Shown here in pieces: positions 1 to 64,000 of a stretch of DNA of 64,000 nt (position 1 is the stretch's first letter; each line of letters starts with the position of its first letter). This DNA comes from an uncultured Bacteroidota bacterium (GTDB lineage Bacteria; Bacteroidota; Bacteroidia; Chitinophagales; Chitinophagaceae). The DNA is taken from assembly GCA_903839875.1 (NCBI GenBank), contig CAIMDZ010000208.1:1-64000 (forward strand). Reading direction: 5' to 3'. The notes beneath the pieces were generated by a model, which did not search any database, was not told where the DNA came from, and saw only the letters and a program-made list of their open reading frames with translations. The position numbers and the translations under genes were made by a program.

Positions 1-59
1 GTTATCGACAGCAATTCATCCCTTTCCTGCTCCGTTAGTGTAACCTTGTACTTTTCCAT
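1..59 (-). CDS. N-terminal fragment of a protein running off the window edge
   Basis: An ATG at 59-57 on the minus strand opens a frame that stays open to the window edge and begins M-E-K-Y-K-V-T-L-T-E-Q-E-R-D-E-L-L-S-I. A short beta strand followed by T-x-x-E-R-x-x-L is how many IS630-type transposases and their helix-turn-helix first halves begin, so a transposase is my best guess. Nineteen codons are too few to be sure. A good Bacteroidota -7 box lies just upstream at 77-70, which supports the start. Confidence 0.4.
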   Translation of the reverse strand, partial: MEKYKVTLTEQERDELLSI

Positions 60-69
60 AGTTTTTGCA

Positions 70-77
70 CAAAGGTA
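70..77 (-). promoter_or_regulatory. Bacteroidota -7 promoter box
   Basis: CAAAGGTA on the plus strand reads TACCTTTG on the minus strand, a perfect match to the TAnnTTTG -7 element of Bacteroidota sigma-A promoters. It is 11 bases upstream of the ATG at 59. Confidence 0.6.
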
Positions 78-138
78 CAAAAATTATGCGTCATAGTATG
101 TGTGACATGACACTAGAGAGGTCAGGATTTTCAAAATA

Positions 139-175
139 AAAAAGACATTCCGTGCATTGCATGAAATGTCTTTTT
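139..175 (-). terminator. Terminator of the cytochrome c gene
   Basis: Perfect 11-bp arms AAAAAGACATT (139-149) and AATGTCTTTTT (165-175) flank a 15-nt loop. A U-rich tract follows when read on the minus strand. It lies 25 bases past the stop of the cytochrome gene at 200-661. Confidence 0.6.
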
Positions 176-199
176 GAAATATTGGTACCTGGAATTATT

Positions 200-661
200 T
201 TAGTTTTTCCCGTCGTTTTTTCTCATAAATTCAAGCACTGAACGGGCTTCAATATCAGTAAGGTGCTGGTTGGGCATTCTTACCATACATACAGTAAGCA
301 ATGCTTTGGCATTGGGGTCTTTATCAAGCATCTCGTCTGTATTTGTTACAAAATTCAGAATGTACTCGGGGGTTCTTCTTTCTGTAACCCCTTTCCAACC
401 CGGCCCAACTACCTTTTCTGCTGTAAGCTTGTGGCATGCAAGGCATTTCACCCCATAAATAGTTTGTCCCTTTTCTGCCATTTCAGCATTTACAGGATGT
501 GTTAATTCTACATTCTTATAACTACCCACGCCCATATCGGCAGCAGGAGTAGCGGTTGTAGCCGGCTTTTTGTTATCATCATTGCTTTGCTGTGAATTAC
601 CACAACTATAAATGGTCATACCGGCCAGGATCAATACTACGAATAGATAAGTTCTTTTCAT
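200..661 (-). CDS. Cytochrome c lipoprotein, single haem
   Basis: A 153-residue class I cytochrome c. The N-terminus (residues 1-20) is a lipoprotein-type signal ending in Cys20, followed by a low-complexity Asn/Ala/Thr linker, so the protein is probably anchored on the periplasmic side of a membrane. The haem-binding motif is C73-L-A-C76-H77. The likely sixth ligand is Met129 in R-M-P-N-Q. The role is inferred to be a small periplasmic electron carrier; the partner cannot be read from the context because the gene stands alone. The start at 661 gives a good signal peptide, and a terminator hairpin follows the stop. Confidence 0.85.
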   Translation of the reverse strand: MKRTYLFVVLILAGMTIYSCGNSQQSNDDNKKPATTATPAADMGVGSYKNVELTHPVNAEMAEKGQTIYGVKCLACHKLTAEKVVGPGWKGVTERRTPEYILNFVTNTDEMLDKDPNAKALLTVCMVRMPNQHLTDIEARSVLEFMRKNDGKN

Positions 662-908
662 GACATTTTTGTTTAGCAGATTTTTTAAAAATTTTATAGA
701 ATTAGTCGAAGGTATAACTTACAATAATTAAAGTTTAACAGATGCTATGTAAATGTACACATTTTAACGTGAAAGAAGTTAATTTTTGGAACAAAGAAAT
801 TGAAATTACCGGGAAATTCAGTCTTACTACTTTAATATCAATATCCGGGTATATCAGTTGAAACACCGTAGGGCTTTTGATAAATTTTGCGACTTATAAT
901 TAAGCGTA

Positions 909-968
909 TTAGAAATACTGCTGATGTTCCGTCATTTTAACTGCTTTATTAACTTCAATTTTTGAAAA
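909..968 (-). pseudogene. Tail fragment of a second baeRF-like gene
   Basis: Read on the minus strand, this stretch encodes I-E-V-N-K-A-V-K-M-T-E-H-Q-Q-Y-F and a stop. The intact gene at 1679-2065 ends with I-E-V-K-G-A-D-K-M-T-E-H-Q-Q-N-A-F in the same order. Only about 20 codons remain and there is no start, so this is a decayed duplicate. The gene at 1061-1588 sits between remnant and intact copy. The rest of 662-1060 is AT-rich and shows no other gene. Confidence 0.7.
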
Positions 969-1060
969 GGCATTATAAATCCGGCTGCCTGCGTTAAATA
1001 AATGGCTATTAAATTGTAATTTAATTTTTCTACACTTACTTTTACAAAAAAACATAAAAT

Positions 1061-1588
1061 ATGAACCTGATAAAAAAGACCTGCCTCTTTATGGCGATCG
1101 GCCTGATGCCTGCGATATCCTATGCTCAAAAATGCAGCGCACTGGACGTAGATGAAACAGATGCCTTCACAAAAGAACATGTGAAATCCGGCACTAATAA
1201 TGTAGGCCAGATGACCTGGCACTGGAAACTAACTTTAAAACAAAGTGGTAATAAGTATGGCTGGGAAATGACCATAAAATATGGGAAACATTTCCAGGAC
1301 CCGATAAAAAAAGGCGATATTTTTTATTGCAAACTGGAAAATGACAAGGTGATCAAACTGGTTGTTGATAATGAATATTCACCAACCCATGCCATGGCAT
1401 CAGATGGCTTTATTATTTCCACCTACCTTCCTAAGGGAGATATGAGCGCCCAGGATATGCAGGATTTCAGTGAATCACCACTTTCAGAAATGCGCGTGAT
1501 GGTATCCGGCATGTCGCTGGAACCAAAGATTTCAGTAAAACAAGGATCTGGTGTACAGGATATCGCAAAGTGTATTATGGCGAAATAA
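1061..1588 (+). CDS. Secreted protein of unknown function
   Basis: A 175-residue protein with a clear Sec signal peptide (M-N-L-I-K-K-T then a hydrophobic stretch, cleavage after S-Y-A near residue 22). The mature part has many Lys and Asp residues, a central region that looks like beta strands and three Cys residues (one near the mature N-terminus, one in the middle, one near the C-terminus). I do not recognise a family. The start ATG follows an AT-rich leader with an imperfect TACTTTTA box near 1037. It stands alone between a pseudogene tail and the convergent baeRF-like gene. Confidence 0.7.
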   Translation: MNLIKKTCLFMAIGLMPAISYAQKCSALDVDETDAFTKEHVKSGTNNVGQMTWHWKLTLKQSGNKYGWEMTIKYGKHFQDPIKKGDIFYCKLENDKVIKLVVDNEYSPTHAMASDGFIISTYLPKGDMSAQDMQDFSESPLSEMRVMVSGMSLEPKISVKQGSGVQDIAKCIMAK

Positions 1589-1678
1589 GGGAGTATACTA
1601 CAAACTTAACTTGTTTAGCTGTAAATGCAATCACCACCCACTACCCGGATAATCGAAAATTTCCGGTTTGCCTGACTA

Positions 1679-2065
1679 TTACGAAAAATATTCCTTCACA
1701 AATGCATTCTGCTGGTGTTCCGTCATTTTATCCGCCCCTTTCACTTCAATTTTTATCTTGTCGAAATGATGGTCGGCTTTTAAAACATTATGCAACTCTG
1801 CCTTTGCATCTGTCGGGCCGAATAAAAGCACTGAGTCATAATTCTTGATAGCCGATCCCAGTTTCTCGTAATAGTCGGCATGTTGTTGCTGCTCCTTTTT
1901 ATGCATACCATCTTCACTTTTCGACAGCACTTCTTCCATTACATCATGTGTATATGCCGACTCAATTGTTGTTGTCTCCATTTTATCGGTAGTGCAGTCC
2001 ATCAGGTTAGCTCTTGAATGATCCATCCATATTCCTAGATTCTTCTGTGCTTTGTGCTTATCCAT
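1679..2065 (-). CDS. baeRF/host-attachment-like small protein
   Basis: A 128-residue soluble protein without a signal peptide. The opening L-G-I-W-M-D-H-S-R-A, the middle Y-D-S-V-L-L-F-G-P-T-D-A-K and the end E-V-K-G-A-D-K-M-T-E-H-Q resemble the bacterial relatives of archaeal release factor eRF1 domain 2 (baeRF or 'host attachment' families). These have an I-x-x-D-x-x-x-A-x-l start and a late G-P-x-x-A-K segment. The role of these families is poorly known; ribosome association has been suggested. The assignment is by pattern only. A tail fragment of a second copy lies at 909-968. Confidence 0.6.
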   Translation of the reverse strand: MDKHKAQKNLGIWMDHSRANLMDCTTDKMETTTIESAYTHDVMEEVLSKSEDGMHKKEQQQHADYYEKLGSAIKNYDSVLLFGPTDAKAELHNVLKADHHFDKIKIEVKGADKMTEHQQNAFVKEYFS

Positions 2066-2124
2066 ATTGGTTATGATAATTTATGTTATCATAATGGACA
2101 GGCTTAACAATCATGCCAGTAATT

Positions 2125-2325
2125 TCAAAATTCTTTTAGAATATACAATTTCTTCTTTTCGAAAGAAAGAACCTGGTTTTCAAATACTTTAAGAAATTGA
2201 ATGAGGGAACTGATCTTACTATCTGTCGCATCAAATACAACCACAATCAAATCATACTTAATAACACTTTGCTGGTAAAGAATATTTTTATCTATAGTTA
2301 GCAATATGCCGAAGTTATCTTCAAC
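2125..2325 (-). pseudogene. Truncated DUF5615 (PIN-like) toxin
   Basis: Only the C-terminal half of a DUF5615 protein remains: E-D-N-F-G-I-L-L-T-I-D-K-N-I-L-Y-Q-Q and about 45 following residues. The intact homologue at 63635-63970 has the corresponding F-D-C-W-I-I-V-D-K-N-L-P-Y-Q-Q near residue 55, preceded by the acidic L-L-D-E-N start and V-R-D-M-G-W segment, both absent here. The open frame continues upstream to 2391 only by running through the DUF433 gene in another frame and has no credible start. The catalytic N-terminal acidic residues are lost, so it should be inactive. Confidence 0.7.
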
Positions 2326-2527
2326 ACATTTTGTCCTGTTTATGAGACATTTCAAGCACTTTAACCACCTGCTCCTTTTGCACTCCTTCAAAATCAGCTA
2401 AGAACTCATCTATAGATTCACCTGTTTCCAGGTAATCAAACAGGTTTTTAATAGGAACCCGGGTACCATAAAAAACAGGAGTGCCCCCTAAAATTTCAGG
2501 ATTGATATTGATTACTCTGCTTTCCAT
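2321..2527 (-). CDS. DUF433 antitoxin-like protein, C-terminus lost
   Basis: A 68-residue protein opening S-R-V-I-N-I-N-P-E-I-L-G-G-T-P-V-F-Y-G-T, then R-V-P-I-K-N-L-F-D-Y-L. This is the winged-helix DUF433 domain typically encoded just upstream of a DUF5615 toxin. It breaks off after V-L-E-M-S and gains a short foreign end (H-K-Q-D-K-M-C). The stop falls inside the toxin remnant, so one deletion seems to have removed the antitoxin C-terminus and the toxin N-terminus. The DNA-binding domain may still fold. A TAACTTTG box lies 12 bases upstream. Confidence 0.7.
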   Translation of the reverse strand: MESRVININPEILGGTPVFYGTRVPIKNLFDYLETGESIDEFLADFEGVQKEQVVKVLEMSHKQDKMC

Positions 2528-2538
2528 AGTTTCCTAAT

Positions 2539-2546
2539 CAAAGTTA
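2539..2546 (-). promoter_or_regulatory. -7 promoter box of the DUF433 gene
   Basis: CAAAGTTA on the plus strand is TAACTTTG on the minus strand and matches TAnnTTTG. The ATG is at 2527. Confidence 0.5.
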
Positions 2547-2771
2547 TGCCTTTTAGGGAGTTCCAAGACATAAAAAGCCGAACTACTTAACAAAAAATTT
2601 GTAACCCCACCCTGCAATAGGAAGGCCTTGCAAAAATGAAAGAACTTGATGGGACCATTATTCCCGCCCCTCTTGACTTCTGCCCGGATACGCTCTCTAG
2701 CATGAGTGAAAAAGTCTGAACGCAAGACTAACCATTATTTATCTAACCCTCGACAATTATTCACCGGTCGG

Positions 2772-2789
2772 TGCCGATAGCTATCGGCA
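2772..2789. repeat. GATAGCTATC palindrome, copy 1
   Basis: TGCCGATAGCTATCGGCA is a perfect 18-nt palindrome. Related palindromes with the same core occur at 3470-3487, 42046-42065 and, imperfectly, 63586-63603. Confidence 0.7.
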
Positions 2790-3469
2790 GGCTACTAAAA
2801 GGACGAAGTAAAAAATCTATACTCCACTAATTTTAAATTTTATTTTCTCAGGATCATAATAAACTGATGGCGATTTTTTATTTATATTTGTGATATGCCT
2901 TGCAATCATATAGAATTCAGCGCACATGGCGCTATAAGAATGATTGGGCGGGATATTGAAATTGAGGATGTGTTATGGAATGTGTAATTTGTAAAAACGG
3001 AACAACTAAAAAATTAATAGAATGATAAGTTTTAGTGTTAATTCAGACATCCCCATTTAATAATTTGTAAAAATAAGACAATATTAATAATTCCATACAC
3101 GACAAGTCCCCTTTTTTTACAACCCCTCAAACATTAAGGTACTGAAAATCAACCTTTGCATTCAGATATCACACATTATAAAATTAAATAACCCAACCCA
3201 CCCAACACCCAAAAGAAACTTTCAATTTCCCCACTTTCATATTTCACCTTCTTTTTCATCCATAAGAAAATAACAACCAAACACTTATCACAAAAATAAA
3301 TTTCTATGACAGACACCATACTGTCTGTCATAGACTCAAAAATGCACTATCATGGATTATATATTTTACAATATAAAATATCTTGTTTACATTTGCTATA
3401 TCAACTATAAACAAACAACAAAACTTATCCCAATAGCTCGGGAGCAGGAAACAAAAAACACCGTGTCCC

Positions 3470-3487
3470 TCCCGATAGCTATCGGGA
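3470..3487. repeat. GATAGCTATC palindrome, copy 2
   Basis: TCCCGATAGCTATCGGGA is a perfect 18-nt palindrome in the gene-poor stretch. A half-related sequence, CCCAATAGCTCGGG, lies 40 bases upstream. Confidence 0.7.
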
Positions 3488-3590
3488 TTTTTCGGGGGGA
3501 TTATCTAACCAACGTGTAAACACATTTCAGGACGAGGCACCCCGATGTATCACAGAATTTTTTACCTTTTTGCGCAGAAAACCTCATCCT

Positions 3591-3623
3591 CGCCGGGTCT
3601 GCCGTTTTTCAGGCGACCCGGCG
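3591..3623. other. GC-rich hairpin in an AT-rich intergenic region
   Basis: CGCCGGGTC (3591-3599) pairs perfectly with GACCCGGCG (3615-3623). GCC (3601-3603) can pair with GGC (3612-3614) inside it, leaving a U-rich loop. There is no trailing T-run, so it is not a standard terminator. It could be part of a structured RNA or a palindromic repeat. Confidence 0.5.
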
Positions 3624-3926
3624 GCATCAGGGTATTGGAGCAGAAATTGTGGAAACCAGGTCAGGCAACATAAAAACGACACGACAACAATGCGACAATG
3701 TCTGGGCATAAATAGTTGATTATCAAATGCAAGGTGTGCAAAAAAATGAAAAAATACGACAATGAAAATGCGACAATGTGGTTACATCCAGATTATTTCG
3801 GGAGAGAAATCGTTATGGATAATGTTGCCGAACATAATTTTGGTATGCTCCATGCTAGTTTTAATGACTACCACCAACCCTCACACATTAACAAAATCAC
3901 GCCAATAATATCCCAAAAAATCTCCC

Positions 3927-3934
3927 TACCTTTG
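3927..3934 (+). promoter_or_regulatory. -7 promoter box of ileS
   Basis: TACCTTTG, 93 bases upstream of the ileS ATG, matches the TAnnTTTG consensus exactly. Confidence 0.6.
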
Positions 3935-4026
3935 CACACATTTTTAGGTTAGGATAGCTATGTTCTGTCCCGTTCTCCAACTCGCAGACTTTCTACTTTC
4001 TACTAAATACTTTTGACTGATTACCA

Positions 4027-7000
4027 ATGGCTAAATATACAGAATATAAAGGTTTGAATATGCCTTCCATAGAGCAGGGAATACTTGCAAGATGGAAAGA
4101 GGAAAAATGTTTTGAACACAGTGTCACCAATCGCAGGGAATGTGAGCCTTTTGTATTTTATGAGGGTCCGCCGAGTGCGAATGGGATGCCGGGCATTCAT
4201 CATGTTATTTCCCGTACCCTGAAGGACCTGGTGTGCCGGTATAAAACCATGCAGGGCTACCTGGTGGAAAGAAAGGCCGGTTGGGATACCCATGGCCTGC
4301 CGATTGAATTGTTTGTGGAGAAGGAATTAGGTATTACCAAAGAAGATATAGGGACAAAGATAACTGTAGAGGATTATAATAGGAAGTGCCGCGAGGTGGT
4401 GATGCGGTATAAAGATAAATGGGAAGACATAACCGAAAAGATGGGTTATTGGGTGGATATGGGTAATCCTTATGTCACATTCGATAATAAATACATTGAA
4501 ACATTATGGTGGGCGCTGAAGCGCCTGTATGATAAGGGTCTGCTCTACAAGAGTGTGAGCATACAACCCTATTCTCCGGCTGCAGGTACAGGTCTCAGCA
4601 GTCATGAGCTGAACCAGCCGGGTACCTATAAGGATGTAAAGGATACAACGGTGGTGGCGATGTTTAGCCTCACCCCGGCCCTCTCCCAGGGAGAGGGAGG
4701 TGTTGCGCACCCATCGGGAGTTGCTGGTATCGAGTATCTCAATCCCTTACAAACAAAATTACATGAGATTGCCCGCAATGCCTGGGAACCATTTGTAAAC
4801 CTGCCGATAGGCGGCGGACTGGTGGAGGCTGACAAAGCAGGTGCCGTTTATTTTATGGCCTGGACCACTACCCCATGGACATTACCAAGCAACTGCGGAC
4901 TGACGGTAGGCCCAAACATTGAATATGTACTTGTTCAGACTTTTAACCCATACACCCACAAGCCGGCCAACGTAATTCTGGCGAAGGCTTTGCTGAATAA
5001 ATACTTCAAGCCTGAAGCACAAGAGTCTGATTTTACGATATATACGAGCGAAAGCAAGGTGCTGCCATGGAAGATAATCGGGGAGTTTAAAGGCAGCGAA
5101 TTGGAAGGATTGCGGTATGATCAATTGCTGCCTTTTGACGGTAACACCCGTGAAATAGCCGGTGGTGATCCATGGCGTGTGATTGTTGGTGACTTTGTAA
5201 CAACCGAGGATGGAGCAGGCATAGTGCATACAGCCCCCGCATTTGGGGCAGATGACTACAGGGTTGGCAAAAAGAACAATATCGGCATACTCACCATGGT
5301 AGACAGGCAGGGTAAGTTTAACGACTATACCGGTGAGTTCAGCGGACGATATGTTAAAAATTACAAGAACGAACCTGACTATAAGGATGTGGATGTGGAC
5401 ATAGCGGTGAAGCTGAAATTAAGCGGTCATGCATTCAAAGTAGAAAAATACGAACACACCTATCCGCATTGCTGGAGGACTGACAAACCGATCATCTATT
5501 ATCCACTTGACGCCTGGTTCATAAGAACAACCGCAGTTAAAGACAGGATGGTGGAACTGAACAAGACCATCAACTGGAAGCCAAAGGCTACCGGGGAGGG
5601 CCGTTTCGGCAACTGGCTGGAAAATATGGTGGACTGGAACCTGAGCCGCAGCCGTTTCTGGGGCACTCCCCTGCCGGTTTGGGTAACGGAAGATGGCAGT
5701 GAAATGAAGTGCATAGGAAGTATTGCAGAACTGAAAGCAGAAATAGAAAAAGCTAATGCATCGAAGGCACTGGACCTTAACCAGTTCCTCGATGATGCTA
5801 CACTTGACCTGCATAAACCCTATGTAGATCAGATAGTTCTGGTTTCTGATAGCGGTAAGCCAATGCACCGCGAACCGGACCTGATAGACGTATGGTTCGA
5901 CAGTGGCGCCATGCCATATGCGCAATTGCATTATCCGTTTGAGCCGCATTCCGAGAACGACCTGCAGAAAAATTTCCCGGCCAGCTTTATAGCCGAGGGG
6001 GTTGATCAGACACGTGGCTGGTTTTATACCCTGCACGCATTAGGGGTAATGCTATTCGACAGCGTAGCCTATAAAACGGTGGTAAGCAATGGCCTGGTGC
6101 TGGATAAGAACGGTAATAAGATGAGCAAACGACTGGGCAATGTGGTAGACCCATTCGAAACTATAGAGAAATACAGTGCAGACGCAACCAGGTGGTACCT
6201 GATCACCAATGCATCTCCCTGGGATAGCTTAAAGTTTGATCTTGAAGGAATTAAAGAGGTTCAGCGGAAGTATTTCGGAACACTGTACAACACCTACCAG
6301 TTCTTTGCTTTGTATGCAAATCTGGACAATTTTACATTCAAAGAAAAATACATACCAATACATGAGCGGCCTGAGATTGACCGGTGGATCCTGTCATCGC
6401 TGCATACGCTTGTCAAGGATGTGACGTTCTTTATGGAAGATTACGAGCCTACACAGGCAGGCAGAGCTATGGAATACTTCCTGGATGAACAGTTAAGCAA
6501 CTGGTATGTGCGCCTTTGCCGCCGCCGGTTCTGGAAAGGGGAATATGAACATGATAAAATATGTGCTTATCAGACATTGTACGAATGCCTTGAAACATTG
6601 GCATTGCTGATGGCGCCTGTTGCTCCTTTCTTCTCCGACTGGTTATTCCAAAACCTGAATGGTGTGACCAAACGCGAAAAGTATATATCTGTTCACCTGG
6701 CAGATTATCCGCAGGTGGATGATAGCTGCATAGATACCAGCCTTGAAGAACGTATGCGCCTGGCACAGGATATATCGTCGCTGGTATTGTCATTACGTAA
6801 AAAAGTAAATATTAAGGTAAGACAACCACTACAGCGTATTTTAATACCTGTTCTGGATGCACGTACCAGGGAGCAAATAGGGAAAATTGAAGATTTAATA
6901 AAAAGTGAAGTAAACATAAAATCAATAGAATATCTTACTGATTCAGAAGGTTTTATAAAGAAGAAACTGAAGCCAAACTTTAAATCACTTGGAACACGTA

Positions 7001-7482
7001 TGGGCGCCAAAATGAAGAGCGTGGCTGCGAGTATAGGCCAGATGAGCCAGTTGGATATAAGCACATTGGAAAGACAGAAAAATTTTGCATTACAAGTAAA
7101 TGGTGAGGAGGTAGCAATACAAATAGAAGATGTAGATATTATAGCAGAGGATATACCGGGCTGGTCAGTGGCTAATAAAGACAACCTGACTGTGGCCATG
7201 GATATTACCATAACCCCGGAATTACAGGAAGAAGGGAATGCCAGGGAGTTGGTAAATCGTATTCAAAAGATCAGAAAAGAGAGCGGTTTTGAAGTAAATG
7301 ACCGCATTTTAGTTAATATTCAGGAGTATGAACCATTTAAAAGTACAATAATTAATTATTGTGACTATATTTGCGCGGAAATTTTGGCCGATAGTATAAA
7401 GATTGTACCGCAAGTTGATAACGGAACTCAGATCGAAGTTAACGATGTAATGCTTAAAATACTCATATCAAAAAACTCTTAG
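4027..7482 (+). CDS. ileS: Isoleucyl-tRNA synthetase
   Basis: A 1151-residue class Ia aminoacyl-tRNA synthetase that charges tRNA-Ile in the cytoplasm. The HIGH-type motif is P-G-I-H-H (residues 55-59) after G-P-P-S-A-N-G. The editing domain contains W-T-T-T-P-W-T-L-P-S-N. The second signature is K698-M-S-K-R702, and an anticodon-binding domain follows. The length fits the long, eukaryote-like IleS form common in Bacteroidota. Residues about 214-232 are unusual: S-L-T-P-A-L-S-Q-G-E-G-G is the translation of a palindromic repeat (4669-4711) that entered in frame next to the editing domain. The TraR/DksA-like gene starts five bases after the stop, so the two are probably cotranscribed. Confidence 0.97.
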   Translation: MAKYTEYKGLNMPSIEQGILARWKEEKCFEHSVTNRRECEPFVFYEGPPSANGMPGIHHVISRTLKDLVCRYKTMQGYLVERKAGWDTHGLPIELFVEKELGITKEDIGTKITVEDYNRKCREVVMRYKDKWEDITEKMGYWVDMGNPYVTFDNKYIETLWWALKRLYDKGLLYKSVSIQPYSPAAGTGLSSHELNQPGTYKDVKDTTVVAMFSLTPALSQGEGGVAHPSGVAGIEYLNPLQTKLHEIARNAWEPFVNLPIGGGLVEADKAGAVYFMAWTTTPWTLPSNCGLTVGPNIEYVLVQTFNPYTHKPANVILAKALLNKYFKPEAQESDFTIYTSESKVLPWKIIGEFKGSELEGLRYDQLLPFDGNTREIAGGDPWRVIVGDFVTTEDGAGIVHTAPAFGADDYRVGKKNNIGILTMVDRQGKFNDYTGEFSGRYVKNYKNEPDYKDVDVDIAVKLKLSGHAFKVEKYEHTYPHCWRTDKPIIYYPLDAWFIRTTAVKDRMVELNKTINWKPKATGEGRFGNWLENMVDWNLSRSRFWGTPLPVWVTEDGSEMKCIGSIAELKAEIEKANASKALDLNQFLDDATLDLHKPYVDQIVLVSDSGKPMHREPDLIDVWFDSGAMPYAQLHYPFEPHSENDLQKNFPASFIAEGVDQTRGWFYTLHALGVMLFDSVAYKTVVSNGLVLDKNGNKMSKRLGNVVDPFETIEKYSADATRWYLITNASPWDSLKFDLEGIKEVQRKYFGTLYNTYQFFALYANLDNFTFKEKYIPIHERPEIDRWILSSLHTLVKDVTFFMEDYEPTQAGRAMEYFLDEQLSNWYVRLCRRRFWKGEYEHDKICAYQTLYECLETLALLMAPVAPFFSDWLFQNLNGVTKREKYISVHLADYPQVDDSCIDTSLEERMRLAQDISSLVLSLRKKVNIKVRQPLQRILIPVLDARTREQIGKIEDLIKSEVNIKSIEYLTDSEGFIKKKLKPNFKSLGTRMGAKMKSVAASIGQMSQLDISTLERQKNFALQVNGEEVAIQIEDVDIIAEDIPGWSVANKDNLTVAMDITITPELQEEGNARELVNRIQKIRKESGFEVNDRILVNIQEYEPFKSTIINYCDYICAEILADSIKIVPQVDNGTQIEVNDVMLKILISKNS
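4669..4711. repeat. Palindromic repeat inserted in frame in ileS
   Basis: Perfect arms CCCTCTCCC (4679-4687) and GGGAGAGGG (4689-4697) lie within CCGGCCCTCTCCCAGGGAGA and its continuation GGGAGGTGT. The intergenic sequence at 32921-32960 has the same order of blocks (CCGGCC, TCTCC, AGGGAGAGG, AGGTGT, CGCA). The family is therefore repeated in this genome and one member lies inside a gene. Confidence 0.75.
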
Positions 7483-7487
7483 AAGTT

Positions 7488-8696
7488 ATGGCTACAAAAA
7501 ACATACAGGCAGCCAAGCCGTCAAAAAGCGTAAAACCAGCTTCCGGTGCAAAAAAATCTGCGCCTGCAAAAAAAGTTGTGGTAATAACTAAAACTCCGGC
7601 AAAACCCGCCGCCAAACCTGCAGTTGCTAATAAGAAAGCGTCTGCAAAGCCAGCGCCAAAACCAGCCTCTAAGGGCATAACCGGGAAAAATCCTGTTCCT
7701 GTTGCTACCAAAAAAGCAAACCCAATAAAGAAACCAGCAATAAATAATAATAACCAGACTGTGAATAAGAAAACGAGCAAGGCAATACCAGTAGCAAAAA
7801 AAGCAATACCAGTTAAAAAAACAGTACCGGCAAAAAAAGCAGTACCAGTAGCAAAAAAAGCAGCGCCGGTAGCAAAGAAGGCAGCGCCGGCAAAACCAGT
7901 GGCAAAAGCGCCGGTAAAACCGGTAGCAAAAGCAGCTGCGAAACCTGTAGCCAAGACACCTGCCAAACCAGTGGCTAAACCAGTGGCTATCACACCGGCA
8001 AAACCTGTAGCAAAAGCCCCTGCGAAACCTGTAGCAAAAGCAGAACCCACTAAACCGGTAACACCTCAGAGGCACGGACCAGCTAAGAAAAAACTTACCG
8101 TTACCCAAATGCCGGTAAAAATAAACCCTTCAACGCCAAGGCCTATGGCAACACCCGCGGCACGGCCAATAGATAAAAAGCCTAACGTTGTAATCGCGCA
8201 CCGCCGCCTTGAGAATAAGTCGAAAGGGCTGAAGGAAGCCGATAAGACAATGACTCAATACCAGCCTGAAACCTACAGGTCTATACTTGATGAACCTCAG
8301 ATGCAGCAGGGACCGGTGTACCGCTACAGCGATGAAGAACTGGCTGAATTCAGGGATATCATCACCAGCCGCCTTGAGGCAGCCCGTAAAGAACTGAACT
8401 ACCTGCAGGGTCTCATTACACGCAAGGATGAAGCAGGAACAGAAGATACAGAAAACCGCTATATGAATATGGAAGATGGCAGCGGTGCAATGGAACGGGA
8501 ACAACTGGCCCAACTCGCCAGCAGGCAGATACAGTTCATGAGCCACCTGGAAAAAGCGCTTGTGCGAATTGAAAACAAAACATATGGTATCTGCAGGGTA
8601 ACAGGAAAGCTCATTGACAAAGCGCGCCTCCGTGCAGTACCACATGCTACCCTGAGTATAGAAGCCAAGAAACTAATGGCATCAAAGCAATTATAA
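7488..8696 (+). CDS. TraR/DksA-like protein with long Lys/Ala/Pro N-terminal tail
   Basis: 402 residues. Residues 1 to about 215 are a basic tail of A-K-P-V-A-K / K-K-A-x-P repeats, like histone H1-type tails, likely disordered and DNA- or RNA-binding. Residues about 275-402 form a DksA/TraR domain: a coiled coil (R-Y-S-D-E-E-L-A-E-F-R onward) and a C-terminal Y-G-I-C-R-V-T-G-K-L-I-D-K-A-R-L-R-A-V-P segment. The zinc finger keeps only one Cys; the second Cys of C-x-x-C is Thr and the later pair is missing, so zinc binding is unlikely. RNA polymerase modulation is inferred from family. The gene directly follows ileS, and a strong terminator is at 8724-8755. Confidence 0.85.
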   Translation: MATKNIQAAKPSKSVKPASGAKKSAPAKKVVVITKTPAKPAAKPAVANKKASAKPAPKPASKGITGKNPVPVATKKANPIKKPAINNNNQTVNKKTSKAIPVAKKAIPVKKTVPAKKAVPVAKKAAPVAKKAAPAKPVAKAPVKPVAKAAAKPVAKTPAKPVAKPVAITPAKPVAKAPAKPVAKAEPTKPVTPQRHGPAKKKLTVTQMPVKINPSTPRPMATPAARPIDKKPNVVIAHRRLENKSKGLKEADKTMTQYQPETYRSILDEPQMQQGPVYRYSDEELAEFRDIITSRLEAARKELNYLQGLITRKDEAGTEDTENRYMNMEDGSGAMEREQLAQLASRQIQFMSHLEKALVRIENKTYGICRVTGKLIDKARLRAVPHATLSIEAKKLMASKQL

Positions 8697-8723
8697 ATCA
8701 ATAGGACTTAACCATATTGCCGA

Positions 8724-8755
8724 CCGTTCCAAATACATTTTGGAACGGTTTTTTT
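8724..8755 (+). terminator. Rho-independent terminator of the ileS operon
   Basis: CCGTTCCAAA (8724-8733), loop TACAT, TTTGGAACGG (8739-8748), then seven Ts. It lies 28 bases past the stop of the TraR-like gene. Confidence 0.9.
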
Positions 8756-8774
8756 ACCTGAATGGCAAAAAAAA

Positions 8775-8799
8775 GAGGATCCCCGCAAAGAAGATCCTC
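8775..8799 (-). terminator. Terminator of the minus-strand envelope genes
   Basis: GAGGATC (8775-8781) and GATCCTC (8793-8799) form a 7-bp stem. On the minus strand it is followed by a run of T. It lies 40 bases past the stop of the gene at 8839-9693. Confidence 0.7.
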
Positions 8800-8838
8800 A
8801 AAATAAATACGTTATTCTAATAGAGGGAAATATTCCCG

Positions 8839-9693
8839 TTAAAACCTGTACCCAATCTTAAACCCACCCTGAACAATGCCATTTGTTCCCTGGTTAAGGC
8901 CATCAACTCTGTTCAGATAAGTAAAGCCCAGGCCGAATTCCAAACCAAGGTATATTTTTGGAGTAGGATTGATATTCAGGGAATTACTCAGCATCATACC
9001 CAGCAAAACATGCGGTTTGGTCGTATAATTAGTATTTCCTGTAGTGTAATTATAATCACTGGTTGATTTTTCACCTGAGGCATATACCAATGATGGACCA
9101 ATACCGTATTTAACACGGCCATTGCAACCTGTAGGGTATAATTTTATACCGGGCATAAGATAATACATAGCATCCTGGTGGCCATTTTCATTTCTACCGG
9201 TAACATTATTGTAATAAGTGCCGTTGTTAAGATTAAATGTAGCCATTAAAGGAAAATAAAAAGTAATGATCCCGGCTTTATCAAGGGTTCTTTCATAGGC
9301 AAGACTGAGCCCGAGGCCATTTTCAGTAAACTGAATAGGCGCTAATGTCAGGAGATTTGCACCGTACTTTTCCTTTGGTGAATTATCTTCCTGGGGAACC
9401 GATGAAGTAACTCTGTGACTACTACGCGAATGATGATGTGGCCCTGGTCTATGTTCATCAAATACATCTTCCTCCCCGCTCTGGTACTTTATTTTGGAGA
9501 CCTCATTTTTAATAACTGTATAATCAGGTCCTGATTGGTTGTCGAAACGGGTATAAGTAATGGTTTTGGTACCCACACTTTTGATTTTTGCTTCGACTAC
9601 CTCACCATCTCTTTTGAAAATTTTATCCTGGGCAAAAAGACTACCGGAGATAACTAAGGCTGCAACGGAAAGTAAAACAATTTTGATACTCAT
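8839..9693 (-). CDS. Outer-membrane barrel-like protein, paralogue A
   Basis: 284 residues with a Sec signal peptide (cleavage after S-L-F-A near residue 21). Residues about 22-75 form a small beta domain, D-K-I-F-K-R-D-G-E-V-V-E-A-K-I-K-S-V-G then R-F-D-N-Q-S-G-P-D-Y, also present in the next gene. A His-rich linker (G-P-H-H-H-S-R-S-S-H) follows, then a region of alternating hydrophobic strands ending in a terminal aromatic residue (G-Y-R-F), as in outer-membrane barrels. The function is unknown. It is a tandem duplicate of 9773-10600, and its own promoter box lies at 9737-9744. Confidence 0.75.
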   Translation of the reverse strand: MSIKIVLLSVAALVISGSLFAQDKIFKRDGEVVEAKIKSVGTKTITYTRFDNQSGPDYTVIKNEVSKIKYQSGEEDVFDEHRPGPHHHSRSSHRVTSSVPQEDNSPKEKYGANLLTLAPIQFTENGLGLSLAYERTLDKAGIITFYFPLMATFNLNNGTYYNNVTGRNENGHQDAMYYLMPGIKLYPTGCNGRVKYGIGPSLVYASGEKSTSDYNYTTGNTNYTTKPHVLLGMMLSNSLNINPTPKIYLGLEFGLGFTYLNRVDGLNQGTNGIVQGGFKIGYRF

Positions 9694-9736
9694 GATATTT
9701 TGATTTAGATTTTAATTAATAACACACTTTTTATGC

Positions 9737-9744
9737 CAAAAATA
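9737..9744 (-). promoter_or_regulatory. -7 promoter box of paralogue A
   Basis: CAAAAATA on the plus strand is TATTTTTG on the minus strand and matches TAnnTTTG. The ATG is at 9693. Confidence 0.5.
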
Positions 9745-9772
9745 TACTTTGTAAATAACGGTCTGAATAGTA

Positions 9773-10600
9773 TCAAAAACGGCATCCTGCCTTCAAAGCA
9801 AATTGCATGAGTGGTGAAACTAAACTTTCCAGTGAAGAACGGTCTTTGTAACGGTTATCGGAAAAAGGAAAACCACCATTAAAATCCATTTCCATATAAA
9901 AATGGTTGGTAATTGAAACATTTATTGAGTTGGAAATCATAATGCCATACATAGTATAATGCCAATCACCGGAAGTATTTGAGGCACTGTTATCGTAAGC
10001 CCAGTAAGGCTCAGCACCCAACAAGGTAAATAAAGAAACTCCAAATGCATACCTGACTTTCTGCGTTGCTTTGGCAGGATAAAATTTTACGCCGGGCATC
10101 AGCATCCAGGAATTATAGCTTTTATCAGTAGTATAGTTATTATATCCATAATAATTATTATTAAAGTCGCTCGTTTGTGAAAAGTTAATAGAGACCGGAA
10201 GAACAAAGCTGATATGACCGTTTTCATCGAGCAGGCGCTCATAACAAAAACCTATACCAGGATCCTTTATTGTTTCATCTATAATCGAAACCAGATAACT
10301 AGCCGGAATAAACGTAAGGATATTATCTCCAAATCTTTTTTTGATTTTGGCTTTAGTTCCGTGCTTATCAAAATTGTCAACAATACCATTTTGATAGACA
10401 ATTTTTACAACCTCATTTTTTTGAATAGAATAACTCGGGCCATCCAGGTTGTCAAAACGCAGATAGGTAATGATTGAATTACCTACTGATTTCACTTTTG
10501 CATCAATAATTTTACCATCTGTTTTATAGATTTTATCTTGTGCGGTAACGGTAAATGAAAATAGCACAAAAAGAGAAAGCAGGCATGTTTTTAATTTCAT
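9773..10600 (-). CDS. Outer-membrane barrel-like protein, paralogue B
   Basis: 275 residues with a signal peptide (cleavage after T-V-T-A, about residue 20). The same N-terminal domain as the neighbour follows: D-K-I-Y-K-T-D-G-K-I-I-D-A-K-V-K-S-V-G then R-F-D-N-L-D-G-P-S-Y. The C-terminal part is a predicted barrel ending G-C-R-F. The two proteins share order and motifs throughout but are clearly diverged, so the duplication is old. The His-rich linker of paralogue A is absent. Function unknown; the shared N-terminal module may be a periplasmic sensor or plug, which is a guess. Confidence 0.75.
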   Translation of the reverse strand: MKLKTCLLSLFVLFSFTVTAQDKIYKTDGKIIDAKVKSVGNSIITYLRFDNLDGPSYSIQKNEVVKIVYQNGIVDNFDKHGTKAKIKKRFGDNILTFIPASYLVSIIDETIKDPGIGFCYERLLDENGHISFVLPVSINFSQTSDFNNNYYGYNNYTTDKSYNSWMLMPGVKFYPAKATQKVRYAFGVSLFTLLGAEPYWAYDNSASNTSGDWHYTMYGIMISNSINVSITNHFYMEMDFNGGFPFSDNRYKDRSSLESLVSPLMQFALKAGCRF

Positions 10601-10652
10601 AAAGATGTTTTAATGACGGTATAAACTTTACAGCATATTTTATGCCAAACTA

Positions 10653-11825
10653 TTAAAAATAACTAAAACTACCATAAGAAGTATCAATTATCACCTCTTT
10701 TTTCTCTGCTTTTTCAACAAAACCCGACAACCGGGCATCTATATTAAACTCTTTTGCAATGACAACTATCTCTTCCGCTGTATCTTTATCTGTGAATATT
10801 TCGAGACGCTGGCCCATATTAAAAACCTGGTACATTTCCTTCCAGTCGGTGCCTGCCGAAGCCTGAATCATTTTAAATAACGGGGGAATGGGTAATAAAT
10901 TGTTTTTTACCACCCTTAAAGGCTGCGGAAAATAATGCAGGCATTTGCTTTGCCCTCCTCCGCTGCAATGGATAATACCATGTATATTATCGAAATGCCG
11001 GCTAAGTATTTTTAAAACAACAGGTGCATAAGTCCGGGTAGGTGATAAAAGTAATTTACCAATATTCAATGGGGTTTCAGTTGGGTCAGTTAGTGAGTAG
11101 CTGCCATTATACACTACATCTTCCGGTAAATTCGGATCTAGACTCTCCGGGTATTTTTTAGCATACTCTTTTTTAAGCATTTCATGCCTGGCGCTGGTAA
11201 GTCCGTTGCTACCCATTCCGCTGTTGTATTCATCTTCATAAGTTGCCTGTCCGTAGCTTGCCAGAGATACAACCACATCACCTGGTTGCATTTTCCCGGT
11301 AGTTACCAGACTGCCCCGCTTCATACGGCAAGCCATGGTGCCGTCTACAATAACAGTTCTGACCACATCACCCACATCCGCGGTTTCACCCCCCATCAGG
11401 TGCACATCAATGCCAAATTCACCAAGTTTATCAAAATATTCCTGAGTACCGTTGATCAGGGCGGAAATTACTGTTCCGGGTATCAGATGTTTATTTCGTC
11501 CTATGGTAGATGAATAGGTGAAAGGCCCTGTTGCGCCAACGCACAGCATATCGTCAATATTCATTACAATACTGTCAATAGCAATTCCCTTCCATACGCT
11601 TAGATCACCTGTTTCTTTCCAATAGAGATAAGCGAGTATGGATTTTGTACCTGCCCCATCGGCATGCATTATGTTGCAGAAGGCATCATCATTACCCCAG
11701 TAATCGGGATAAATTTTACAAAAGGCATTAGGGAATAGTCCTTTATCCAATTTCGCAATTGCTTTATGAACATCTTCTTTTTGGGCCGAAACACCTCTTT
11801 GGTTATAACGATTTTGATCAGGCAT
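10653..11825 (-). CDS. purM: Phosphoribosylformylglycinamidine cyclo-ligase (AIR synthetase)
   Basis: 390 residues. It carries out the fifth step of purine synthesis, ATP-dependent closure of FGAM to aminoimidazole ribotide, in the cytoplasm. Family signatures are D56-G-A-G-T-K61 (canonical D-G-V-G-T-K), the M-N-I-D-D-M-L-C-V-G segment, and the G-G-E-T-A-D-V-G-D-V-V-R loop. The C-terminal domain includes H-G-I-I-H-C-S-G-G-G. It is somewhat longer than the E. coli enzyme (about 345 residues), as in other Bacteroidota forms. The gene stands alone, and a TACTTTTG promoter box lies 18 bases before the start. Confidence 0.93.
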   Translation of the reverse strand: MPDQNRYNQRGVSAQKEDVHKAIAKLDKGLFPNAFCKIYPDYWGNDDAFCNIMHADGAGTKSILAYLYWKETGDLSVWKGIAIDSIVMNIDDMLCVGATGPFTYSSTIGRNKHLIPGTVISALINGTQEYFDKLGEFGIDVHLMGGETADVGDVVRTVIVDGTMACRMKRGSLVTTGKMQPGDVVVSLASYGQATYEDEYNSGMGSNGLTSARHEMLKKEYAKKYPESLDPNLPEDVVYNGSYSLTDPTETPLNIGKLLLSPTRTYAPVVLKILSRHFDNIHGIIHCSGGGQSKCLHYFPQPLRVVKNNLLPIPPLFKMIQASAGTDWKEMYQVFNMGQRLEIFTDKDTAEEIVVIAKEFNIDARLSGFVEKAEKKEVIIDTSYGSFSYF

Positions 11826-11842
11826 TTTGTGAATTCAAAGGG

Positions 11843-11850
11843 CAAAAGTA
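11843..11850 (-). promoter_or_regulatory. -7 promoter box of purM
   Basis: CAAAAGTA on the plus strand is TACTTTTG on the minus strand, an exact TAnnTTTG match. Confidence 0.6.
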
Positions 11851-11955
11851 ATACAATGATACCGGAATAAAAGAACCACTTACCAACGGGTATTTACCAA
11901 TTTAAACAACGTATATTATTGTAATGGGTGTTAACACAAAAAACAAGCCAATATT

Positions 11956-11986
11956 TTTGCTTTTAATTCAATAACTATTACCTTTG
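11956..11986 (+). promoter_or_regulatory. Complete Bacteroidota promoter (-33 and -7)
   Basis: TTTG at 11956-11959 and TACCTTTG at 11979-11986 are separated by 19 bases, the usual -33/-7 arrangement of Bacteroidota. The ATG of the Lys/Thr-rich secreted protein is at 12004. Confidence 0.7.
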
Positions 11987-12003
11987 CGCAAAATCACACA
12001 AAA

Positions 12004-12312
12004 ATGAAAAAAATAATCACATTAGCAGTAGCCCTTTTAGTAATGGGTGCAGTAAGTTTCGCTCAGGACGCTCCTAAAAAAGCATCTGGCACAAAGAAAA
12101 CTACCAAAAAGACAGAAACCAAGATGGATTCTAAAGGTGACAAAAAAACAACCACCACAGAAACCAAAACGGAATCTAAAACAAATGCCGCTGGCACCAA
12201 GAAGACTACCAAGGCGACAGAATCGAAGCAAACTACGACTGAAAAGGCGCCTGCTAAGACTAAAGCACCTGCTAAGACAAAGGCACCTGCAAAAGCAAGC
12301 GACAAGAAATAA
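12004..12312 (+). CDS. Small secreted Lys/Thr/Ala-rich protein
   Basis: 102 residues. A typical signal peptide ends at S-F-A-Q (residue 21). The whole mature part is low complexity: T-K-K-T-T-K-K-T-E-T-K blocks, then P-A-K-T-K-A repeats, almost without hydrophobic residues. It should be highly basic and disordered in the periplasm. No family-level function can be read. It has a strong promoter of its own and a bidirectional terminator after the stop, so it is a single-gene unit and probably well expressed. Confidence 0.75.
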   Translation: MKKIITLAVALLVMGAVSFAQDAPKKASGTKKTTKKTETKMDSKGDKKTTTTETKTESKTNAAGTKKTTKATESKQTTTEKAPAKTKAPAKTKAPAKASDKK

Positions 12313-12330
12313 TTTTACTTTCTTGATCAA

Positions 12331-12366
12331 AAATAATAAGCCCCTGAGATCAGGGGCTTATTATTT
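12331..12366. terminator. Bidirectional terminator
   Basis: Arms AAATAATAAGCCCCTGA (12331-12347) and TCAGGGGCTTATTATTT (12350-12366) are exact complements with T-runs on both strands. It lies between two convergent genes. Confidence 0.9.
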
Positions 12367-12450
12367 TTTACTATTTCAATACGATCACTTCTTTACAAAA
12401 CCAACCCGGCGATTATTTGCCAATGAACCATTATATTTAGAAAGTGACGA

Positions 12451-13020
12451 TTATAAATGAAGCGCCAGACCAAATGTAGAGACTCCGGTGGACAGGTCGA
12501 GAAATAGTCCGGCTTTTTTATTGAGGTGGTATTCTGAACCGATATGAAAACCGAAGAACAGATCACCGGGGCCCGGGTTCACAGTCTTGTCTCCATAATA
12601 TCCATTTTCCCAAACTATATTCCTGATTACAAAACCCATTGAGGCAGCAAGGTAGATATCCCATTTTGGGTTTAAGTTCAATAATTTGTCGAAATAGTAG
12701 GAACCCTTAACCCCAACAGGGATAACAGTTTCGCGATAGGAGTAATACCTGTATGAATAATGAGGGGCGCCCCAGTAATAATTATCCTGGAAAGTATAAA
12801 AAGAAATGGATGGAGCGAGTGTAAAACTTCTGGCAATACTGAATTCATAATCGGCATGAATTACCGGCACCGGATGCCCTAAATAACCATAATAGGCCAA
12901 CCCTGCACCCAGGTTTAATGTATTACCAAATTTTTCAACAGAAGATGTAGTTTTCTGTGCAAATGAAAGGTCACTTATTAACAATAGTGCAAACAATAGT
13001 TGAATGGAAGGTCTTTTCAT
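12451..13020 (-). CDS. Small outer-membrane barrel protein
   Basis: 189 residues with a signal peptide (cleavage after L-S-F-A-Q, about residue 22). The mature part alternates hydrophobic and polar residues with many Tyr (S-Y-R-Y-Y-S-Y-R-E-T), and the end G-L-A-L-H-L is barrel-like. This suggests an eight-stranded barrel of the kind found in many Bacteroidota envelope proteins. No ligand or role can be inferred. It converges with the Lys/Thr-rich gene on the shared terminator at 12331-12366. Confidence 0.7.
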   Translation of the reverse strand: MKRPSIQLLFALLLISDLSFAQKTTSSVEKFGNTLNLGAGLAYYGYLGHPVPVIHADYEFSIARSFTLAPSISFYTFQDNYYWGAPHYSYRYYSYRETVIPVGVKGSYYFDKLLNLNPKWDIYLAASMGFVIRNIVWENGYYGDKTVNPGPGDLFFGFHIGSEYHLNKKAGLFLDLSTGVSTFGLALHL

Positions 13021-13059
13021 TTGATTTGATTGTTTAAAACCGATTTCCCTATTATGGCA

Positions 13060-13248
13060 TTATAATTCAGCTATGATCTTATGCATCTCTTCCTTAGTTT
13101 TACCAAGTTTGATCTGAAGCCTGCCGATAAGTTCATCCTGCTTACCTTCCACCAGCAATACATCATTGTCTGTAAGCATAGCAAATCTTTGTTTTAGTTT
13201 GCCTTTTGTCTCGTTCCAGTTGCCATTAAATTCTGCAAGATTTCCCAT
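13060..13248 (-). CDS. CsbD family stress protein
   Basis: 62 residues: M-G-N-L-A-E-F-N-G-N-W-N-E-T-K-G-K-L-K-Q-R then D-N-D-V-L-L-V-E-G-K-Q-D-E-L-I-G-R-L-Q. This is the hydrophilic CsbD fold (N-W-x-x-x-K-G-K-l-k ... G-k-x-d-e-l-x-G-x-l-Q). CsbD proteins are general-stress proteins of unknown mechanism. I chose the ATG at 13248 rather than an upstream start because homologues begin right before this motif and the upstream residues look like translated leader. Confidence 0.8.
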   Translation of the reverse strand: MGNLAEFNGNWNETKGKLKQRFAMLTDNDVLLVEGKQDELIGRLQIKLGKTKEEMHKIIAEL

Positions 13249-13480
13249 GTTTTTTTTATTTGTCAGTGAATTAATTTTCACATGGCAAAGGTGAGGTCTT
13301 CCGGGATAGTGATCATTACACAACTATGGGAATAATTTACATCATTCCTATCTGTGATTCTCTTCCGTTTTATAGGTAACCATTATTTGCACAACTCACC
13401 CCCTGTTGGGTACCCGGATACTATAATGTTGATTCACTTGCATATTATCAGGGTATACAACGTTTTACTACATACAGAAC

Positions 13481-13505
13481 AAAACCCGCTACTGGAGCGG
13501 GTTTT
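13481..13505 (-). terminator. Terminator-like hairpin attached to a tRNA remnant
   Basis: AAAACCCGCT (13481-13490), loop ACTGG, AGCGGGTTTT (13496-13505). On the minus strand it directly follows the tRNA-Pro-like remnant, as a terminator follows a tRNA gene. Confidence 0.6.
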
Positions 13506-13510
13506 AATTC

Positions 13511-13560
13511 AAGCCGAGGCCACTGGATTCGAACCTGTACCACTTGGTCCTAAACCAGTA
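13511..13560 (-). pseudogene. tRNA-Pro 3'-end remnant 1
   Basis: The plus strand reads GGATTCGAACCTG then TTGGTCCTAAACCAG, matching the T-arm and anticodon arm of the intact tRNA-Pro at 19490-19563 with several changes. The anticodon loop is altered and the D-arm and 5' acceptor half are missing. It therefore looks like a tRNA 3' end left by recombination at a tRNA attachment site. Otherwise 13249-13660 holds only the adjoining hairpin and the promoter of the next gene. Confidence 0.65.
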
Positions 13561-13635
13561 TGAATTGTTCTCATTTTTAAATGCTGTACTTTCAGAAAAC
13601 TCTATAATTTTAATACCAATTATTTGAATTATATT

Positions 13636-13643
13636 TAACTTTG
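13636..13643 (+). promoter_or_regulatory. -7 promoter box of the T9SS protein
   Basis: TAACTTTG, 18 bases upstream of the ATG at 13661, matches TAnnTTTG. Confidence 0.55.
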
Positions 13644-13660
13644 AATTAAATACACCACCA

Positions 13661-16117
13661 ATGGCCTGTTCCTCACCTTTCATTACCGGTCAACCACTAT
13701 TTTATAGTAAGATCTTGCCGGGGGCCATTAAAAAAATATCCCTTTTTATCACGCTTACTTTTTTGCTTACTGCACCACCGTTTTGTTTGCCAAAGGCTTC
13801 TGCCCAGGGTTGGCAATGGGCGCGGGCCGGGGTAGGAACGCATTGTGATGCCTGGGGTGTGGCTGCTGATCCGTCAGGAAATGTTTTCGGCGCAGGAGAA
13901 ATATTGCTGGATACCGGTACGATTTCATTCGGAAGCATCATAGACTCCCCTACCATTTATAGTGTAGTCTGGGTCAAGTACAATAGTTCAGGCGTTCCGC
14001 TATGGTCAGATTATACAAGGGGAGATTATTGCTGGCTAAATAATATTAGTACCGACCCTGCCGGAAATCTTATCGTTTATGGTATAATGATGGGTTTCTC
14101 CACCCAGATAGGTCCCTTCACTCTGACAGACACTCTTGCATGGTATTATACTCCTGCCACTAAATATTTTATCGCCAAGATATCTCCTGCAGGAACGATT
14201 TTATGGGCTATAAATGATGGCCGGAATATTGGCACCTATTCTTATCTGCATTTGACCGATTCGCCACCTGTTATTAGTGACGGCGGAATTACTACCGACA
14301 GGTTTGGGAATATTTATATTACCGGGTATTATCACGATTCCATAACCATCGGCGCTCATACATTCTTTAGTTCAGGGGGTGTTGACGCTTATGTAGCTAA
14401 ATACACGCCGGCCGGAGCGCTGGTGTGGGCAAACAGTATTGGTGGAGCAGGCAACGATCGTGGATTAGGTATTACGGTTGCCTCAACCGGTAATGTATAC
14501 ATTTGCGGGCATACCGATTCTGCTGGTTTCACGGTTGGCTCATCGGTTATTTCCAATCCATGGTCAAAGCCATTAGCCTATATAGCAGAATTTTCACCAT
14601 CCGGTACTCCGCTATGGGCCCAGGCTCCGGGCGGACCTAACGGATCATTCGCCATAGGCCTGAAGTCAGACAATTCCGGCAACGTATATATGACGGGCGG
14701 GTTTGGCGATACGTCTATCGCTTTTGGTTCCACAGTCCTTACCCGCACTCATCCGGCGGCAGTTCCGAAACTTGCGGCATACCTGGTGCAATATTCTTCT
14801 ACCGGCGCGGCAACCTGGTGCAAAACCCTGGGCTCACCACATAAAAGTGCATGGGCTTACAGTGTGGATGTGGCTGCGTGCGGACAGGTATGGGTATGCG
14901 GCAATTATACCGATTCATTAACCATAGATACCGCAAGCCTGCCTGCACCTGCGCCTTATACAGATCCCGTTTTCATCGCAGGCTACAGCCTTACGGGTGG
15001 TGTTTTGGGTTATTCCAGTTTACATACTGGCGGCGATGACCAGAATGGCCTGGCGTGCGACCCCAGCGGCAACGTTTTTGTGTGTAGTGACATTGAAAGC
15101 TATATTGTTGCAGGGCCCGATTCAATACGTGATGCCGGAATAGGTGAATTTCTTTATGTGGCTAAATACAGGAATTCACCTTCCATTCCCGATACTATAT
15201 ACCGGCATTGCGACTCCTCAATTTGCAGTTCCGGCACCGACAGTATTACCATAACCGCCCCACCCGGTTATATCAGTTATTACTGGAACGACGGCGCCAC
15301 TGACTCCTTCCATACTTTCTACACCGCAGGCACCTACTGGGTGTACTGCACTGCATGCGGCGGATCAATGCTAATAGACACCTTTCATTTTACGGATACC
15401 CTTGTGCTTGATACTGTCATCACCAGGTACGATACTGCCGTTTGTGTTTATTCCGACTCAGACCCAATCCTTATATTAACTGCACATTTTGGCGGAATGC
15501 ATCATATATGGTCTAACGGCGACACTACATTGTTTGATACAATAACCTATCCGGGAATTTATTGGGTAAGTTACCATGCCCATTGCGCATTGTACATAGA
15601 CACTTTCGTTGTCAGTTCGCTTCCAACGCCTCCGCCTATTACAGGCAGTGATTCCATTTGCGCAGGAGACATAGTAACATTAAGCGATGCACTCTCCGGA
15701 GGGATCTGGAGCAGCAGTAATACCGCCATAGCTACAATTGGCTCTGCATCAGGTATAGCCACAGGCATTGCTCCCGGCATTGACACAATTAAGTATACCG
15801 GTCCGGATGGCTGTTATACCACAAGGCCCGAAACTGTACTTATACCTCCCTGCATTAATGCTGTCAGCGAAGCTCATCTTCCCTCCGGTCAGGTGGATAT
15901 GTTTCCGGTACCGGTAAAAAATGAACTCACCATAAAAATGAACAACCTTACTTATTATAGCTGCACTATTTCCAATCTGTTAGGCCAGGTGTTGATTGTG
16001 CAAGACATGACTACATTGAATACAATTGTAGCTACCAATAAATTACAACCAGGGCTTTATTATATCACCTTCAATGGCAATGGCGGGATTTTGACCAGGA
16101 AATTTGTGAAAGAATAA
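13661..16117 (+). CDS. Secreted SBBP-repeat protein with T9SS sorting domain
   Basis: 818 residues. After a signal peptide (about 1-49, ending K-A-S-A-Q) there are at least six repeats with the core D-P-x-G-N-V-F-x-x-G or S-G-N-V-Y-x-T-G (residues about 60-510), the pattern of SBBP beta-propeller blades. A Cys- and Asp-rich middle follows, with D-S-I-C-A-G-D and an Ig-like stretch (G-G-I-W-S-S-S-N-T-A-I-A-T-I). The last 75 residues (M-F-P-V-P-V-K-N-E-L-T-I-K, then L-Q-P-G-L-Y-Y-I) are a type A T9SS C-terminal sorting domain. The protein should be secreted or attached to the surface; its target is unknown. It lies between two tRNA-Pro-derived segments. Confidence 0.88.
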   Translation: MACSSPFITGQPLFYSKILPGAIKKISLFITLTFLLTAPPFCLPKASAQGWQWARAGVGTHCDAWGVAADPSGNVFGAGEILLDTGTISFGSIIDSPTIYSVVWVKYNSSGVPLWSDYTRGDYCWLNNISTDPAGNLIVYGIMMGFSTQIGPFTLTDTLAWYYTPATKYFIAKISPAGTILWAINDGRNIGTYSYLHLTDSPPVISDGGITTDRFGNIYITGYYHDSITIGAHTFFSSGGVDAYVAKYTPAGALVWANSIGGAGNDRGLGITVASTGNVYICGHTDSAGFTVGSSVISNPWSKPLAYIAEFSPSGTPLWAQAPGGPNGSFAIGLKSDNSGNVYMTGGFGDTSIAFGSTVLTRTHPAAVPKLAAYLVQYSSTGAATWCKTLGSPHKSAWAYSVDVAACGQVWVCGNYTDSLTIDTASLPAPAPYTDPVFIAGYSLTGGVLGYSSLHTGGDDQNGLACDPSGNVFVCSDIESYIVAGPDSIRDAGIGEFLYVAKYRNSPSIPDTIYRHCDSSICSSGTDSITITAPPGYISYYWNDGATDSFHTFYTAGTYWVYCTACGGSMLIDTFHFTDTLVLDTVITRYDTAVCVYSDSDPILILTAHFGGMHHIWSNGDTTLFDTITYPGIYWVSYHAHCALYIDTFVVSSLPTPPPITGSDSICAGDIVTLSDALSGGIWSSSNTAIATIGSASGIATGIAPGIDTIKYTGPDGCYTTRPETVLIPPCINAVSEAHLPSGQVDMFPVPVKNELTIKMNNLTYYSCTISNLLGQVLIVQDMTTLNTIVATNKLQPGLYYITFNGNGGILTRKFVKE

Positions 16118-16153
16118 TGTTACCATTTGCTTGCTCCCACAAAAAAATAAAAT

Positions 16154-16195
16154 AGCGAAAGCCACATCGCTCTTCGCTCTGTTTCTTTCGCTTTC
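16154..16195. repeat. Direct repeat R1 (hairpin-forming)
   Basis: 42 bases beginning AGCGAAAGCCACATCGCTCT, differing from R2 (17381-17422) at two positions. AGCGAAAG and CTTTCGCT at its ends can pair. The following bases (16206-16228) weakly resemble the tRNA-Pro T-arm found next to R2 (TTCGAAC preserved). Confidence 0.8.
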
Positions 16196-16285
16196 AATTG
16201 TGTCAGGAAGAGTGGACATCTTCGAACGGTTTTTTATTCAGTATTTTACCAGATTTTAAACAATCATCCTACATAACTGTACATG

Positions 16286-16753
16286 TCAAGGACTATGTAA
16301 AACCATGTGTGATATGTTTGTTAAATGATGATAGTAAGGGTTTTGAGAATAATACTCTTCGTAAACTATGTGGTCATCTGCGTAATAGTATGTGAGATAA
16401 AAGTAAAAATAGAAATAGTTAGAATTATCGTAACTTCCGTTAAACAAAATTGTTTTCTCAATTTCATTTGTCCAGACATATTGTAGCGTTTCTGCCCTAT
16501 TAGGAAGCTTAGCCACAAAACTTGTATCTGAAATTTTTTTTAGCTCGAAAATAAAATTTGTGTCTTTTGTATAATGTGTTCCGTCATCTACGTAGGTTCC
16601 AGACCAACTATGAAATCCATTTATTTTCGGCGAGAAGTAAGTTAGTGGCGTCTCTACAGGTTTTGTCTGTACAACTTCCGTTTTCCTGCACGCCGATAAA
16701 AAGTATATTGAGACTAACACAATAATTATGGTCATTAATAATTTTGCCGGCAT
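16286..16753 (-). CDS. Lipoprotein of unknown function, cassette gene 2
   Basis: About 155 residues from the ATG at 16753; a longer frame uses a TTG at 16774. The signal ends in a lipobox, Y-F-L-S-A-C, so the protein is lipid-anchored. Features shared with the upstream gene include a T-x-x-Y/W-H-G-x-Y early motif (S-W-S-G-T-Y here), a V-W/R-T-N-E-L/I-E-K-T/S-I core (V-W-T-N-E-I-E-K-T-I) and a Tyr-rich strand near the end. The two genes are paralogues in tandem. They sit inside a segment bounded by direct repeats R1 and R2. Function unknown. Confidence 0.75.
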   Translation of the reverse strand: MPAKLLMTIIIVLVSIYFLSACRKTEVVQTKPVETPLTYFSPKINGFHSWSGTYVDDGTHYTKDTNFIFELKKISDTSFVAKLPNRAETLQYVWTNEIEKTILFNGSYDNSNYFYFYFYLTYYYADDHIVYEEYYSQNPYYHHLTNISHMVLHSP

Positions 16754-16775
16754 TTTCGTGAAGTTTAATAACAAG

Positions 16776-17231
16776 TTATGGAGTAGATAGTTTCAAGGTT
16801 ACGAAAAGTCCACTGTCGCTAAGTCCGTCCATCTTAAAATCTATTTTGTTAGTTGAATAATAATAGAGAAGATAAACCGATCCCTGAAACTTGTTCCCAA
16901 TGTAAAAAATGGATTTCTCTAATTCATTCGTTCTCACATAAAAGAGAGAGTCAATGCTATTGAAAATGTCATATAAAATGACTGAATCATTAGCTATTGT
17001 TAAAGCGAAAGACATTGAAGTATCGGATTGAAACTGGTCAATGTGCGTGTGCGCACTATTATATTCCTCGTGTATATATTGTCCATGCCATTGTTTTGTG
17101 CCTGCCATTTGTGAAATTGTTCCTAGCGGATTACTAAGTATTGGTACTACTACGTCAACGGTCTTTTTTTTACAAGCCGAGATAGTAAATGAAACAACAC
17201 AAATAATCACAAGATTGATAACATTCCTCAT
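16776..17231 (-). CDS. Lipoprotein of unknown function, cassette gene 1
   Basis: 151 residues with a signal peptide ending I-S-A-C (Cys19), then a basic K-K-K and a Q-W-H-G-Q-Y motif. V-R-T-N-E-L-E-K-S-I-F-Y-I-G in the middle parallels V-W-T-N-E-I-E-K-T-I in the next gene, which shows common ancestry. Predicted to be mostly beta strands (N-K-F-Q-G-S-V-Y-L-L-Y-Y-Y). No known family recognised. The downstream paralogue follows with a gap of about 20 bases, so they are probably cotranscribed. Confidence 0.75.
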   Translation of the reverse strand: MRNVINLVIICVVSFTISACKKKTVDVVVPILSNPLGTISQMAGTKQWHGQYIHEEYNSAHTHIDQFQSDTSMSFALTIANDSVILYDIFNSIDSLFYVRTNELEKSIFYIGNKFQGSVYLLYYYSTNKIDFKMDGLSDSGLFVTLKLSTP

Positions 17232-17380
17232 TTCCTGTTGTCGTTTAGAATAATTACAGCAATAAATATACCAAAAATTATTCCATTATCAAATTAACTT
17301 GTTTCATGAACATTCAATGCTGTTTCCCAGACCCCTGATTTCTACAGGTATCCAATTGCGAATACATGTAATAACAAAAG

Positions 17381-17422
17381 AGCGAAAGTCACATCGCTCT
17401 TCGCTCTGTTTCTTTCGCTCTC
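17381..17422. repeat. Direct repeat R2 (hairpin-forming)
   Basis: 42 bases, 40 identical to R1 at 16154-16195, 1227 bases away. Read on the minus strand it follows tRNA-Pro remnant 2 and looks like that tRNA's terminator (GAGCGAAAG ... CTTTCGCTCTTTT). Confidence 0.85.
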
Positions 17423-17427
17423 TATAA

Positions 17428-17483
17428 GTCAGGGAGAAAAGATTCGAACCTGTGGCCATCTGGTCCCAAACCAGGTGCGCTAC
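17428..17483 (-). pseudogene. tRNA-Pro 3'-end remnant 2
   Basis: The plus strand carries GATTCGAACCTG and CTGGTCCCAAACCAGGTGCG, identical or nearly identical to the T-arm, anticodon arm (TGG) and part of the D-loop of the intact tRNA-Pro at 19490-19563. After GCGCTAC the similarity stops; the 5' acceptor strand and D-stem are missing. It is therefore a truncated 3' portion, as left at the far side of an insertion into a tRNA gene. Confidence 0.75.
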
Positions 17484-17692
17484 TTGTCAAATTCATGCAA
17501 AAAAAATGAAAAAGCTATTTCGACGGTTGATCTACTTATTTCAACTCAGGATAAAATTTCCGACTATTAAGATAAATTTCAAACAGTGAAATATCCGGTT
17601 GTGGTTGATTAACCTAAAAATTAAATAAAACCATTAATTTCTATTTGGACGATGACTATTTAGAATTGGAGTATTGTCCGATATTGGCATAC

Positions 17693-19396
17693 TTAATACT
17701 GAATCTTCCATATTGATGTAGCAATTTTTGCTAAATGCGCCTGTCTGCTTCTTACATTTTGTGGCTTCCAATGGAGATCACTAATACTGTTGGTCATAAC
17801 ATATTTACTTGTTTGATAAATTATCTTTTTTTCTTCAAAAGTACGGTTAGCAGCATCTATGTTATTTTTAGATACTTCTAACAAAGTTAAATTTCCAAGT
17901 AGGTAAACATTTCGTTCGTATTCCTCCTCCATAAATGCGTTCTGCCACGACTCAGGATAGCTTTCAGGAAGTATATGTTCTATAGTTCCGTTATCGGTTT
18001 CAAAATCGTAAGCATTACCTCCATCCTCCTGGGCTTCTATTTTGTAAAGAGTGTAACGTGCAAGTTTTTTGTCAGTTGAATTATTGGTATTAAATTGCTT
18101 TAGCGAAAAATAATTCTTAAAATCTTCATCATTTACATACAAGACTCTAAGGTCACTTAGTATATTAGCAACATTTCCCGTCTCACTTCTGAATAAATTA
18201 ATAGCAGATTTACTGTAGACCTTTTCCATTTCGTTTGTTTGCAACTTTGCAATAACATTGTAGCGGTACGACAAGGAAATTATTGATTGTAATAGCCTTT
18301 TGAAATCACTACTTTCCAGCTTTTCGGCAGCAACCATTGCCAGGGGTTTCCATTGTGTAACTCTCAACGTCTTTAAAATGGCAATAGCATTTCGGTTTTC
18401 TTTATCGCCTCGCCACAATTCATCATCTGCATTTCCTAAGGCCATATAATTATATGCATAGAACTCAAGATGATCAAGCAAATCAAAAACGTCTTGCCCG
18501 GTTTTTACAAAATTTTTCACTTCCTTAAACAAATATTCCTTTGTTATCTGTTTTCTGGTGGCAACCAAAAAATAGCGCAAAAAAACGGGAAATTCTTTTA
18601 ATCCGATTGTGTCGATTATTTTCTTCCATTGCGTTTTTACTTGCTTTAGGTCTGTTTCACTTTTAGCCACTAAAGAGAATAGAAAGTTCTTCAACAGATC
18701 GGTCGAGGTCAACTCAACGCCCCTGGAATTTAACGTTTCAAATACGGTGTATGCATTGAGTTCATCCTCAACTGTAATTTGAATAAACATCATCAGTTCA
18801 CCAACCACATTACTAAGAAATGCAGCCAATTCGCCCCCGTCATTTGTCTTAAATTTTTCTGATATTCGCTGCTTAAAAAATTGACAGGCCTGCCACATCA
18901 AGCTTTCAGAGTCAGATAATTTGCGAACATTAATCGGATCCTTGAAAGTTAATAAACGTGTTTGATAAAACCCATCATTGTTTTCATTCAAAAAAAGCTT
19001 GCTTGAATAGCGTAGTGATGATGGATCTTTTTGCCCGATATATTGTCGCATTAAAATATTACTGCGCTCTTCATTTTCTTCTACTTCTATATTATTTTTC
19101 GACAATTGTTGAATCGCATCAATGACAGCAAGAATAATAATGCTTAATGTAGTAAATCGCTGCTGCCCATCAATAATAAGATATTCTTTACCTGTTGTGC
19201 TCTGCAGCACGACAGATCCCATATAATGAGCATTTTTCGTATCGCTTGCTAAACCTATATCGTTCCACAAATCCTCCCAATTATCCTGTCCCCAGGAATA
19301 ATCCCTTTGAAATTGCGGAACTTTATAAATTTTTCCATTTCCCAGGATTTCATTTAGATTAACCGTTTTAGTATCGAGTAGATGACCTGTTGCCAT
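17693..19396 (-). CDS. GmrSD-like DUF262/DUF1524 nuclease
   Basis: 567 residues. The N-terminal DUF262 domain has F-Q-R-D-Y-S-W (29-35) and D76-G-Q-Q-R80, the ParB/sulfiredoxin-like nucleotide-binding motif. The C-terminal DUF1524 domain has the His-Me finger signature I-E-H-I-L-P-E (H474), L-G-N-L-T-L-L and N-x-x-F-x-x-K. This is the single-chain GmrSD (type IV restriction) architecture, which cuts modified phage DNA using NTP in known members. Both active-site signatures are present, so it should be functional. It lies between tRNA-Pro remnant 2 and the intact tRNA-Pro, a typical place for defence cargo. A TATTTTTG promoter box lies 20 bases upstream. Confidence 0.88.
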   Translation of the reverse strand: MATGHLLDTKTVNLNEILGNGKIYKVPQFQRDYSWGQDNWEDLWNDIGLASDTKNAHYMGSVVLQSTTGKEYLIIDGQQRFTTLSIIILAVIDAIQQLSKNNIEVEENEERSNILMRQYIGQKDPSSLRYSSKLFLNENNDGFYQTRLLTFKDPINVRKLSDSESLMWQACQFFKQRISEKFKTNDGGELAAFLSNVVGELMMFIQITVEDELNAYTVFETLNSRGVELTSTDLLKNFLFSLVAKSETDLKQVKTQWKKIIDTIGLKEFPVFLRYFLVATRKQITKEYLFKEVKNFVKTGQDVFDLLDHLEFYAYNYMALGNADDELWRGDKENRNAIAILKTLRVTQWKPLAMVAAEKLESSDFKRLLQSIISLSYRYNVIAKLQTNEMEKVYSKSAINLFRSETGNVANILSDLRVLYVNDEDFKNYFSLKQFNTNNSTDKKLARYTLYKIEAQEDGGNAYDFETDNGTIEHILPESYPESWQNAFMEEEYERNVYLLGNLTLLEVSKNNIDAANRTFEEKKIIYQTSKYVMTNSISDLHWKPQNVRSRQAHLAKIATSIWKIQY

Positions 19397-19415
19397 TGGA
19401 AGTTTATTATAAGAT

Positions 19416-19423
19416 CAAAAATA
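19416..19423 (-). promoter_or_regulatory. -7 promoter box of the DUF262 gene
   Basis: CAAAAATA on the plus strand is TATTTTTG on the minus strand and matches TAnnTTTG. Confidence 0.5.
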
Positions 19424-19488
19424 CGCAATATTAGCCGTCCATTTATGCACACAAAAAAAGCCCGGCATTGCTGCAGAGCTTCTTAAGA

Positions 19489-19563
<75 letters not shown>

Positions 19564-19646
19564 GGTAAAAATTTACAGTTTACAGTTGGCAGTTTACATA
19601 AAGTATGACTACCAACCTGCCTACCGTCAGGCAGGCTCAAAATCTG

Positions 19647-19736
19647 CGGTGAGGGAGGGATTCGAACCCTCGATACGCTTTAACAGCGTATGCCAGTTTA
19701 GCAAACTAGTGGATTCGGCCTCTCTCCCACCTCACC
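19647..19736 (-). tRNA. tRNA-Ser (anticodon GCT)
   Basis: A 90-nt class II tRNA. Acceptor GGTGAGG pairs with CCTCACC, discriminator G. The anticodon loop is TTTGCTAAA. The long variable arm (ATACGCTGTTAAAGCGTAT) and T-loop TTCGAAT are present. Confidence 0.95.
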
Positions 19737-19939
19737 TTTTAACTGGCATGTAAGCCCTTGCTTACATTCTATGCTTATTTTTTTAAGGACTGCAAAGGTA
19801 ATGATAATGTACTAAAGTGCAAACAGGAAAATGTGCAAATGCCCAATATTTTTACATTTTTCTTTAGCTTATGTTGGAATGTCGGGATTAGCTGATAAAT
19901 GAGTGAATTTTCACATTTTCACATTCACAAATTTGCACA

Positions 19940-21418
19940 TTAAATACTCGCCAACTGTACCTTCTGCTGTATTTCCAGCAGGTTTTCTTTATACTCCGTA
20001 TCTGTTTCCATCAGGTTCTCTACCGTCTGGCACGAGTGTATTACTGTCGTGTGATCGAAGCCCCCAAAATGGTCACCAATTGTTTTGAGTGATTGCTTCG
20101 TAAATTTCTTCGCAAAATACATGGTTATCTGCCTTGCCAGTACCACTTCCCTTTTACGGGTTTTCGTAAGCAGGCGGTCATAGGCTACATGATAATAGTC
20201 GCATACCAGTTTCTGTATGTTATCTATCGTCATTTCGCGAGCCGCTGTCTTCACAAAATTCTTCATCACACGCTTCGCAAGGTCAATATCTATTTCCTTC
20301 TTATTAAGCGTTGCCTGCGCAAACAAAGCTATCAAAGCGCCTTCCAGTTCACGTACATTGCTCTGGATGTTATACGCTACATATTTCACCACATCTTCCG
20401 GTATCTCCAGTCCTTCCTGCCTCATCTTCACCTGCAATATTGCCTGGCGTGTTTCAAAGTCAGGCGCCTGTATATCTGCATTCAATCCCCAGCGGAAACG
20501 GCTGAGTAATCTTTCCTGCATGCCTTCCATATCACGGGGCGCTGTATCACTCGTCAGTATTATCTGCTTACCACTCTGGTGCAGGTGATTGAATATGGCA
20601 AAGAACACATCCTGCGTTTTCAGCGCTGACACGAATAAATGTATATCATCCATTATCAGCACATCTATGAGCTGGTAGAAGTGGATGAAGTCATTCACTT
20701 CATTGTTCTTTGAGTGATCAATAAACTGGTTTATGAATTTCTCGGCGCTTACATATAATACAGACTTATTCGGATGCAGTCTTCTTACTTCATTTCCTAT
20801 TGCCTGAACGAGGTGCGTTTTACCCCAGCCAACACCGCCAAAAATTACCAGCGGATTAAATGAGGTAGCTCCCGGTTTTTGTGCAACATGAATACCTGCA
20901 GAACGGGCAACACGGTTACAATCTCCTTCAACAAAATTCTCGAAAATATAATTGGAATTAAGCTGCGGATCTATCTGCATCCGTTTAAGACCGGGAATGG
21001 CATACGGTGTTTTAATATTATGCGGATCATCCCATTTCAATGGCATGTCAACATAGTTATTTTCTTTCGATGGTTTTTGGTGCGTACTGCCGGGCATATT
21101 GATTGATGCCGGGTTGCGTTGTGAAGAATTGTTCTCCATCATGATCCGGTATTCCAGGCGACCCACTCTGCCCAAAACACGCTTGATGGTTTTACCAAGT
21201 AATTCTACATAATGTTCTTCCAGCCACTCATAAAAAAACTGGCTTGGCACCTGGAGGGTCAGAACGTTATCATTCAGGCCAACAGCTTTCACAGGTTCAA
21301 ACCATGTCTGGTAGGTTCGCCAGTTAACGTTGTCCTTTATGATATTCAAACATTTCTCCCATAGTTGTTCAGCTTCGGTTAAAACATTATTAGTAGTATT
21401 GTAAAGATGCTTATCCAT
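19940..21418 (-). CDS. dnaA: Chromosomal replication initiator DnaA
   Basis: 492 residues. Domain I (about 1-85) begins the oligomerisation and helicase-contact region; domain II is a short linker. The AAA+ domain has Walker A G194-G-V-G-W-G-K-T201 and Walker B L-I-M-D-D-I-H (254-260). The C-terminal duplex-DNA-binding domain carries the DnaA signature F-D-H-T-T-V-I-H-S-C near 454-463. ATP-bound DnaA opens the replication origin. The gene stands alone in the minus direction, with a long AT-rich upstream region shared with divergent nhaA. I see no TTATCCACA-type boxes there, so an origin is not supported. Confidence 0.97.
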   Translation of the reverse strand: MDKHLYNTTNNVLTEAEQLWEKCLNIIKDNVNWRTYQTWFEPVKAVGLNDNVLTLQVPSQFFYEWLEEHYVELLGKTIKRVLGRVGRLEYRIMMENNSSQRNPASINMPGSTHQKPSKENNYVDMPLKWDDPHNIKTPYAIPGLKRMQIDPQLNSNYIFENFVEGDCNRVARSAGIHVAQKPGATSFNPLVIFGGVGWGKTHLVQAIGNEVRRLHPNKSVLYVSAEKFINQFIDHSKNNEVNDFIHFYQLIDVLIMDDIHLFVSALKTQDVFFAIFNHLHQSGKQIILTSDTAPRDMEGMQERLLSRFRWGLNADIQAPDFETRQAILQVKMRQEGLEIPEDVVKYVAYNIQSNVRELEGALIALFAQATLNKKEIDIDLAKRVMKNFVKTAAREMTIDNIQKLVCDYYHVAYDRLLTKTRKREVVLARQITMYFAKKFTKQSLKTIGDHFGGFDHTTVIHSCQTVENLMETDTEYKENLLEIQQKVQLASI

Positions 21419-22048
21419 ATTTATGAAACAACAGTCAACAAGTTAAATCATTTATTTTAAAACCATCAATGAAACCGGCAAAAAAATTTTCTGAATCTAA
21501 TTTATACTTTATTCAGAATAGTTTTGGAAAATTCCATCTTGTAATTTAGTTATTTTTTATTAGAGGGCCACAACTCTTTTTTTTACTTTCCAGGGCTTTC
21601 CTGCTTTTTATCAGCAAGAGGACGAAATTGATAACATTTTGTTGAAAAAAAAAATCATTTTGCTATTGTTTGTTTACCAAAACTTACAGATTGAGGGTTG
21701 AAAAGTTTGGACCCTTTTTTGCTGTGAGTAAAAAATAATCCATATTAACAAATCAAGTTCTCCTTCAATCCTTTTTCTGAAAAAAATAAAAAAACAAAAA
21801 TAGCTAAAACCCGCTGCAATAGCTATTTTCGGCCTGTTCATTCAATATACTCAATACTCTATATAAAATTATTTTTTTACAAAACCAAGAAAAAAGAAAA
21901 ATATTTTTTTTGCAATTTTCATCACACGTAAAATTTATTTTGTGAAAGAATTTATTTTGTGATTGGTAAATTTATTTAGCGGCTTACGCTCCGGATTTTG
22001 TTAAATTAAGCATCATTAAAATAACATCTACTTTTACAGGGAATTAAA
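21419..22048. other. AT-rich divergent region between dnaA and nhaA
   Basis: About 630 bases, very AT-rich with several A- and T-runs, and no open frame of note. The only structure seen is the 17-bp-period direct repeat at 21932-21977. Clear DnaA boxes were not found by eye. Confidence 0.6.
21932..21977 (+). repeat. Direct repeats upstream of nhaA
   Basis: AATTTATTTTGTGA occurs at 21932-21945 and 21949-21962 with a 17-base period, and AAATTTATTT again at 21968-21977. The spacing and position, about 70-115 bases before the nhaA start, would suit operator sites, but no regulator is known. Confidence 0.45.
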
Positions 22049-23209
22049 ATGAGTTTCAAACCAACAATAATAGCTTTCATTAAGGACAGCAGGGCTGCAG
22101 GTGCAATTATTTTTGCCTGCACCCTTATATCAGTCTTACTTGCCAATAGTGCACATGGAAATTATTATACATCGCTCTGGAATTATAAATGCTCCATGTC
22201 ATTTGCAAGCTTGCATTTACCTGATACCTTATTGCATTTTACTAATGAGGTGCTCATGTCGGTATTTTTCTTTTCAGCAGGTCTTGAAATAAAAAGAGAA
22301 TTATCATCAGGCGAGCTAAATACGTTTCAGAAATCTTTGATGCCGGTAATAAGTGCAACCGGAGGTATGCTGCTTCCTGCACTTATCTATTTAATATTCT
22401 GCCACGGCAAAACCAACTTTATGGGATGGGGAATACCAATGGCTACAGATATCGCCTTTTCTCTTGGCGTTCTTTCCCTATTGGGTAAACGGGCGCCTCT
22501 TTCCCTGCGTATTTTCCTTACTGCCATTGCCATCATTGACGACATAGGCGGGATCCTTACCATAGCCCTTTTTTATGCATCCGGTATCCACTGGTTTTAC
22601 CTTGCATTAGCAGGTATTATTTGCATTGGTTTATTCGCCCTCAATTATTTTAAGATCATGAAGCCGGCATACTTTATTTTTGCTGGCATCTTTCTATGGT
22701 ATTTTGTATATAATTCCGGCATTCATGCTACCATTGCCGGGGTTATTCTGGCTTTTATGATGCCATCAGCAGCCATTCATAATTTAGAACGCATGTTGCA
22801 TATTCCTGTCAATTTTATTATTCTCCCGCTGTTTGCACTTGCCAATACCGCGATTGTCCTGCCAACGAATATTTACCAGGCAATATCTTCCAATGAATAC
22901 TCCGGTATTTTCGCAGGATTATTCGTTGGTAAACCTGCCGGAATATTTATTGCCACCTGGTTTGCCCTGAAAATGAAATTAGCCCGTTTACCTGACCGTA
23001 TCACACTCAAACAGATTTTCGGTATTGGTCTTATTGCAGGTATTGGGTTCACTGTTTCCATTTTTATTACCATGCTTGCATTTCCCGACCCGGAAACCCA
23101 ATTGACGGCCAAGCTGGCAGTGATTAATGCATCGGTTTGCGCTGGATTAGCCGGTTATTGCTTTCTCCATTTCACACGTCCAAAACCTTTTAGTCCCATT
23201 GAACGTTGA
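22049..23209 (+). CDS. nhaA: Na+/H+ antiporter NhaA
   Basis: 386 residues, about twelve hydrophobic segments. It exchanges sodium (or lithium) for protons across the inner membrane for pH and salt balance. The functional aspartates are present: A-T-D134-I-A-F-S-L-G-V and I-I-D164-D165-I-G-G, matching Asp133, Asp163 and Asp164 of E. coli NhaA. The early F-F-F-S-A-G-L-E-I-K-R-E-L motif and length (388 in E. coli) agree. It converges on the E2 gene, with a strong hairpin between them. Confidence 0.96.
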   Translation: MSFKPTIIAFIKDSRAAGAIIFACTLISVLLANSAHGNYYTSLWNYKCSMSFASLHLPDTLLHFTNEVLMSVFFFSAGLEIKRELSSGELNTFQKSLMPVISATGGMLLPALIYLIFCHGKTNFMGWGIPMATDIAFSLGVLSLLGKRAPLSLRIFLTAIAIIDDIGGILTIALFYASGIHWFYLALAGIICIGLFALNYFKIMKPAYFIFAGIFLWYFVYNSGIHATIAGVILAFMMPSAAIHNLERMLHIPVNFIILPLFALANTAIVLPTNIYQAISSNEYSGIFAGLFVGKPAGIFIATWFALKMKLARLPDRITLKQIFGIGLIAGIGFTVSIFITMLAFPDPETQLTAKLAVINASVCAGLAGYCFLHFTRPKPFSPIER

Positions 23210-23342
23210 AAATTCACCCATAACCCCGGTTGCCGTGCTGATTACATTACGGGACCATGTCAACGCTATTTCGGTTAAGGGTAAAGCCCTGAATTGGGCG
23301 AATTATTTTTGACTAAACCAATTGACCTCCCGGTATCAACAT

Positions 23343-23371
23343 ACGAACCCACGACGGCGTCGTGGGTTCGT
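23343..23371. terminator. Bidirectional terminator between nhaA and E2 genes
   Basis: ACGAACCCACGAC (23343-23355), loop GGC, GTCGTGGGTTCGT (23359-23371): 13 perfect base pairs, followed by TTTATAAATT. It lies between convergent genes. Confidence 0.8.
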
Positions 23372-23400
23372 TTATAAATTCAGAAAAACGTAAAAAAATA

Positions 23401-24750
23401 TTACAACTCCCTGTTAACATCAAAAGCTTCCAGTTCATTGGCAACAGCTGTAAGAAAACTAGCTCCTATTGATCCATCCACTATCCGGTGATCATAACTA
23501 AGTGACAGATACATCATATGCCTGATGGCAATTACATCTCCCTGCGCAGTTTCAAGTACCACAGGGCGCTTTTTTATGGCGCCTAACGCAAGTATGGCCA
23601 CCTGTGGCTGGTTGATGATCGGTGTACCCATAAGGCTGCCAAACGTACCCACATTGGTCACTGTAAATGTTCCTCCCTGCGTGTCATCTGCCTTGAGTTT
23701 GTTGCTACGGGCAGCAGTTGCCAGTGCATTTACATCTTTTGTTAATCCAAGCAGGTTTTTTGTTTCAGCGCTTTTTATTACAGGCACTATCAGGTTGCCG
23801 GAAGGCAGTGCTGTAGCCATACCTATGTTGATGTCTTTTTTGATAATGATCTTATCACCATCAAGGCTGCAATTAATGAGGGGGAATTTACGGATGCAGT
23901 TTACAATGGCCTCAAAGAATATGGGTGTATAGGTAATACGCTCGCCATATTTTTGCTCAAAGCCACCTTTTACCTTATCGCGCCATTTTACTATGTGCGT
24001 CACATCTGCTTCAGTAAAGCTGGTAACGTGTGGCGATGTTGCCTTGCTGCGCACCATATGCTCGGCAATGAGTTTGCGCATACGGTCCATCTCTATTATT
24101 TCCACGTTTCCTCCGGCCAGGGTTGCAATCTTCGGTGCAGTATAAACCGGCGCCGCAACCACAGGAGTTGGAGGGACAGATTCTATCACCAGAGGCTGCA
24201 CAATTTGTTCCGGAGCAACTTGCTGTGAAACCTCTTTACCCCGGCCTGCTACATAGTTAAGAATATCTTTTTTAGTTACCCTTCCTTCATTGCCTGTGCC
24301 CGGAATATTTTCCAGTTCGGCCATGCCTATTCCTTCCTGGCTGGCTATATTCAATACCAGGGGGGAATAAAACCTTGCACCGTTACTTTCCGCACCTGTA
24401 GGCGCTGCCTTGTATTCTGCTACAACAGGCTGCGCATGGGGTTGTACCGGTGCAGCAGGTTGCGGAGCCTGATGAACAGGAGCCGACGGTGCTGCCACCT
24501 CAGCAGCGCTCCCAGATTCAATTCTGGCAATAACTGCACCTACCGGCACAACGTCATTTACTTTATATAGTAGTTCAGTAACTACACCGGCAGTTGTTGA
24601 TGGCACTTCGCTGTCTACCTTATCGGTAGCTATATCCAGCAAAGTTTCATCCATTTTCACATGGTCACCCGGTTGCTTATACCATTTAAGCACGGTTGCT
24701 TCCATTATACTTTCACCCATTTTAGGCATTACAAGATCAACAATTGCCAT
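23401..24750 (-). CDS. 2-oxoacid dehydrogenase E2 (dihydrolipoyl acyltransferase)
   Basis: 449 residues. The lipoyl domain (1-80) has the lipoylated Lys44 in A-T-D-K-V-D-S. An Ala/Pro/Gln-rich hinge (about 82-120) is followed by the E1/E3-binding domain (about 126-168, N-I-P-G-T-G-N-E-G-R-V-T-K-K-D). The catalytic acyltransferase domain ends with D-H421-R-I-V-D425-G. As the core of a pyruvate, 2-oxoglutarate or branched-chain dehydrogenase complex it transfers acyl groups from E1 to CoA. The E1 and E3 genes are not next to it, so the substrate cannot be decided from this window. A TATTTTTG promoter box lies 35 bases upstream. Confidence 0.93.
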   Translation of the reverse strand: MAIVDLVMPKMGESIMEATVLKWYKQPGDHVKMDETLLDIATDKVDSEVPSTTAGVVTELLYKVNDVVPVGAVIARIESGSAAEVAAPSAPVHQAPQPAAPVQPHAQPVVAEYKAAPTGAESNGARFYSPLVLNIASQEGIGMAELENIPGTGNEGRVTKKDILNYVAGRGKEVSQQVAPEQIVQPLVIESVPPTPVVAAPVYTAPKIATLAGGNVEIIEMDRMRKLIAEHMVRSKATSPHVTSFTEADVTHIVKWRDKVKGGFEQKYGERITYTPIFFEAIVNCIRKFPLINCSLDGDKIIIKKDINIGMATALPSGNLIVPVIKSAETKNLLGLTKDVNALATAARSNKLKADDTQGGTFTVTNVGTFGSLMGTPIINQPQVAILALGAIKKRPVVLETAQGDVIAIRHMMYLSLSYDHRIVDGSIGASFLTAVANELEAFDVNREL

Positions 24751-24784
24751 ATAATTATTTTATAGTATCTGATTAAAGCGTTTG

Positions 24785-24792
24785 CAAAAATA
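24785..24792 (-). promoter_or_regulatory. -7 promoter box of the E2 gene
   Basis: CAAAAATA on the plus strand is TATTTTTG on the minus strand and matches TAnnTTTG. Between it and the lptD stop (24793-25083) there is no gene, only the repeat at 25033-25066. Confidence 0.5.
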
Positions 24793-25032
24793 ATCAATTC
24801 ATTTTTGTTTTCTGATTTTGATTTTAGGCGCCTGGTATGATGATGTATAGATTCTTGCGACAGTGTCGCAGGAATTGGCGGGAAAAGCATCAAAGCGAAG
24901 TAAGGGAAATAGGTCAAATAGATGTTCCTCATTTAGGGTTTCAGGCTGTTTGATTCCCCAAAGAACAAAAACAAATCAGCCCAATTGAAAAACAAAAGCC
25001 GGGACAAAGAACGCAAGCTAAATGCGTGACTC

Positions 25033-25066
25033 CCCGGAACAAGGTCCCGATTTTTCATCGGGAGGG
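25033..25066. repeat. CCCGGAACAAGGTCCCGAT repeat, copy A
   Basis: CCCGGAACAAGGTCCCGATT with a 7-bp stem TCCCGAT (25045-25051) and ATCGGGA (25057-25063), followed by GGGGCGGGG. The same sequence with a slightly different hairpin occurs at 30400-30434, inside the TetR gene. Here it sits just past the lptD stop. Confidence 0.7.
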
Positions 25067-25083
25067 GCGGGGGTGGTCAGGCA

Positions 25084-27798
25084 TTACAACGGCGTATCCC
25101 TGTAATCCCTCCTTCTCACTAATTTCAAATCCTGCAACACAGATGATTTAACATTAAGCGTGAAATTGAAACTCTTCCTCGGTCCGAACGGGAATGTCTG
25201 GAAATGCATCTGCCAGCAATGCAGGTCGCGGTACACATCTATTGAAGTAAGGGTAAGCTGTTTGTCATTAAAATTAAAACCGGTGTTAACAGTTACCTTC
25301 CACCTGGTGGTTATCTGCAGTTCACCTGCCATGGTTAAACTATGCGTAATAACAAAGGTATCCCGCTTTGATACCGGGTTATAACTTTGATTTGCAGATA
25401 AAGTATAATTCACATTGAAGCTCCATGGAATATTAAAATCCACATAGTCATTATAGCCTGCATTGCGCATGATCCTGCCATACTCTTCACTGTTCGTCGG
25501 GTTATTGGCTCCTCCTTTGGGCTTGGAATGGAAGTTAGACCCAAGGGATAATGACGCATTTGTAAATCTGGCAAGGCCATATCCTTTATCCTCCATAGTC
25601 TGCGGTAGCCTTGCGCCCCTGTCGTAATCAAACGCATAGGGGTCAAAGTTCGCTGAAGAACTGATATTTATCTTGTCCATTACATTGGTCCTGAAATTTA
25701 ACCCGATCGTGCTCCATTTGAAAGAATCAACTGCCGGGTTGTAAGAAACATTCAGCCCCAGGGCGTCTATCAGTGTAATGTTTCTAAACCCTGTAACGGT
25801 ATCTTTTGATGAACGGATCTTTATCTGAAGATTATTATTCACACCGAAATTCAACAGCCCTGATTTACCATTTGGCGGTGTTCCTACAATAGAAGAAACA
25901 TAAGGCGAAAGATATTGGTAGGTTTGTGGCGATGTGGAAGAATCCAGGTGGGTCCGGTAATAATAATTGAAAGGTGAAGCGCCAAAATCGGGGTGGTAGG
26001 TGAATCCGACTGCAGGGGTAACCACATGCCTTATTCCGCGCAATTTGCCTTTCTTAAATAATTTCATTCCATAAATACGTGTTGTGAAATTTACACCGGC
26101 ATTAAAATCGCGTGCGGTATAGAATCCATGCGTTTCTGTGCTGTCAATTTTCTGGTCATTGCTATTCCACCGTTCGTACAGTTTGTCTGTAAGCCAATAC
26201 TCATTATAGTTCATACTGAACGACATGTTTACGTACCGCAATATGGTATACGAAGCGCTTACAGGTATGAAATGGTGAACTCCTGTCTGGAATTTATCCA
26301 GAGAAATTTTGGCAAGGTTGAATGTACTATCATAAAAAGTAGTCCGGTTCAGCACATCCATATTATAGCTCGATGTGATTTTGTCATACCAGCGCTGGTG
26401 AATCCTTGTCTTTTTTTGAAAAGGATTGATCTGCGTTACGTGAAAATTAATTGCGGGTAAGGTTACATTTATTTGCTTGGTTGCCGTGTTTTGGTTGTGC
26501 AGTGCGCTTATGGTCAGTCCAAATGGTTTGTTTTGCCAGTTCTTGGCATAGCTGATATTCGAGGAGTACTGGTTTTTCATGATCTGGTTAAGATCATAGC
26601 TGTTATTTGAATAAAAGGAAGACGTTCCTGCTTCCACCGACGCATTGAATGTTTGCCCTGGTATAGCTTTGGCATCTGAGTAATGGGTCCAGTTGATCAT
26701 GAAATCCTTAGTCACAGATGCACCCGGTTCAAAATCCTCCCCCGTTTTATTATAGGCATACGATAATCTTAATGTCCCTCTGTACCTGTATATGCTGTTG
26801 TAATCTGTCAATCCGCTCAGTGCATAACTCCCCTTGGTATAAATATTAGCCTGGGTCAGTACATCAACCTTGTCGTTCAGATAAAGATAATACCCGCCGT
26901 TCAGCAGCCCAAGTCCACGTTGCTGCTCTATTGTATAGGTAGGCAATACAAATCCTGATTTTTGTTTTTGGGACACCGGGAATAAACCAAACGGAAGATA
27001 TAAAGGTGTAGGCACACCTTCAATAGTAATATTACATGGCCCTGAAACAATAAGCTTGTTGGGTATTACCTTTATTTTTTTTGCATTGATACCAAAGTGG
27101 GGAGTATCGAGTGCACAAGTGGTGTAGATGCTGTGCCATCCGTATATGGTTTGGTCAGGATTCCTTTTTATCTGTTCACTGAAAACATAACCTTCCCCAT
27201 ATTGCGAGTGTACGTTCCTCACAATCGCCCGCTTACTTTTAAAATTATATTGCATCGAATCATAAGAGAATTTTTCCCTGCCCTGCGAAAATATCTGCTT
27301 CCCCGACCCTGTATCCTTATTCATGCCATATTTCGCCGCGGTAATAATACTTGTAGACTGTTCATAAGTCACCTGCCCTGCTGTTAGCTGCACATCCTCA
27401 TAATCTACTTTTGCATTCTTATACAAATAAAACAGGTTATGCTGTATATCCATCACTGCCGAATCCAGCGCAGTAGCAGTTATAAGCGATGGCAGCGCGT
27501 CTTTTGAAATTTTTATACCCAGGCTTTCTTCCAGGTTATGTCTTTTTGTAGTATCAGTTTTGGATAGCAGTGAGTCTTTTTTAATGCTATCCCCGATTAT
27601 CTTTCCACCATTGAACCGAATGGTATCCGCTACGGTTTTCAGACTATCTTTTCCCATACCCGCAGTATAAACGGTGGGCTTATTTTCAGATTGACAATAT
27701 CCTTTATTTGTTATAAAGAATATAAAAATGATTGCCGTACATACAGTAAAGCAACGCAATGATGAGAATTTTGAAATAAATTTACCGCTCAGGCTCAT
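25084..27798 (-). CDS. lptD: LPS-assembly outer-membrane protein LptD
   Basis: About 904 residues. The signal peptide ends N-K-G-Y-C-Q. The periplasmic OstA-like domain (about 105-270) has L-Y-K-N-A-K-V-D-Y-E-D-V and Y-N-F-K-S-K-R-A-I-V. Next comes the conserved V-P-T-P-L-Y-L-P-F-G-L-F-P segment, then a long beta-barrel. LptD with LptE inserts lipopolysaccharide into the outer leaflet. I chose the ATG at 27798: an upstream ATG at 27819 would place the TATTTTTG promoter box (27814-27807) inside the coding region. It is divergent from the amidase gene, with both start regions within about 75 bases. Confidence 0.88.
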   Translation of the reverse strand: MSLSGKFISKFSSLRCFTVCTAIIFIFFITNKGYCQSENKPTVYTAGMGKDSLKTVADTIRFNGGKIIGDSIKKDSLLSKTDTTKRHNLEESLGIKISKDALPSLITATALDSAVMDIQHNLFYLYKNAKVDYEDVQLTAGQVTYEQSTSIITAAKYGMNKDTGSGKQIFSQGREKFSYDSMQYNFKSKRAIVRNVHSQYGEGYVFSEQIKRNPDQTIYGWHSIYTTCALDTPHFGINAKKIKVIPNKLIVSGPCNITIEGVPTPLYLPFGLFPVSQKQKSGFVLPTYTIEQQRGLGLLNGGYYLYLNDKVDVLTQANIYTKGSYALSGLTDYNSIYRYRGTLRLSYAYNKTGEDFEPGASVTKDFMINWTHYSDAKAIPGQTFNASVEAGTSSFYSNNSYDLNQIMKNQYSSNISYAKNWQNKPFGLTISALHNQNTATKQINVTLPAINFHVTQINPFQKKTRIHQRWYDKITSSYNMDVLNRTTFYDSTFNLAKISLDKFQTGVHHFIPVSASYTILRYVNMSFSMNYNEYWLTDKLYERWNSNDQKIDSTETHGFYTARDFNAGVNFTTRIYGMKLFKKGKLRGIRHVVTPAVGFTYHPDFGASPFNYYYRTHLDSSTSPQTYQYLSPYVSSIVGTPPNGKSGLLNFGVNNNLQIKIRSSKDTVTGFRNITLIDALGLNVSYNPAVDSFKWSTIGLNFRTNVMDKINISSSANFDPYAFDYDRGARLPQTMEDKGYGLARFTNASLSLGSNFHSKPKGGANNPTNSEEYGRIMRNAGYNDYVDFNIPWSFNVNYTLSANQSYNPVSKRDTFVITHSLTMAGELQITTRWKVTVNTGFNFNDKQLTLTSIDVYRDLHCWQMHFQTFPFGPRKSFNFTLNVKSSVLQDLKLVRRRDYRDTPL

Positions 27799-27806
27799 GA
27801 ACGTTG

Positions 27807-27814
27807 CAAAAATA
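27807..27814 (-). promoter_or_regulatory. -7 promoter box of lptD
   Basis: CAAAAATA on the plus strand is TATTTTTG on the minus strand, nine bases before the chosen lptD start, and it decides that start. Confidence 0.5.
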
Positions 27815-27871
27815 GTCAATTGATGGCGACGTTTGATTGGTTTGTATATTTAATCTTTTGTGAAACATATT

Positions 27872-28711
27872 ATGCGCACTAAACTGATTTTGGTATTGTT
27901 GTTGCTTTCCATTGTTCCTGGTTTTCTTTCTGCCAGGGGCAAGAAAATAAGTAAGGTAGTTATAGACGCCGGTCATGGAGGTAAAGATATCGGCGCCCGC
28001 GGCGCTATTTCGGCTGAAAAGGACATAACTCTTGCTGTAACGCTGAAACTTGGCAAAATAATATCCGACAGCCTGAAAGATGTGCAGGTTATTTATACCC
28101 GCACCACAGATAGTTACCCGTCTTTGGTTGACAGGCATGAAATTGCCAACCAGGCCAATGCCGACCTTTTTCTTGCAATCCACGTCAACTCTACACCCTA
28201 TACCTATACAAAAGTACTGGAAGGTTATAAAACTGTAAAACGACACCATAAAAATGTGCGGACACCTGTTTACCGCTCCATCCGCCACCACGAAACCAAA
28301 AGAAGTGGCGTGGAAAATTATGTTCTGGCTTTGAAACGCAACTACCAGAAAGAAAACGCTATAGGTGAGCATAGCGATAATGTTACTAATGAAACAGGCC
28401 TCCTTAATGAAAATGACCCGCAAACAGCAATTATTATTGCCCAATACTCGCAGGCATTTTTAAGCAAAAGCGTATCTCTCGGCAGTAAGATCGGGGAACA
28501 ATTCGCCAGGCAGGGCCGCGAAGACTGGGGTGTAAAACAATTACCGCTCGAGGTGCTGGCCGGCAGCGCCATGCCCGGTGTGCTTGTAGAGATAGGTTTT
28601 ATTACCAATGTGGAAGAGGAAGTTTACCTCAATTCCGAAAGAGGCCAGCAGGAAGTTGCAATGGCCATTTATAAAGGAATCAGGGTCTATAAAGCGGACA
28701 TAGAAAAATAG
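27872..28711 (+). CDS. N-acetylmuramoyl-L-alanine amidase (Amidase_3)
   Basis: 279 residues from the ATG at 27872 (a GTG at 27860 is in frame but overlaps a likely promoter). The signal peptide is followed by the catalytic domain: V-V-I-D-A-G-H35-G-G-K-D, E49 in S-A-E-K-D, H104 in F-L-A-I-H-V-N-S, and the catalytic E240 in L-V-E-I-G-F-I-T-N. All zinc and catalytic residues are present, so it should cleave the amide between MurNAc and the stem peptide in cell division or remodelling. A 60-residue basic insertion follows the V-N-S motif, as in Bacteroidota homologues. It is divergent from lptD. Confidence 0.92.
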   Translation: MRTKLILVLLLLSIVPGFLSARGKKISKVVIDAGHGGKDIGARGAISAEKDITLAVTLKLGKIISDSLKDVQVIYTRTTDSYPSLVDRHEIANQANADLFLAIHVNSTPYTYTKVLEGYKTVKRHHKNVRTPVYRSIRHHETKRSGVENYVLALKRNYQKENAIGEHSDNVTNETGLLNENDPQTAIIIAQYSQAFLSKSVSLGSKIGEQFARQGREDWGVKQLPLEVLAGSAMPGVLVEIGFITNVEEEVYLNSERGQQEVAMAIYKGIRVYKADIEK

Positions 28712-28873
28712 CATAAAAAAATATTTCTGTCTTTTTTAAGTTTAATGCGGGTATTGGAATATATTTAACCCTGTAAAATCACTTTGTCAAACCATTTTTT
28801 TGCAATTGACTTTTTAATTGTAATTTTATAATAGTTTTTTTATCTTTATGCTCATTAAAACGTTATTTTAATA

Positions 28874-29422
28874 ATGAAGACCCCTTTTAAATCAATACTT
28901 GTCTCTGCTCTGCTTGCATTAACAACAGTTTTCTCTATTGCCTGGTTTTCCTGCAACAGGGATAAATGCAAATCCATTGTTTGCGCCAACCATGGAGTTT
29001 GTAATTACGGCACCTGTGTTTGCCCGTCTGGTTTTCAGGGTACTAATTGTGAAACTGTCTCACGTCTGAAGTTTATTGGCAACTGGTCGGTATTTGAAAA
29101 AGGAACTATTACCAATGCCGCTCAGTATCCTATTACCATCAGCCCAAGTAATACTGTTACAGATGTAGTTATTACTAATTTTTACAACTACTTTGTCAAT
29201 CCAATTAAAGGCTATGTAATTCATGATACCCTTTATATACCCAACCAGCAGTTGGAAGGTAAGATTGTTTTTGGTACAGGCTATATAACTTCAAATAACA
29301 CTTATGGCCAGTATGGTACTATCTTAATGAATTATGAGGTTATTGATACTGCAACCAATATTCCTAACGACTTTGGTTTCTACGGTCCTGATCTCAGCCA
29401 GGTCTCTACATGGAATAAATAG
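28874..29422 (+). CDS. EGF-domain lipoprotein
   Basis: 182 residues. A signal ending W-F-S-C (Cys27) marks a lipoprotein. Residues 32-60 form one EGF-like domain with six Cys: C-K-S-I-V-C-A-N-H-G-V-C, then C-V-C-P-S-G-F-Q-G-T-N-C. The rest is a beta-rich domain starting F-I-G-N-W-S-V-F-E, like lipocalin-type lipoprotein domains of Bacteroidota. An adhesion or ligand-binding role is only a guess. It is a single-gene unit with a clear terminator. Confidence 0.78.
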   Translation: MKTPFKSILVSALLALTTVFSIAWFSCNRDKCKSIVCANHGVCNYGTCVCPSGFQGTNCETVSRLKFIGNWSVFEKGTITNAAQYPITISPSNTVTDVVITNFYNYFVNPIKGYVIHDTLYIPNQQLEGKIVFGTGYITSNNTYGQYGTILMNYEVIDTATNIPNDFGFYGPDLSQVSTWNK

Positions 29423-29445
29423 CACTATAGCTAAATCATATTTAG

Positions 29446-29477
29446 ATGCCTCTTTACTCGTAAAGAGGCATTTTTTA
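29446..29477 (+). terminator. Terminator of the EGF lipoprotein gene
   Basis: ATGCCTCTTTA (29446-29456), loop CTCG, TAAAGAGGCAT (29461-29471), then Ts. Confidence 0.9.
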
Positions 29478-29705
29478 TTTCCATAAGTATGTTCACCCAC
29501 CCTGACCACAAAATTAATTCGATTTTTTTTATAAAACTGTTGTCCGGTCCTTGTGCCGTGTTATTAGCTTTCACGGCGGTAGCACCTTTCATCGTCCGGA
29601 TCACTATCAGGAAATCCAAAACTCAAATGTCCTATCAACCTATCAACCTATCAACAAATACTAATCATTTGATTAAAATACTTGTTTAAATCGGATATTT
29701 AATTT

Positions 29706-29713
29706 TACCTTTG
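29706..29713 (+). promoter_or_regulatory. -7 promoter box of the efflux operon
   Basis: TACCTTTG, 11 bases before the TetR-family start at 29724. A TTG lies 21 bases upstream in the -33 region. The leader is very short. Confidence 0.6.
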
Positions 29714-29723
29714 ACCCGGATTT

Positions 29724-30452
29724 ATGAAAGTGAGACCCGAAATAGAGCCGAATATCTCCACCGAAGAAAAGATAAAAGAAGCAGCCCGAAAGGTCTTCAC
29801 AAGGAAGGGATATGCCGCTACCCGAACCCGTGACATTGCCGAAGAATCAGGATATAACCTCGCCCTCATCAATTACTATTTCCGCAGTAAGGAAAAACTG
29901 TTCGACATCATAATGCTTGAACATCTGCAAACCTTCGTTCACAGCATTATTGGTATTGTGAATGATACTGCAACTACATTGCAACAGAAATTAGAAGTGC
30001 TCATCAGCCATTATATTGACATGCTGATCAAAAACCCTGACCTCCCCTTATTTATCCTCACAGAAGTAAACGCAGACCCTGTGAAATTAATTGGCAAGAT
30101 CGGCGTAAACGACCTCGATCATAAGGAATTGTTTATATCTAAGCAATGGAAAGAATTAGTTAAAGCAAAAAAAATACCCCCTCTAAACCCCGCACATATA
30201 ATGATGAATGTTATTGGCATGACTATTTTCCCCTTCGTTGGCAGCCCCCTTATCAGAGACCGTATGAAACTGAGCATGGAAGAATTTAATACCTTGATGC
30301 TGGAAAGAAAAAAACTGATACCCATTTGGATACAGGCAATAATATTGTGCCCTATACCTAACAATAGTAATCCCAAAAAAACGGGAGAACATAACACCAC
30401 CCGGAACAAGGTCCCGATTTTTTCGGGAGGGTCGGGGTTTTTAAGTAAATGA
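29724..30452 (+). CDS. TetR-family transcriptional regulator
   Basis: 242 residues. The helix-turn-helix is at about 15-60: A-A-R-K-V-F-T-R-K-G-Y-A-A-T-R-T-R-D-I-A then L-I-N-Y-Y-F-R-S-K-E-K-L-F. The rest is the helical ligand domain. As first gene of a TolC/HlyD/ABC cassette it probably represses its own operon, which is inference from position. The last 15 or so residues (T-R-N-K-V-P-I-F-S-G-G-S-G-F-L) are translated from a copy of the CCCGGAACAAGG repeat (30400-30434). The natural C-terminus may have been replaced by the repeat. Confidence 0.9.
   Translation: MKVRPEIEPNISTEEKIKEAARKVFTRKGYAATRTRDIAEESGYNLALINYYFRSKEKLFDIIMLEHLQTFVHSIIGIVNDTATTLQQKLEVLISHYIDMLIKNPDLPLFILTEVNADPVKLIGKIGVNDLDHKELFISKQWKELVKAKKIPPLNPAHIMMNVIGMTIFPFVGSPLIRDRMKLSMEEFNTLMLERKKLIPIWIQAIILCPIPNNSNPKKTGEHNTTRNKVPIFSGGSGFLSK
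30400..30434. repeat. CCCGGAACAAGGTCCCGAT repeat, copy B, inside the TetR gene
   Basis: CCCGGAACAAGGTCCCGATT identical to copy A at 25033, with a shortened hairpin TCCCGA / TCGGGA, then GGGTCGGGG. It forms the 3' end of the TetR coding sequence. Confidence 0.75.
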
Positions 30453-30490
30453 GAGAAAGTAAAAACATAATAACTCAGAAGCAAACTAAT

Positions 30491-31813
30491 ATGCTTAGAA
30501 ATTTACTAACATTGCTTATCACCCTGGCATTTTGCCAGTCCTCCCACAGCCAGGTGGTATTCAATTCTCTGGACGATGTATGGAAGTATGCCGATGCACA
30601 CAACATCACCATCAGGATAGCAAAAAATGAGTTGGAAAAAGCCCATTATGCAAAGAACCAATCCTACGGAGTACAACTACCACAAGCCAATGCCACAGGC
30701 TCTTACACCGACAACATTGTCCGTCAAACTACTTTGCTGCCAGGCGAAATGCTCAAACAACCTCCTGGCACCTACGCACCCGTTCAATTCGGTACACAGT
30801 TCGCTTATACCGGCGGACTCAACGCACAAATGAGTATCTTTAATTTGCAGAACTGGTACAACTCACTGGTAGCAAAACAAACCGAAGAGATCACCCACGA
30901 CTCACTGGCCAACCAGCGCAAGTCTGTTTACCAGCAAATTGCTACGCAGTTTTATTCTTACCTGCTTATGCAGGAAGCTGCACGGCTGGCCAACGTTTCT
31001 TCAAACATTGCGGATTCTGTTTACCAGTCTGCAAACAATAAATTCAAAGAGGGTACAATCAATGCTGCCAACCTGGATATTGCCAAACTGAATTTTGAAA
31101 GAGCACAGCTTAACCTCGTTTCAGCTACCTACCAGATGGTCATAGCCCGTAATAACCTTAAAGGCTTGCTGGGAATGTCATTGACCGACTCCCTCACTAT
31201 TGAAGCAACATTGCAGGACAAGAACAGTATTGACCCTTTAGCTGCCTTCACAGAAGACCCTTCGTTAAGAATTGCCTTATTAAGAACAAAAATCAGCCTG
31301 AGCCAGTTAAAGGCTGCCAACAGCGCCTTTGCGCCTACAGTAAATGTCCTATATAATTACAGCACCCAGCGATACGACAACACCTACGAGCCTTTCAGCA
31401 AGGCCACCGGAACTACAGCGTGGTTCCCGGCGCAATACTGGTCGCTACAGGCGTCACTGCCCATTTTCACAGGCGGCACAAGGTTCTACCAGTCAAAGAG
31501 AAATAAAATTACCTGGAAAGAAAGTACCGAACAGTATGAATACATTCAGCAACAGTCTGCCATCAACGATGAGAACATTAGGCTAAACTACCGTAAAGCC
31601 GCGGCTGTGCTCACAAAATCCGAAAACATCATGAGCCTTTCCTTCGATAACTATACCCATGTATCCAACAGGTACGAATCCGGCCTTGCTTCATTAGACG
31701 ACAGGCTGAATGCCTTTAAAGATTATATTGATTATCAAAACCAATACCTTAATAGTTTATCGGACCTGCTGGTGCAGATGTACCAGGTAAAGATCCGCCA
31801 ACAATCATTCTGA
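30491..31813 (+). CDS. TolC-family outer-membrane efflux protein
   Basis: About 440 residues from the ATG at 30491; a longer frame from 30449 lacks a signal peptide at its start. The signal peptide ends C-Q-S-S-H-S-Q. The body is long amphipathic helices with TolC-type repeats (E-G-T-I-N-A-A-N-L-D-I-A-K-L-N-F-E and E-S-G-L-A-S-L-D-D-R-L). It would form the outer-membrane exit duct for the HlyD adaptor and ABC transporter that follow. The adaptor gene starts one base after the stop. Confidence 0.88.
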   Translation: MLRNLLTLLITLAFCQSSHSQVVFNSLDDVWKYADAHNITIRIAKNELEKAHYAKNQSYGVQLPQANATGSYTDNIVRQTTLLPGEMLKQPPGTYAPVQFGTQFAYTGGLNAQMSIFNLQNWYNSLVAKQTEEITHDSLANQRKSVYQQIATQFYSYLLMQEAARLANVSSNIADSVYQSANNKFKEGTINAANLDIAKLNFERAQLNLVSATYQMVIARNNLKGLLGMSLTDSLTIEATLQDKNSIDPLAAFTEDPSLRIALLRTKISLSQLKAANSAFAPTVNVLYNYSTQRYDNTYEPFSKATGTTAWFPAQYWSLQASLPIFTGGTRFYQSKRNKITWKESTEQYEYIQQQSAINDENIRLNYRKAAAVLTKSENIMSLSFDNYTHVSNRYESGLASLDDRLNAFKDYIDYQNQYLNSLSDLLVQMYQVKIRQQSF

Positions 31814-31814
31814 T

Positions 31815-32919
31815 ATGACACGAAAAATAACAGCTTTCGCTTTCTTAGCCATCATTCTTTTTACTTTAGGATGCAAACCAAAGTTTGATGAAGCCATGCC
31901 AAAGATGGCGCCAGTAACCGAAGCTGTCTTTGCATCAGGCAGCATAGAGCCAAAAGACGCCTATACACTCACGGCATTATTTGATGGCTTTATTCAAAAA
32001 AGTTTAGTAACCGAAAATGACCTGGTAAAAGATGGACAGTTATTATTTCAGTTAGACAACAGGCAACAGAATACACAGGTAAATATTGCAAAAACCAACG
32101 TTGGGTATGCAAAAATCAATGCTGCTAACAGCTCCCCGGCCCTTATGCAGATTAAAGCGCAAATAGATGCAGCCAAAGTAAAAATGGCAACTGATTCAAT
32201 TACACTCACCCGTTATCAACATTTGTACACCACCAACTCTGTGTCGAAACAAGACCTTGATAACGCAAGCCTGAACTACCAGTCTTCTTTAAATAACTAT
32301 AAAGCTACAGTTGAAAATTACAAAGCAACTGCCAACAAAGTAACACAGGATTATATCAACAGCCAGTCGCAACTGCAAAATGCCGAAGCGGGCAACCAAT
32401 ACTATAATCTCGTAGCAATAGGCCAGGGCAAAGTATACCAGATCTTCAAAAAGCAGGGCGACCTTATACGCAAAGGTGACCAGGTAGCACAATTAGGAAA
32501 CCCTGATTCTATAGTTATCAACCTTGATATAGATGAAGGCAGTATCGGTAAAATACAATTGGGCCAGCAGGTTTTGGTGGAACTGAATACCGAAAAGAAT
32601 AAAAACCTTTGAAGCAAAAATAAGTAAGATATACCCGCATTTCAATGAGACATCTCAATCCTATAAAGTGGAAGCACGTTTTCTTAAGGAAATGCCAGGC
32701 CTTATTTCAGGCACCCAGTTGCAGGCTAATATCATAACCCGGAAAAAGGACAATGCTATGCTCATCCCGCATGTATATGTAATAAACGGGAATAAAGTAC
32801 TGGTGCAAAAAGACAAGAAAACAGATACAGTAACCATAACAACAGGTATTGTTTCAGATGAATGGATAGAAGTATTAACAGGACTAACAACTAATGATAA
32901 AATAGTAAAACAAAAATAA
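31815..32919 (+). pseudogene. HlyD-family adaptor with a single-base frameshift
   Basis: The first frame (31815-32612) encodes a lipoprotein signal (F-T-L-G-C), a biotinyl-lipoyl half motif, a coiled-coil hairpin and the second lipoyl half, then stops after E-K-N-K-N-L. Deleting one A from the AAAAA run at 32601-32605 gives N-K-T-F-E-A-K-I-S-K-I-Y-P and continues in frame through the C-terminal domain (R-F-L-K-E-M-P-G-L-I-S-G) to 32919. Together they make a normal 368-residue adaptor. This may be a real inactivating mutation or a sequencing error in a homopolymer. Without the C-terminal part the pump would probably not assemble. Confidence 0.85.
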
Positions 32920-32920
32920 A

Positions 32921-32960
32921 GAGACCTCTCCCGGCCTCTCCAAGGGAGAGGAGGTGTAAC
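32921..32960. repeat. Palindromic repeat related to the one in ileS
   Basis: CCTCTCC (32935-32941) and GGAGAGG (32945-32951), followed by AGGTGTAACGCA. The same blocks occur inside ileS at 4669-4711. It sits between the adaptor and permease genes of the efflux operon. Confidence 0.7.
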
Positions 32961-33039
32961 GCAACAAGGGTTATAATCAACACCTCCATTTAGGGTCGGG
33001 GTTTATAGGTAAACACCAAATAAAAAGGAACACCACAAC

Positions 33040-34284
33040 ATGAAGATCAGTGTAAATACCGAGATTGCATTAACCTATCTCTCCACGCGGAAGAAACAGA
33101 CCCTTGTTGCGTCCCTCGGCGTGATGTTTGGTATTTCCATGTTCATCTTCATGCAGTCGCTTATGAAGGGCACTAACGACTACTTCGAGAAAATGTCTTT
33201 CACCAACACGCCGCATATACGACTGTACAGTGAAAATAAAGTTGCTGATGCCCACATGCTCAACTCTTTCCTGAATGACCCCTCAGTAAAAATTCTTACC
33301 AACCCCAAACAACTAAAACAAACAGAAGGCCTCACAAACCCCTATGGCCTGATTCAGCAAATACTTAAAAACAAAGAGGTTGCAGCCGTTACACCGCAGG
33401 TAACTGCCAGTGTGCTGTACACCAGCGGCAGCGTACAACTGACAGGCAATGTGGCAGGGGTGAACATTGTTGAAGAAGACAAGATGTTCGATGTACAGGG
33501 CAACATGGTGGCAGGTGATTTCCGCGATCTGAACCGGGTAAACAGCAGCATACTGATAGGCAAGGGTATCGCCGACAAACTGAGCCTGCATGTAGGCGAC
33601 AATATTACGGTAACTTCTGCTTCAGGCAATCCTACCATACTCAGGGTAATCGGCATATTTGCTACTACAATTAAGCAGGTAGACGAAACCAAGTCTTATG
33701 CTAATATATCGCAGGCACAAAACCTGTTGGGTAAAGACAGAAGCTATGTCACCGACATTAAAATAAACCTCAGGGATTATAACAATGCGCCCCAGGTAGC
33801 CCGCGAACTGGAGACAATAACCGGGTATAAGGCCGAGGACTGGGTAAAAGCAAATGAACAACTAAAAGCGGCATTTAAGATAAGGGCGATCATTCTCAAT
33901 TCAGTGATAGGTGTATTGCTGCTGGTAGCGGGCTTCGGTATTTACAATATCCTCAACATGACTATCTATGAAAAAATTAAGGAGATAGCCATTTTAAAAG
34001 CCCAGGGATTTTCAGGCCCTGCAGTAACCAGCATTTTCCTGCAGCAGGCTATTTATATAGGTTTGATGGGTGGTGTTGTAGGCGTCATTGTTGGGTTCCT
34101 CATCACCTACGGGGTATCGAGGGTATATATCGGCGCCGGCACCCTCAAGTATTTACCTATGTCCTTTTATACACCTCATTACATCGAAGCAATTTGCTTT
34201 GGTGTACTGACCACTATAGCGGCAGGATTTTTCCCTGCCCGCAAAGCATCAAGAGTTGACCCTGTAAGCATAATCAGAGGATAA
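33040..34284 (+). CDS. ABC transporter permease, MacB/LolC (FtsX) type
   Basis: 414 residues. One N-terminal transmembrane helix (about 22-45, with L-G-V-M-F-G-I-S-M-F-I-F-M) is followed by a large periplasmic MacB-PCD-like domain and three C-terminal helices of the FtsX domain (I-I-L-N-S-V-I-G-V-L-L-L-V-A-G-F, then two more). The end A-R-K-A-S-R-V-D-P-V is typical. It should couple ATP hydrolysis by the next gene product to periplasmic handover through the adaptor and TolC. The ATPase gene overlaps its stop codon by one base (TAATG). Confidence 0.92.
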   Translation: MKISVNTEIALTYLSTRKKQTLVASLGVMFGISMFIFMQSLMKGTNDYFEKMSFTNTPHIRLYSENKVADAHMLNSFLNDPSVKILTNPKQLKQTEGLTNPYGLIQQILKNKEVAAVTPQVTASVLYTSGSVQLTGNVAGVNIVEEDKMFDVQGNMVAGDFRDLNRVNSSILIGKGIADKLSLHVGDNITVTSASGNPTILRVIGIFATTIKQVDETKSYANISQAQNLLGKDRSYVTDIKINLRDYNNAPQVARELETITGYKAEDWVKANEQLKAAFKIRAIILNSVIGVLLLVAGFGIYNILNMTIYEKIKEIAILKAQGFSGPAVTSIFLQQAIYIGLMGGVVGVIVGFLITYGVSRVYIGAGTLKYLPMSFYTPHYIEAICFGVLTTIAAGFFPARKASRVDPVSIIRG

Positions 34285-34970
34285 TGGCAGACACAGCATT
34301 AAAAGCAACAAATATCACCAAATTTTTCCACGACCCTGTGGATATGCCCGTATTAAAAGGCATCAGCATAGAAGTGAAAAAGGGCGAATTCATTTCTATT
34401 GTCGGCAAATCAGGTTGCGGCAAGTCAACGCTGCTCTATGTGCTGTCTACAATGGATACTGATTATGAAGGCAAGCTGGAAATAAACGGAGAACTGGCAA
34501 CGGGAAAAACACTCAATAGCCTTGCCGCCCTCCGCAATGCATCCATAGGATTCGTATTCCAGTTTCACTACCTGCTCCCCGACTTTACCTGCCTAAAGAA
34601 TGTTATGATCCCTGCATTAAAGCTGGGAAAGTATTCTTATAAAGAAGTGGAAGAACGAGCCTGGGAAAAGCTGAAAATGTTTGGTGTGGAAGAGCAGGCG
34701 AAGAAACGCGCCAACAAGCTCTCCGGCGGCCAGCAGCAGCGGGTAGCCATAGCCCGCGCCCTCATCAACGACCCCGCCATCATTATGTGCGACGAGCCCA
34801 CCGGTAACCTCGACTCCAAAAACACAAATATTGTCTTCGACCTCTTCCAGAAACTCTCAAAAGAATTCAACCAGACCATCATCACCGTCACCCACGACGA
34901 AGACTTTGCCAAACGCTCCGACCGCATCATAGAAATGGCGGACGGGGAGATAAGGAGTCACGGGCATTAG
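34284..34970 (+). CDS. ABC transporter ATP-binding protein, MacB/LolD type
   Basis: 228 residues. Walker A G41-K-S-G-C-G-K-S-T49, signature L146-S-G-G-Q150 (L-S-G-G-Q-Q-Q-R-V-A-I-A-R-A-L), Walker B I-I-M-C-D-E (166-171) then P-T-G-N-L-D-S, and a switch His in V-T-H-D-E. It lacks a fused permease, so it works with the FtsX-type permease encoded just upstream. It is the last gene of the TetR-TolC-HlyD-FtsX-ATPase cassette. Confidence 0.95.
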   Translation: MADTALKATNITKFFHDPVDMPVLKGISIEVKKGEFISIVGKSGCGKSTLLYVLSTMDTDYEGKLEINGELATGKTLNSLAALRNASIGFVFQFHYLLPDFTCLKNVMIPALKLGKYSYKEVEERAWEKLKMFGVEEQAKKRANKLSGGQQQRVAIARALINDPAIIMCDEPTGNLDSKNTNIVFDLFQKLSKEFNQTIITVTHDEDFAKRSDRIIEMADGEIRSHGH

Positions 34971-35629
34971 CCCCTTTCAAATTTGCCATTTTGCACAGGG
35001 CAACCGCAAAGGATTGAAACTACAATATGTAAAATCCCGATTTCGCAAATGGAGAAATCCATGTTTATTCTGCTCCTGCATGAGTTCGATGGGCGATGCC
35101 CACCGCTCTGAGATTTAACCACTTCGTGGTATCACGTATTCCTTGGTTTTCTAAGTCTAATGATCCAAGCAGAGAAGATCAGACACGTTGCTCTGCCCCT
35201 ACGAAAGAAAATTGCACACTGCGAAAAAAATATTATTGCACACATTTGTATTGAAAAACCCCCTGCCCCTAAGGGGAGCACTTTGAGGTTAAGTTTTCAG
35301 CTATTGATCTATACTCAACTGTATCCTGATATTTTGAAACCGGAGAGGTTAAAAAATAATTTTCGGTAACAAATTTGGGATAAAAAACGTTGCGAAAAAT
35401 AATAAGATACCCACAAAAATGAGGGGTGAAACGGCGGGAATATGGGCGGGGTAAGGGTTTGGGGATTAAAAAAGTATGTGGGTAAGTTTATTTGTCTGAA
35501 CTAAGATTTATTGGATTTATAGATTTCAGGATTCGCGAGTGTGTTTCTGAAATCTTAACCGCAACGTGCGCCCCTTAGGTGCCGGGGCAGAGGTATGGCA
35601 CTTTCACTTTTTTTTCGTTTGTTTGTACC
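34971..35629. other. Intergenic stretch, no gene
   Basis: About 660 bases without a convincing frame. It contains CCCCTAAGGGG around 35268-35278 and a related GCCCCTTAGG near 35570, hinting at another repeat type. A region near 35400-35480 has G-rich runs. No promoter box was found for the following deacetylase. Confidence 0.5.
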
Positions 35630-36265
35630 ATGGCAACCTACTTTGCAAAAACCCCTTATTGGTTAAAGAAGGTATTCCCGAAAGGGCTGATATGGGATTT
35701 GCTTGCCGGAAAGGAGCCAACGGTTTATATCACTTTCGATGATGGCCCCCACCCCACTGTCACGCCGTTTGTGCTGGAGCAGTTGGATAAATACGATGCC
35801 CATGCTACATTCTTTTGCGTAGGCAATAACGTCACCAAGTTCCCTGAAGTTTATGAGCTGGTATTAAGCAAGGGACATAGCACAGGCAACCACACCTTCA
35901 ATCACATGAACGGCTGGAAAACCAATAACGAAACCTATCTCGCGAATATTGAGTTGGCCAAAAAACCTATTAAAAGCAACTTGTTCAGGCCGCCATATGG
36001 GAAGATCAGCTATTCGCAGGCGCGCTTGCTGCAGCAAAAAAAATACGGACTGAAAATCATTATGTGGAACGTGCTGAGCGGCGATTTCGACCGGGAGCTG
36101 TCGCCCGAAAAGTGCCTGGACAATGTGCTGCACAACATAAAGCCGGGCTCCATCGTTCTCTTTCACGACAGCGAGAAGGCCTGGGACAGAATGAGCTATG
36201 CCTTACCCCGCGTGCTGGAATACTGCAAGCAGCAGGGATGGAAAATGAAGGCGATACCGGGGTGA
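35630..36265 (+). CDS. Polysaccharide deacetylase (NodB domain)
   Basis: 211 residues from the ATG at 35630; the longer frame from 35579 adds residues unlike any homologue. Motifs: T-F-D37-D38-G-P (35-40), H88-T-F-N-H92 in S-T-G-N-H-T-F-N-H, R-P-P-Y-G, and a late L-F-H-D. These are the metal and catalytic residues of carbohydrate esterase family 4, which removes acetyl groups from peptidoglycan or other N-acetylglucosamine polymers. No signal peptide is evident; the first residues (K-T-P-Y-W-L-K-K-V-F-P) occur in many Bacteroidota relatives that look cytoplasmic or membrane-associated. Confidence 0.9.
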   Translation: MATYFAKTPYWLKKVFPKGLIWDLLAGKEPTVYITFDDGPHPTVTPFVLEQLDKYDAHATFFCVGNNVTKFPEVYELVLSKGHSTGNHTFNHMNGWKTNNETYLANIELAKKPIKSNLFRPPYGKISYSQARLLQQKKYGLKIIMWNVLSGDFDRELSPEKCLDNVLHNIKPGSIVLFHDSEKAWDRMSYALPRVLEYCKQQGWKMKAIPG

Positions 36266-36305
36266 GGAGGCATATTTTTTAACGATCCATCAAATAATAT
36301 TCCGG

Positions 36306-36313
36306 TAAATTTG
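36306..36313 (+). promoter_or_regulatory. -7 promoter box of the TatD-like gene
   Basis: TAAATTTG, 29 bases upstream of the ATG at 36343, matches TAnnTTTG. Confidence 0.5.
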
Positions 36314-36342
36314 CACAGCACAAATTTTAGTTTTTGCACCCA

Positions 36343-37110
36343 ATGACATTTACTGACACACATACCCATTTATACGATGAGCGGCTGATGGCTGATGAAG
36401 CACAGGTGCCGCGGGCTATTGAAGCCAGCGTAACCAAAATATACTTGCCCAACTGCAACAGCGAAACCATCAGTCCTATGCTGCAATTAGCGGATAAGTG
36501 GCCTGACAACTGCATGCCCATGATGGGGCTGCACCCTACTTATGTAAAGGAAAATTATGAGGATGAACTGGCTGTGGTGAAAGAGTGGCTGGCGAAGAGA
36601 AAATTCTATGCCGTAGGAGAAATAGGGATTGATTTATACTGGGACAAAACCTTTAAAGAGCAACAAATAAAAGCATTCGCAACACAGATAGACTGGGCGC
36701 TGCAATACGATCTGCCTATAGTAATCCATAGCCGGGAGTCAACGCAGGATTGCATAGATGTGGTAAGCAGTAAACAAAATGGCAAATTGAAAGGTATTTT
36801 CCATTGTTTCAGCGGCACCTTGGAAGAAGCCCGGAAAGTAGTAGAACTAGGGTTGTACCTCGGTATCGGCGGAGTAGTCACTTACCCCAAGGGCAACCTG
36901 CCGGAGATTGTAAAAGAAATAGGGCTGGAGCACCTTGTACTGGAGACGGACGCTCCGTACCTGGCGCCGGTTCCTCATAGGGGCAAGCGGAAAAATGAGA
37001 GTAGTTTTATCCCCATCATTGCCCAAAAGATAGCGGACCTAAAAGGATGCAGCATTGATGAGGTAGCGAGGGTAACTACCGCGAATGCGGCAAGGGTCTT
37101 CCCTGCTTAG
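36343..37110 (+). CDS. TatD-family metal-dependent DNase
   Basis: 255 residues from the ATG at 36343 (a TTG three codons upstream is less likely). Motifs: F-T-D-T-H7-T-H9-L, G-E-I-G-I-D, I-V-I-H-S-R-E, H-C-F-S-G and the late E-T-D-A-P-Y-L, all the metal-binding signatures of TatD hydrolases in the amidohydrolase superfamily. Members are 3'-5' DNases or quality-control enzymes, and some act as D-aminoacyl-tRNA deacylases. The gene stands alone just before tRNA-Ser. Confidence 0.93.
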   Translation: MTFTDTHTHLYDERLMADEAQVPRAIEASVTKIYLPNCNSETISPMLQLADKWPDNCMPMMGLHPTYVKENYEDELAVVKEWLAKRKFYAVGEIGIDLYWDKTFKEQQIKAFATQIDWALQYDLPIVIHSRESTQDCIDVVSSKQNGKLKGIFHCFSGTLEEARKVVELGLYLGIGGVVTYPKGNLPEIVKEIGLEHLVLETDAPYLAPVPHRGKRKNESSFIPIIAQKIADLKGCSIDEVARVTTANAARVFPA

Positions 37111-37172
37111 GGAATGAATTTATAGGCATCGCACATAGAATAATAATATTCCAATATCTAAAAGGAACTGCT

Positions 37173-37180
37173 TACCTTTG
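37173..37180 (+). promoter_or_regulatory. -7 promoter box of tRNA-Ser(GGA)
   Basis: TACCTTTG, 40 bases upstream of the tRNA 5' end at 37221. Confidence 0.55.
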
Positions 37181-37220
37181 CAGCCCTTCAGCCTTCGTCT
37201 ATGAGCTATGGCTGATGATA

Positions 37221-37308
37221 GGAGAGATGCTCGAGTGGTTTAAGAGGCACGCCTGGAAAGTGTGTATACCCCTAAAGGGTATCTGGGGTTCGAATCCCTA
37301 TCTCTCCG
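37221..37308 (+). tRNA. tRNA-Ser (anticodon GGA)
   Basis: An 88-nt class II tRNA. Acceptor GGAGAGA pairs with TCTCTCC, discriminator G. The anticodon loop is CTGGAAA, with a long variable arm (TATACCCCTAAAGGGTAT) and T-loop TTCGAAT. Its last 11 bases overlap the end of the convergent recombinase gene. Confidence 0.95.
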
Positions 37309-38881
37309 CAGAAAGGGACAAACATGCTAAAGCATTTGTTTGTCCCTTTTCTTTTGCCCCTGTATTGTTTGCCAGTTGCGCCATAAGCATAAAAATTACA
37401 TTTACGCGGTCGGTTCGAAATGTGTTGTTTTTCAGGTCGTAAACAATTCCTTCGGGAAACAGTAGTTTTTGAAGCTGCTCTTTTCTTTTTACATCGCCGG
37501 AAGCCCATGCTGTATTGAGTTCTGTAGAAATGCTGATCGCTTTTTCCGCTATTGCTTCAGGGTTAGATATTTCTGAAGTGACTTTCGCTAATTGATCGTT
37601 AGCTTCTTTCTGTTCTTGCTTGTATTTGAAATAGAATTTCTGGAAGGTTTCCTTATTCATCTCTTCAAGTACATAGTGCTTTTCTTCGATTTTATCCAGC
37701 TTCTTGTTGACTTCATTCAACTGCTCCCTATAGTTCTTTTCAAGCTCTACATTCTCTTTGTTGATCTCATTCCATACTTCAACAATTTCCGCTTTTAAAG
37801 GCTCGGTAAGTTCGGGCTTCAGGCAGTATTGATTCATGTAGTCCTGAAACAGTTCATGCAATTGCTTGGCACTTTTATTACACTTGCAGCCATTTTTACG
37901 ACACTTATAATACCATAGGTTTTTAGCCTTTACTATGTATCCGGTAAATGGTTCGCCACACGCAGCACACCTGACAAAGATTTTCAGCGGTAAGGCTTCC
38001 CGCTCTCTTTTATGCGGAACACCATAACCACCAGCCTCCTCATTGATCTTATTCACCTTCATGAATATATCCTGCGAGATCAGCTTTTCATGTGTACCCT
38101 CAATTACTTTACCCTCCATCAGCCCGTGACAAACCAGACCACAGTAAAATGGGTTCCTGAGAACTTTACTGAGTTGCTGTTTGTACATGGTCATGCCCAT
38201 TGCATTGAGGCGTTCAATGATATCCTCATTCTTTAACCCATCTGCTTTCCATAGAAAAGCTTTTCGCAGCTTTTTGCCAATAGCATTGACTACTATCTTT
38301 CGCTCCCCGTTCGTTTTTACAATGTCATAACCTTGCGGCGGACGTGTTACCCATATCCCCTTATCAAACTTCTCTTTCATTCCGGCTACTGCTCTTTGCT
38401 TCCTAAGCTGGTTGTCGTATTGTGAGAAGATAAAGTGTATGTTCTGCTGCAAAACGCCACTGGCATTAGAAGTATCGGTAGGTTGTGTAACTGCAAATAC
38501 GGTTACGCCATATTTCTCCCTTAAATCCTCGGCAAGCTTTATCGCACCACCTCCGGTACGGCTAAAACGGTCAAGGGTATAGACAAGTACATGGCTAATC
38601 CTGCCTTTGTTTTTCTTGATAAATTCAAGCATTCGCATGAACTCTTTTCGACCATCGGTCTTAGCACTTTCATAAGTACCACCGAAATATTGCAACACAG
38701 CTATATCATTCCGCTTGGCGTATTCCTCAATCACCTTTCTCTGGACATCAAGGCTGAGGTTATTATCTGCCTGTTCCTTGCTTGAAACACGGGTATATAT
38801 AATGGCTGTCTTAACTTTGTTGGTAACCGAAAGTTTACCAGCCTTTTTACTAAATCTCCCAAATTTTGATAAATCGTTCAT
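37298..38881 (-). CDS. Large serine recombinase
   Basis: 527 residues. The resolvase catalytic domain begins I-I-Y-T-R-V-S33-S-K-E-Q with Ser33 as nucleophile; later comes L-V-Y-T-L-D-R-F-S-R-T. The recombinase domain (about 170-290) has P-P-Q-G-Y-D and L-R-N-P-F-Y-C-G. The zinc ribbon has C-A-A-C-G, then C-R-K-N-G-C-K-C. A long coiled coil (about 360-440) completes the usual large serine integrase. It integrates and excises a mobile element by site-specific recombination. Its stop codon lies in the 3' end of tRNA-Ser and its last residues are read from the tRNA terminator, so this junction is probably the element's attachment site. Confidence 0.93.
   Translation of the reverse strand: MNDLSKFGRFSKKAGKLSVTNKVKTAIIYTRVSSKEQADNNLSLDVQRKVIEEYAKRNDIAVLQYFGGTYESAKTDGRKEFMRMLEFIKKNKGRISHVLVYTLDRFSRTGGGAIKLAEDLREKYGVTVFAVTQPTDTSNASGVLQQNIHFIFSQYDNQLRKQRAVAGMKEKFDKGIWVTRPPQGYDIVKTNGERKIVVNAIGKKLRKAFLWKADGLKNEDIIERLNAMGMTMYKQQLSKVLRNPFYCGLVCHGLMEGKVIEGTHEKLISQDIFMKVNKINEEAGGYGVPHKREREALPLKIFVRCAACGEPFTGYIVKAKNLWYYKCRKNGCKCNKSAKQLHELFQDYMNQYCLKPELTEPLKAEIVEVWNEINKENVELEKNYREQLNEVNKKLDKIEEKHYVLEEMNKETFQKFYFKYKQEQKEANDQLAKVTSEISNPEAIAEKAISISTELNTAWASGDVKRKEQLQKLLFPEGIVYDLKNNTFRTDRVNVIFMLMAQLANNTGAKEKGQTNALACLSLSAER
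37312..37353 (+). terminator. Terminator of tRNA-Ser, encoding the recombinase C-terminus
   Basis: AAAGGGACAAACATGCT (37312-37328) pairs with AGCAT-TT-GTTTGTCCCTTT (37331-37349) with one 2-nt bulge, then a T-rich tract. Read on the other strand it encodes the last residues of the recombinase (E-K-G-Q-T-N-A-L-A-C-L-S-L-S). Confidence 0.8.
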
Positions 38882-39087
38882 GCTGCTTTATTTATTTCGT
38901 TGAGAATCAGCGAATTGTCATTTTTAGTTTTAACAGTATGCTTAATCTGTTGATTATCAATGCAAATATCAGGCCAAACTTCGATAATTGTCTTTGCAAA
39001 TATCCTTAAATTTTCGACAATTTCTTTTGCTTCTTCGTCTGAATAATGTTCGCATCCTTTGTACTTCCTTAGTTGTTCTATCGTCAT
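38878..39087 (-). CDS. Small protein translationally coupled to the recombinase
   Basis: 69 residues, overlapping the recombinase start by four bases (ATGA). It begins T-I-E-Q-L-R-K-Y-K-G-C-E-H-Y-S-D-E-E-A-K; this helical, charged pattern is found in small proteins next to Bacteroidota recombinases. There is no signal peptide or membrane helix. The overlap suggests coupled translation and a helper role such as a directionality factor, which is inference. Confidence 0.65.
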   Translation of the reverse strand: MTIEQLRKYKGCEHYSDEEAKEIVENLRIFAKTIIEVWPDICIDNQQIKHTVKTKNDNSLILNEINKAA

Positions 39088-39437
39088 AGCTTAATTTTTT
39101 AAAAAAAGGTGCAATCTACTATTGCGTACATACCCGCTTTCCGGGTTTGCGCTGAATATTGATGAGTTGTGCAGAACATGGCTGAGTTGTGCAGAGCCAT
39201 GCGTATTTGTGATAAACTTTAGAAATCGTCAACTTGAATTGATTGATTGAAGCGATTTTTTAATAAATAAAATAAGTGAAATGTGTTTCATGCCAGTTTG
39301 TTTACCTTATATACTGCAATTGGCACACCGGAAAAATGGAGATTTTGGACAAAATTTCCGGTTCAAATCAAATCTAATTCTACTCTAATTTTCAGCAAAA
39401 TGCAGGCAAATGGTAGTTAAATTGAGGGATACATAAT
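39088..39437. other. Intergenic stretch before the IS element
   Basis: No gene seen. It is AT-rich after 39220. A short direct repeat, GAGTTGTGCAGA, occurs twice near 39162-39200. Confidence 0.5.
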
Positions 39438-39444
39438 TGTCACG

Positions 39445-39604
39445 TCCTGAAATAGGTTTACACCTGGGTGGGATAATCCTGGATTTAGTTTACACCAGTT
39501 TTTGTTAGTCCTGATTCTGGTTTACACCAGTTTCTGTTAATCCTGATATTGGTTTACAGGGGTATTTCTTAATCCTGATATTGGTTGACACTTCAAACAT
39601 AAAG
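39445..39604 (+). repeat. Five tandem 32-bp repeats at the IS left end
   Basis: Units start at 39445, 39477, 39509, 39541 and 39573. Each begins TCCTG and has TTTACACC or a close variant at positions 13-20. The right IS end contains the same TCCT-n8-GTTTACAC block once, in inverted orientation. These are probably transposase-binding sites amplified at one end. Confidence 0.85.
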
Positions 39605-39764
39605 CTTATTTTTGGTTTATCAAGTAAAGCGGACTAAAGCTCTGCTGAGGAGCAACTTTAGAAGGAATAACTTGTTCCGATAGCGTAGGCGTTGCAGTGC
39701 CAGTTGCCCTTAGGGTGGCTGGTATTTCTGTTTTACGCATTCGGATGTATGCCTCAGAAAACCT

Positions 39765-40687
39765 TTACTGAAGAATGATTTTTTCATTTTTAGATTTCCA
39801 TTTTGACGGTAAAACCCCTTCTTTTTGATGAGCCTGCTCCGGTGTCAAGTAATTACAGCTCCCATGCGGCCTTTGATTGTTGTAAATTCCGATAGATTTG
39901 CTCACATTCTCACTCGCTTCTTCTATATTTTTGAAGGTTTTACTCAGTAAAAACTCGGATTTAAGTACCCCGTTTATCCGTTCAGCAATAGCATTTTCAT
40001 ACGGATCTCCTCGTTCAGTCATGCTGATTGAAGCTGCGTTGTTAAGCAGCTTTGTAACATAAGCACCACTACAGTATTGCAGCCCCCTGTCAGAATGGTG
40101 TATCAGCTTTGTCCTATGATGTTTCTCGCATGACTGTAACGCCATTTCAAGTGCGCTTAACGGCCCTTCTTTCTCAAGTGTAGGGTACAGGCAGAAACCC
40201 ACGATTTTCCGGGAATAAGCATCTGTAATCAGACTTAAATAGCAATAGTTATTGAGCAATGCGATATAGGTTATATCACTTACCCATAGCTGGTTTGGAG
40301 CGATTATGATAAGTTCTTTGATCATGTTTGGATATTTTCTAAATGGATGGTTGGAATCAGTTGTAATCGTCTTTCGCCGCTTTCTTTTTCGCACCAGCAT
40401 ACTATAGTCGGATAGCAGGTCAAATAAGCTGTCTCGGCCAATATCAAGCCCATGTAGCAGCAAGGTCTCTGTAAGCATGAAATGGAGCTTTCTGGTGCCA
40501 ATACGGGGCATATCCTTCCTGATGTCAATTACCGACTTAATAACGATAGCATTTTTCATTACCAAGCCTTCTTCTGACCATAATTGCTTGTAATGGGCTT
40601 GTCTAGTCTTACCAAACAGTCCGCAGATTACCCCAAGGCCAGCCTCAGGATAACACTGCTTTAGCCTTCTGACTGTTTGGTACCAGG
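39765..40687 (-). CDS. IS3-family transposase orfB (DDE integrase)
   Basis: Reached by -1 frameshift from orfA. From 40687 the frame is open and encodes A-W-Y-Q-T-V-R-R-L-K-Q-C-Y-P-E-A-G-L-G, the usual start of the orfB part, and continues past an internal ATG at 40559. The catalytic triad is visible: W-V-S-D-I-T-Y, H-H-S-D-R-G-L-Q-Y and A-I-A-E-R-I-N-G-V-L-K. All three residues are present and the reading frame is intact, so the element may still move. Confidence 0.92.
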
Positions 40688-41059
40688 CTTTTTTCGTATT
40701 TCGATATTGAGTTCTTCTTCTGCAATATCAATCATCAGCTCCAGTCCAGTAATTTTCATCTGGGCGAGGGACAGCATTTTTTCTAATGCGTCATTTTGCT
40801 TTTTAAGCACTTGCAGGTCTCGGCTTTCTTGTTCTGTCAAAATAATTGGGGCGGGTATTTCACGACTAATGTCGGCAGAAAATTTCATTGCCCAACCTTT
40901 AAGTTGACCGGTAGAAATATTGTGTTTTTGAGCTAATTGAGCCTGACTCATTTTACCGGCGTGATATTCGCGAACAACCATGCGAATAAATGATAACTCG
41001 TATTGATAGCTTCTACCTCTTTTGTTTTTAAGACCTTGTGTTGTCTGTTTCTGTAGCAT
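40661..41059 (-). CDS. IS3-family transposase orfA (helix-turn-helix)
   Basis: 132 residues. The helix-turn-helix is in the first half (V-V-R-E-Y-H-A-G-K-M-S-Q-A-Q-L-A then N-I-S-T-G-Q-L-K-G-W). A leucine-zipper-like helix follows (L-Q-V-L-K-K-Q-N-D-A-L-E-K-M-L-S-L-A). It binds the IS ends, regulates transposition and supplies the N-terminus of the fused OrfAB transposase. It terminates 26 bases after the slippery site. Confidence 0.9.
   Translation of the reverse strand: MLQKQTTQGLKNKRGRSYQYELSFIRMVVREYHAGKMSQAQLAQKHNISTGQLKGWAMKFSADISREIPAPIILTEQESRDLQVLKKQNDALEKMLSLAQMKITGLELMIDIAEEELNIEIRKKPGTKQSEG
40688..40694 (-). promoter_or_regulatory. Programmed -1 frameshift site A AAA AAG
   Basis: On the minus strand the orfA frame reads CGA AAA AAG, so the heptamer A-AAA-AAG is in the correct phase for -1 slippage. 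After slippage the frame runs open through all of orfB. This is the canonical IS3-family signal. Confidence 0.85.
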
Positions 41060-41338
41060 ATATTACACTTTTTAAGTGTAAACTTTTTGTAGGACTAGAC
41101 AATTATTTTCCTATTGACAAAAAGTCCTGCCAAATTCAACCTGTTATACTGCTATGATGGCAGAATTAGAGTGGAATTAAAAGTCAGTTTCTATGGTGAA
41201 CGCCTCTGCTGCATAAATGTTTGCTTTTCCGGGTTCATGACGAATAGTGCATGAGATTATTGAGTTCTTTGACCCAATGCTACTTTATACAGTGGTTTTC
41301 AAGTACAATTGCTCTTATTATTTATAACGCCAACAAAA

Positions 41339-41905
41339 TTGCAGTATGTGCCAATCACAACAACTTTTACCCCTTCCAAAATATTGCGACCGTTTGTGAA
41401 AGCATTTGCAATTAGCCAAAGATTGAAGGCAGGTAACTATAAAGTATTCCCTGACACCTGCATCGTGATGGGTTTTCAGTATTCGGGCAAACATTGTTAC
41501 ATAGATAATGGTCAATCCATATTATTGGGTTCTGCTTGAATTACTGGTTTAAACGACACATTCAGGATATTTCAAAACTCAGCCAATACAACTACGCTGT
41601 TCGTGATATTTTCAGAAACTGGTGCCGGTGCTTTTTTTAAATATTCTATGCACCTGCTTTTTGGTCAGTGTTTACCGTTGGATAATCTCATATTAGGTGT
41701 AGTGGCGTATCTAAATGACCTTAATAAACGACTTTTATGTAAATCTGAAATAATAAAAGAATATATGCAACTTGAAAACAAACGGGCAGTTTTATCAAAG
41801 GAAATCGAACGCTGCAACATACAGATACATAAGCTGCACACCAGTATTGCAGACCTAAATCAACGAAGATCACAAATAGAATTTGATTTGGGAATTACTA
41901 ATTAA
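41339..41905 (+). pseudogene. Decayed AraC-type regulator (DUF6597-like N-terminus)
   Basis: One frame encodes L-Q-Y-V-P-I-T then L-R-P-F-V-K-A-F-A-I-S, V-F-P-D-T-C-I-V-M-G-F-Q-Y-S-G and S-I-L-L-G-S-A. After a TGA (41537-41539) it continues I-T-G-L-N-D-T-F-R-I-F-Q-N-S-A-N and S-E-T-G-A-G-A-F-F-K. This is the sensory N-terminal domain of a family of AraC-like regulators. The stop replaces a Gly codon expected in A-G-I-T-G. The last 65 codons (Y-L-N-D-L-N-K-R-L-L-C onward) are coiled-coil-like and there is no AraC DNA-binding domain. The gene is broken at both start and end. Confidence 0.65.
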
Positions 41906-42045
41906 ATTAATTATATACATGGATGTGCAGTAATGTTTATGTACAAACCTGAACCTAAATCCTTTTTTTTAGAATTCTATTATCGCCTTCAAATCTGCCA
42001 TAAAAAAGTTCGAAAGTTGTCCCTTACAGCCCGCCTTGGCCCGCC

Positions 42046-42065
42046 ATCCCGATAGCTATCGGGAT
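42046..42065. repeat. GATAGCTATC palindrome, copy 3
   Basis: ATCCCGATAGCTATCGGGAT is a perfect 20-nt palindrome. It is flanked by GCCCGCC and GGCGGGC (42029-42080), so the whole unit can fold into a longer hairpin. Otherwise 41906-42186 holds no gene. Confidence 0.75.
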
Positions 42066-42186
42066 CAGCGTAGGCGGGCTGTTCATCGGTTAGTTCTTAG
42101 CTGATCGGTGGAATAAAGTTAAGCAGGCGGGCTTCGGCGGACGAAGTCCGCTTTTTTATTTGGCGTATGTTCATATTTTAGCTATC

Positions 42187-42393
42187 ATGTGGTATTATGT
42201 CTATATCCTTGAATTAAGTAATGGCAAGCACTACGTCGGTTGTACGGTCAACATAAAAGAAAGATTTACCCGACATACAAAAGGATATGTTCCCGCAACT
42301 AAGCCGCATCTTCCGGTAAAGTTATTATGGTGCTGCACTTTTCAAAACAGATGCAATGTTCCTGGAATAAACATGATAAAAATCATATTTTAA
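42187..42393 (+). pseudogene. Truncated GIY-YIG endonuclease
   Basis: From the ATG at 42187: W-Y-Y-V-Y-I-L-E-L-S-N-G-K-H-Y-V-G-C-T, then E-R-F-T-R-H and P-V-K-L-L-W. This is the core of the small GIY-YIG proteins common in Bacteroidota. After C-T-F-Q-N-R the normal end (a Phe/Glu helix, K-Y-L-K-S-G-S-G) is lost and unrelated codons follow. The fragment lacks the conserved Glu helix and is probably inactive. Confidence 0.7.
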
Positions 42394-42408
42394 TATTTCA
42401 GTTAATAA

Positions 42409-42416
42409 TACTTTTG
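42409..42416 (+). promoter_or_regulatory. -7 promoter box of the metal-efflux operon
   Basis: TACTTTTG, 13 bases before the ATG at 42429, matches TAnnTTTG. Confidence 0.6.
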
Positions 42417-42428
42417 TATTTCTATTAA

Positions 42429-42827
42429 ATGAAACGCCTTTTAGTAACCTTCTTATCTGTACTATACCTGGCCAGTGCACTGAGCCTGACCGTGCATGTG
42501 CATTATTGTATGGGTAAGTTTGCCGGACTAAACTTCATGCATTCTGTTGAAGAGCGTTGTGGTAAATGCGGAATGAAAAAAACTGAAAGGAGCAAAGGCT
42601 GTTGCAAGGATGATTATAAGACCTTTAAAATTAATGATCACCAACAGGCAAAAATAACCTTTGATTTTTCTCATCAGCTCATTTCAATTATCCATCATCC
42701 GGTGTATTGCTACTCTTCCGACGTGGTTTATCCACGTATCACTGAGCAAATCAATCTGGCAAATGCCCCGCCATCACTCTGGCGAACATGCCCGATATAC
42801 ATATTGAATCAGGACTACCGTATCTGA
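42429..42827 (+). CDS. HYC_CC_PP family protein, copy 1
   Basis: 132 residues. The signal-like N-terminus is followed by H-V-H-Y-C-M-G-K (H25-Y-C27). C44-G-K-C47-G-M and K-G-C-C59-K-D come next, then a less conserved half ending with the family's Pro-containing C-terminal segment. The family is named after these conserved residues. It is found near copper and heavy-metal efflux genes in Bacteroidota, and the Cys, His and Met residues suggest periplasmic metal binding. Nearly the same protein is encoded at 50220-50615, on the far side of the Cus genes. Confidence 0.85.
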   Translation: MKRLLVTFLSVLYLASALSLTVHVHYCMGKFAGLNFMHSVEERCGKCGMKKTERSKGCCKDDYKTFKINDHQQAKITFDFSHQLISIIHHPVYCYSSDVVYPRITEQINLANAPPSLWRTCPIYILNQDYRI

Positions 42828-42946
42828 CAGCATAGTTTTTATATAAGCAATAATGAATAGGAATGCAGTGATGCAAAGCCTTTTTCATTATTGCTGTTCT
42901 GTTTTTTACAAATCAATCATTTTTTTTAAACTCAAAAACAACAATA

Positions 42947-43282
42947 ATGAAAAATCTGAAATTTTTAATCGCAGCCGTATTTATGTGCTTAGGGCTATCC
43001 TCTTATGCCCAGACAAAAACTGAAACAATCAAAGTATCCGGAAACTGTGGCATGTGCCAGAAACACATAGAAAAAGCTGCAAAAGAAGCTGGTGCAGACA
43101 AAGCAAAATGGGATAAAAAAGCAAAAATACTTACTGTTACCTACGATGCGTCCAGGTCATCGAATGATGCCATTCAGAAAAAAGTAGCATCAGTGGGCTA
43201 TGATACTGAAAAATACCCCGGCGATATGAATGCATACAAGGCGCTGGATGAGTGCTGCCAGTATGATGGAAAGAAGAAGTAA
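42947..43282 (+). CDS. Periplasmic heavy-metal-associated (HMA) domain protein
   Basis: 111 residues. The signal peptide ends S-S-Y-A-Q. The HMA fold follows with the metal-binding G-N-C34-G-M-C37 loop and V-G-Y-D-T-E-K-Y-P near the end. A C-terminal D-E-C-C-Q-Y-D tail adds two Cys. It probably binds Cu(I) or a similar ion in the periplasm and passes it to the RND pump encoded 36 bases downstream. Confidence 0.88.
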   Translation: MKNLKFLIAAVFMCLGLSSYAQTKTETIKVSGNCGMCQKHIEKAAKEAGADKAKWDKKAKILTVTYDASRSSNDAIQKKVASVGYDTEKYPGDMNAYKALDECCQYDGKKK

Positions 43283-43318
43283 CAGTGGTTATACGCCACA
43301 ATAAATAAATACTACAAC

Positions 43319-44599
43319 ATGGTTCGTAAACTCATAGAAATAGCGCTCCACAATAGATTCATTGTGCTGTTGATTTCAGCCTGCCTGTTTGGGTGGGGAG
43401 TGTACAGTGTGCAGCATAACCCGGTGGATGCTATTCCTGACCTTTCGGAAAACCAGGTAATCGTATTTACAGAATGGATGGGCCGCAGCCCGCAGGTAAT
43501 CGAAGATCAGGTTACTTTTCCACTGGTAAGCAATCTGCAGGGTGTGCCAAAGGTTAAAAATATCCGGGGGGCGTCTATGTTCGGGATGAGTTTTGTGTAC
43601 GTAATCTTTGAAGACAACGTAGATATTTACTGGGCTAGGACAAGGGTGCTGGAACGGTTAAATTATGCGCAAAGATTATTACCGCAAGGTGTCACTCCCA
43701 CACTTGGCCCTGACGGTACAGGTGTAGGGCATATTTTCTGGTACACACTGGAGGCGAAACAGATGGACCTGGGTGAACAAAGGGCATTGCAGGATTGGTA
43801 TGTAAAGTTTGCACTTCAAACTGTGCCCGGAATAGCGGAAGTAGCTTCATTTGGCGGCTTTGAAAAGCAATACCAGCTTGTAGTTGACCCTGTTAAGCTA
43901 CAGTACTACAAGGTCTCATTGATGGATGTGATGAATAAAGTGAAAGCCAATAATAATGATGTGGGCGGAAGGAAATTTGAGATGAGCGATATGGCATACA
44001 TTATCAGGGGGCTTGGCTATGTAAAAAGTAAAGAAGACCTGGAAAGTATAGGTGTTGGAAATTATAATGGCATCCCTGTGAGGGTGAAGGATATTGCAAC
44101 CGTTCAGATGGGCGGCGATCTGAGGCTCGGCATTTTTGATGAGAATGGCGAAGGTGAGGTAGTAGGCGGTATTGTAGTGATGCGCTACGGAGAAAACGCA
44201 GACAGGGTGATTAAAGCGGTAAAGGCTAAAATGAAGGATGTAGAAAAAGGATTACCGGAGGGAGTAAAGTTTCATACTGCTTATGACAGAAGCGTTCTCA
44301 TAGAAGAAGCCATTCAGTCAGTAAAAGGGACGCTTATCGAAGTATTGATTACCGTGTCTATTGTAGTGATACTCTTTTTATTCCATTGGCGCAGCGCATT
44401 GATCATACTGATACAATTACCTATATCGGTAGCTGTCAGTTTCATTTTATTACAGGCTTTCGGACTTTCATCCAACATTATGTCTTTAACCGGAATTGCT
44501 TTGGCTATAGGATATGTGGTAGATGATGGAATAGTAATGGTTGAAAACGCATACAGGCATATTGCTGACGAACAATTAAAAAGGAAGCCGAATGTTTAA
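43319..44599 (+). CDS. CusA/CzcA RND pump, N-terminal part
   Basis: 426 residues corresponding to the first 40 percent of a heavy-metal RND transporter. It starts with R-K-L-I-E-I-A-L-H-N-R, has the P-V-D-A-I-P-D-L-S-E-N-Q-V segment, the first porter subdomains, and helices up to V-V-D-D-G-I-V-M-V-E-N-A, which carries proton-relay acids. It stops after L-K-R-K-P-N-V; the rest of the protein is in the +1 frame from 44592. Removing one base near 44591 joins both parts into a normal pump of about 1065 residues. Either a frameshift or a split gene with an 8-base overlap. Confidence 0.88.
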   Translation: MVRKLIEIALHNRFIVLLISACLFGWGVYSVQHNPVDAIPDLSENQVIVFTEWMGRSPQVIEDQVTFPLVSNLQGVPKVKNIRGASMFGMSFVYVIFEDNVDIYWARTRVLERLNYAQRLLPQGVTPTLGPDGTGVGHIFWYTLEAKQMDLGEQRALQDWYVKFALQTVPGIAEVASFGGFEKQYQLVVDPVKLQYYKVSLMDVMNKVKANNNDVGGRKFEMSDMAYIIRGLGYVKSKEDLESIGVGNYNGIPVRVKDIATVQMGGDLRLGIFDENGEGEVVGGIVVMRYGENADRVIKAVKAKMKDVEKGLPEGVKFHTAYDRSVLIEEAIQSVKGTLIEVLITVSIVVILFLFHWRSALIILIQLPISVAVSFILLQAFGLSSNIMSLTGIALAIGYVVDDGIVMVENAYRHIADEQLKRKPNV

Positions 44600-46517
44600 A
44601 TGGTTTAAGAAAAATAAAGATCCGCTTTCTTCGGAAGAACGGCTCAAAATTATAGAGCAGGCTGCAAAACAGGTTGGCCCCGGCGTTTTTTATTCCACGA
44701 TAGTAGCGCTGGTGTCTTTTCTGCCTGTTTTCATGCTTACCGGAATGGAGTACAAATTGTTCAGCCCTCTGGCATGGACGAAAACATTTATTCTTTTGGT
44801 TGACGCATTTCTTGCCATTACCCTTGCGCCTGTTTTAATTTCCTTCTTTCTGAGAGGCAGACTAAAACCCGAACATGCAAACCCGGTAGTGAGGGGGTTA
44901 GAATATGTGTATAAACCAATGCTGAAGCTGTGCCTTGACTGGAGAAAGACAACTATTGCCATAAATGTAATAGCAGTAATAATAGGAGGCATTATGCTTG
45001 CCCGTTTAGGGTCTGAATTTATGCCACCGCTGGATGAAGGTTCTATTTTATTTATGCCTGTTACCCTGCCGGATGTATCGAACTCTGAAGCAAAACGCAT
45101 TTTACAGATTCAGGATAAGCTGATAAAGGGCGTTCCGGAAGTAGCGAATGTAATGGGGAAGGCAGGCAGGGCAAATACAGCCACAGATAATTCACCTATC
45201 AGCATGATAGAGACAATAATACTGTTAAAACCTAAGGCCGAATGGAGGAAGGGACTGACTAAGGAGGATATTATCAATGAGCTAAATGCAAAACTTCAAA
45301 TTCCCGGAACGACCAATGGTTGGACGCAACCAATTATTAACCGCATCAATATGCTGAGTACAGGAATCCGCACTGATGTAGGATTGAAAGTGTATGGCGA
45401 AAACCTGGATTCCATTTATGCACTTGCTCAAACACTAAGAAAGGGATTGGATGGGATACCCGGCATAAAGGATCTGTATGTAGAGCCTATTACAGGCGGG
45501 AAATATATTGACATCGCGGTGAAAAGAGAGGAAATAGGCAGATACGGGCTAAGCGTGGATGATGTGAATGCTACCGTGGAGAGCGCGCTAGGCGGGATGA
45601 AATTAACCACAACTATTGAAGGCCGCCGCCGTTTTTCGGTAAATGCTAGATTCGGGCAGGATTTCAGAAATAACCTCGATGCCATCAGGCATCTGCAGGT
45701 ACAAACGATGAACTTCGGACCTGTGCCGCTTGGCGCTGTTGCTGACATTAGTATATCGGAAGGCCCGCCAATGATCAATTCGGAAAACGCTTTACTAAGG
45801 GGCGCAGTGCTGTTTAACGTGCGTGACAGAGACCTTGGAGGTACCGTAAAAGAAGCCCAGCAAAAATTAGATGCCCTGGTAAAAAAGTTACCTAAAGGGT
45901 ATTTTATTGAATGGAGCGGGCAATGGGAAAACCAGATAAGGGCAAACAAGACTTTAAAACTCATCATACCCATTGTACTCATTCTGATATTCCTTGTACT
46001 CTATGCTACCTATCATTCATTTAAAGAATCAATTCTTACAATGATCACCGTTCCGGTAGGCTTGGTAGGCGGGGTAGTAATGGTTTATTTCTACGGAGTA
46101 AATTTATCGGTAGCGGTAGCAATAGGATTTATAGCCTTATTTGGTGTGGCTACTGAGCTGGCCATGCTGATGACCATATACCTGAATGAGGCAATGCAAA
46201 ACCTGGTCAGGGATAAAGGCAATTCAAAGGAAACAATTTCCACCACCGATTTGCGTACCTATATTATAACCGGTGCAACAAAACGACTACGACCCGTGTT
46301 CATGACTGTTTCGGTAGACCTGTTCGGGCTTATTCCTATTTTATGGGCAACTGGAGTAGGAAGCGATGTAATGCGCCCCATCACTATACCGCTGATAGGA
46401 GGAACAATAACAACGGTGATTTTTGTAATGTTCGTAACACCTGTGGTACTTGAAATTGCAAAAGAACAGGAACTGAAACGTAATGGTAAAATCACTTTAA
46501 TAGATGCACATGAATAG
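44592..46517 (+). CDS. CusA/CzcA RND pump, C-terminal part
   Basis: 641 residues. It starts M-F-K-W-F-K-K-N-K-D-P, continues with the transmembrane segments after the proton-relay helix (F-L-P-V-F-M-L-T-G-M), and holds the second porter half and final helices (I-A-L-F-G-V-A-T-E-L-A-M-L-M-T-I-Y). The order and content match the rest of CusA exactly, so nothing is missing between the two frames. Substrate is Cu(I)/Ag(I) or divalent ions; the HMA and HYC_CC_PP neighbours favour copper. The outer-membrane gene overlaps its end by 14 bases. Confidence 0.9.
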   Translation: MFKWFKKNKDPLSSEERLKIIEQAAKQVGPGVFYSTIVALVSFLPVFMLTGMEYKLFSPLAWTKTFILLVDAFLAITLAPVLISFFLRGRLKPEHANPVVRGLEYVYKPMLKLCLDWRKTTIAINVIAVIIGGIMLARLGSEFMPPLDEGSILFMPVTLPDVSNSEAKRILQIQDKLIKGVPEVANVMGKAGRANTATDNSPISMIETIILLKPKAEWRKGLTKEDIINELNAKLQIPGTTNGWTQPIINRINMLSTGIRTDVGLKVYGENLDSIYALAQTLRKGLDGIPGIKDLYVEPITGGKYIDIAVKREEIGRYGLSVDDVNATVESALGGMKLTTTIEGRRRFSVNARFGQDFRNNLDAIRHLQVQTMNFGPVPLGAVADISISEGPPMINSENALLRGAVLFNVRDRDLGGTVKEAQQKLDALVKKLPKGYFIEWSGQWENQIRANKTLKLIIPIVLILIFLVLYATYHSFKESILTMITVPVGLVGGVVMVYFYGVNLSVAVAIGFIALFGVATELAMLMTIYLNEAMQNLVRDKGNSKETISTTDLRTYIITGATKRLRPVFMTVSVDLFGLIPILWATGVGSDVMRPITIPLIGGTITTVIFVMFVTPVVLEIAKEQELKRNGKITLIDAHE

Positions 46518-47754
46518 GGCAATATTGATGATCGCTTTCTTGTACTGCGGCTTTAAAAGTGCGGCACTGACTATGAACCTGGACAGTATTTACAATGCGA
46601 TTAAAGTCAATAATCCAGGCTTGAAAATGTTTGATGCCGACATTCGGTCTATGGACGAATCGGCTAAGGGAGCAAGAAGCTGGATGCCGCCGGAGGCAGG
46701 AGCCGGTTTTTATATGACTCCATATGACCCGAAAATGTGGAGCAATACAGGGATGGGACAATCGGGGCAGTTTATGATATCGGCACAACAGATGTTTCCC
46801 AACCGAAGCAGGCAGAATGCGGAATCAAAATATATGCAGGCCATGTCGTCGGTAGAAAAGGATAAGAAGAATTATACGCTGAATGAATTATTTACCGAAG
46901 CAAAGAAAAGTTATTATGCCTGGATGATGGACAAACGGAAGCTGATAATCCTGGAACAGGATGAAAAGCTGCTGAACTTTATGATACAGAGTGCTGAGCT
47001 GAGATACAAAAATGGCATGGAGAAAATCAGCGCCTATTACAAAGCTAAAGCCGCGCTGGGAAATGTAGAAAATATGAGGATAATGCTGGAGAGTGAGATC
47101 AGGCAGCAGCGCATAGCTCTGAATACACTTATGTACAGAGGGCAGCAGGAAGCGCTGGAAATTGATACCGCTTATTTCATAAAAGACTATTCAGCATTGT
47201 TGCCTGACAGCACCCTGTTTATTAATTCCAGGAGCGACATAAAGGCAATTGAACAGAATATAAGCCTGGTCAATCTGCAGGTCAATGTGGAAAGAGCAAA
47301 GTTGAAACCAGAGTTTGGTATCAGGTATGACCATGCAATTGCTTTCGGCGACCAGACTATGCAGTTTTCGCTAATGGGGATGATCAAGATTCCAATGGCG
47401 CCATGGTCATCAAAAATGTATAAAGCGAACATTGAAGGGCTGAAATGGAAAGCCGAGGCGCTTGGTCTGCAAAGGTCAATGATGGTCAATGAAGCACAAG
47501 GAATGACAGGCGCCATGCTGGCAGACTTCGAAGCAAAAAAGAAACAGGTGCAGTTATTTGAAAACAATATCATCCCTGCATTAAGAAAGAACTACCAGAC
47601 CATGCAGTTAGGGTATGAACAAAACACAGAAGAATTGTTTATGCTGTTTGACGCATGGGAGGCATTGAATATGACACAACTCGAATACATAGACCAATTG
47701 CGCCAGTTGTTGCTGATGCAAAGTGACCTGGAAAAATTGCTGGAAATAAAATAA
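46504..47754 (+). CDS. CusC-type outer-membrane efflux protein (TolC family)
   Basis: 416 residues with a signal peptide, then long helices typical of TolC (S-A-E-L-R-Y-K-N-G-M-E-K-I-S-A-Y-Y-K and M-Q-L-G-Y-E-Q-N-T-E-E-L-F). Met is frequent in the N-terminal part (M-T-P-Y-D-P-K-M-W-S-N-T-G-M-G-Q-S-G), as in copper efflux proteins. It forms the exit duct for the CusA pump. Overlaps cusA-C by 14 bases and is followed after five bases by the first adaptor. Confidence 0.88.
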   Translation: MHMNRAILMIAFLYCGFKSAALTMNLDSIYNAIKVNNPGLKMFDADIRSMDESAKGARSWMPPEAGAGFYMTPYDPKMWSNTGMGQSGQFMISAQQMFPNRSRQNAESKYMQAMSSVEKDKKNYTLNELFTEAKKSYYAWMMDKRKLIILEQDEKLLNFMIQSAELRYKNGMEKISAYYKAKAALGNVENMRIMLESEIRQQRIALNTLMYRGQQEALEIDTAYFIKDYSALLPDSTLFINSRSDIKAIEQNISLVNLQVNVERAKLKPEFGIRYDHAIAFGDQTMQFSLMGMIKIPMAPWSSKMYKANIEGLKWKAEALGLQRSMMVNEAQGMTGAMLADFEAKKKQVQLFENNIIPALRKNYQTMQLGYEQNTEELFMLFDAWEALNMTQLEYIDQLRQLLLMQSDLEKLLEIK

Positions 47755-47759
47755 ATGGA

Positions 47760-48959
47760 ATGAGAAGGATCAATAAAATATTTTTTTCGGAACTGCTCGT
47801 TGTTATACTGGTACTCTCTATAACAGGATGCGGTGGTCCGAAAAAGAAGGATGATAAGCAACCGGATATGGCCAATATGGACATGCCCGGTAAAGATCAT
47901 ACAACTAAGGATATTCACATCAGTGATACAAGGTTATCATCATTGCTGAAACCGACCGACGGATTTGTCATTTCTTCCATTCCTACTACAACTATTAAGA
48001 AGACTGAAGTAAGCCCTGTGATTACCGGGCTGGGCAAGGTTGCTTACGACACGCGCCAGGTGGGAGTTGTATCATCAAGGATTGCAGGCAGAATAGAAAG
48101 GCTTTATGTTCGCTATCGCTATCAAAAGATCAGTAAAGGGGAGAAGATTATGGACATCTATAGCCCTGAATTACAGACTAATCAGGAAAATCTTTTGTTC
48201 CTGCTGAAGAACGACCCCGGCAATACTTCACTCATTAATGCAACCAGAGACAGGTTGCAACTATCAGGTATGAGTTCGGGACAGATTCAAACCGTTATTA
48301 ATTCCGGAAAGACCGTTCATGCCATATCCATTTTCAGTAATTACAGCGGACATATACACGAAGGCGGGACGGACAATGCAGGTATGAATAGTAATCCTGC
48401 TGCCATGAAAGATATTCCATCAACAACTGAACCATTATCTATTAAGGAGGGCATGTATGTACAAAAAGGGCAGGAGTTATTCAGCGTTTATGATCCGGGA
48501 AAGGCATGGGTGTTGTTAAGTATTTATACCGACAACCAGGATGCGGTTAAAGTGGGAGATCCGGTTCATCTTGTTTGTGAAACTTTTCCTGATAAGGATT
48601 TCAACGGTAAAATTGATTTTATTGAACCCTTTTTCAGGAAAGAGAGTAAAACACTTACCGCCAGGGTTTACTTCAACAATACAACTGTTCAGATACCTAT
48701 TGGCAGCCAGGTAAAGGCGACCATAAATACCAATAAACGAAGTATAACAACATTGCCGGCCAGTGCAGTTCTTTCGCTGGGTGTGGATAAAATAGTATTC
48801 GTAAAATTAAATGATGGATTCAAGGCTAAGAAAGTAGTTATCGGAAATCTCTACAATGACCAGGCAGAACTGTTAAGCGGCCTTTCAGCAAAGGATACAA
48901 TTGCGGTAAATGCTCAATTTTTAATGGATAGTGAAAGTTTCATAAAAGTAAATGAATAG
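47760..48959 (+). CDS. CusB-type RND adaptor lipoprotein 1
   Basis: 399 residues. The lipobox is S-I-T-G-C24. A Met/His-rich stretch follows (M-A-N-M-D-M-P-G-K-D-H), then the adaptor fold: barrel-sandwich motif R-I-A-G-R-I-E-R-L-Y, a short hairpin with I-Y-S-P-E-L-Q-T-N-Q-E-N-L, a beta-barrel with D-P-G-K-A-W-V-L-L, and a membrane-proximal domain. It bridges CusA and CusC. The gap to the next adaptor is two bases. Two different adaptors in one operon could form a mixed ring. Confidence 0.9.
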   Translation: MRRINKIFFSELLVVILVLSITGCGGPKKKDDKQPDMANMDMPGKDHTTKDIHISDTRLSSLLKPTDGFVISSIPTTTIKKTEVSPVITGLGKVAYDTRQVGVVSSRIAGRIERLYVRYRYQKISKGEKIMDIYSPELQTNQENLLFLLKNDPGNTSLINATRDRLQLSGMSSGQIQTVINSGKTVHAISIFSNYSGHIHEGGTDNAGMNSNPAAMKDIPSTTEPLSIKEGMYVQKGQELFSVYDPGKAWVLLSIYTDNQDAVKVGDPVHLVCETFPDKDFNGKIDFIEPFFRKESKTLTARVYFNNTTVQIPIGSQVKATINTNKRSITTLPASAVLSLGVDKIVFVKLNDGFKAKKVVIGNLYNDQAELLSGLSAKDTIAVNAQFLMDSESFIKVNE

Positions 48960-48961
48960 GT

Positions 48962-50146
48962 ATGAAAGCGGCACAAATATTATTGCTTATCTTTTTCCTG
49001 GCAGCCTGCAAGGGTAAGCCTGAGAAAGAGGTAAAGAAAGAGGAAATCTATTACACATGCTCTATGGACCCCCAGGTAAAGCAATCTACCCCTGGTAAAT
49101 GTCCGATATGTGGCATGGCGCTGGTAGAGGCCAGCAAATTGAAGCCAAATGGGGATGATGAGATTATACTCACCGAACAGCAGGTACTGCTTAGCAATAT
49201 CAGCGTTGATACGATCCATAATGGTATGATGGGAGGCCAGCTTATATTGACCGCCACAGTAAATTTCGACCAGGCAAAAATATCCGCAATAAGTTCAAGG
49301 ATAATGGGCAGAATAGAAAAACTTTACTTCAAGAACCAGGGTGATTTTGTAAAGAAAGGTGATAAATTGTATGAGCTATACAGTGAAGATCTCAACAATG
49401 CTAAAAAAGAATACATTCTGGCAAATGAAAAAAAAATAGCCCTCGGTAATTCCGTAATAGACTTTGACCAGATAATAAGAAGCGCTAAAAATAAACTGCT
49501 GTTGTGGGGAATGACAGAATCACAGATACAAAATTTAGCAGTTGCAAAAGATGCCGGATCAACCACGTCAATTTACAGCAATGCCAGTGGCTATATTACC
49601 ACTCTGAACGTAAAGGAAGGTGAATATGTAATGGAAGGAGGTATGATAGCCCAGCTTGCAGACCTTTCCACCTTATGGGTGGAAGCACAGGTATATAGTT
49701 CGGAATTGTCGGAAATAAAAAAAGATGCAATTGCAGAGATACAGATTGGGCAGGAAACATTTAAAGGGAAAATTGAGTTTATAAATTCAGAACTCAACGC
49801 CGACAGCAGGATTAACATGATACGTGTAAGTATTCCAAACAGAAGCAACCAGTTTAAACCCGGTATGCCGGCCACGGTTACCATAGTAAACCCTAAACAT
49901 AATATGCTGTCACTACCCATTGACGCAGTGCTCAGAGACGGAAAAGGAGCAACAGTGTGGGTAATGACCGCAATGCGAACATTTAAAAACATAATGGTAG
50001 AAACAGGTATGGAGACGGGTAATCAGATCGAAATCACTTCCGGGCTGGAGGATGGCGATGTTGTTGTGATAACGGGCGCCTACCTGCTTAACAGTGAGTA
50101 TATTTTCAAACGAGGCGCAGACCCGATGGAGGGAATGAAAATGTAA
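48962..50146 (+). CDS. CusB-type RND adaptor 2 with heavy-metal-binding domain
   Basis: 394 residues. Lipobox F-F-L-A-A-C16. Residues 30-54 are a heavy-metal-binding domain: Y-Y-T-C33-S-M-D-P and C47-P-I-C50-G-M52. The adaptor fold follows with R-I-M-G-R-I-E-K-L-Y, L-Y-S-E-D-L-N-N-A-K-K-E-Y and a beta-barrel (L-S-T-L-W-V-E-A-Q-V-Y). The metal domain probably captures ions in the periplasm and hands them to CusA. The downstream gap is 73 bases, then the second HYC_CC_PP gene. Confidence 0.92.
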   Translation: MKAAQILLLIFFLAACKGKPEKEVKKEEIYYTCSMDPQVKQSTPGKCPICGMALVEASKLKPNGDDEIILTEQQVLLSNISVDTIHNGMMGGQLILTATVNFDQAKISAISSRIMGRIEKLYFKNQGDFVKKGDKLYELYSEDLNNAKKEYILANEKKIALGNSVIDFDQIIRSAKNKLLLWGMTESQIQNLAVAKDAGSTTSIYSNASGYITTLNVKEGEYVMEGGMIAQLADLSTLWVEAQVYSSELSEIKKDAIAEIQIGQETFKGKIEFINSELNADSRINMIRVSIPNRSNQFKPGMPATVTIVNPKHNMLSLPIDAVLRDGKGATVWVMTAMRTFKNIMVETGMETGNQIEITSGLEDGDVVVITGAYLLNSEYIFKRGADPMEGMKM

Positions 50147-50219
50147 ATCCGGTGACACAGCAATTATGACGAAGATCATGAATTAGATTAAAACGTAGTA
50201 ATAATTTTGAAATTACAGC

Positions 50220-50615
50220 ATGAAAAAGTTTTTGGTAACCATCTTATCTGTTCTATACATGGCCAGCGCCATGGGTGCAACTTTGCATGTTCATTATTGC
50301 ATGGGTAAGATTGCAGAAGTTGGTTTTTCTCACAATGAAGAAGATCGCTGTAGTAAATGTGGCATGAAAAAAGCAGACAGAAACAAGGGCTGCTGCAAGG
50401 ATGAGTATAAGACATTTAAAACCAATGACCATAAAATTTCAAAGGCAATTTATGATTTTTCACACCAAATAATTTCTTCTCCGGGAGCAACAAGTTTTGA
50501 CTTAAGAGCGCAACAGTTTACAGACTGCTTCCGGGTTAAGAACATAAACTATATACCACCTTTAGATCACCGCAATTGTCCCATCTTTATTAAAATCCGA
50601 AACTTCAGGATTTAA
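50220..50615 (+). CDS. HYC_CC_PP family protein, copy 2
   Basis: 131 residues, closely similar to copy 1 (42429-42827): K-F-L-V-T-I-L-S-V-L-Y, H-V-H-Y-C-M-G-K, C44-S-K-C47-G-M-K-K and K-G-C-C59-K-D are all shared, with the second half diverged. The same length, the same Cys positions and a place in the same metal region point to duplication. It begins the second half of the operon, which adds a PKD lipoprotein, two cytochromes and a porin. Confidence 0.85.
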   Translation: MKKFLVTILSVLYMASAMGATLHVHYCMGKIAEVGFSHNEEDRCSKCGMKKADRNKGCCKDEYKTFKTNDHKISKAIYDFSHQIISSPGATSFDLRAQQFTDCFRVKNINYIPPLDHRNCPIFIKIRNFRI

Positions 50616-50751
50616 ACCAATTACAAATTTTGATGAATCCCCATATTCTTTGAGGGATGTACTTTGTTTTTACTTAGCACTCCATACCAGGAGCTGTTCA
50701 ACTAAATAATTATCTAAAAATATTTTTTACAAAAAATTAAATCAAACAAAA

Positions 50752-51066
50752 ATGAAATCATATATCAGTGTATTCAGTTTAGTAATCGTTGCATTACTTA
50801 CCTTCTCAAATTGCGCGAAGAAAGAAAAAGACCCTATGGCTTGTTGCACAGTTCCCACAACAGGTGTGGTTGGAACGTCAGTAAGTTTCAGCTCAACCTG
50901 CAGTATGGATGCAACTGACTTCGTATGGTCTTTTGGCGACGGGGATTCAAGCATGGTTGCAAACACCACTCATACCTATTCAGCCGCTGCTACTTATACG
51001 GTAAAATTGATGGCCATGAAAGGCAGTAAAATGAATACGGCATCTGCATCAATTGTGATTCATTAA
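50752..51066 (+). CDS. PKD-domain lipoprotein
   Basis: 104 residues. Lipobox T-F-S-N-C, then K-K-E-K-D-P-M-A-C-C. One PKD domain follows with the signature F-V-W-S-F-G-D-G-D-S-S and T-H-T-Y-S-A-A-A-T-Y-T-V. PKD domains mediate protein or carbohydrate contacts outside the cell. The two adjacent Cys and a Met-containing C-S-M-D motif are unusual for such a domain and could bind metal. It is followed after 11 bases by the cytochrome gene. Confidence 0.8.
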   Translation: MKSYISVFSLVIVALLTFSNCAKKEKDPMACCTVPTTGVVGTSVSFSSTCSMDATDFVWSFGDGDSSMVANTTHTYSAAATYTVKLMAMKGSKMNTASASIVIH

Positions 51067-51077
51067 AATGGTATATT

Positions 51078-51476
51078 ATGAAACCGGTATTCATAATTAT
51101 TTTGTCAGGTTTTGCATTTAGTTTTTCCATCTCAAAGGCCTGTGCTGATAGTAAAGAATGGATTGCTCCGTCAAATGCAAAAGATATTGCAAATCCGCTC
51201 AAAGGAAATACAGCGGCCACAATGGAAGGTAAAAAATTGTTTACACAATTGTGTGTTGTCTGCCATGGAGAAAAAGGTAAAGGAGACGGGGTAGGTGGAG
51301 CTGCGCTTAATCCTAAACCGCGCAATTTCACCCTGGATAAAACGCAGAATCAGACTGATGGGGAATTCTTCTGGAAACTAAGCGAAGGCAGGATTCCTAT
51401 GGCAAGCTATAAGACCATACTAACTACAAATCAACGCTGGCAATTAGTCAATTATTTAAGAACTTTTAAAAAATAA
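51078..51476 (+). CDS. Periplasmic cytochrome c
   Basis: 132 residues. The signal peptide ends near A-C-A (residue 23). The haem motif is C59-V-V-C62-H63 in L-C-V-V-C-H-G-E-K-G-K-G-D-G, and the likely axial ligand is the Met in R-I-P-M-A-S-Y. This is a standard class I cytochrome c fold. The position between the metal-efflux genes and a porin suggests a redox role in metal handling, which is inference. The porin gene starts four bases after the stop. Confidence 0.88.
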   Translation: MKPVFIIILSGFAFSFSISKACADSKEWIAPSNAKDIANPLKGNTAATMEGKKLFTQLCVVCHGEKGKGDGVGGAALNPKPRNFTLDKTQNQTDGEFFWKLSEGRIPMASYKTILTTNQRWQLVNYLRTFKK

Positions 51477-51480
51477 GGTA

Positions 51481-52737
51481 ATGATCAGAAAAATAATTTT
51501 ATTGATCCTGGTTATGGGCATAGGCAAATCCTATGCCCAGGATACCAAAGAACCTCAGAATGATGGAACGGCTACTGAAGTCGTTACGCCACCAAAAGAA
51601 GAGAAATCACATTTTATGCTTCGTGGTTTTGCCCAGTTCGGATTAGATGCATCCTCAGACAATGTTGAGTTCAACATGACATCCTTTAATCCTGTAATAC
51701 TTTACAGGCAAGGCGACCGATTTTTGTTTGAAAGTGAACTGGAAATGGAATATATGTCCAATGAATTCAGCCTTAATCTCGGCTATGCCAGTGCATCCTA
51801 TATTATCACAAAAGGGGTAACTGTAAAAGTTGGTAAAATACTTATTCCTTTCGGTGAATTTGGCGAGAAATTACATCCGTCATGGGTCAATAGAATGGCC
51901 GATGCGCCGCTTGGATTAGGCCATGATGGTGGAATGCTGCCCATGGCTGATATAGGAGTAGAGTTACGCGGCGGCCTGCAAATGGGTAAATCGAAACTGA
52001 GCTACTCCATCTATTGTGTAAATGGACCAAGATTAAAAGACGGTACAATGGGCCAGGAAGAAGCGGGAATGTTATCGTGGGAAAATATGAATGACAACAA
52101 TAAAAATAAAGCGTTGGGCGCAAGGATAGGCATCTTGCCATTATCCAATTCATCTCTGGAAATTGGTTTCTCGGGATATTATGCAAAGCCGGGCAATTCA
52201 ACTTCTCCTTATGCCGGCGATTCAATGAATATGGACCTTAATTACAAGGATGTGACTGCATTGCTGACAGCTATTGATCTGTCTTATGTAAAACAAATAG
52301 CGCCATTAAAAGGAGTCATTGACATCAAAGGCCAGTATAACATGTCTGATGTAAGCAATGCGACTTATCTGAAACCCGGTGATACAAACCGGCTTACCAA
52401 CCGTTATACTTTCACCAACAGCAGCACCGCGTATTATGCACAACTTGCTTACCGCCCCACAATGGCCGGAAATAAAATATTGAAGAATATTGAAGTGGTA
52501 GGACGATACTCGGTATATAATACCCCAGTGGGCTCACTTTGGGAGAGTACACAATCGCAAATTTCATTAGGACTTAATTATTGGTTTAGCTGGAGAACGG
52601 TGCTTAAAGTTGGTTACCAAATGAGCGATGGAGTACCGGCCGGCATGAGCGGCATGAGCATGGGAGGTGCCAGTATGAGCAGTATGAGTACATCCACCGT
52701 TAATACATTTCAAATCCATTTAGCTATGGGGTTGTAA
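51481..52737 (+). CDS. Porin-like outer-membrane protein
   Basis: 418 residues. The signal peptide ends K-S-Y-A-Q. The barrel-type sequence includes L-R-G-F-A-Q-F-G-L-D-A and V-G-K-I-L-I-P-F-G-E-F-G-E, the latter as in phosphate-selective (OprO/OprP-like) porins, where the channel loop follows. It has a Met-rich C-terminal stretch (M-S-G-M-S-M-G-G-A-S-M-S-S-M-S), unusual for a porin and in keeping with Cu(I) contact. It forms an outer-membrane pore; the substrate is not known. Confidence 0.82.
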   Translation: MIRKIILLILVMGIGKSYAQDTKEPQNDGTATEVVTPPKEEKSHFMLRGFAQFGLDASSDNVEFNMTSFNPVILYRQGDRFLFESELEMEYMSNEFSLNLGYASASYIITKGVTVKVGKILIPFGEFGEKLHPSWVNRMADAPLGLGHDGGMLPMADIGVELRGGLQMGKSKLSYSIYCVNGPRLKDGTMGQEEAGMLSWENMNDNNKNKALGARIGILPLSNSSLEIGFSGYYAKPGNSTSPYAGDSMNMDLNYKDVTALLTAIDLSYVKQIAPLKGVIDIKGQYNMSDVSNATYLKPGDTNRLTNRYTFTNSSTAYYAQLAYRPTMAGNKILKNIEVVGRYSVYNTPVGSLWESTQSQISLGLNYWFSWRTVLKVGYQMSDGVPAGMSGMSMGGASMSSMSTSTVNTFQIHLAMGL

Positions 52738-52756
52738 ACTTTTTAAAAAGCCATTT

Positions 52757-53026
52757 ATGAATAAGATAAAAGTAATAACAGGATTGATGTTTTCCGTATT
52801 GATAGCAACAATATTTACTCAGAGTTGCACTACATCAAAAATGATTGAACAAAAATCAGGAGCGCAGTTGTGGGGTGAAAACTGCATCCGATGCCACAAC
52901 ATGCCTTCCCCCGCAGATTTTACCGATGTCCAGTGGGCGACTATTGGTTTGCATATGCAAGACCGTGTGAATCTGACAGATGCGGAAGCAAAAAAGATAG
53001 TTGACTTTATGAAATCTGCGAATTAG
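52757..53026 (+). CDS. Small cytochrome c lipoprotein
   Basis: 89 residues. The lipobox-like T-Q-S-C24 follows a signal. C43-I-R-C46-H47 binds haem, and Met67 in L-H-M-Q-D-R may be the sixth ligand. At about 65 residues the mature domain is among the smallest class I cytochromes. As the last certain gene of the metal operon it may pass electrons together with the cytochrome at 51078-51476. Confidence 0.8.
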   Translation: MNKIKVITGLMFSVLIATIFTQSCTTSKMIEQKSGAQLWGENCIRCHNMPSPADFTDVQWATIGLHMQDRVNLTDAEAKKIVDFMKSAN

Positions 53027-53073
53027 TACCATGCATTTGCAGAATACATAAAACACTTCGCGTTACTCCACCA

Positions 53074-53184
53074 ATGGAGGCAAAACTAATTACTAAGTCA
53101 ATAACCATAGGGGACATAGTTACATTGGTCTATGCTGATGAAATAGAGGCGGCAAACAAGCGAAAAGAAAGAATGACATGGTAA
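53074..53184 (+). CDS. Possible 36-residue peptide
   Basis: An ATG frame encoding M-E-A-K-L-I-T-K-S-I-T-I-G-D-I-V-T-L-V-Y and 16 more residues, ending eight bases before the operon terminator. The composition is plausible for a small protein, but there is no homologue I recognise, and it could be an untranslated tail. Confidence 0.3.
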   Translation: MEAKLITKSITIGDIVTLVYADEIEAANKRKERMTW

Positions 53185-53192
53185 TAAAACAG

Positions 53193-53216
53193 GGCTGCAA
53201 TCGCAGCCTTTTTATT
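53193..53216 (+). terminator. Terminator of the metal-efflux operon
   Basis: GGCTGC (53193-53198), loop AATC, GCAGCC (53203-53208), then TTTTTATT. Confidence 0.85.
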
Positions 53217-53233
53217 ACCTTTAGTTTTCAAAT

Positions 53234-53476
53234 ATGGGGATGAGAATTATTATAGATATATTTCTTACTTTGATTGCGGTATTTTTTACTACTAATTTCG
53301 TAGCGGCCACATTAGGTGTTACCTTTTTAGTCGTTATGAGTATAGGGGGTGGGTTTTATGAATGGGACTGGTTAACTATTTTGATAGTTTTAGCATTTCT
53401 TATGGTCAGCCTTCTTTTATCGCTATTATCTTTGTTTTTTTTAAAAAAATATAGGTTAAAATATCCCGAAAACTAA
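53234..53476 (+). CDS. Small membrane protein
   Basis: 80 residues with two long hydrophobic segments (about 4-38 and 45-70) separated by G-G-G-F-Y-E-W-D-W, and a basic C-terminus K-K-Y-R-L-K-Y. A two-helix inner-membrane protein of unknown function. It starts 18 bases after the metal operon's terminator and is a separate unit. Confidence 0.6.
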   Translation: MGMRIIIDIFLTLIAVFFTTNFVAATLGVTFLVVMSIGGGFYEWDWLTILIVLAFLMVSLLLSLLSLFFLKKYRLKYPEN

Positions 53477-53531
53477 ACTAAATTTTCATTAACAATCAAA
53501 CTGAGACACACCGAAAGTAAATTTTGAAGTA

Positions 53532-54563
53532 CTACCCTTTTAATTTCACCATCATAAAACGGTACGACAACCCCAGGGTAAAAAAGTATTGCGAGGCAAT
53601 TGCTGTTCCATTTACGTATTGGTAAAGCGGAAGCTCGTATAAGGCATAGACGGAAAATGTTTTGTAGCTATAACTGAGCTGGGGAACAAACATTATTTTT
53701 TTCCCGCCGGTAGAAGTTACATCGAGGTTGTATTTTGCCAGCATGTCAATGCTTTTATCATACTTCATGGCATCCACCCACTCGCCTTTTACCTGGAGCG
53801 TTACCCCCAGCTTATTGAAGTAGGTTTTCCCGGCATACAATGCAAGGCTTGCATAGTCTCCGAATCTCTGCCCGATAGGGTTCCAGCCTTTTCTTACATA
53901 CAGCATGCTGGTAAATATCCTGAACTTTTTTGCGGGGTATCCACGGTATCCAAAACCATAAAATATAAAATCCTGCGAACCGGTAGAGGGCATTACAGCA
54001 GGAGGTTTAGGAGTGAAATAATTTTTACCTGAGTGCGGGTCTGTATATACTACATATGAATCGAGGTATTTACCTACCGGTATTTTTACACCCATTCCTA
54101 ATGCGATCTCATTGCGCGTCTTCTCGGTATTTTTTGTATAGACGTCATAGCGGGGAAAAATAATAATGTCACCAATTCCGGAGCAGTTGGCTTTACTGTT
54201 ATCAGGCCAGACCTGGGTTTTATTAAAATAATAACCGGCTTCTAATGACACGGTTAAATTTTTTGTGGCTCCGTAAGCAAAGCGTGTATACAGATATTCA
54301 CTGTTATAGTTTTTCAGAAAATTCGTCGTATCATGAGTTCCTGTCTTAAATTTATCTGAATTAATATACTGGAAGCTTGTGCCAATTTCGGCCTGCCTGT
54401 CGGCCAGCACACCCTGTGAAGTACCTCCGGCAATAGGGCTGCCACTGCCACCTGAACAGCAACCCTGTCCGTAATTATCGCCCGGCATTAAAAATAAACA
54501 GGGTAAAATAAACAATAAAGCCCGAAGGAAATATCGTGACCGGAAATAATAAATTGACTGCAT
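53532..54563 (-). CDS. Outer-membrane protein with N-terminal CCSGG motif
   Basis: 343 residues. The signal peptide ends D-N-Y-G-Q, after which the mature protein begins G-C-C-S-G-G-S-G-S-P-I-A-G-G. The remainder is a barrel with many aromatic strands and a terminal Y-R-F-M-M-V-K-L-K-G. The paired Cys at the N-terminus could coordinate metal or form a disulfide with a partner, for example the thioredoxin-like protein encoded 23 bases upstream in the same direction. The function is otherwise unknown. Confidence 0.75.
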   Translation of the reverse strand: MQSIYYFRSRYFLRALLFILPCLFLMPGDNYGQGCCSGGSGSPIAGGTSQGVLADRQAEIGTSFQYINSDKFKTGTHDTTNFLKNYNSEYLYTRFAYGATKNLTVSLEAGYYFNKTQVWPDNSKANCSGIGDIIIFPRYDVYTKNTEKTRNEIALGMGVKIPVGKYLDSYVVYTDPHSGKNYFTPKPPAVMPSTGSQDFIFYGFGYRGYPAKKFRIFTSMLYVRKGWNPIGQRFGDYASLALYAGKTYFNKLGVTLQVKGEWVDAMKYDKSIDMLAKYNLDVTSTGGKKIMFVPQLSYSYKTFSVYALYELPLYQYVNGTAIASQYFFTLGLSYRFMMVKLKG

Positions 54564-54586
54564 GGTACAACAATTAAATACTGCAA

Positions 54587-55366
54587 CTATTTATCAACAA
54601 CGAACTTAAATGATTCTGTTGATTCACCTGCCTTGATTTTCAGATAATAAATGCCATTACTGATCTTATTGGTAAAATTGATAAGCAACTCATGCTTTCC
54701 GGATGATTGTTTTTCATTAAAAACAGAAACTATCCTGGAACCAATAATATTGTAGATATCAATGGATACATCTAAGGATTGAGGCAAAGAATAGCTTAAG
54801 GATATTTGATCTTTTGCAGGGTTAGGAAACAAAGAAAGGTTGAATCCTGCATTGTTGATTTGCGGAACAGCGGTTGTTGCCAGGGCAGAATTGATAGCAT
54901 TTTTCAATAAGGTAGTATCAAGGCTGCCGCCATTATGGTTAAAAAAAACATGGTGGTTAGCGCCTCCCAAAACTACAATTTTGGGCATTGCTATTACGCC
55001 ATAATCCGATTCTCTGAAAGTAAGATCGGAAAAATCAGGAGCGCTGCCCATTCCATTGGTTGTTGCCCAACTGCTTAATGTTGCACACGGCGTATTTGCA
55101 GCATCATCGGAAATGTAAAACAATACTGTACCTGGATTGGTGACAGCATATTCCTGTACCATGCTTTGTGCAGACAAGGAAGGGGCAATACAAGAACCGC
55201 ATGGCATCACAAATGATACTACAATTACTTTACCGGCATCAAGTTCTGCAAAAAGATGATGAGGGTTTCCGGCGCAATCGTTTGCGGTAAAATCTACGGC
55301 AGTCTGGGAAAAACAGGATAATGTTTTAATCGTTAAAAGCAGACAAAAAAGAGTATATTTATTCAT
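54587..55366 (-). CDS. Secreted thioredoxin-like protein with T9SS domain
   Basis: 259 residues from the ATG at 55366. Signal peptide (S-C-F-S-Q), then a TlpA/AhpC-like domain starting F-T-A-N-D-C-A-G-N-P-H-H-L-F with the redox motif M-P-C-G-S-C and I-A-M-P-K-I-V-V-L (cis-Pro). Residues about 175-259 are a T9SS type A sorting domain (L-S-L-F-P-N-P-A-K-D-Q-I-S-L and G-I-Y-Y-L-K-I). It should act as a thiol-disulfide enzyme outside the outer membrane or on the surface, possibly upon the CCSGG protein encoded downstream. Confidence 0.85.
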   Translation of the reverse strand: MNKYTLFCLLLTIKTLSCFSQTAVDFTANDCAGNPHHLFAELDAGKVIVVSFVMPCGSCIAPSLSAQSMVQEYAVTNPGTVLFYISDDAANTPCATLSSWATTNGMGSAPDFSDLTFRESDYGVIAMPKIVVLGGANHHVFFNHNGGSLDTTLLKNAINSALATTAVPQINNAGFNLSLFPNPAKDQISLSYSLPQSLDVSIDIYNIIGSRIVSVFNEKQSSGKHELLINFTNKISNGIYYLKIKAGESTESFKFVVDK

Positions 55367-55583
55367 ACCTGAATTTATTTTACACCTAATATACAAAATA
55401 GCAGTAATTCACTTCTAAAATTATGACAGTGGTCAGGTAAAAATACTGAAAACGGGGCAAATTATTGTATTTATGAAACAAGTGCTTTGCGAGCTAAAAA
55501 TGCAATAGGTACTACCATAGAGCTCTATCAATTGATTATAAATAGCGCAAATCAACCAATCAACTTATCAACCTATCAACTTA

Positions 55584-56984
55584 TTAACCAATATCCCCTA
55601 CCATATCCTTAGGGTCTACCCATTCATCAAACTGTTCAGCAGTTACATACCCAAGATCAATAGCGGTCTGTTTCAGGGTCTTCCCTTGCTTGTGCGCAGT
55701 TTGCGCAATCTCAGCGGCTTTGTAGTAGCCTATTTTAGTATTCAATGCAGTTACTAGCATCAGTGAGTTATCCACATGCTTTTTTATGTTCGCTTCAATT
55801 GGCTCCAACCCTTCAGCACATTTATCATTGAAGGAAACACACCCCTCCCCTATCAGCCTGGCGCTATGCAGGAAGTTATAGATCATAACGGGTTTGAAAA
55901 CATTCAATTCAAAATGCCCCATTGACCCGCCAATACCAATTGCAACATCATTACCCATCACCTGTGCGGCTATCATGGTAAGGGCTTCGCACTGAGTTGG
56001 GTTTACTTTACCCGGCATAATGGAAGAACCCGGCTCATTATCCGGAATATGCAACTCACCAATACCTGAGCGCGGACCTGAACTAAGCATACGAATATCA
56101 TTTGCTATCTTCATCAGGCTGACGGCAACTGTCTTTAAGGCGCCATGAGTCTCAACGATTGCATCATGCGCAGCAAGGCTTTCGAATTTATTTTCCGCAG
56201 TGATAAAAGGAAGATTGGTGAGTTGCGCAATATTCTCTGCAACCTTTACTGAATAGCCTTTGGGCGTGTTGATACCGGTTCCTACTGCGGTACCGCCTAA
56301 TGCCAGTTCACTGAGATGCGCCAGGGTATTATTAATAGCGCGTAACCCATGATCCAGTTGCGATACATATCCACTGAGTTCCTGTCCTACAGTGAGTGGC
56401 GTGGCATCCATAAAGTGGGTACGGCCAATCTTCACCACGTGCATGAAATCCTTTGATTTCTTTGCCAGTGTATCCCTGAGCTTCTTAATACCGGGAATGG
56501 TTACATCCACCAGCATTTTGTATGCCGAAATATGCATTGCTGTAGGGAAAGTGTCATTCGAAGATTGTGATTTGTTCACATCATCGTTGGGGTGTATGAA
56601 TTTATCCTTATCGGTAAGTTGACCGCCCTTTATTACATGAGCACGATAAGCAACCACCTCATTCACGTTCATATTCGACTGGGTACCGGAACCTGTCTGC
56701 CAAACAACAAGGGGAAATTCGTTATCGAGTTTACCTGCAAGTATCTCATCGCAAACGGTACCAATCAGATCACACTTTTCCTGCGGCAAAACGCCCAACT
56801 GGCAATTGGTAATTGCAGCGGCCTTTTTGAGGTAAGCAAATGCACGGATGATCTCCTTAGGCATACGGTTAATATCCTGAGCTATTTTGAAGTTGTCAAT
56901 AGAACGCTGAGTCTGTGCGCCATAATATGCGGTTACGGGGACTTTTACCTCCCCCATCGTGTCTTTTTCTGTACGGAAATCCAT
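55584..56984 (-). CDS. fumC: Fumarate hydratase class II
   Basis: 466 residues. It interconverts fumarate and L-malate in the citric acid cycle, without an iron-sulfur cluster. Signatures: [14 protein letters not shown] near 97-110, H190 in [10 protein letters not shown], and the fumarase/aspartase signature G319[10 protein letters not shown]. Length equals the family. A TACCTTTG box lies 30 bases before the start. It is a single-gene unit. Confidence 0.97.
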
Positions 56985-57013
56985 AGTATTTGAAGATTAG
57001 ATTATTTCGTGCG

Positions 57014-57021
57014 CAAAGGTA
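57014..57021 (-). promoter_or_regulatory. -7 promoter box of fumC
   Basis: CAAAGGTA on the plus strand is TACCTTTG on the minus strand, an exact match. Confidence 0.6.
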
Positions 57022-57075
57022 ATAGCGGATTTTGGATTGTATTAATGATTTTAGTCAGAAAGTGCAATGGCCAGG

Positions 57076-57537
57076 TCAAATTCTATTCTTATTGTAAGGC
57101 CAGAATAGCCTCAAACAACAATAACCCACAAACAACATTTGGATTGCAATAAAGATCATCTGAAAAATATTGTGTGTCACAGAAAAATAACTCACCGCAG
57201 CATTATGTGCCACCTCTACTGAATATGCCTTAAGAGGAATATTCCCATAAAAATCAGCAACAACCAAAAAGCTGGTTAATATTGAGAGCCCAATATGAAT
57301 ATTGCAAACATATCTTTGCCGCTTATTCGCCTTTCTCAAAAAAAGATGACATAAATAGGAAACACTACCACTAATCCCCAGCATCCAATTGATTCCATGC
57401 AGTGTTGGCAGCATACCGAATCTATCGTGCGTCTGTACATCAAGGATACTGTTGCTTACATACATGGATACAAATACTGGCAGGCATATGATCCATATTA
57501 GCAACAAATGCTCCGGTATGAAAATGTACTTTTTCAT
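57076..57537 (-). CDS. Four-helix membrane protein of unknown function
   Basis: 153 residues from the ATG at 57537 (a TTG at 57549 is in frame). Four hydrophobic segments, for example L-L-L-I-W-I-I-C-L-P-V-F-V, W-M-L-G-I-S-G-S-V-S-Y-L, and I-F-Q-M-I-F-I-A-I-Q-M-L-F-V. No family recognised. It starts 19 bases after the stop of the PP-loop enzyme gene, so the two are probably in one transcript. Confidence 0.65.
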   Translation of the reverse strand: MKKYIFIPEHLLLIWIICLPVFVSMYVSNSILDVQTHDRFGMLPTLHGINWMLGISGSVSYLCHLFLRKANKRQRYVCNIHIGLSILTSFLVVADFYGNIPLKAYSVEVAHNAAVSYFSVTHNIFQMIFIAIQMLFVGYCCLRLFWPYNKNRI

Positions 57538-57555
57538 TAGATATGACAATTTGTG

Positions 57556-58266
57556 TTAAACATCCACATCCAAAAACCAAAACCCCGTATCCCAGGTTAT
57601 ATCATCGGTTCCTGTTGGAGAATAGGTTTTATGAACAATTTCGCCAGTTGTTATTGGTATTGGTGAACTAAAAAATGGCGCATTATAAACAAACGTATGA
57701 AACTCACCGTTCTCGCCACAAGGATCAACATTCGCAGGTAATTGTGCCAGTAATTCCGCACTGATCTTTTTCCCAAGAAACTCTTTACCAAGATACTTTT
57801 CACTCACACAAACTATGATCGCTTCTATGCCTACTTCTTCAACCTGCCTCACTAATTCCCTTGTATCCTTTTTCCACAACGGGAATAAAGCGCTCATACC
57901 AATTTGCGCCAATTGCTGCTCGCGATAGACCCTCAGGTCTTCCAAAAAAATATCCCCATAGGCCGCAACACTAACTCCTTCCTCTTTCAAAGCAGAAAGG
58001 TTTTTCAGCATAGCCTGTTTGTATATAGTATCGTCCGGACTGGCAGGCAGCTTTACTTTTATCAGGGGTAATTTCATCCTTTCCGCCTGTAGGTCGAGCA
58101 GTTTTTCCCTTATACCGTGCATGAATACCCGCTCATGCTCCTCGCTTAAAGTAGTGAGCAGGTGTGTAACTTCACAACCGGCTTGTTTCGACAGCAAGTG
58201 ATAAGCCAGCGCCGCATCCTTGCCCGAACTCCAGTTCATTACCACTTTTCCTTCATTAGAGACCAT
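57556..58266 (-). CDS. DPH6-like adenine nucleotide alpha hydrolase (PP-loop)
   Basis: 236 residues from the ATG at 58266. The PP-loop is N-W-S-S-G-K-D-A-A-L-A (S13-S-G-K-D). Conserved G-D-I-F-L-E-D-L-R-V-Y-R and the E-N-G-E-F-H-T-F-V-Y motif identify the diphthine-ammonia-ligase-like family (PF01902). Bacteria lack diphthamide, so the substrate is another molecule; in some bacteria relatives work in cofactor or amide synthesis. The assignment to family is firm, the reaction is not known. Confidence 0.88.
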   Translation of the reverse strand: MVSNEGKVVMNWSSGKDAALAYHLLSKQAGCEVTHLLTTLSEEHERVFMHGIREKLLDLQAERMKLPLIKVKLPASPDDTIYKQAMLKNLSALKEEGVSVAAYGDIFLEDLRVYREQQLAQIGMSALFPLWKKDTRELVRQVEEVGIEAIIVCVSEKYLGKEFLGKKISAELLAQLPANVDPCGENGEFHTFVYNAPFFSSPIPITTGEIVHKTYSPTGTDDITWDTGFWFLDVDV

Positions 58267-58291
58267 TGTAAACTTTTGGTAAAAATAGACA

Positions 58292-58864
58292 TCAGAATCT
58301 TGCAGCAATACCCACCATCACCGGCAGGGTAAGCACCGCACAGTTATTGGTATGTGTTGCGCCATAATGAATGGTTGACACCTCTGTATAGGTAACATTT
58401 GCCAAAACATAGAGATAAATGTGCTCTGCCAGTTGCCGCTTGTACCCCAGCCTGATACCATAAGACAGCGAATGGTCAATCTTTGTTGCCACGGTGTCAA
58501 TATCATTGTTTGTATAATACGCGCCGGGTATTTTTACATTTCCGTAATTCACATAGTTGCCGTGGCCGCCAACCGTAAGGATATTCTTTGTATCGTCACC
58601 TTTTGTAAGTACAATATCAGCAAATATACCAGGGGAGATTGTAGTGGCTATTGTCAGTTTCGTAGTGCCCGTGAACTGCACGCCAAAATCAAGACCTTTC
58701 GCCTTTACCAGCGCGGCACCTATATTAAATACACCACAGACGCTATTTTTAATACCCGCCGATATTTTATAGTATGCAGCCCCTCCCGTTGCAGATGCCT
58801 CAAACCACTGTGCGTGTGAACAATAGGATAGTGACAACAATATAACCACCAATACTTTTTTCAT
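58292..58864 (-). CDS. Outer-membrane protein of unknown function
   Basis: 190 residues from the ATG at 58864 (the longer frame starts upstream of the promoter box). Signal peptide ends S-Y-C-S-H-A-Q. The rest reads like an eight- to ten-stranded barrel, ending V-G-I-A-A-R-F. The PP-loop enzyme gene follows 25 bases downstream. Confidence 0.7.
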   Translation of the reverse strand: MKKVLVVILLSLSYCSHAQWFEASATGGAAYYKISAGIKNSVCGVFNIGAALVKAKGLDFGVQFTGTTKLTIATTISPGIFADIVLTKGDDTKNILTVGGHGNYVNYGNVKIPGAYYTNNDIDTVATKIDHSLSYGIRLGYKRQLAEHIYLYVLANVTYTEVSTIHYGATHTNNCAVLTLPVMVGIAARF

Positions 58865-58875
58865 AGCATTTTTTA

Positions 58876-58883
58876 CAAATATA
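58876..58883 (-). promoter_or_regulatory. -7 promoter box before the outer-membrane gene
   Basis: CAAATATA on the plus strand is TATATTTG on the minus strand and matches TAnnTTTG, 11 bases before the ATG. It supports the shorter start. Confidence 0.5.
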
Positions 58884-59100
58884 AAACCTGGCGCTTTAAT
58901 ATACAAGTGCGGCATCCAAGCCATAACTCCCGTTCCTTAACCTTTTATACTTCACGCACATTGATCTGTGCAAAAGAGATGCACGCAAAGAGGCGCTATT
59001 TTATCTCATTTTATTACACTCTCGTTGCGTCGTTAAGTTCGCAAAGCACTTATTGACCATAGCACAAATTTATACGGTGCACATTATAACCTATTGACCC

Positions 59101-59146
59101 TTTCACCATTTAACCTATTTCACCATTTAACCTATTTCACCATTTA
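59101..59146. repeat. 17-bp tandem repeat
   Basis: TTTCACCATTTAACCTA at 59101-59117 and 59118-59134, then a partial third copy to 59146. It is intergenic, upstream of the SDR gene. Confidence 0.8.
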
Positions 59147-59172
59147 CTTTTACTTTTTGCCTTTGACTTTTT

Positions 59173-59180
59173 TACCTTTG
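59173..59180 (+). promoter_or_regulatory. -7 promoter box of the SDR gene
   Basis: TACCTTTG, seven bases before the ATG at 59188. The transcript would be almost leaderless. Confidence 0.6.
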
Positions 59181-59187
59181 ACTTAAT

Positions 59188-59892
59188 ATGCCATACGCAA
59201 TAATAACAGGTGCCACCCAGGGAATGGGAAAAGTGATAGCAGAAAAATTGCTGGCAGAAGGTTTTTCAATTGCTGTTTGCGCACGAAATAAAAAAAAACT
59301 GGCGGCTGTAGTAAGTGAATGGAATGAGAAATATCCCACCGCTTCAATAATAGCATACAATGCCGACCTGAGTATTAAAGAGGAAGTAAGTGCATTTGCA
59401 GACTTTGTTTTGTCTGAATTCAATGAAATTGACTTGCTGGTAAATAATGCCGGCATGTATCTGCCCGGCGAACTGGCCGATGAGCCCGAAGGACTCCTTG
59501 AAACCATGATAGGCATCAACTTATACAGCGCATACCGGCTTACGAGAAAGATACTGCCGGTGATGAAACGTAAAAACGGAGGCCATATATTTAATATGTG
59601 CTCGGTAGCAAGTCTGAAAGCTTATCCTCATGGAGGGGCTTACAGCATATCAAAATATGCTTTGCTTGGATTTTCTGAAAACCTGAGAGAAGAATTAAAA
59701 CCAAACAATATTAAGGTTACAGCCATTTGCCCCGGGGCCACTTATACGCCATCCTGGTATAGCAGCGGTGTGGCGCCTGAACGTATAATGGAGGCCGCTG
59801 ATATTGCAGCTATGCTTTGGAGCGCCTACTCATTGTCGCCACAGGCAAATGTGGAGACTATTGTCTTAAGGCCTGTTAAAGGTGACCTATAA
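59188..59892 (+). CDS. Short-chain dehydrogenase/reductase
   Basis: 234 residues. NAD(P)-binding T7-G-A-T-Q-G-M-G, N-N-A-G near 86, catalytic Ser in the C-S-V-A-S segment, Y152-S-I-S-K156, and P-G-A-T-Y-T-P. This classical SDR has all active-site residues, and Arg33 in C-A-R-N suggests NADP. The substrate cannot be read. Its promoter is very close to the start. It precedes the truncated BatD copy but is probably not part of the Bat operon. Confidence 0.92.
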   Translation: MPYAIITGATQGMGKVIAEKLLAEGFSIAVCARNKKKLAAVVSEWNEKYPTASIIAYNADLSIKEEVSAFADFVLSEFNEIDLLVNNAGMYLPGELADEPEGLLETMIGINLYSAYRLTRKILPVMKRKNGGHIFNMCSVASLKAYPHGGAYSISKYALLGFSENLREELKPNNIKVTAICPGATYTPSWYSSGVAPERIMEAADIAAMLWSAYSLSPQANVETIVLRPVKGDL

Positions 59893-59939
59893 ACATAATA
59901 TTTAACTTAGTATTAACCCTGTCCAATCAGCATATCTGC

Positions 59940-59947
59940 TACTTTTG
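59940..59947 (+). promoter_or_regulatory. -7 promoter box of the BatD-like gene
   Basis: TACTTTTG, 13 bases before the ATG at 59960, matches TAnnTTTG. Confidence 0.55.
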
Positions 59948-59959
59948 GGTTGATATAAA

Positions 59960-60406
59960 ATGATACCCTTTAACCATTTATGGCGTTGTCTATCATTAAT
60001 CCTGTCGGTATCCGGGATGAGTGGAAGTATTATTGCACAAAATGTAATATTTACTGCTGAAGCAAAAGAGAATAAGATCGGACTGAAAGAAAAAGTGCAG
60101 GTAGAATTTATTGTCCGGGATGCCCAAAACCTGCAGTCTATAAGCCCGCTCAATACTACAGACTTCATTATTGTTGCCGGGCCTTTCCAGCAACAAACAT
60201 CTGAAAGCACCAACGTAAACCATAAGGTCACTCATTCACAGAGCGTTTCGCTTACCTACATCATACAGCCAAGACATGAGGGCAACTTTATTATTCCACC
60301 GGCCACAGCCAAAGACGCAGCCGGGCATACCTACCAATCCAATTCAGTTTCTATAGAAGTTGTACCCCAGGGCGCCTTATTACAATCGCATCGCCCGGTC
60401 CGCTAA
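59960..60406 (+). CDS. BatD N-terminal domain protein (truncated duplicate)
   Basis: 148 residues, covering the signal peptide and the first domain of BatD. N-V-I-F-T-A-E-A, V-R-D-A-Q-N-L-Q-S-I, I-V-A-G-P-F-Q-Q-Q and T-A-K-D-A-A-G-H-T-Y-Q-S-N have direct counterparts at the same positions of BatD just downstream. After V-V-P-Q-G it ends within 12 residues, whereas BatD continues for another 530. It therefore arose by partial duplication including the promoter region, and it may be a free periplasmic domain or a decaying copy. Confidence 0.85.
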   Translation: MIPFNHLWRCLSLILSVSGMSGSIIAQNVIFTAEAKENKIGLKEKVQVEFIVRDAQNLQSISPLNTTDFIIVAGPFQQQTSESTNVNHKVTHSQSVSLTYIIQPRHEGNFIIPPATAKDAAGHTYQSNSVSIEVVPQGALLQSHRPVR

Positions 60407-60489
60407 CCGGTTATTTTATGTCATGTTAAAGGTTATCTATAAGGAACCTTTTTAACGTAGTTTTAACCCTCCCGAACGCTTGTAAAAAC

Positions 60490-60497
60490 TATTTTTG
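60490..60497 (+). promoter_or_regulatory. -7 promoter box of batD
   Basis: TATTTTTG, 12 bases before the ATG at 60510, matches TAnnTTTG. Confidence 0.5.
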
Positions 60498-60509
60498 TGG
60501 ATACGTAAA

Positions 60510-62555
60510 ATGAATCGGATTATTGATATGTGGCGTTATAGTATCCTATTCCTCCTGGCAGCAGGGATCTGCCCTGATATTTGGGCACAGAACGTAGTAT
60601 TCGTAGCCGCGGCAAGTGCCGGTAAAATTGGTACAAAAGACCAGGTGCAGGTGCAATATACCGTCAGGGATGCACAAAACCTGCAATCCATCACTCCACC
60701 ATCCTCACCGGATTTTGCTATTGTTGCAGGGCCCTACCAGCAGCAAAGTTCCAACATCAGTATTAACGGAAACCAGCAGGTCGTTTCGCAAAGCATTTCG
60801 CTGACTTATGTATTGCAGCCAAAGCATGAGGGCACCTTTACAATTCCTCCTGTGACCGCTAAAGATGCCGCAGGACATTCCTACCAGTCGAACGCAATTA
60901 CCATACAGGTTGTACCCGGATCTGTGCAACAACAACAGCGCCGCCAGCAAAGCCGTGATCCGTTCGGAGATCAGGAAGATGATATGTTTGCAATGATGCA
61001 GCGCATACAGCAACAGCAACAGCAGGCTTTTCAGCAATACCAGCAGCAAAGGGCGCAGCAAATGCAACAGCCACAACCCCAGCCGCAAAAAGGCCAGGGA
61101 CAACAACAGCCACCCCGGCAAGAAGCGCCCATTAATGATGAAGAGATCAAAAAGGACTTATTCATAAAAGTAGTAGCAGACAAAAGCAAGGTGCATGCAG
61201 GCGAGCAGATAACCATTAATTACAAACTCTATTCCCACATTCCCATGCAAATGTCCATATCAAAATTGCCATCACTTGATGGTTTCTGGACACAGGATTT
61301 TGACATTCCCAAACAGGCTAAACCGACAGAGGAGGTTATTAACGGCAAAAAATACCAGGTATTCCTGTTGAAAAAATCGGCTTTGTTTCCCCAGGAAGCA
61401 AGGACACTGGAACTTGATCCGGCAGAAGCTAAAGGTGTGGCGCGCATAGTGCAGCAGGTAAGAAGGAGAGTATCAGAAATGTTCGACCCCTTTGGCGCAG
61501 GCACCCTGATGATGAACGACCCGGTTTTCAATAACTCGTACTACAATACGCTTGCCTATAAGGATGTGAACGTACATATAAAAAGCACCCCTCTAAAAAT
61601 TACAGTAACTCCCCTTCCTGAAAAGGGAAAACCTGCTGATTTTGGAGGCGCCGTTGGTAATTTTACCATCAATGGCAAAATGGATAAGCAGGAATTTACC
61701 ACCGATGATGTGGCCACACTTACCTTAACGATCACCGGCAGCGGAAACCTGAAACTGATAGAGGCGCCCAAACCTGCACTGCCCAATGGCCTGAATACTT
61801 ACGACCCGCAGATAACAGATACCATTACCGGGCGCAGCAGCACCATCAGCGGTTCGAAGATTATCAGCTATGTAATTACCCCCCATACACCGGGAGATTA
61901 TGATATACCGCCCGTAAACTTTACGTACTTTAATCCGCAGACAGGAGCCTACGTAACCGAACATACACAGCCAATAAAGCTGCATGTAAAGGCCGGAAAA
62001 AATTATTCACCTGTGCAGACAGGCAACAACCTTGCCCTGGGGGATATTCATGATATAGCAAAGCAACCACTTACTGCACTTACGTTAAACAGCAAACCAA
62101 TACTTACCACACCAGGATACTGGTCGTTGTATGCATTCCCGTTGCTGGCTTTCATTGGTATTGCCGTTTGGAAACGCAGGGATGAAGAACTCTCAAGAGA
62201 TACGGTATTGCTGAGGAAGAGGCGTGCAAATAAAATAGCGCTCCAACGCCTGGCCACCGCAAAAAAATACTTGCAAGCGCAAAATAAAAATCCTTTCTAC
62301 GAAGAAATATCCAAAGCTATCTGGCTGTACCTGAGCGATAAACTCAGCATACCGCTCTCTTCATTATCCCGCGATACGGCTACTGCGGCCCTGCAGGTCA
62401 GAAAAGTGCCGGAAGACATTCAGAAGAATATGGGCAATGTGATATGGGAATGTGAAACAGCCTTGTATGCAACGGGAGGATCGAAGCAAATGACCCACAC
62501 CTACGAGGAGGCAATTAAAGTGATCAGCGACTTAGAAGACGTGTTTAAAGCATGA
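60510..62555 (+). CDS. batD: BatD protein (BatD/oxygen-tolerance family)
   Basis: 681 residues from the ATG at 60510 (a TTG five codons upstream is in frame). Signal peptide, then the BatD immunoglobulin-like domains (F-V-A-A-A-S-A-G-K-I-G-T, then I-K-K-D-L-F-I-K-V-V-A-D-K), one C-terminal transmembrane helix (Y-A-F-P-L-L-A-F-I-G-I-A-V-W) and a cytoplasmic tail. Residues about 140-205 are a Gln-rich spacer (Q-Q-Q-Q-A-F-Q-Q-Y-Q-Q-Q-R). Bat proteins contribute to stress and oxygen tolerance in Bacteroides; the mechanism is unclear. BatA, BatB and BatC are not upstream here. Confidence 0.92.
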   Translation: MNRIIDMWRYSILFLLAAGICPDIWAQNVVFVAAASAGKIGTKDQVQVQYTVRDAQNLQSITPPSSPDFAIVAGPYQQQSSNISINGNQQVVSQSISLTYVLQPKHEGTFTIPPVTAKDAAGHSYQSNAITIQVVPGSVQQQQRRQQSRDPFGDQEDDMFAMMQRIQQQQQQAFQQYQQQRAQQMQQPQPQPQKGQGQQQPPRQEAPINDEEIKKDLFIKVVADKSKVHAGEQITINYKLYSHIPMQMSISKLPSLDGFWTQDFDIPKQAKPTEEVINGKKYQVFLLKKSALFPQEARTLELDPAEAKGVARIVQQVRRRVSEMFDPFGAGTLMMNDPVFNNSYYNTLAYKDVNVHIKSTPLKITVTPLPEKGKPADFGGAVGNFTINGKMDKQEFTTDDVATLTLTITGSGNLKLIEAPKPALPNGLNTYDPQITDTITGRSSTISGSKIISYVITPHTPGDYDIPPVNFTYFNPQTGAYVTEHTQPIKLHVKAGKNYSPVQTGNNLALGDIHDIAKQPLTALTLNSKPILTTPGYWSLYAFPLLAFIGIAVWKRRDEELSRDTVLLRKRRANKIALQRLATAKKYLQAQNKNPFYEEISKAIWLYLSDKLSIPLSSLSRDTATAALQVRKVPEDIQKNMGNVIWECETALYATGGSKQMTHTYEEAIKVISDLEDVFKA

Positions 62556-63295
62556 GGAATTTATTTTTAATAACCGCAGCGCTTATTGTTTCATTGCAAT
62601 GCTATGCAACGGGTAATTATAATTCCGACTGGCAAAAAGCCAATAGCTACTACCAGCAAAAACAGTATGACAGCGCTGCCATCTGGTACGAGCAGATCGC
62701 AGGCCTGAAGCCGCTAAACGCGGAAATATATTACAACCTGGGCAACACCTACTACCGGCTCAACAAAATAGGATTTGCCGTACTTAATTATGAACGGGCG
62801 ATAAAGATTAAACCGGATTATAAAGAGGCTAAAGAGAATATGATACTTGCCCAAAACCGTATCGCGAACCGCATACCGGAGGTGGCTGATATTTTCTTTG
62901 TAAGATGGTGGGAAGCAATCACCGGGGCAGAAAAGGCAACTGCGTGGGCGGTAACGGCATTAGTTATTTTCTTACTTTTTATCGGATTACTATTACTGAA
63001 GCAACTGAAGAAGATGCAAACGCCTGTTCAGTTGAGAGGTATTCTGGTCTTACTGATACTTTGTTTCCTTGCGCTTGCCTATATCTCTGCACAAAACAGT
63101 ATACAAAATAAAGGGGCTGTAATAATAGCCGGCGATGCCCCATTGATGAAAAGCGGACTTACCGGAAAACCATTGCTGCAGGTACCGGAAGGCACAGTAG
63201 TGAAAATAAAGGAAGAAAAAGGAGACTGGCTGCAGGTAAGATTACCCAACGGCGTCACCGGCTGGCTGCAGAAGAGCCTGGTCAGTAAGATATAG
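62552..63295 (+). CDS. batE: BatE protein (TPR and SH3 domains)
   Basis: 247 residues, overlapping batD by four bases (ATGA). Signal peptide, TPR repeats (about 24-105, with I-Y-Y-N-L-G-N-T-Y-Y-R-L-N-K-I-G), two membrane helices (about 128-148 and 163-178) and a bacterial SH3 domain at the end (V-P-E-G-T-V-V-K-I-K, then G-V-T-G-W-L-Q-K). It is the normal last gene of a Bat operon, here paired only with batD. Confidence 0.92.
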   Translation: MRNLFLITAALIVSLQCYATGNYNSDWQKANSYYQQKQYDSAAIWYEQIAGLKPLNAEIYYNLGNTYYRLNKIGFAVLNYERAIKIKPDYKEAKENMILAQNRIANRIPEVADIFFVRWWEAITGAEKATAWAVTALVIFLLFIGLLLLKQLKKMQTPVQLRGILVLLILCFLALAYISAQNSIQNKGAVIIAGDAPLMKSGLTGKPLLQVPEGTVVKIKEEKGDWLQVRLPNGVTGWLQKSLVSKI

Positions 63296-63465
63296 GTAGT
63301 CATTCCACTTTCCCTTACTATTATTTATGTCCTCGGCGAGTCTTCCATTGCAGAGCCTTGTGTGTAGCGGAGACCCACCGACATCAGGGAACCGAAGCTG
63401 AAATCCCCCACTGGTCCTCATATACCGAAGCGTCCGCTTACGAACGCCACCTCGCAATTTCGTAA

Positions 63466-63485
63466 AGCCGGAATGCATTCCGGCT
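63466..63485. repeat. 20-nt perfect palindrome
   Basis: AGCCGGAATGCATTCCGGCT reads identically on both strands. Its location in a gene-free stretch fits a repeat or cruciform element. Confidence 0.7.
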
Positions 63486-63585
63486 CCACTCCAGCCGGTC
63501 ACCAAACTCTCACCACCACACGTACACGCCGGGAACCTGCATAATCCCCGTTGTCCATCTTCAAAAAAAACAAAAAACAGCTCGG

Positions 63586-63603
63586 TACCAATAGCTATCG
63601 GTA
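63586..63603. repeat. GATAGCTATC palindrome, copy 4 (imperfect)
   Basis: TACCAATAGCTATCGGTA has the same core with one mismatched pair. Confidence 0.6.
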
Positions 63604-63634
63604 TCTCCAGAATATGTCGCCCGGCAAGTCAGAA

Positions 63635-63970
63635 TCAATTGTCCTCCGAAATAACAATTATTTTCTTTTCAGCAACTTCAGACAACCTTGCCAATACGAT
63701 GAGAATAAGCGGAGCAATATGTTTCAGCGTATTTCTCAAAACATCGAGGACAAGGATAAGGCAAGGGAGCTTATTAACATTTTGCTGATAAGGCAAATTT
63801 TTATCAACAATTATCCAGCAATCGAATTTGTGCTCCTCAAGTAATTTAAGTAATGTACCGTTCTTTACTCCGTTCCACCCCATATCTCTGACGGTATAGA
63901 CCTCATGACTATCGGCGGGGAACAGCCTTTTGAAACGTACATCAATATTCTCATCCAGCAGAATTTTCAT
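63635..63970 (-). CDS. DUF5615 (PIN-like) toxin
   Basis: 111 residues. K-I-L-L-D6-E7-N, V-R-D-M-G-W-N-G-V-K-N-G-T-L-L and I-I-V-D56-K-N-L-P-Y-Q-Q are the typical PIN-like motifs, with acidic residues forming the probable nuclease site. Such proteins are paired with DUF433 antitoxins, and here the start overlaps the end of one (ATGA). The last residues (V-I-S-E-D-N) give a complete protein. It is the intact counterpart of the remnant at 2125-2325. Confidence 0.85.
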   Translation of the reverse strand: MKILLDENIDVRFKRLFPADSHEVYTVRDMGWNGVKNGTLLKLLEEHKFDCWIIVDKNLPYQQNVNKLPCLILVLDVLRNTLKHIAPLILIVLARLSEVAEKKIIVISEDN

Positions 63971-63999
63971 GCAACGATCTCTGATATTAGATTAGACGC
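63967..63999 (-). CDS. C-terminal end of a DUF433-like antitoxin
   Basis: The frame A-S-N-L-I-S-E-I-V-A and TGA overlaps the toxin start by four bases (ATGA) and continues off the window. The overlap and the family pairing make a DUF433 protein very likely, but its conserved part lies outside. Confidence 0.5.
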   Translation of the reverse strand, partial: ASNLISEIVA

Positions 64000-64000
64000 A

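Follow-up and report, generated by a model that had tools for sequence, protein, structure and literature searches.

We propose, with a probability of about 0.6, that two tandem and probably copper-related gene units in the window (the whole 64,000-nucleotide stretch of DNA analysed here) combine a Cu(I)/Ag(I) efflux system, with CusA divided into two chains, and an adjoining outer-membrane electron-transfer module with monoheme cytochromes. The first unit, HYC1-HMA-CusA_N-CusA_C-CusC-CusB1-CusB2, would provide a tripartite Cu(I)/Ag(I) pump in which two polypeptides together form each RND protomer, and the second, HYC2-PKD-CytA-porin-CytB, may provide an outer-membrane redox module (Table 1).

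Gene content and two tandem units

The gene content largely agrees with the original prediction. Both HYC_CC_PP proteins score above the profile cut-off and share 51.9% identity with each other (blastp); the HMA protein and the TolC-type CusC have the expected Pfam matches, and the second adaptor indeed carries its own metal-binding domain, with a HMBD score of 47.5 bits against a cut-off of 23.6 in a profile search. The anticipated cytochrome c contains one CxxCH, the second small cytochrome has a CxxCH as well, with a Pfam score of 23.9 slightly below the cut-off of 27 bits, and the porin with a Met-rich end was recovered as a modelled 16-strand barrel with a Met-rich last loop. In the PKD lipoprotein, the described C-C and C-S-M-D are present, but C-S-M-D is not conserved in relatives, since the corresponding protein at loci L039 and L092 reads C-S-T-N instead. 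The assignment of a “normal” CusA to the HMA/CusA/CusC/CusB set had to be revised, as CusA consists of two ORFs.

The spacing of 4-19 bases claimed for the second half fits the last four genes, which are separated by 11, 4 and 19 nt. HYC2, by contrast, is flanked by gaps of 73 and 136 nt, so that the genes are closely spaced only from PKD onward. A single operon, as initially suggested, is not supported and appears doubtful, with TAnnTTTG boxes, which we take to be -7 promoter elements, located just upstream of both HYC1 and HYC2; only three such boxes are present on the + strand of 42000-53300. The stretch is probably organised as two tandem units, each headed by a HYC_CC_PP gene and its box. 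The box was found within 80 nt upstream of 11 of 16 HYC genes (the window's two included) in the named set, which comprises the best 80 of 280 matches and is thus biased to window-like loci, versus 104 of 763 ORFs of at least 150 aa; it was found at only 3 of 9 HYC genes in the family set. ORF starts in these counts were taken from a simple longest-ORF script and some of them are wrong. No TTG-N18-22-TAnnTTTG consensus promoters were observed on the + strand of 41000-56000, and a scan for sigma-70-type promoters gave sites near the chance number. The terminator proposed after the second cytochrome corresponds to a terminator-like hairpin; because such sites are near their chance number in the region (11, compared to 9.8 ± 3.6 in shuffles), the hairpin is weak evidence alone.

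Table 1 Features of the two gene units and their coordinates in the window.
Feature	Position	Strand	Basis and remarks
TAnnTTTG box, unit 1	42409..42416	+	TACTTTTG; putative Bacteroidota-type -7 element
HYC1, HYC_CC_PP family, 132 aa	42429..42827	+	NF047658, 63.6 bits (cut-off 28)
MerP-like HMA-domain metal-binding protein, 111 aa	42947..43282	+	CGMC; PF00403, 26.1 bits (cut-off 24.8)
CusA N-half, 426 aa	43319..44599	+	First periplasmic part; PF00873 positions 2-420; 3k07 10-430
CusA C-half, 641 aa	44592..46517	+	Second periplasmic part, three Met; CusA 3k07 429-1044
CusC, TolC-type outer membrane factor	46504..47754	+	PF02321
CusB1, periplasmic adaptor	47760..48959	+	PF16576, PF16572
CusB2, periplasmic adaptor with HMBD metal-binding domain	48962..50146	+	PF16576, PF19335
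TAnnTTTG box, unit 2	50202..50209	+	TAATTTTG; putative -7 element
HYC2, HYC_CC_PP protein	50220..50615	+	NF047658, 56.6 bits (cut-off 28)
PKD-domain lipoprotein-like protein, 104 aa	50752..51066	+	PF18911, 49.5 bits
CytA, monoheme cytochrome c, 132 aa	51078..51476	+	PF00034, 44.8 bits; signal-peptide-like start
Porin, 418 aa	51481..52737	+	16 long beta strands (model); Met-rich last loop
CytB, monoheme cytochrome, 89 aa	52757..53026	+	Probable lipoprotein; invariant C24, CxxCH, H66-M67
Intrinsic-terminator-like hairpin	53191..53210	+	T tail

A CusA encoded in two parts

The two CusA ORFs lie in different frames and overlap by 8 nt. PF00873 spans both halves, in line with membership of the AcrB/CusA sequence family, and the nearest solved relative of both is CusA 3k07 (E 6e-129 for the N-half and 3e-159 for the C-half). 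The cut is placed at the TM4-TM5 loop, where the N-half is presumed to contain TM1-4 and the C-half TM5-12, departing from the one polypeptide per protomer of CusA-type heavy-metal RND proteins.

Such an overlap in different frames could also be produced by a frameshift, arising from an error in sequencing, from decay into a pseudogene or from programmed frameshifting that yields full-length protein, and an odd Val residue in the window copy (see below) would fit this explanation. However, the identical break recurs across unrelated assemblies and genera. The short frame is common to 76 of 78 close CusA matches among 195 family genomes, window included (of the 76 rows, those from G137 and G129 are incomplete or lie at contig ends), and an N partner is located upstream of the C-half in 29 of 30 fetched loci. 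The halves occur in all three relative frames (5, 6 and 18 loci), with gaps ranging from overlap up to +192 nt, of which values below -8 are not firm, being counted from the most upstream ATG/GTG, and at locus L136 two whole genes for HMBD metal-binding proteins separate the halves. Moreover, the 29 loci with an N partner retain 75-85% (N-halves) and 67-78% (C-halves) identity to the window's halves together with the metal site. On account of the recurrent break, the variable frame and gap, the intervening genes and the kept metal site, a frameshift or pseudogene was rejected as highly improbable; sequence comparison instead identifies the split as a fission common to the whole clade of relatives. 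Split CusA was not found in a literature search.

In the phylum sample, all 29 rows with at least 55% identity are short, and 95 of the 97 rows with at most 53% identity are full length, the other two (G450 and G509:C166) having shorter frames of 913 and 720 aa. A quick CusA tree, built from 68 of 74 rows after five distant rows and one at a contig end were removed, unites the split forms in a clade with a support of 100. Three unsplit tips are located within this clade, in which the halves were apparently rejoined; a natural unsplit relative is present at L087, and L236 is a long branch whose placement is unsure. Maintained throughout a large Bacteroidota clade and apparently undone in three tips, the cut between TM4 and TM5 represents a natural experiment on RND folding and assembly. 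The split CusA pairs also serve as a warning, since they resemble frameshifted genes.

Met is present at all three Cu/Ag sites, presumably M573, M623 and M672, in 57 of 57 clade rows, including the window. At the positions of E939 and K984, which we assume to be the proton relay residues, Glu and Lys are each found in 56 of 57 clade rows; the window has Glu at the former and Val at the latter, and its CusA copy might be impaired given this Val. In the proposed pump, the two halves must meet in the inner membrane, where one would contribute TM1-4 and the first periplasmic half, and the other TM5-12 and the second half with the three metal-binding Met.

Like E. coli CusCBA (3k07), the first unit contains an RND protein, adaptor and outer membrane factor, with Met triad sites and a HMBD on an adaptor. 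By contrast, CusA in the window is divided into two chains at the TM4-TM5 loop, a second adaptor is present, and a HMA protein and HYC lie alongside. CusF is part of the E. coli Cus system. SecD and SecF are also RND relatives in two chains, but divided at the 6+6 TM midpoint, whereas the CusA in the window is split 4+8.

The CytA-porin-CytB trio

By sequence, CytA, the porin and CytB constitute a conserved, widespread gene set of the FCB group. Around the 80 CytB loci of the named set, porin matches were present in 78, CytA in 71 and PKD matches in 11, and the intergenic gaps within the trio are short (median 19 nt each). Exactly one CxxCH occurs in 102 of 102 distinct CytA and 101 of 101 CytB proteins, and none in 110 distinct porins. 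The window's porin gave no Pfam match up to E 0.1. Its model (m4743de45a2dc; mean pLDDT 84.4) contains 16 strands of at least 8 residues, and Foldseek matched it to PorB (1.2e-11) and OprO (4rjw; 1.8e-9, TM 0.54, rmsd 9.2), with many general porins ranking above OprO. A fold search with CytB returned no match at E ≤ 0.001; a PgcA cytochrome domain at rank 18 (E 9.6) counts as noise by this threshold.

The trio looks like a small outer-membrane electron conduit, in which soluble CytA would exchange electrons with the tiny, presumably lipid-anchored CytB through or at the 16-strand porin; we infer both the electron flow and its direction. PMC8406198 describes Cyc2 as a fused monoheme cytochrome-porin iron oxidase with a 16-strand porin structurally like OprO, and gives a motif, AXPXFAR[QK][TY], preceding its CXXCH. 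The trio likewise combines single-heme cytochromes and a 16-strand barrel similar to OprO/OprP, but as separate genes and with two cytochromes, and the motif, searched as PXFAR[QK][TY], was absent from all 102 CytA and 101 CytB proteins. Membership of Cyc2 was rejected because both the fusion and the motif are lacking; by analogy, the trio is like an unfused Cyc2 in anatomy. According to the same paper, MtrCAB/MtoAB hold a multiheme cytochrome in a 26-strand barrel. These systems, and PCC3 and PCC4 in PMC5566968, resemble the trio in that cytochrome genes adjoin the gene of an outer membrane barrel, in some cases with inner-membrane redox partners; the trio differs from all of them in being monoheme instead of multiheme, and from MtrCAB/MtoAB also in its 16 instead of 26 strands. 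In Bacteroidota, Chlorobiota and Calditrichota, the trio may serve as a minimal alternative, open to testing, to the multiheme wires of the outer membrane. Two single hemes are maybe too few to cross a membrane, which counts against a conduit.

Fused relatives occur on a plasmid of Legionella (Legionella anisa), where the porin carries fused CytA-like domains and a CytB domain is joined to a CytA-like domain. This fusion of cytochrome domains to the barrel itself argues against the porin being a metal or solute channel, functionally analogous to PcoB/CopB, with cytochromes that merely serve the periplasm. Such a channel would agree with the resemblance of the barrel to general porins and with a last loop that is rich in Met in the window's clade, but the porin has no CopB match, as no Pfam family matched it, and the three genes remain together where metal genes are lacking; we consider this reading unlikely. 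Porin relatives were found in just 3 of 72,556 plasmid records, none in Bacteroidota, whereas split CusA is present on several plasmids (as two CDS in the named plasmids), and the two halves of the window therefore need not travel together. Among cultivable Bacteroidota, Haliscomenobacter hydrossis and Adhaeribacter swui have a split CusA, and Hydrotalea sandarakina and Lewinella cohaerens have the trio.

Linkage of the trio to copper genes

Loci were scored as metal-linked when at least two of eight metal gene families lay within about 10 kb, with the thresholds for the families set by us. Fewer than two were observed in 34 of 40 family loci, or 13 of 18 when only full-flank loci are counted, and in 20 of 34 full-flank named loci; because contig ends truncate many loci, those without metal genes are overcounted. 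The cytochromes and porin thus occur mostly without metal genes, the very observation that the original prediction had named as refuting its tie between them; the linkage nevertheless exceeds that of random regions. With full flanks, copper linkage was found in 14 of 34 named and 5 of 18 family loci, compared to 0 of 20 random regions (Fisher test, 0.0008 and 0.017, respectively), and in 2 of 14 loci of the phylum sample. A looser count, accepting any of CusA, Cu-ATPase, MCO and HYC, gave 19/34, 9/18, 3/14 and 2/20 for named, family, phylum and random, respectively. The family set includes up to two loci from one genome and shares some genomes with the named set; control regions came from large contigs of 8 genomes, with two overlapping random draws swapped for two hand-picked regions.

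In the porin tree (110 of 117 rows, identical rows dropped; quick method, LG+G4), one side of 42 rows is entirely without metal-linked loci, and the branch dividing the two sides has a support of 91 (not starred). The metal label switches at least 11 times on supported branches and is also clustered, with 20 changes against a shuffled mean of 28. The order of Cus genes followed by the trio on one strand recurs in L086, L096 and L136. Because most loci are metal-free, while copper linkage exceeds random and recurs across the tree, the linkage is real and recurrent, yet optional.

The metal-free majority is what would be expected of a general respiratory or extracellular electron-transfer module that merely shares mobile islands with copper genes, for example passing electrons from quinol via NrfD/FeS to CytA, porin and CytB and on to an external acceptor or donor (iron, for instance). 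The Cyc2-like anatomy fits this as well, as do NrfD/FeS genes upstream of the trio in 7 of 40 family loci and NrfD matches in 3 of 80 named loci, against none in the 20 random regions, although 6 of the 7 family loci are also metal-linked. Similarly, hydrogenase genes accompany a related porin-cytochrome pair on a plasmid of Alteromonas and a porin in a comparable position in Glaciecola, but copC/copD are present on both stretches too. Given that copper genes joined repeatedly across the porin tree and that a HYC gene heads unit 2, we regard a general module as a serious possibility at somewhat less than even odds. Under the favoured copper-related reading, the trio in copper islands may shuttle electrons to change the redox state of copper or to relieve the respiratory chain, and it provides a specific setting in which to study whether electron transfer across the outer membrane is part of copper defence. 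More tentatively, and in our view rather doubtfully, the trio could be a new FCB-wide class of outer-membrane conduit, with two single-heme cytochromes and a separate 16-strand porin, that is fed by varied electron sources (NrfD/FeS, perhaps copper) and was often recruited into copper islands beside a permanently two-chain CusA clade.

The Met-rich porin end was considered as a mark of metal context. Met and His together in the last loop averaged 1.56 in metal-linked porins and 1.04 in others (p 0.059), and His alone 0.78 and 0.47 (p 0.030), with no difference for Met alone (p 0.86); in the remainder of the porin, Met plus His was lower in metal-linked proteins (p 0.006). Among 11 independent porin pairs, a threshold of at least 3 Met plus His almost never differed between members, so that no signal beyond ancestry is left and this mark was rejected. 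A Met-rich end characterises the porin clade to which the window belongs, whether or not metal genes are nearby.

Two-chain CusA

A normal HMA/CusA/CusC/CusB set had been noted in the window, and ORF and domain searches bore out that gene list except for CusA, which is encoded not by a single gene but by two ORFs in different frames with an 8-nt overlap. On the membrane topology of CusA/AcrB, the break would fall in the cytoplasmic TM4-TM5 loop, given the residues of E. coli CusA matched by each half (see table).

Features of the window discussed in the text
Feature	Coordinates	Strand	Length (aa)	Remark
HlyD-type adaptor	31815-32612		265	perhaps truncated
Serine recombinase	37298-38881
Transposase pair	39765-41059			IS3-like by our reading
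CusA N-half	43319-44599	+	426	matches E. coli CusA 10-430
CusA C-half	44592-46517	+	641	matches E. coli CusA 429-1044
Val codon (GTG)	46296-46298	+		aligned with CusA K984
CytA	51078-51476	+
Porin	51481-52737	+
CytB	52757-53026	+
Outer-membrane-type protein	53532-54563	-
CxxC redox-like protein	54587-55396	-		secretion-tail domain

The split is virtually certain to be real, and it is old. A search with the C-half matched 68 of the 195 genomes of the family set at E <= 1e-120, giving 78 rows, the window included, of which 76 had an open frame of at most 690 aa and two were full length. The N-half lay upstream of the C-half in 29 of 30 fetched loci; the remaining locus ends at a contig end. All three relative frames of the halves were seen across the 29 loci (5, 6 and 18 loci), with gaps from overlaps up to +192 nt, a spread that a single recoding event does not account for. 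The phylum search, which took in 395 genomes, some in common with the family set, gave a short frame (643-728 aa) in 29/29 rows at >=55% identity and full length in 95/97 rows at <=53% identity. One locus, L136, carries two genes for HMBD (metal-binding domain) proteins between the halves, with one strand throughout and gaps of 5-19 nt. Both halves are annotated as separate CDS on plasmids of Haliscomenobacter hydrossis, Adhaeribacter swui and Hymenobacter sp. DG25B. The RefSeq locus tags of the halves in loci L286, L287 and L288 are out of series (e.g. HALHY_RS38435/RS38440), suggesting an earlier, different annotation of the halves, perhaps as a single gene with a frameshift.

A C-half tree (68 sequences, quick method, SH-aLRT support) placed 52 split, three unsplit and one undetermined row in one clade with a support of 100. 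The unsplit loci (L087, L257 and L258) are tips inside the split clade and four state changes suffice; one fission followed by three fusions is the simplest history, on tree counts that cannot fix direction. Since the same two genes are fused elsewhere, there is evidence that the halves act together. Met occupies the three Cu(I)/Ag(I)-binding positions of CusA in 57/57 clade rows. The window copy has Val at the site aligned with K984, a proton relay residue of CusA, where Lys is present in 56/57 clade rows, a hint that its function may be altered or impaired. No published account of a split CusA was found in a literature search of open-licence PMC articles. The two-chain protein represents a new variation on a known pump.

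Anatomy and relatives of the cytochrome-porin trio

Relatives of the porin were found in 35/195 family genomes. For CytB, matches at E <= 0.001 came from 40/395 phylum genomes, with roughly ten strong cases. Searching with a CytB alignment confirmed 280 relatives on genome contigs, of which the top 80 were fetched (the named set), with a porin match in 78/80 and a CytA match in 71/80. Gene order within the trio was usually the same, and each of the two gaps had a median of 19 nt (68 and 72 measured); the records carry the labels Bacteroidetes/Bacteroidota, Chlorobiota, Calditrichota and Neomarinimicrobiota. Exactly one heme motif was present in every distinct CytA (102/102) and CytB (101/101) sequence, and a simple pattern detected a lipobox-like signal in 67/73 CytB. 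The predicted porin structure (pLDDT 84.4), with its 16 long strands, is similar to those of general porins and of OprO. We consider the trio a functional unit, with a probability of about 0.85.

In a 758-aa protein of a Legionella anisa plasmid (L283:8654-11580), three CytA-like heme domains precede a porin-homologous barrel (E 9e-24), and the product of the adjoining gene unites a CytB domain (E 9e-18) and a CytA-like domain; the CytA match to the fusion is weak (4e-6 for the window CytA, 2e-8 for the best of six CytA tried). On an Alteromonas plasmid (L284:9833-11541), the gene after the porin (E 6e-24) encodes a cytochrome that combines a CytB domain (E 4e-14) with a second heme motif. The fusions seen in other lineages support the view that the cytochromes and barrel work as a unit. 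A Glaciecola plasmid (L285:9833-11553) has a like-placed porin, the next gene being annotated as hypothetical; on both L284 and L285 the porin lies in the same stretch as copC/copD and a NiFe hydrogenase cluster.

Linkage to copper genes and proposed roles

With regard to INDEPENDENCE and linkage, Cus genes did not lie near most trios in the 40 extended loci of the family set. Loci were counted as metal-linked if two or more of eight metal families lay within about 10 kb; they numbered 6/40 in the family set (5/18 with full flanks; Fisher 0.017 vs random), 2/14 in the phylum sample (porin match in 11 of these 14), 25/80 in the best 80 of 280 (14/34 with full flanks; Fisher 0.0008 vs random) and 0/20 in random regions. 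If a single gene out of CusA, Cu-ATPase, MCO and HYC was enough, the figures were 9/18 (full flanks), 3/14, 19/34 (full flanks) and 2/20, respectively. A branch with a support of 91 divides the porin tree: every one of the 32 metal-linked rows lay on one side (32/68), with 0/42 on the other; 20 metal-label changes were counted, of which starred branches force at least 11, and shuffling gave a mean of 28. These counts and changes indicate that the trio did not originate as a metal gene and that one of its lineages joined copper islands repeatedly. NrfD matched in 7/40 family and 3/80 named loci, and FeS in 7/40 and 2/80; one strand of L047 carries Cus genes, HYC, FeS, NrfD and the trio in succession. 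Among plasmid records, porin relatives numbered only three, all Gammaproteobacteria, and split-type CusA (60-80% identity) occurred on 12, all Bacteroidota; the two halves of the window are thus separable.

Between 42000 and 53300 the + strand contains three copies of TAnnTTTG, the -7 promoter motif of Bacteroidota; two of them (42409 and 50202) lie just 5' of the two HYC genes. In the named set plus window it lay within 80 nt upstream of 11/16 HYC genes vs 104/763 ORFs of at least 150 aa (Fisher 1e-6), a contrast overstated by the operon-internal genes in the ORF set, and of CytA in 3/70, porin in 1/78, CytB in 2/73 and CusA in 0/20; in the family set, only 3/9 HYC genes had the box. In L079 and L080 the order HYC2-PKD-CytA-porin-CytB is likewise found, with no Cus genes close by, and L092 and L104 have HYC-PKD-porin-CytB. 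As boxes precede HYC genes and the HYC-led second half occurs without Cus genes, the region, originally predicted to be a single operon, is best read from its sequence as two tandem HYC-led units.

Most likely, the first unit would export Cu(I)/Ag(I) by two-chain CusA, and CytA, porin and CytB of the second would relay electrons between periplasm and outer membrane or surface. The anatomy, conservation, linkage and fusions of the trio are observations; the path and direction of electron flow, and any consequence for copper, are inferences. Transfer of electrons at or across the outer membrane has slightly less than even odds, and a specific part in this genome's copper defence is less likely still. 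The electron route may be likened to Cyc2, but the trio parts are unfused; in design the trio is near both Cyc2 and porin-cytochrome complexes, but it falls short on features that define each.

Genomic setting

The window (G000:C208:1-64000) is part of a 5.29 Mb draft genome, and uncultured Bacteroidetes MAGs are the closest named relatives by CytB among the matches examined. The porin and a close CusA C-half were both absent from two genomes of the same genus (G097 and G171), and a serine recombinase and a transposase pair lie just 5' of the metal genes, so the stretch looks like accessory DNA. Clusters of the two minus-strand genes downstream recur in 7/81 (outer-membrane-type) and 9/81 (CxxC redox-like) trio loci, window included, so the island may extend as far as these genes. 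Matches of the HlyD-type adaptor end within the domain profiles, so it may be truncated.
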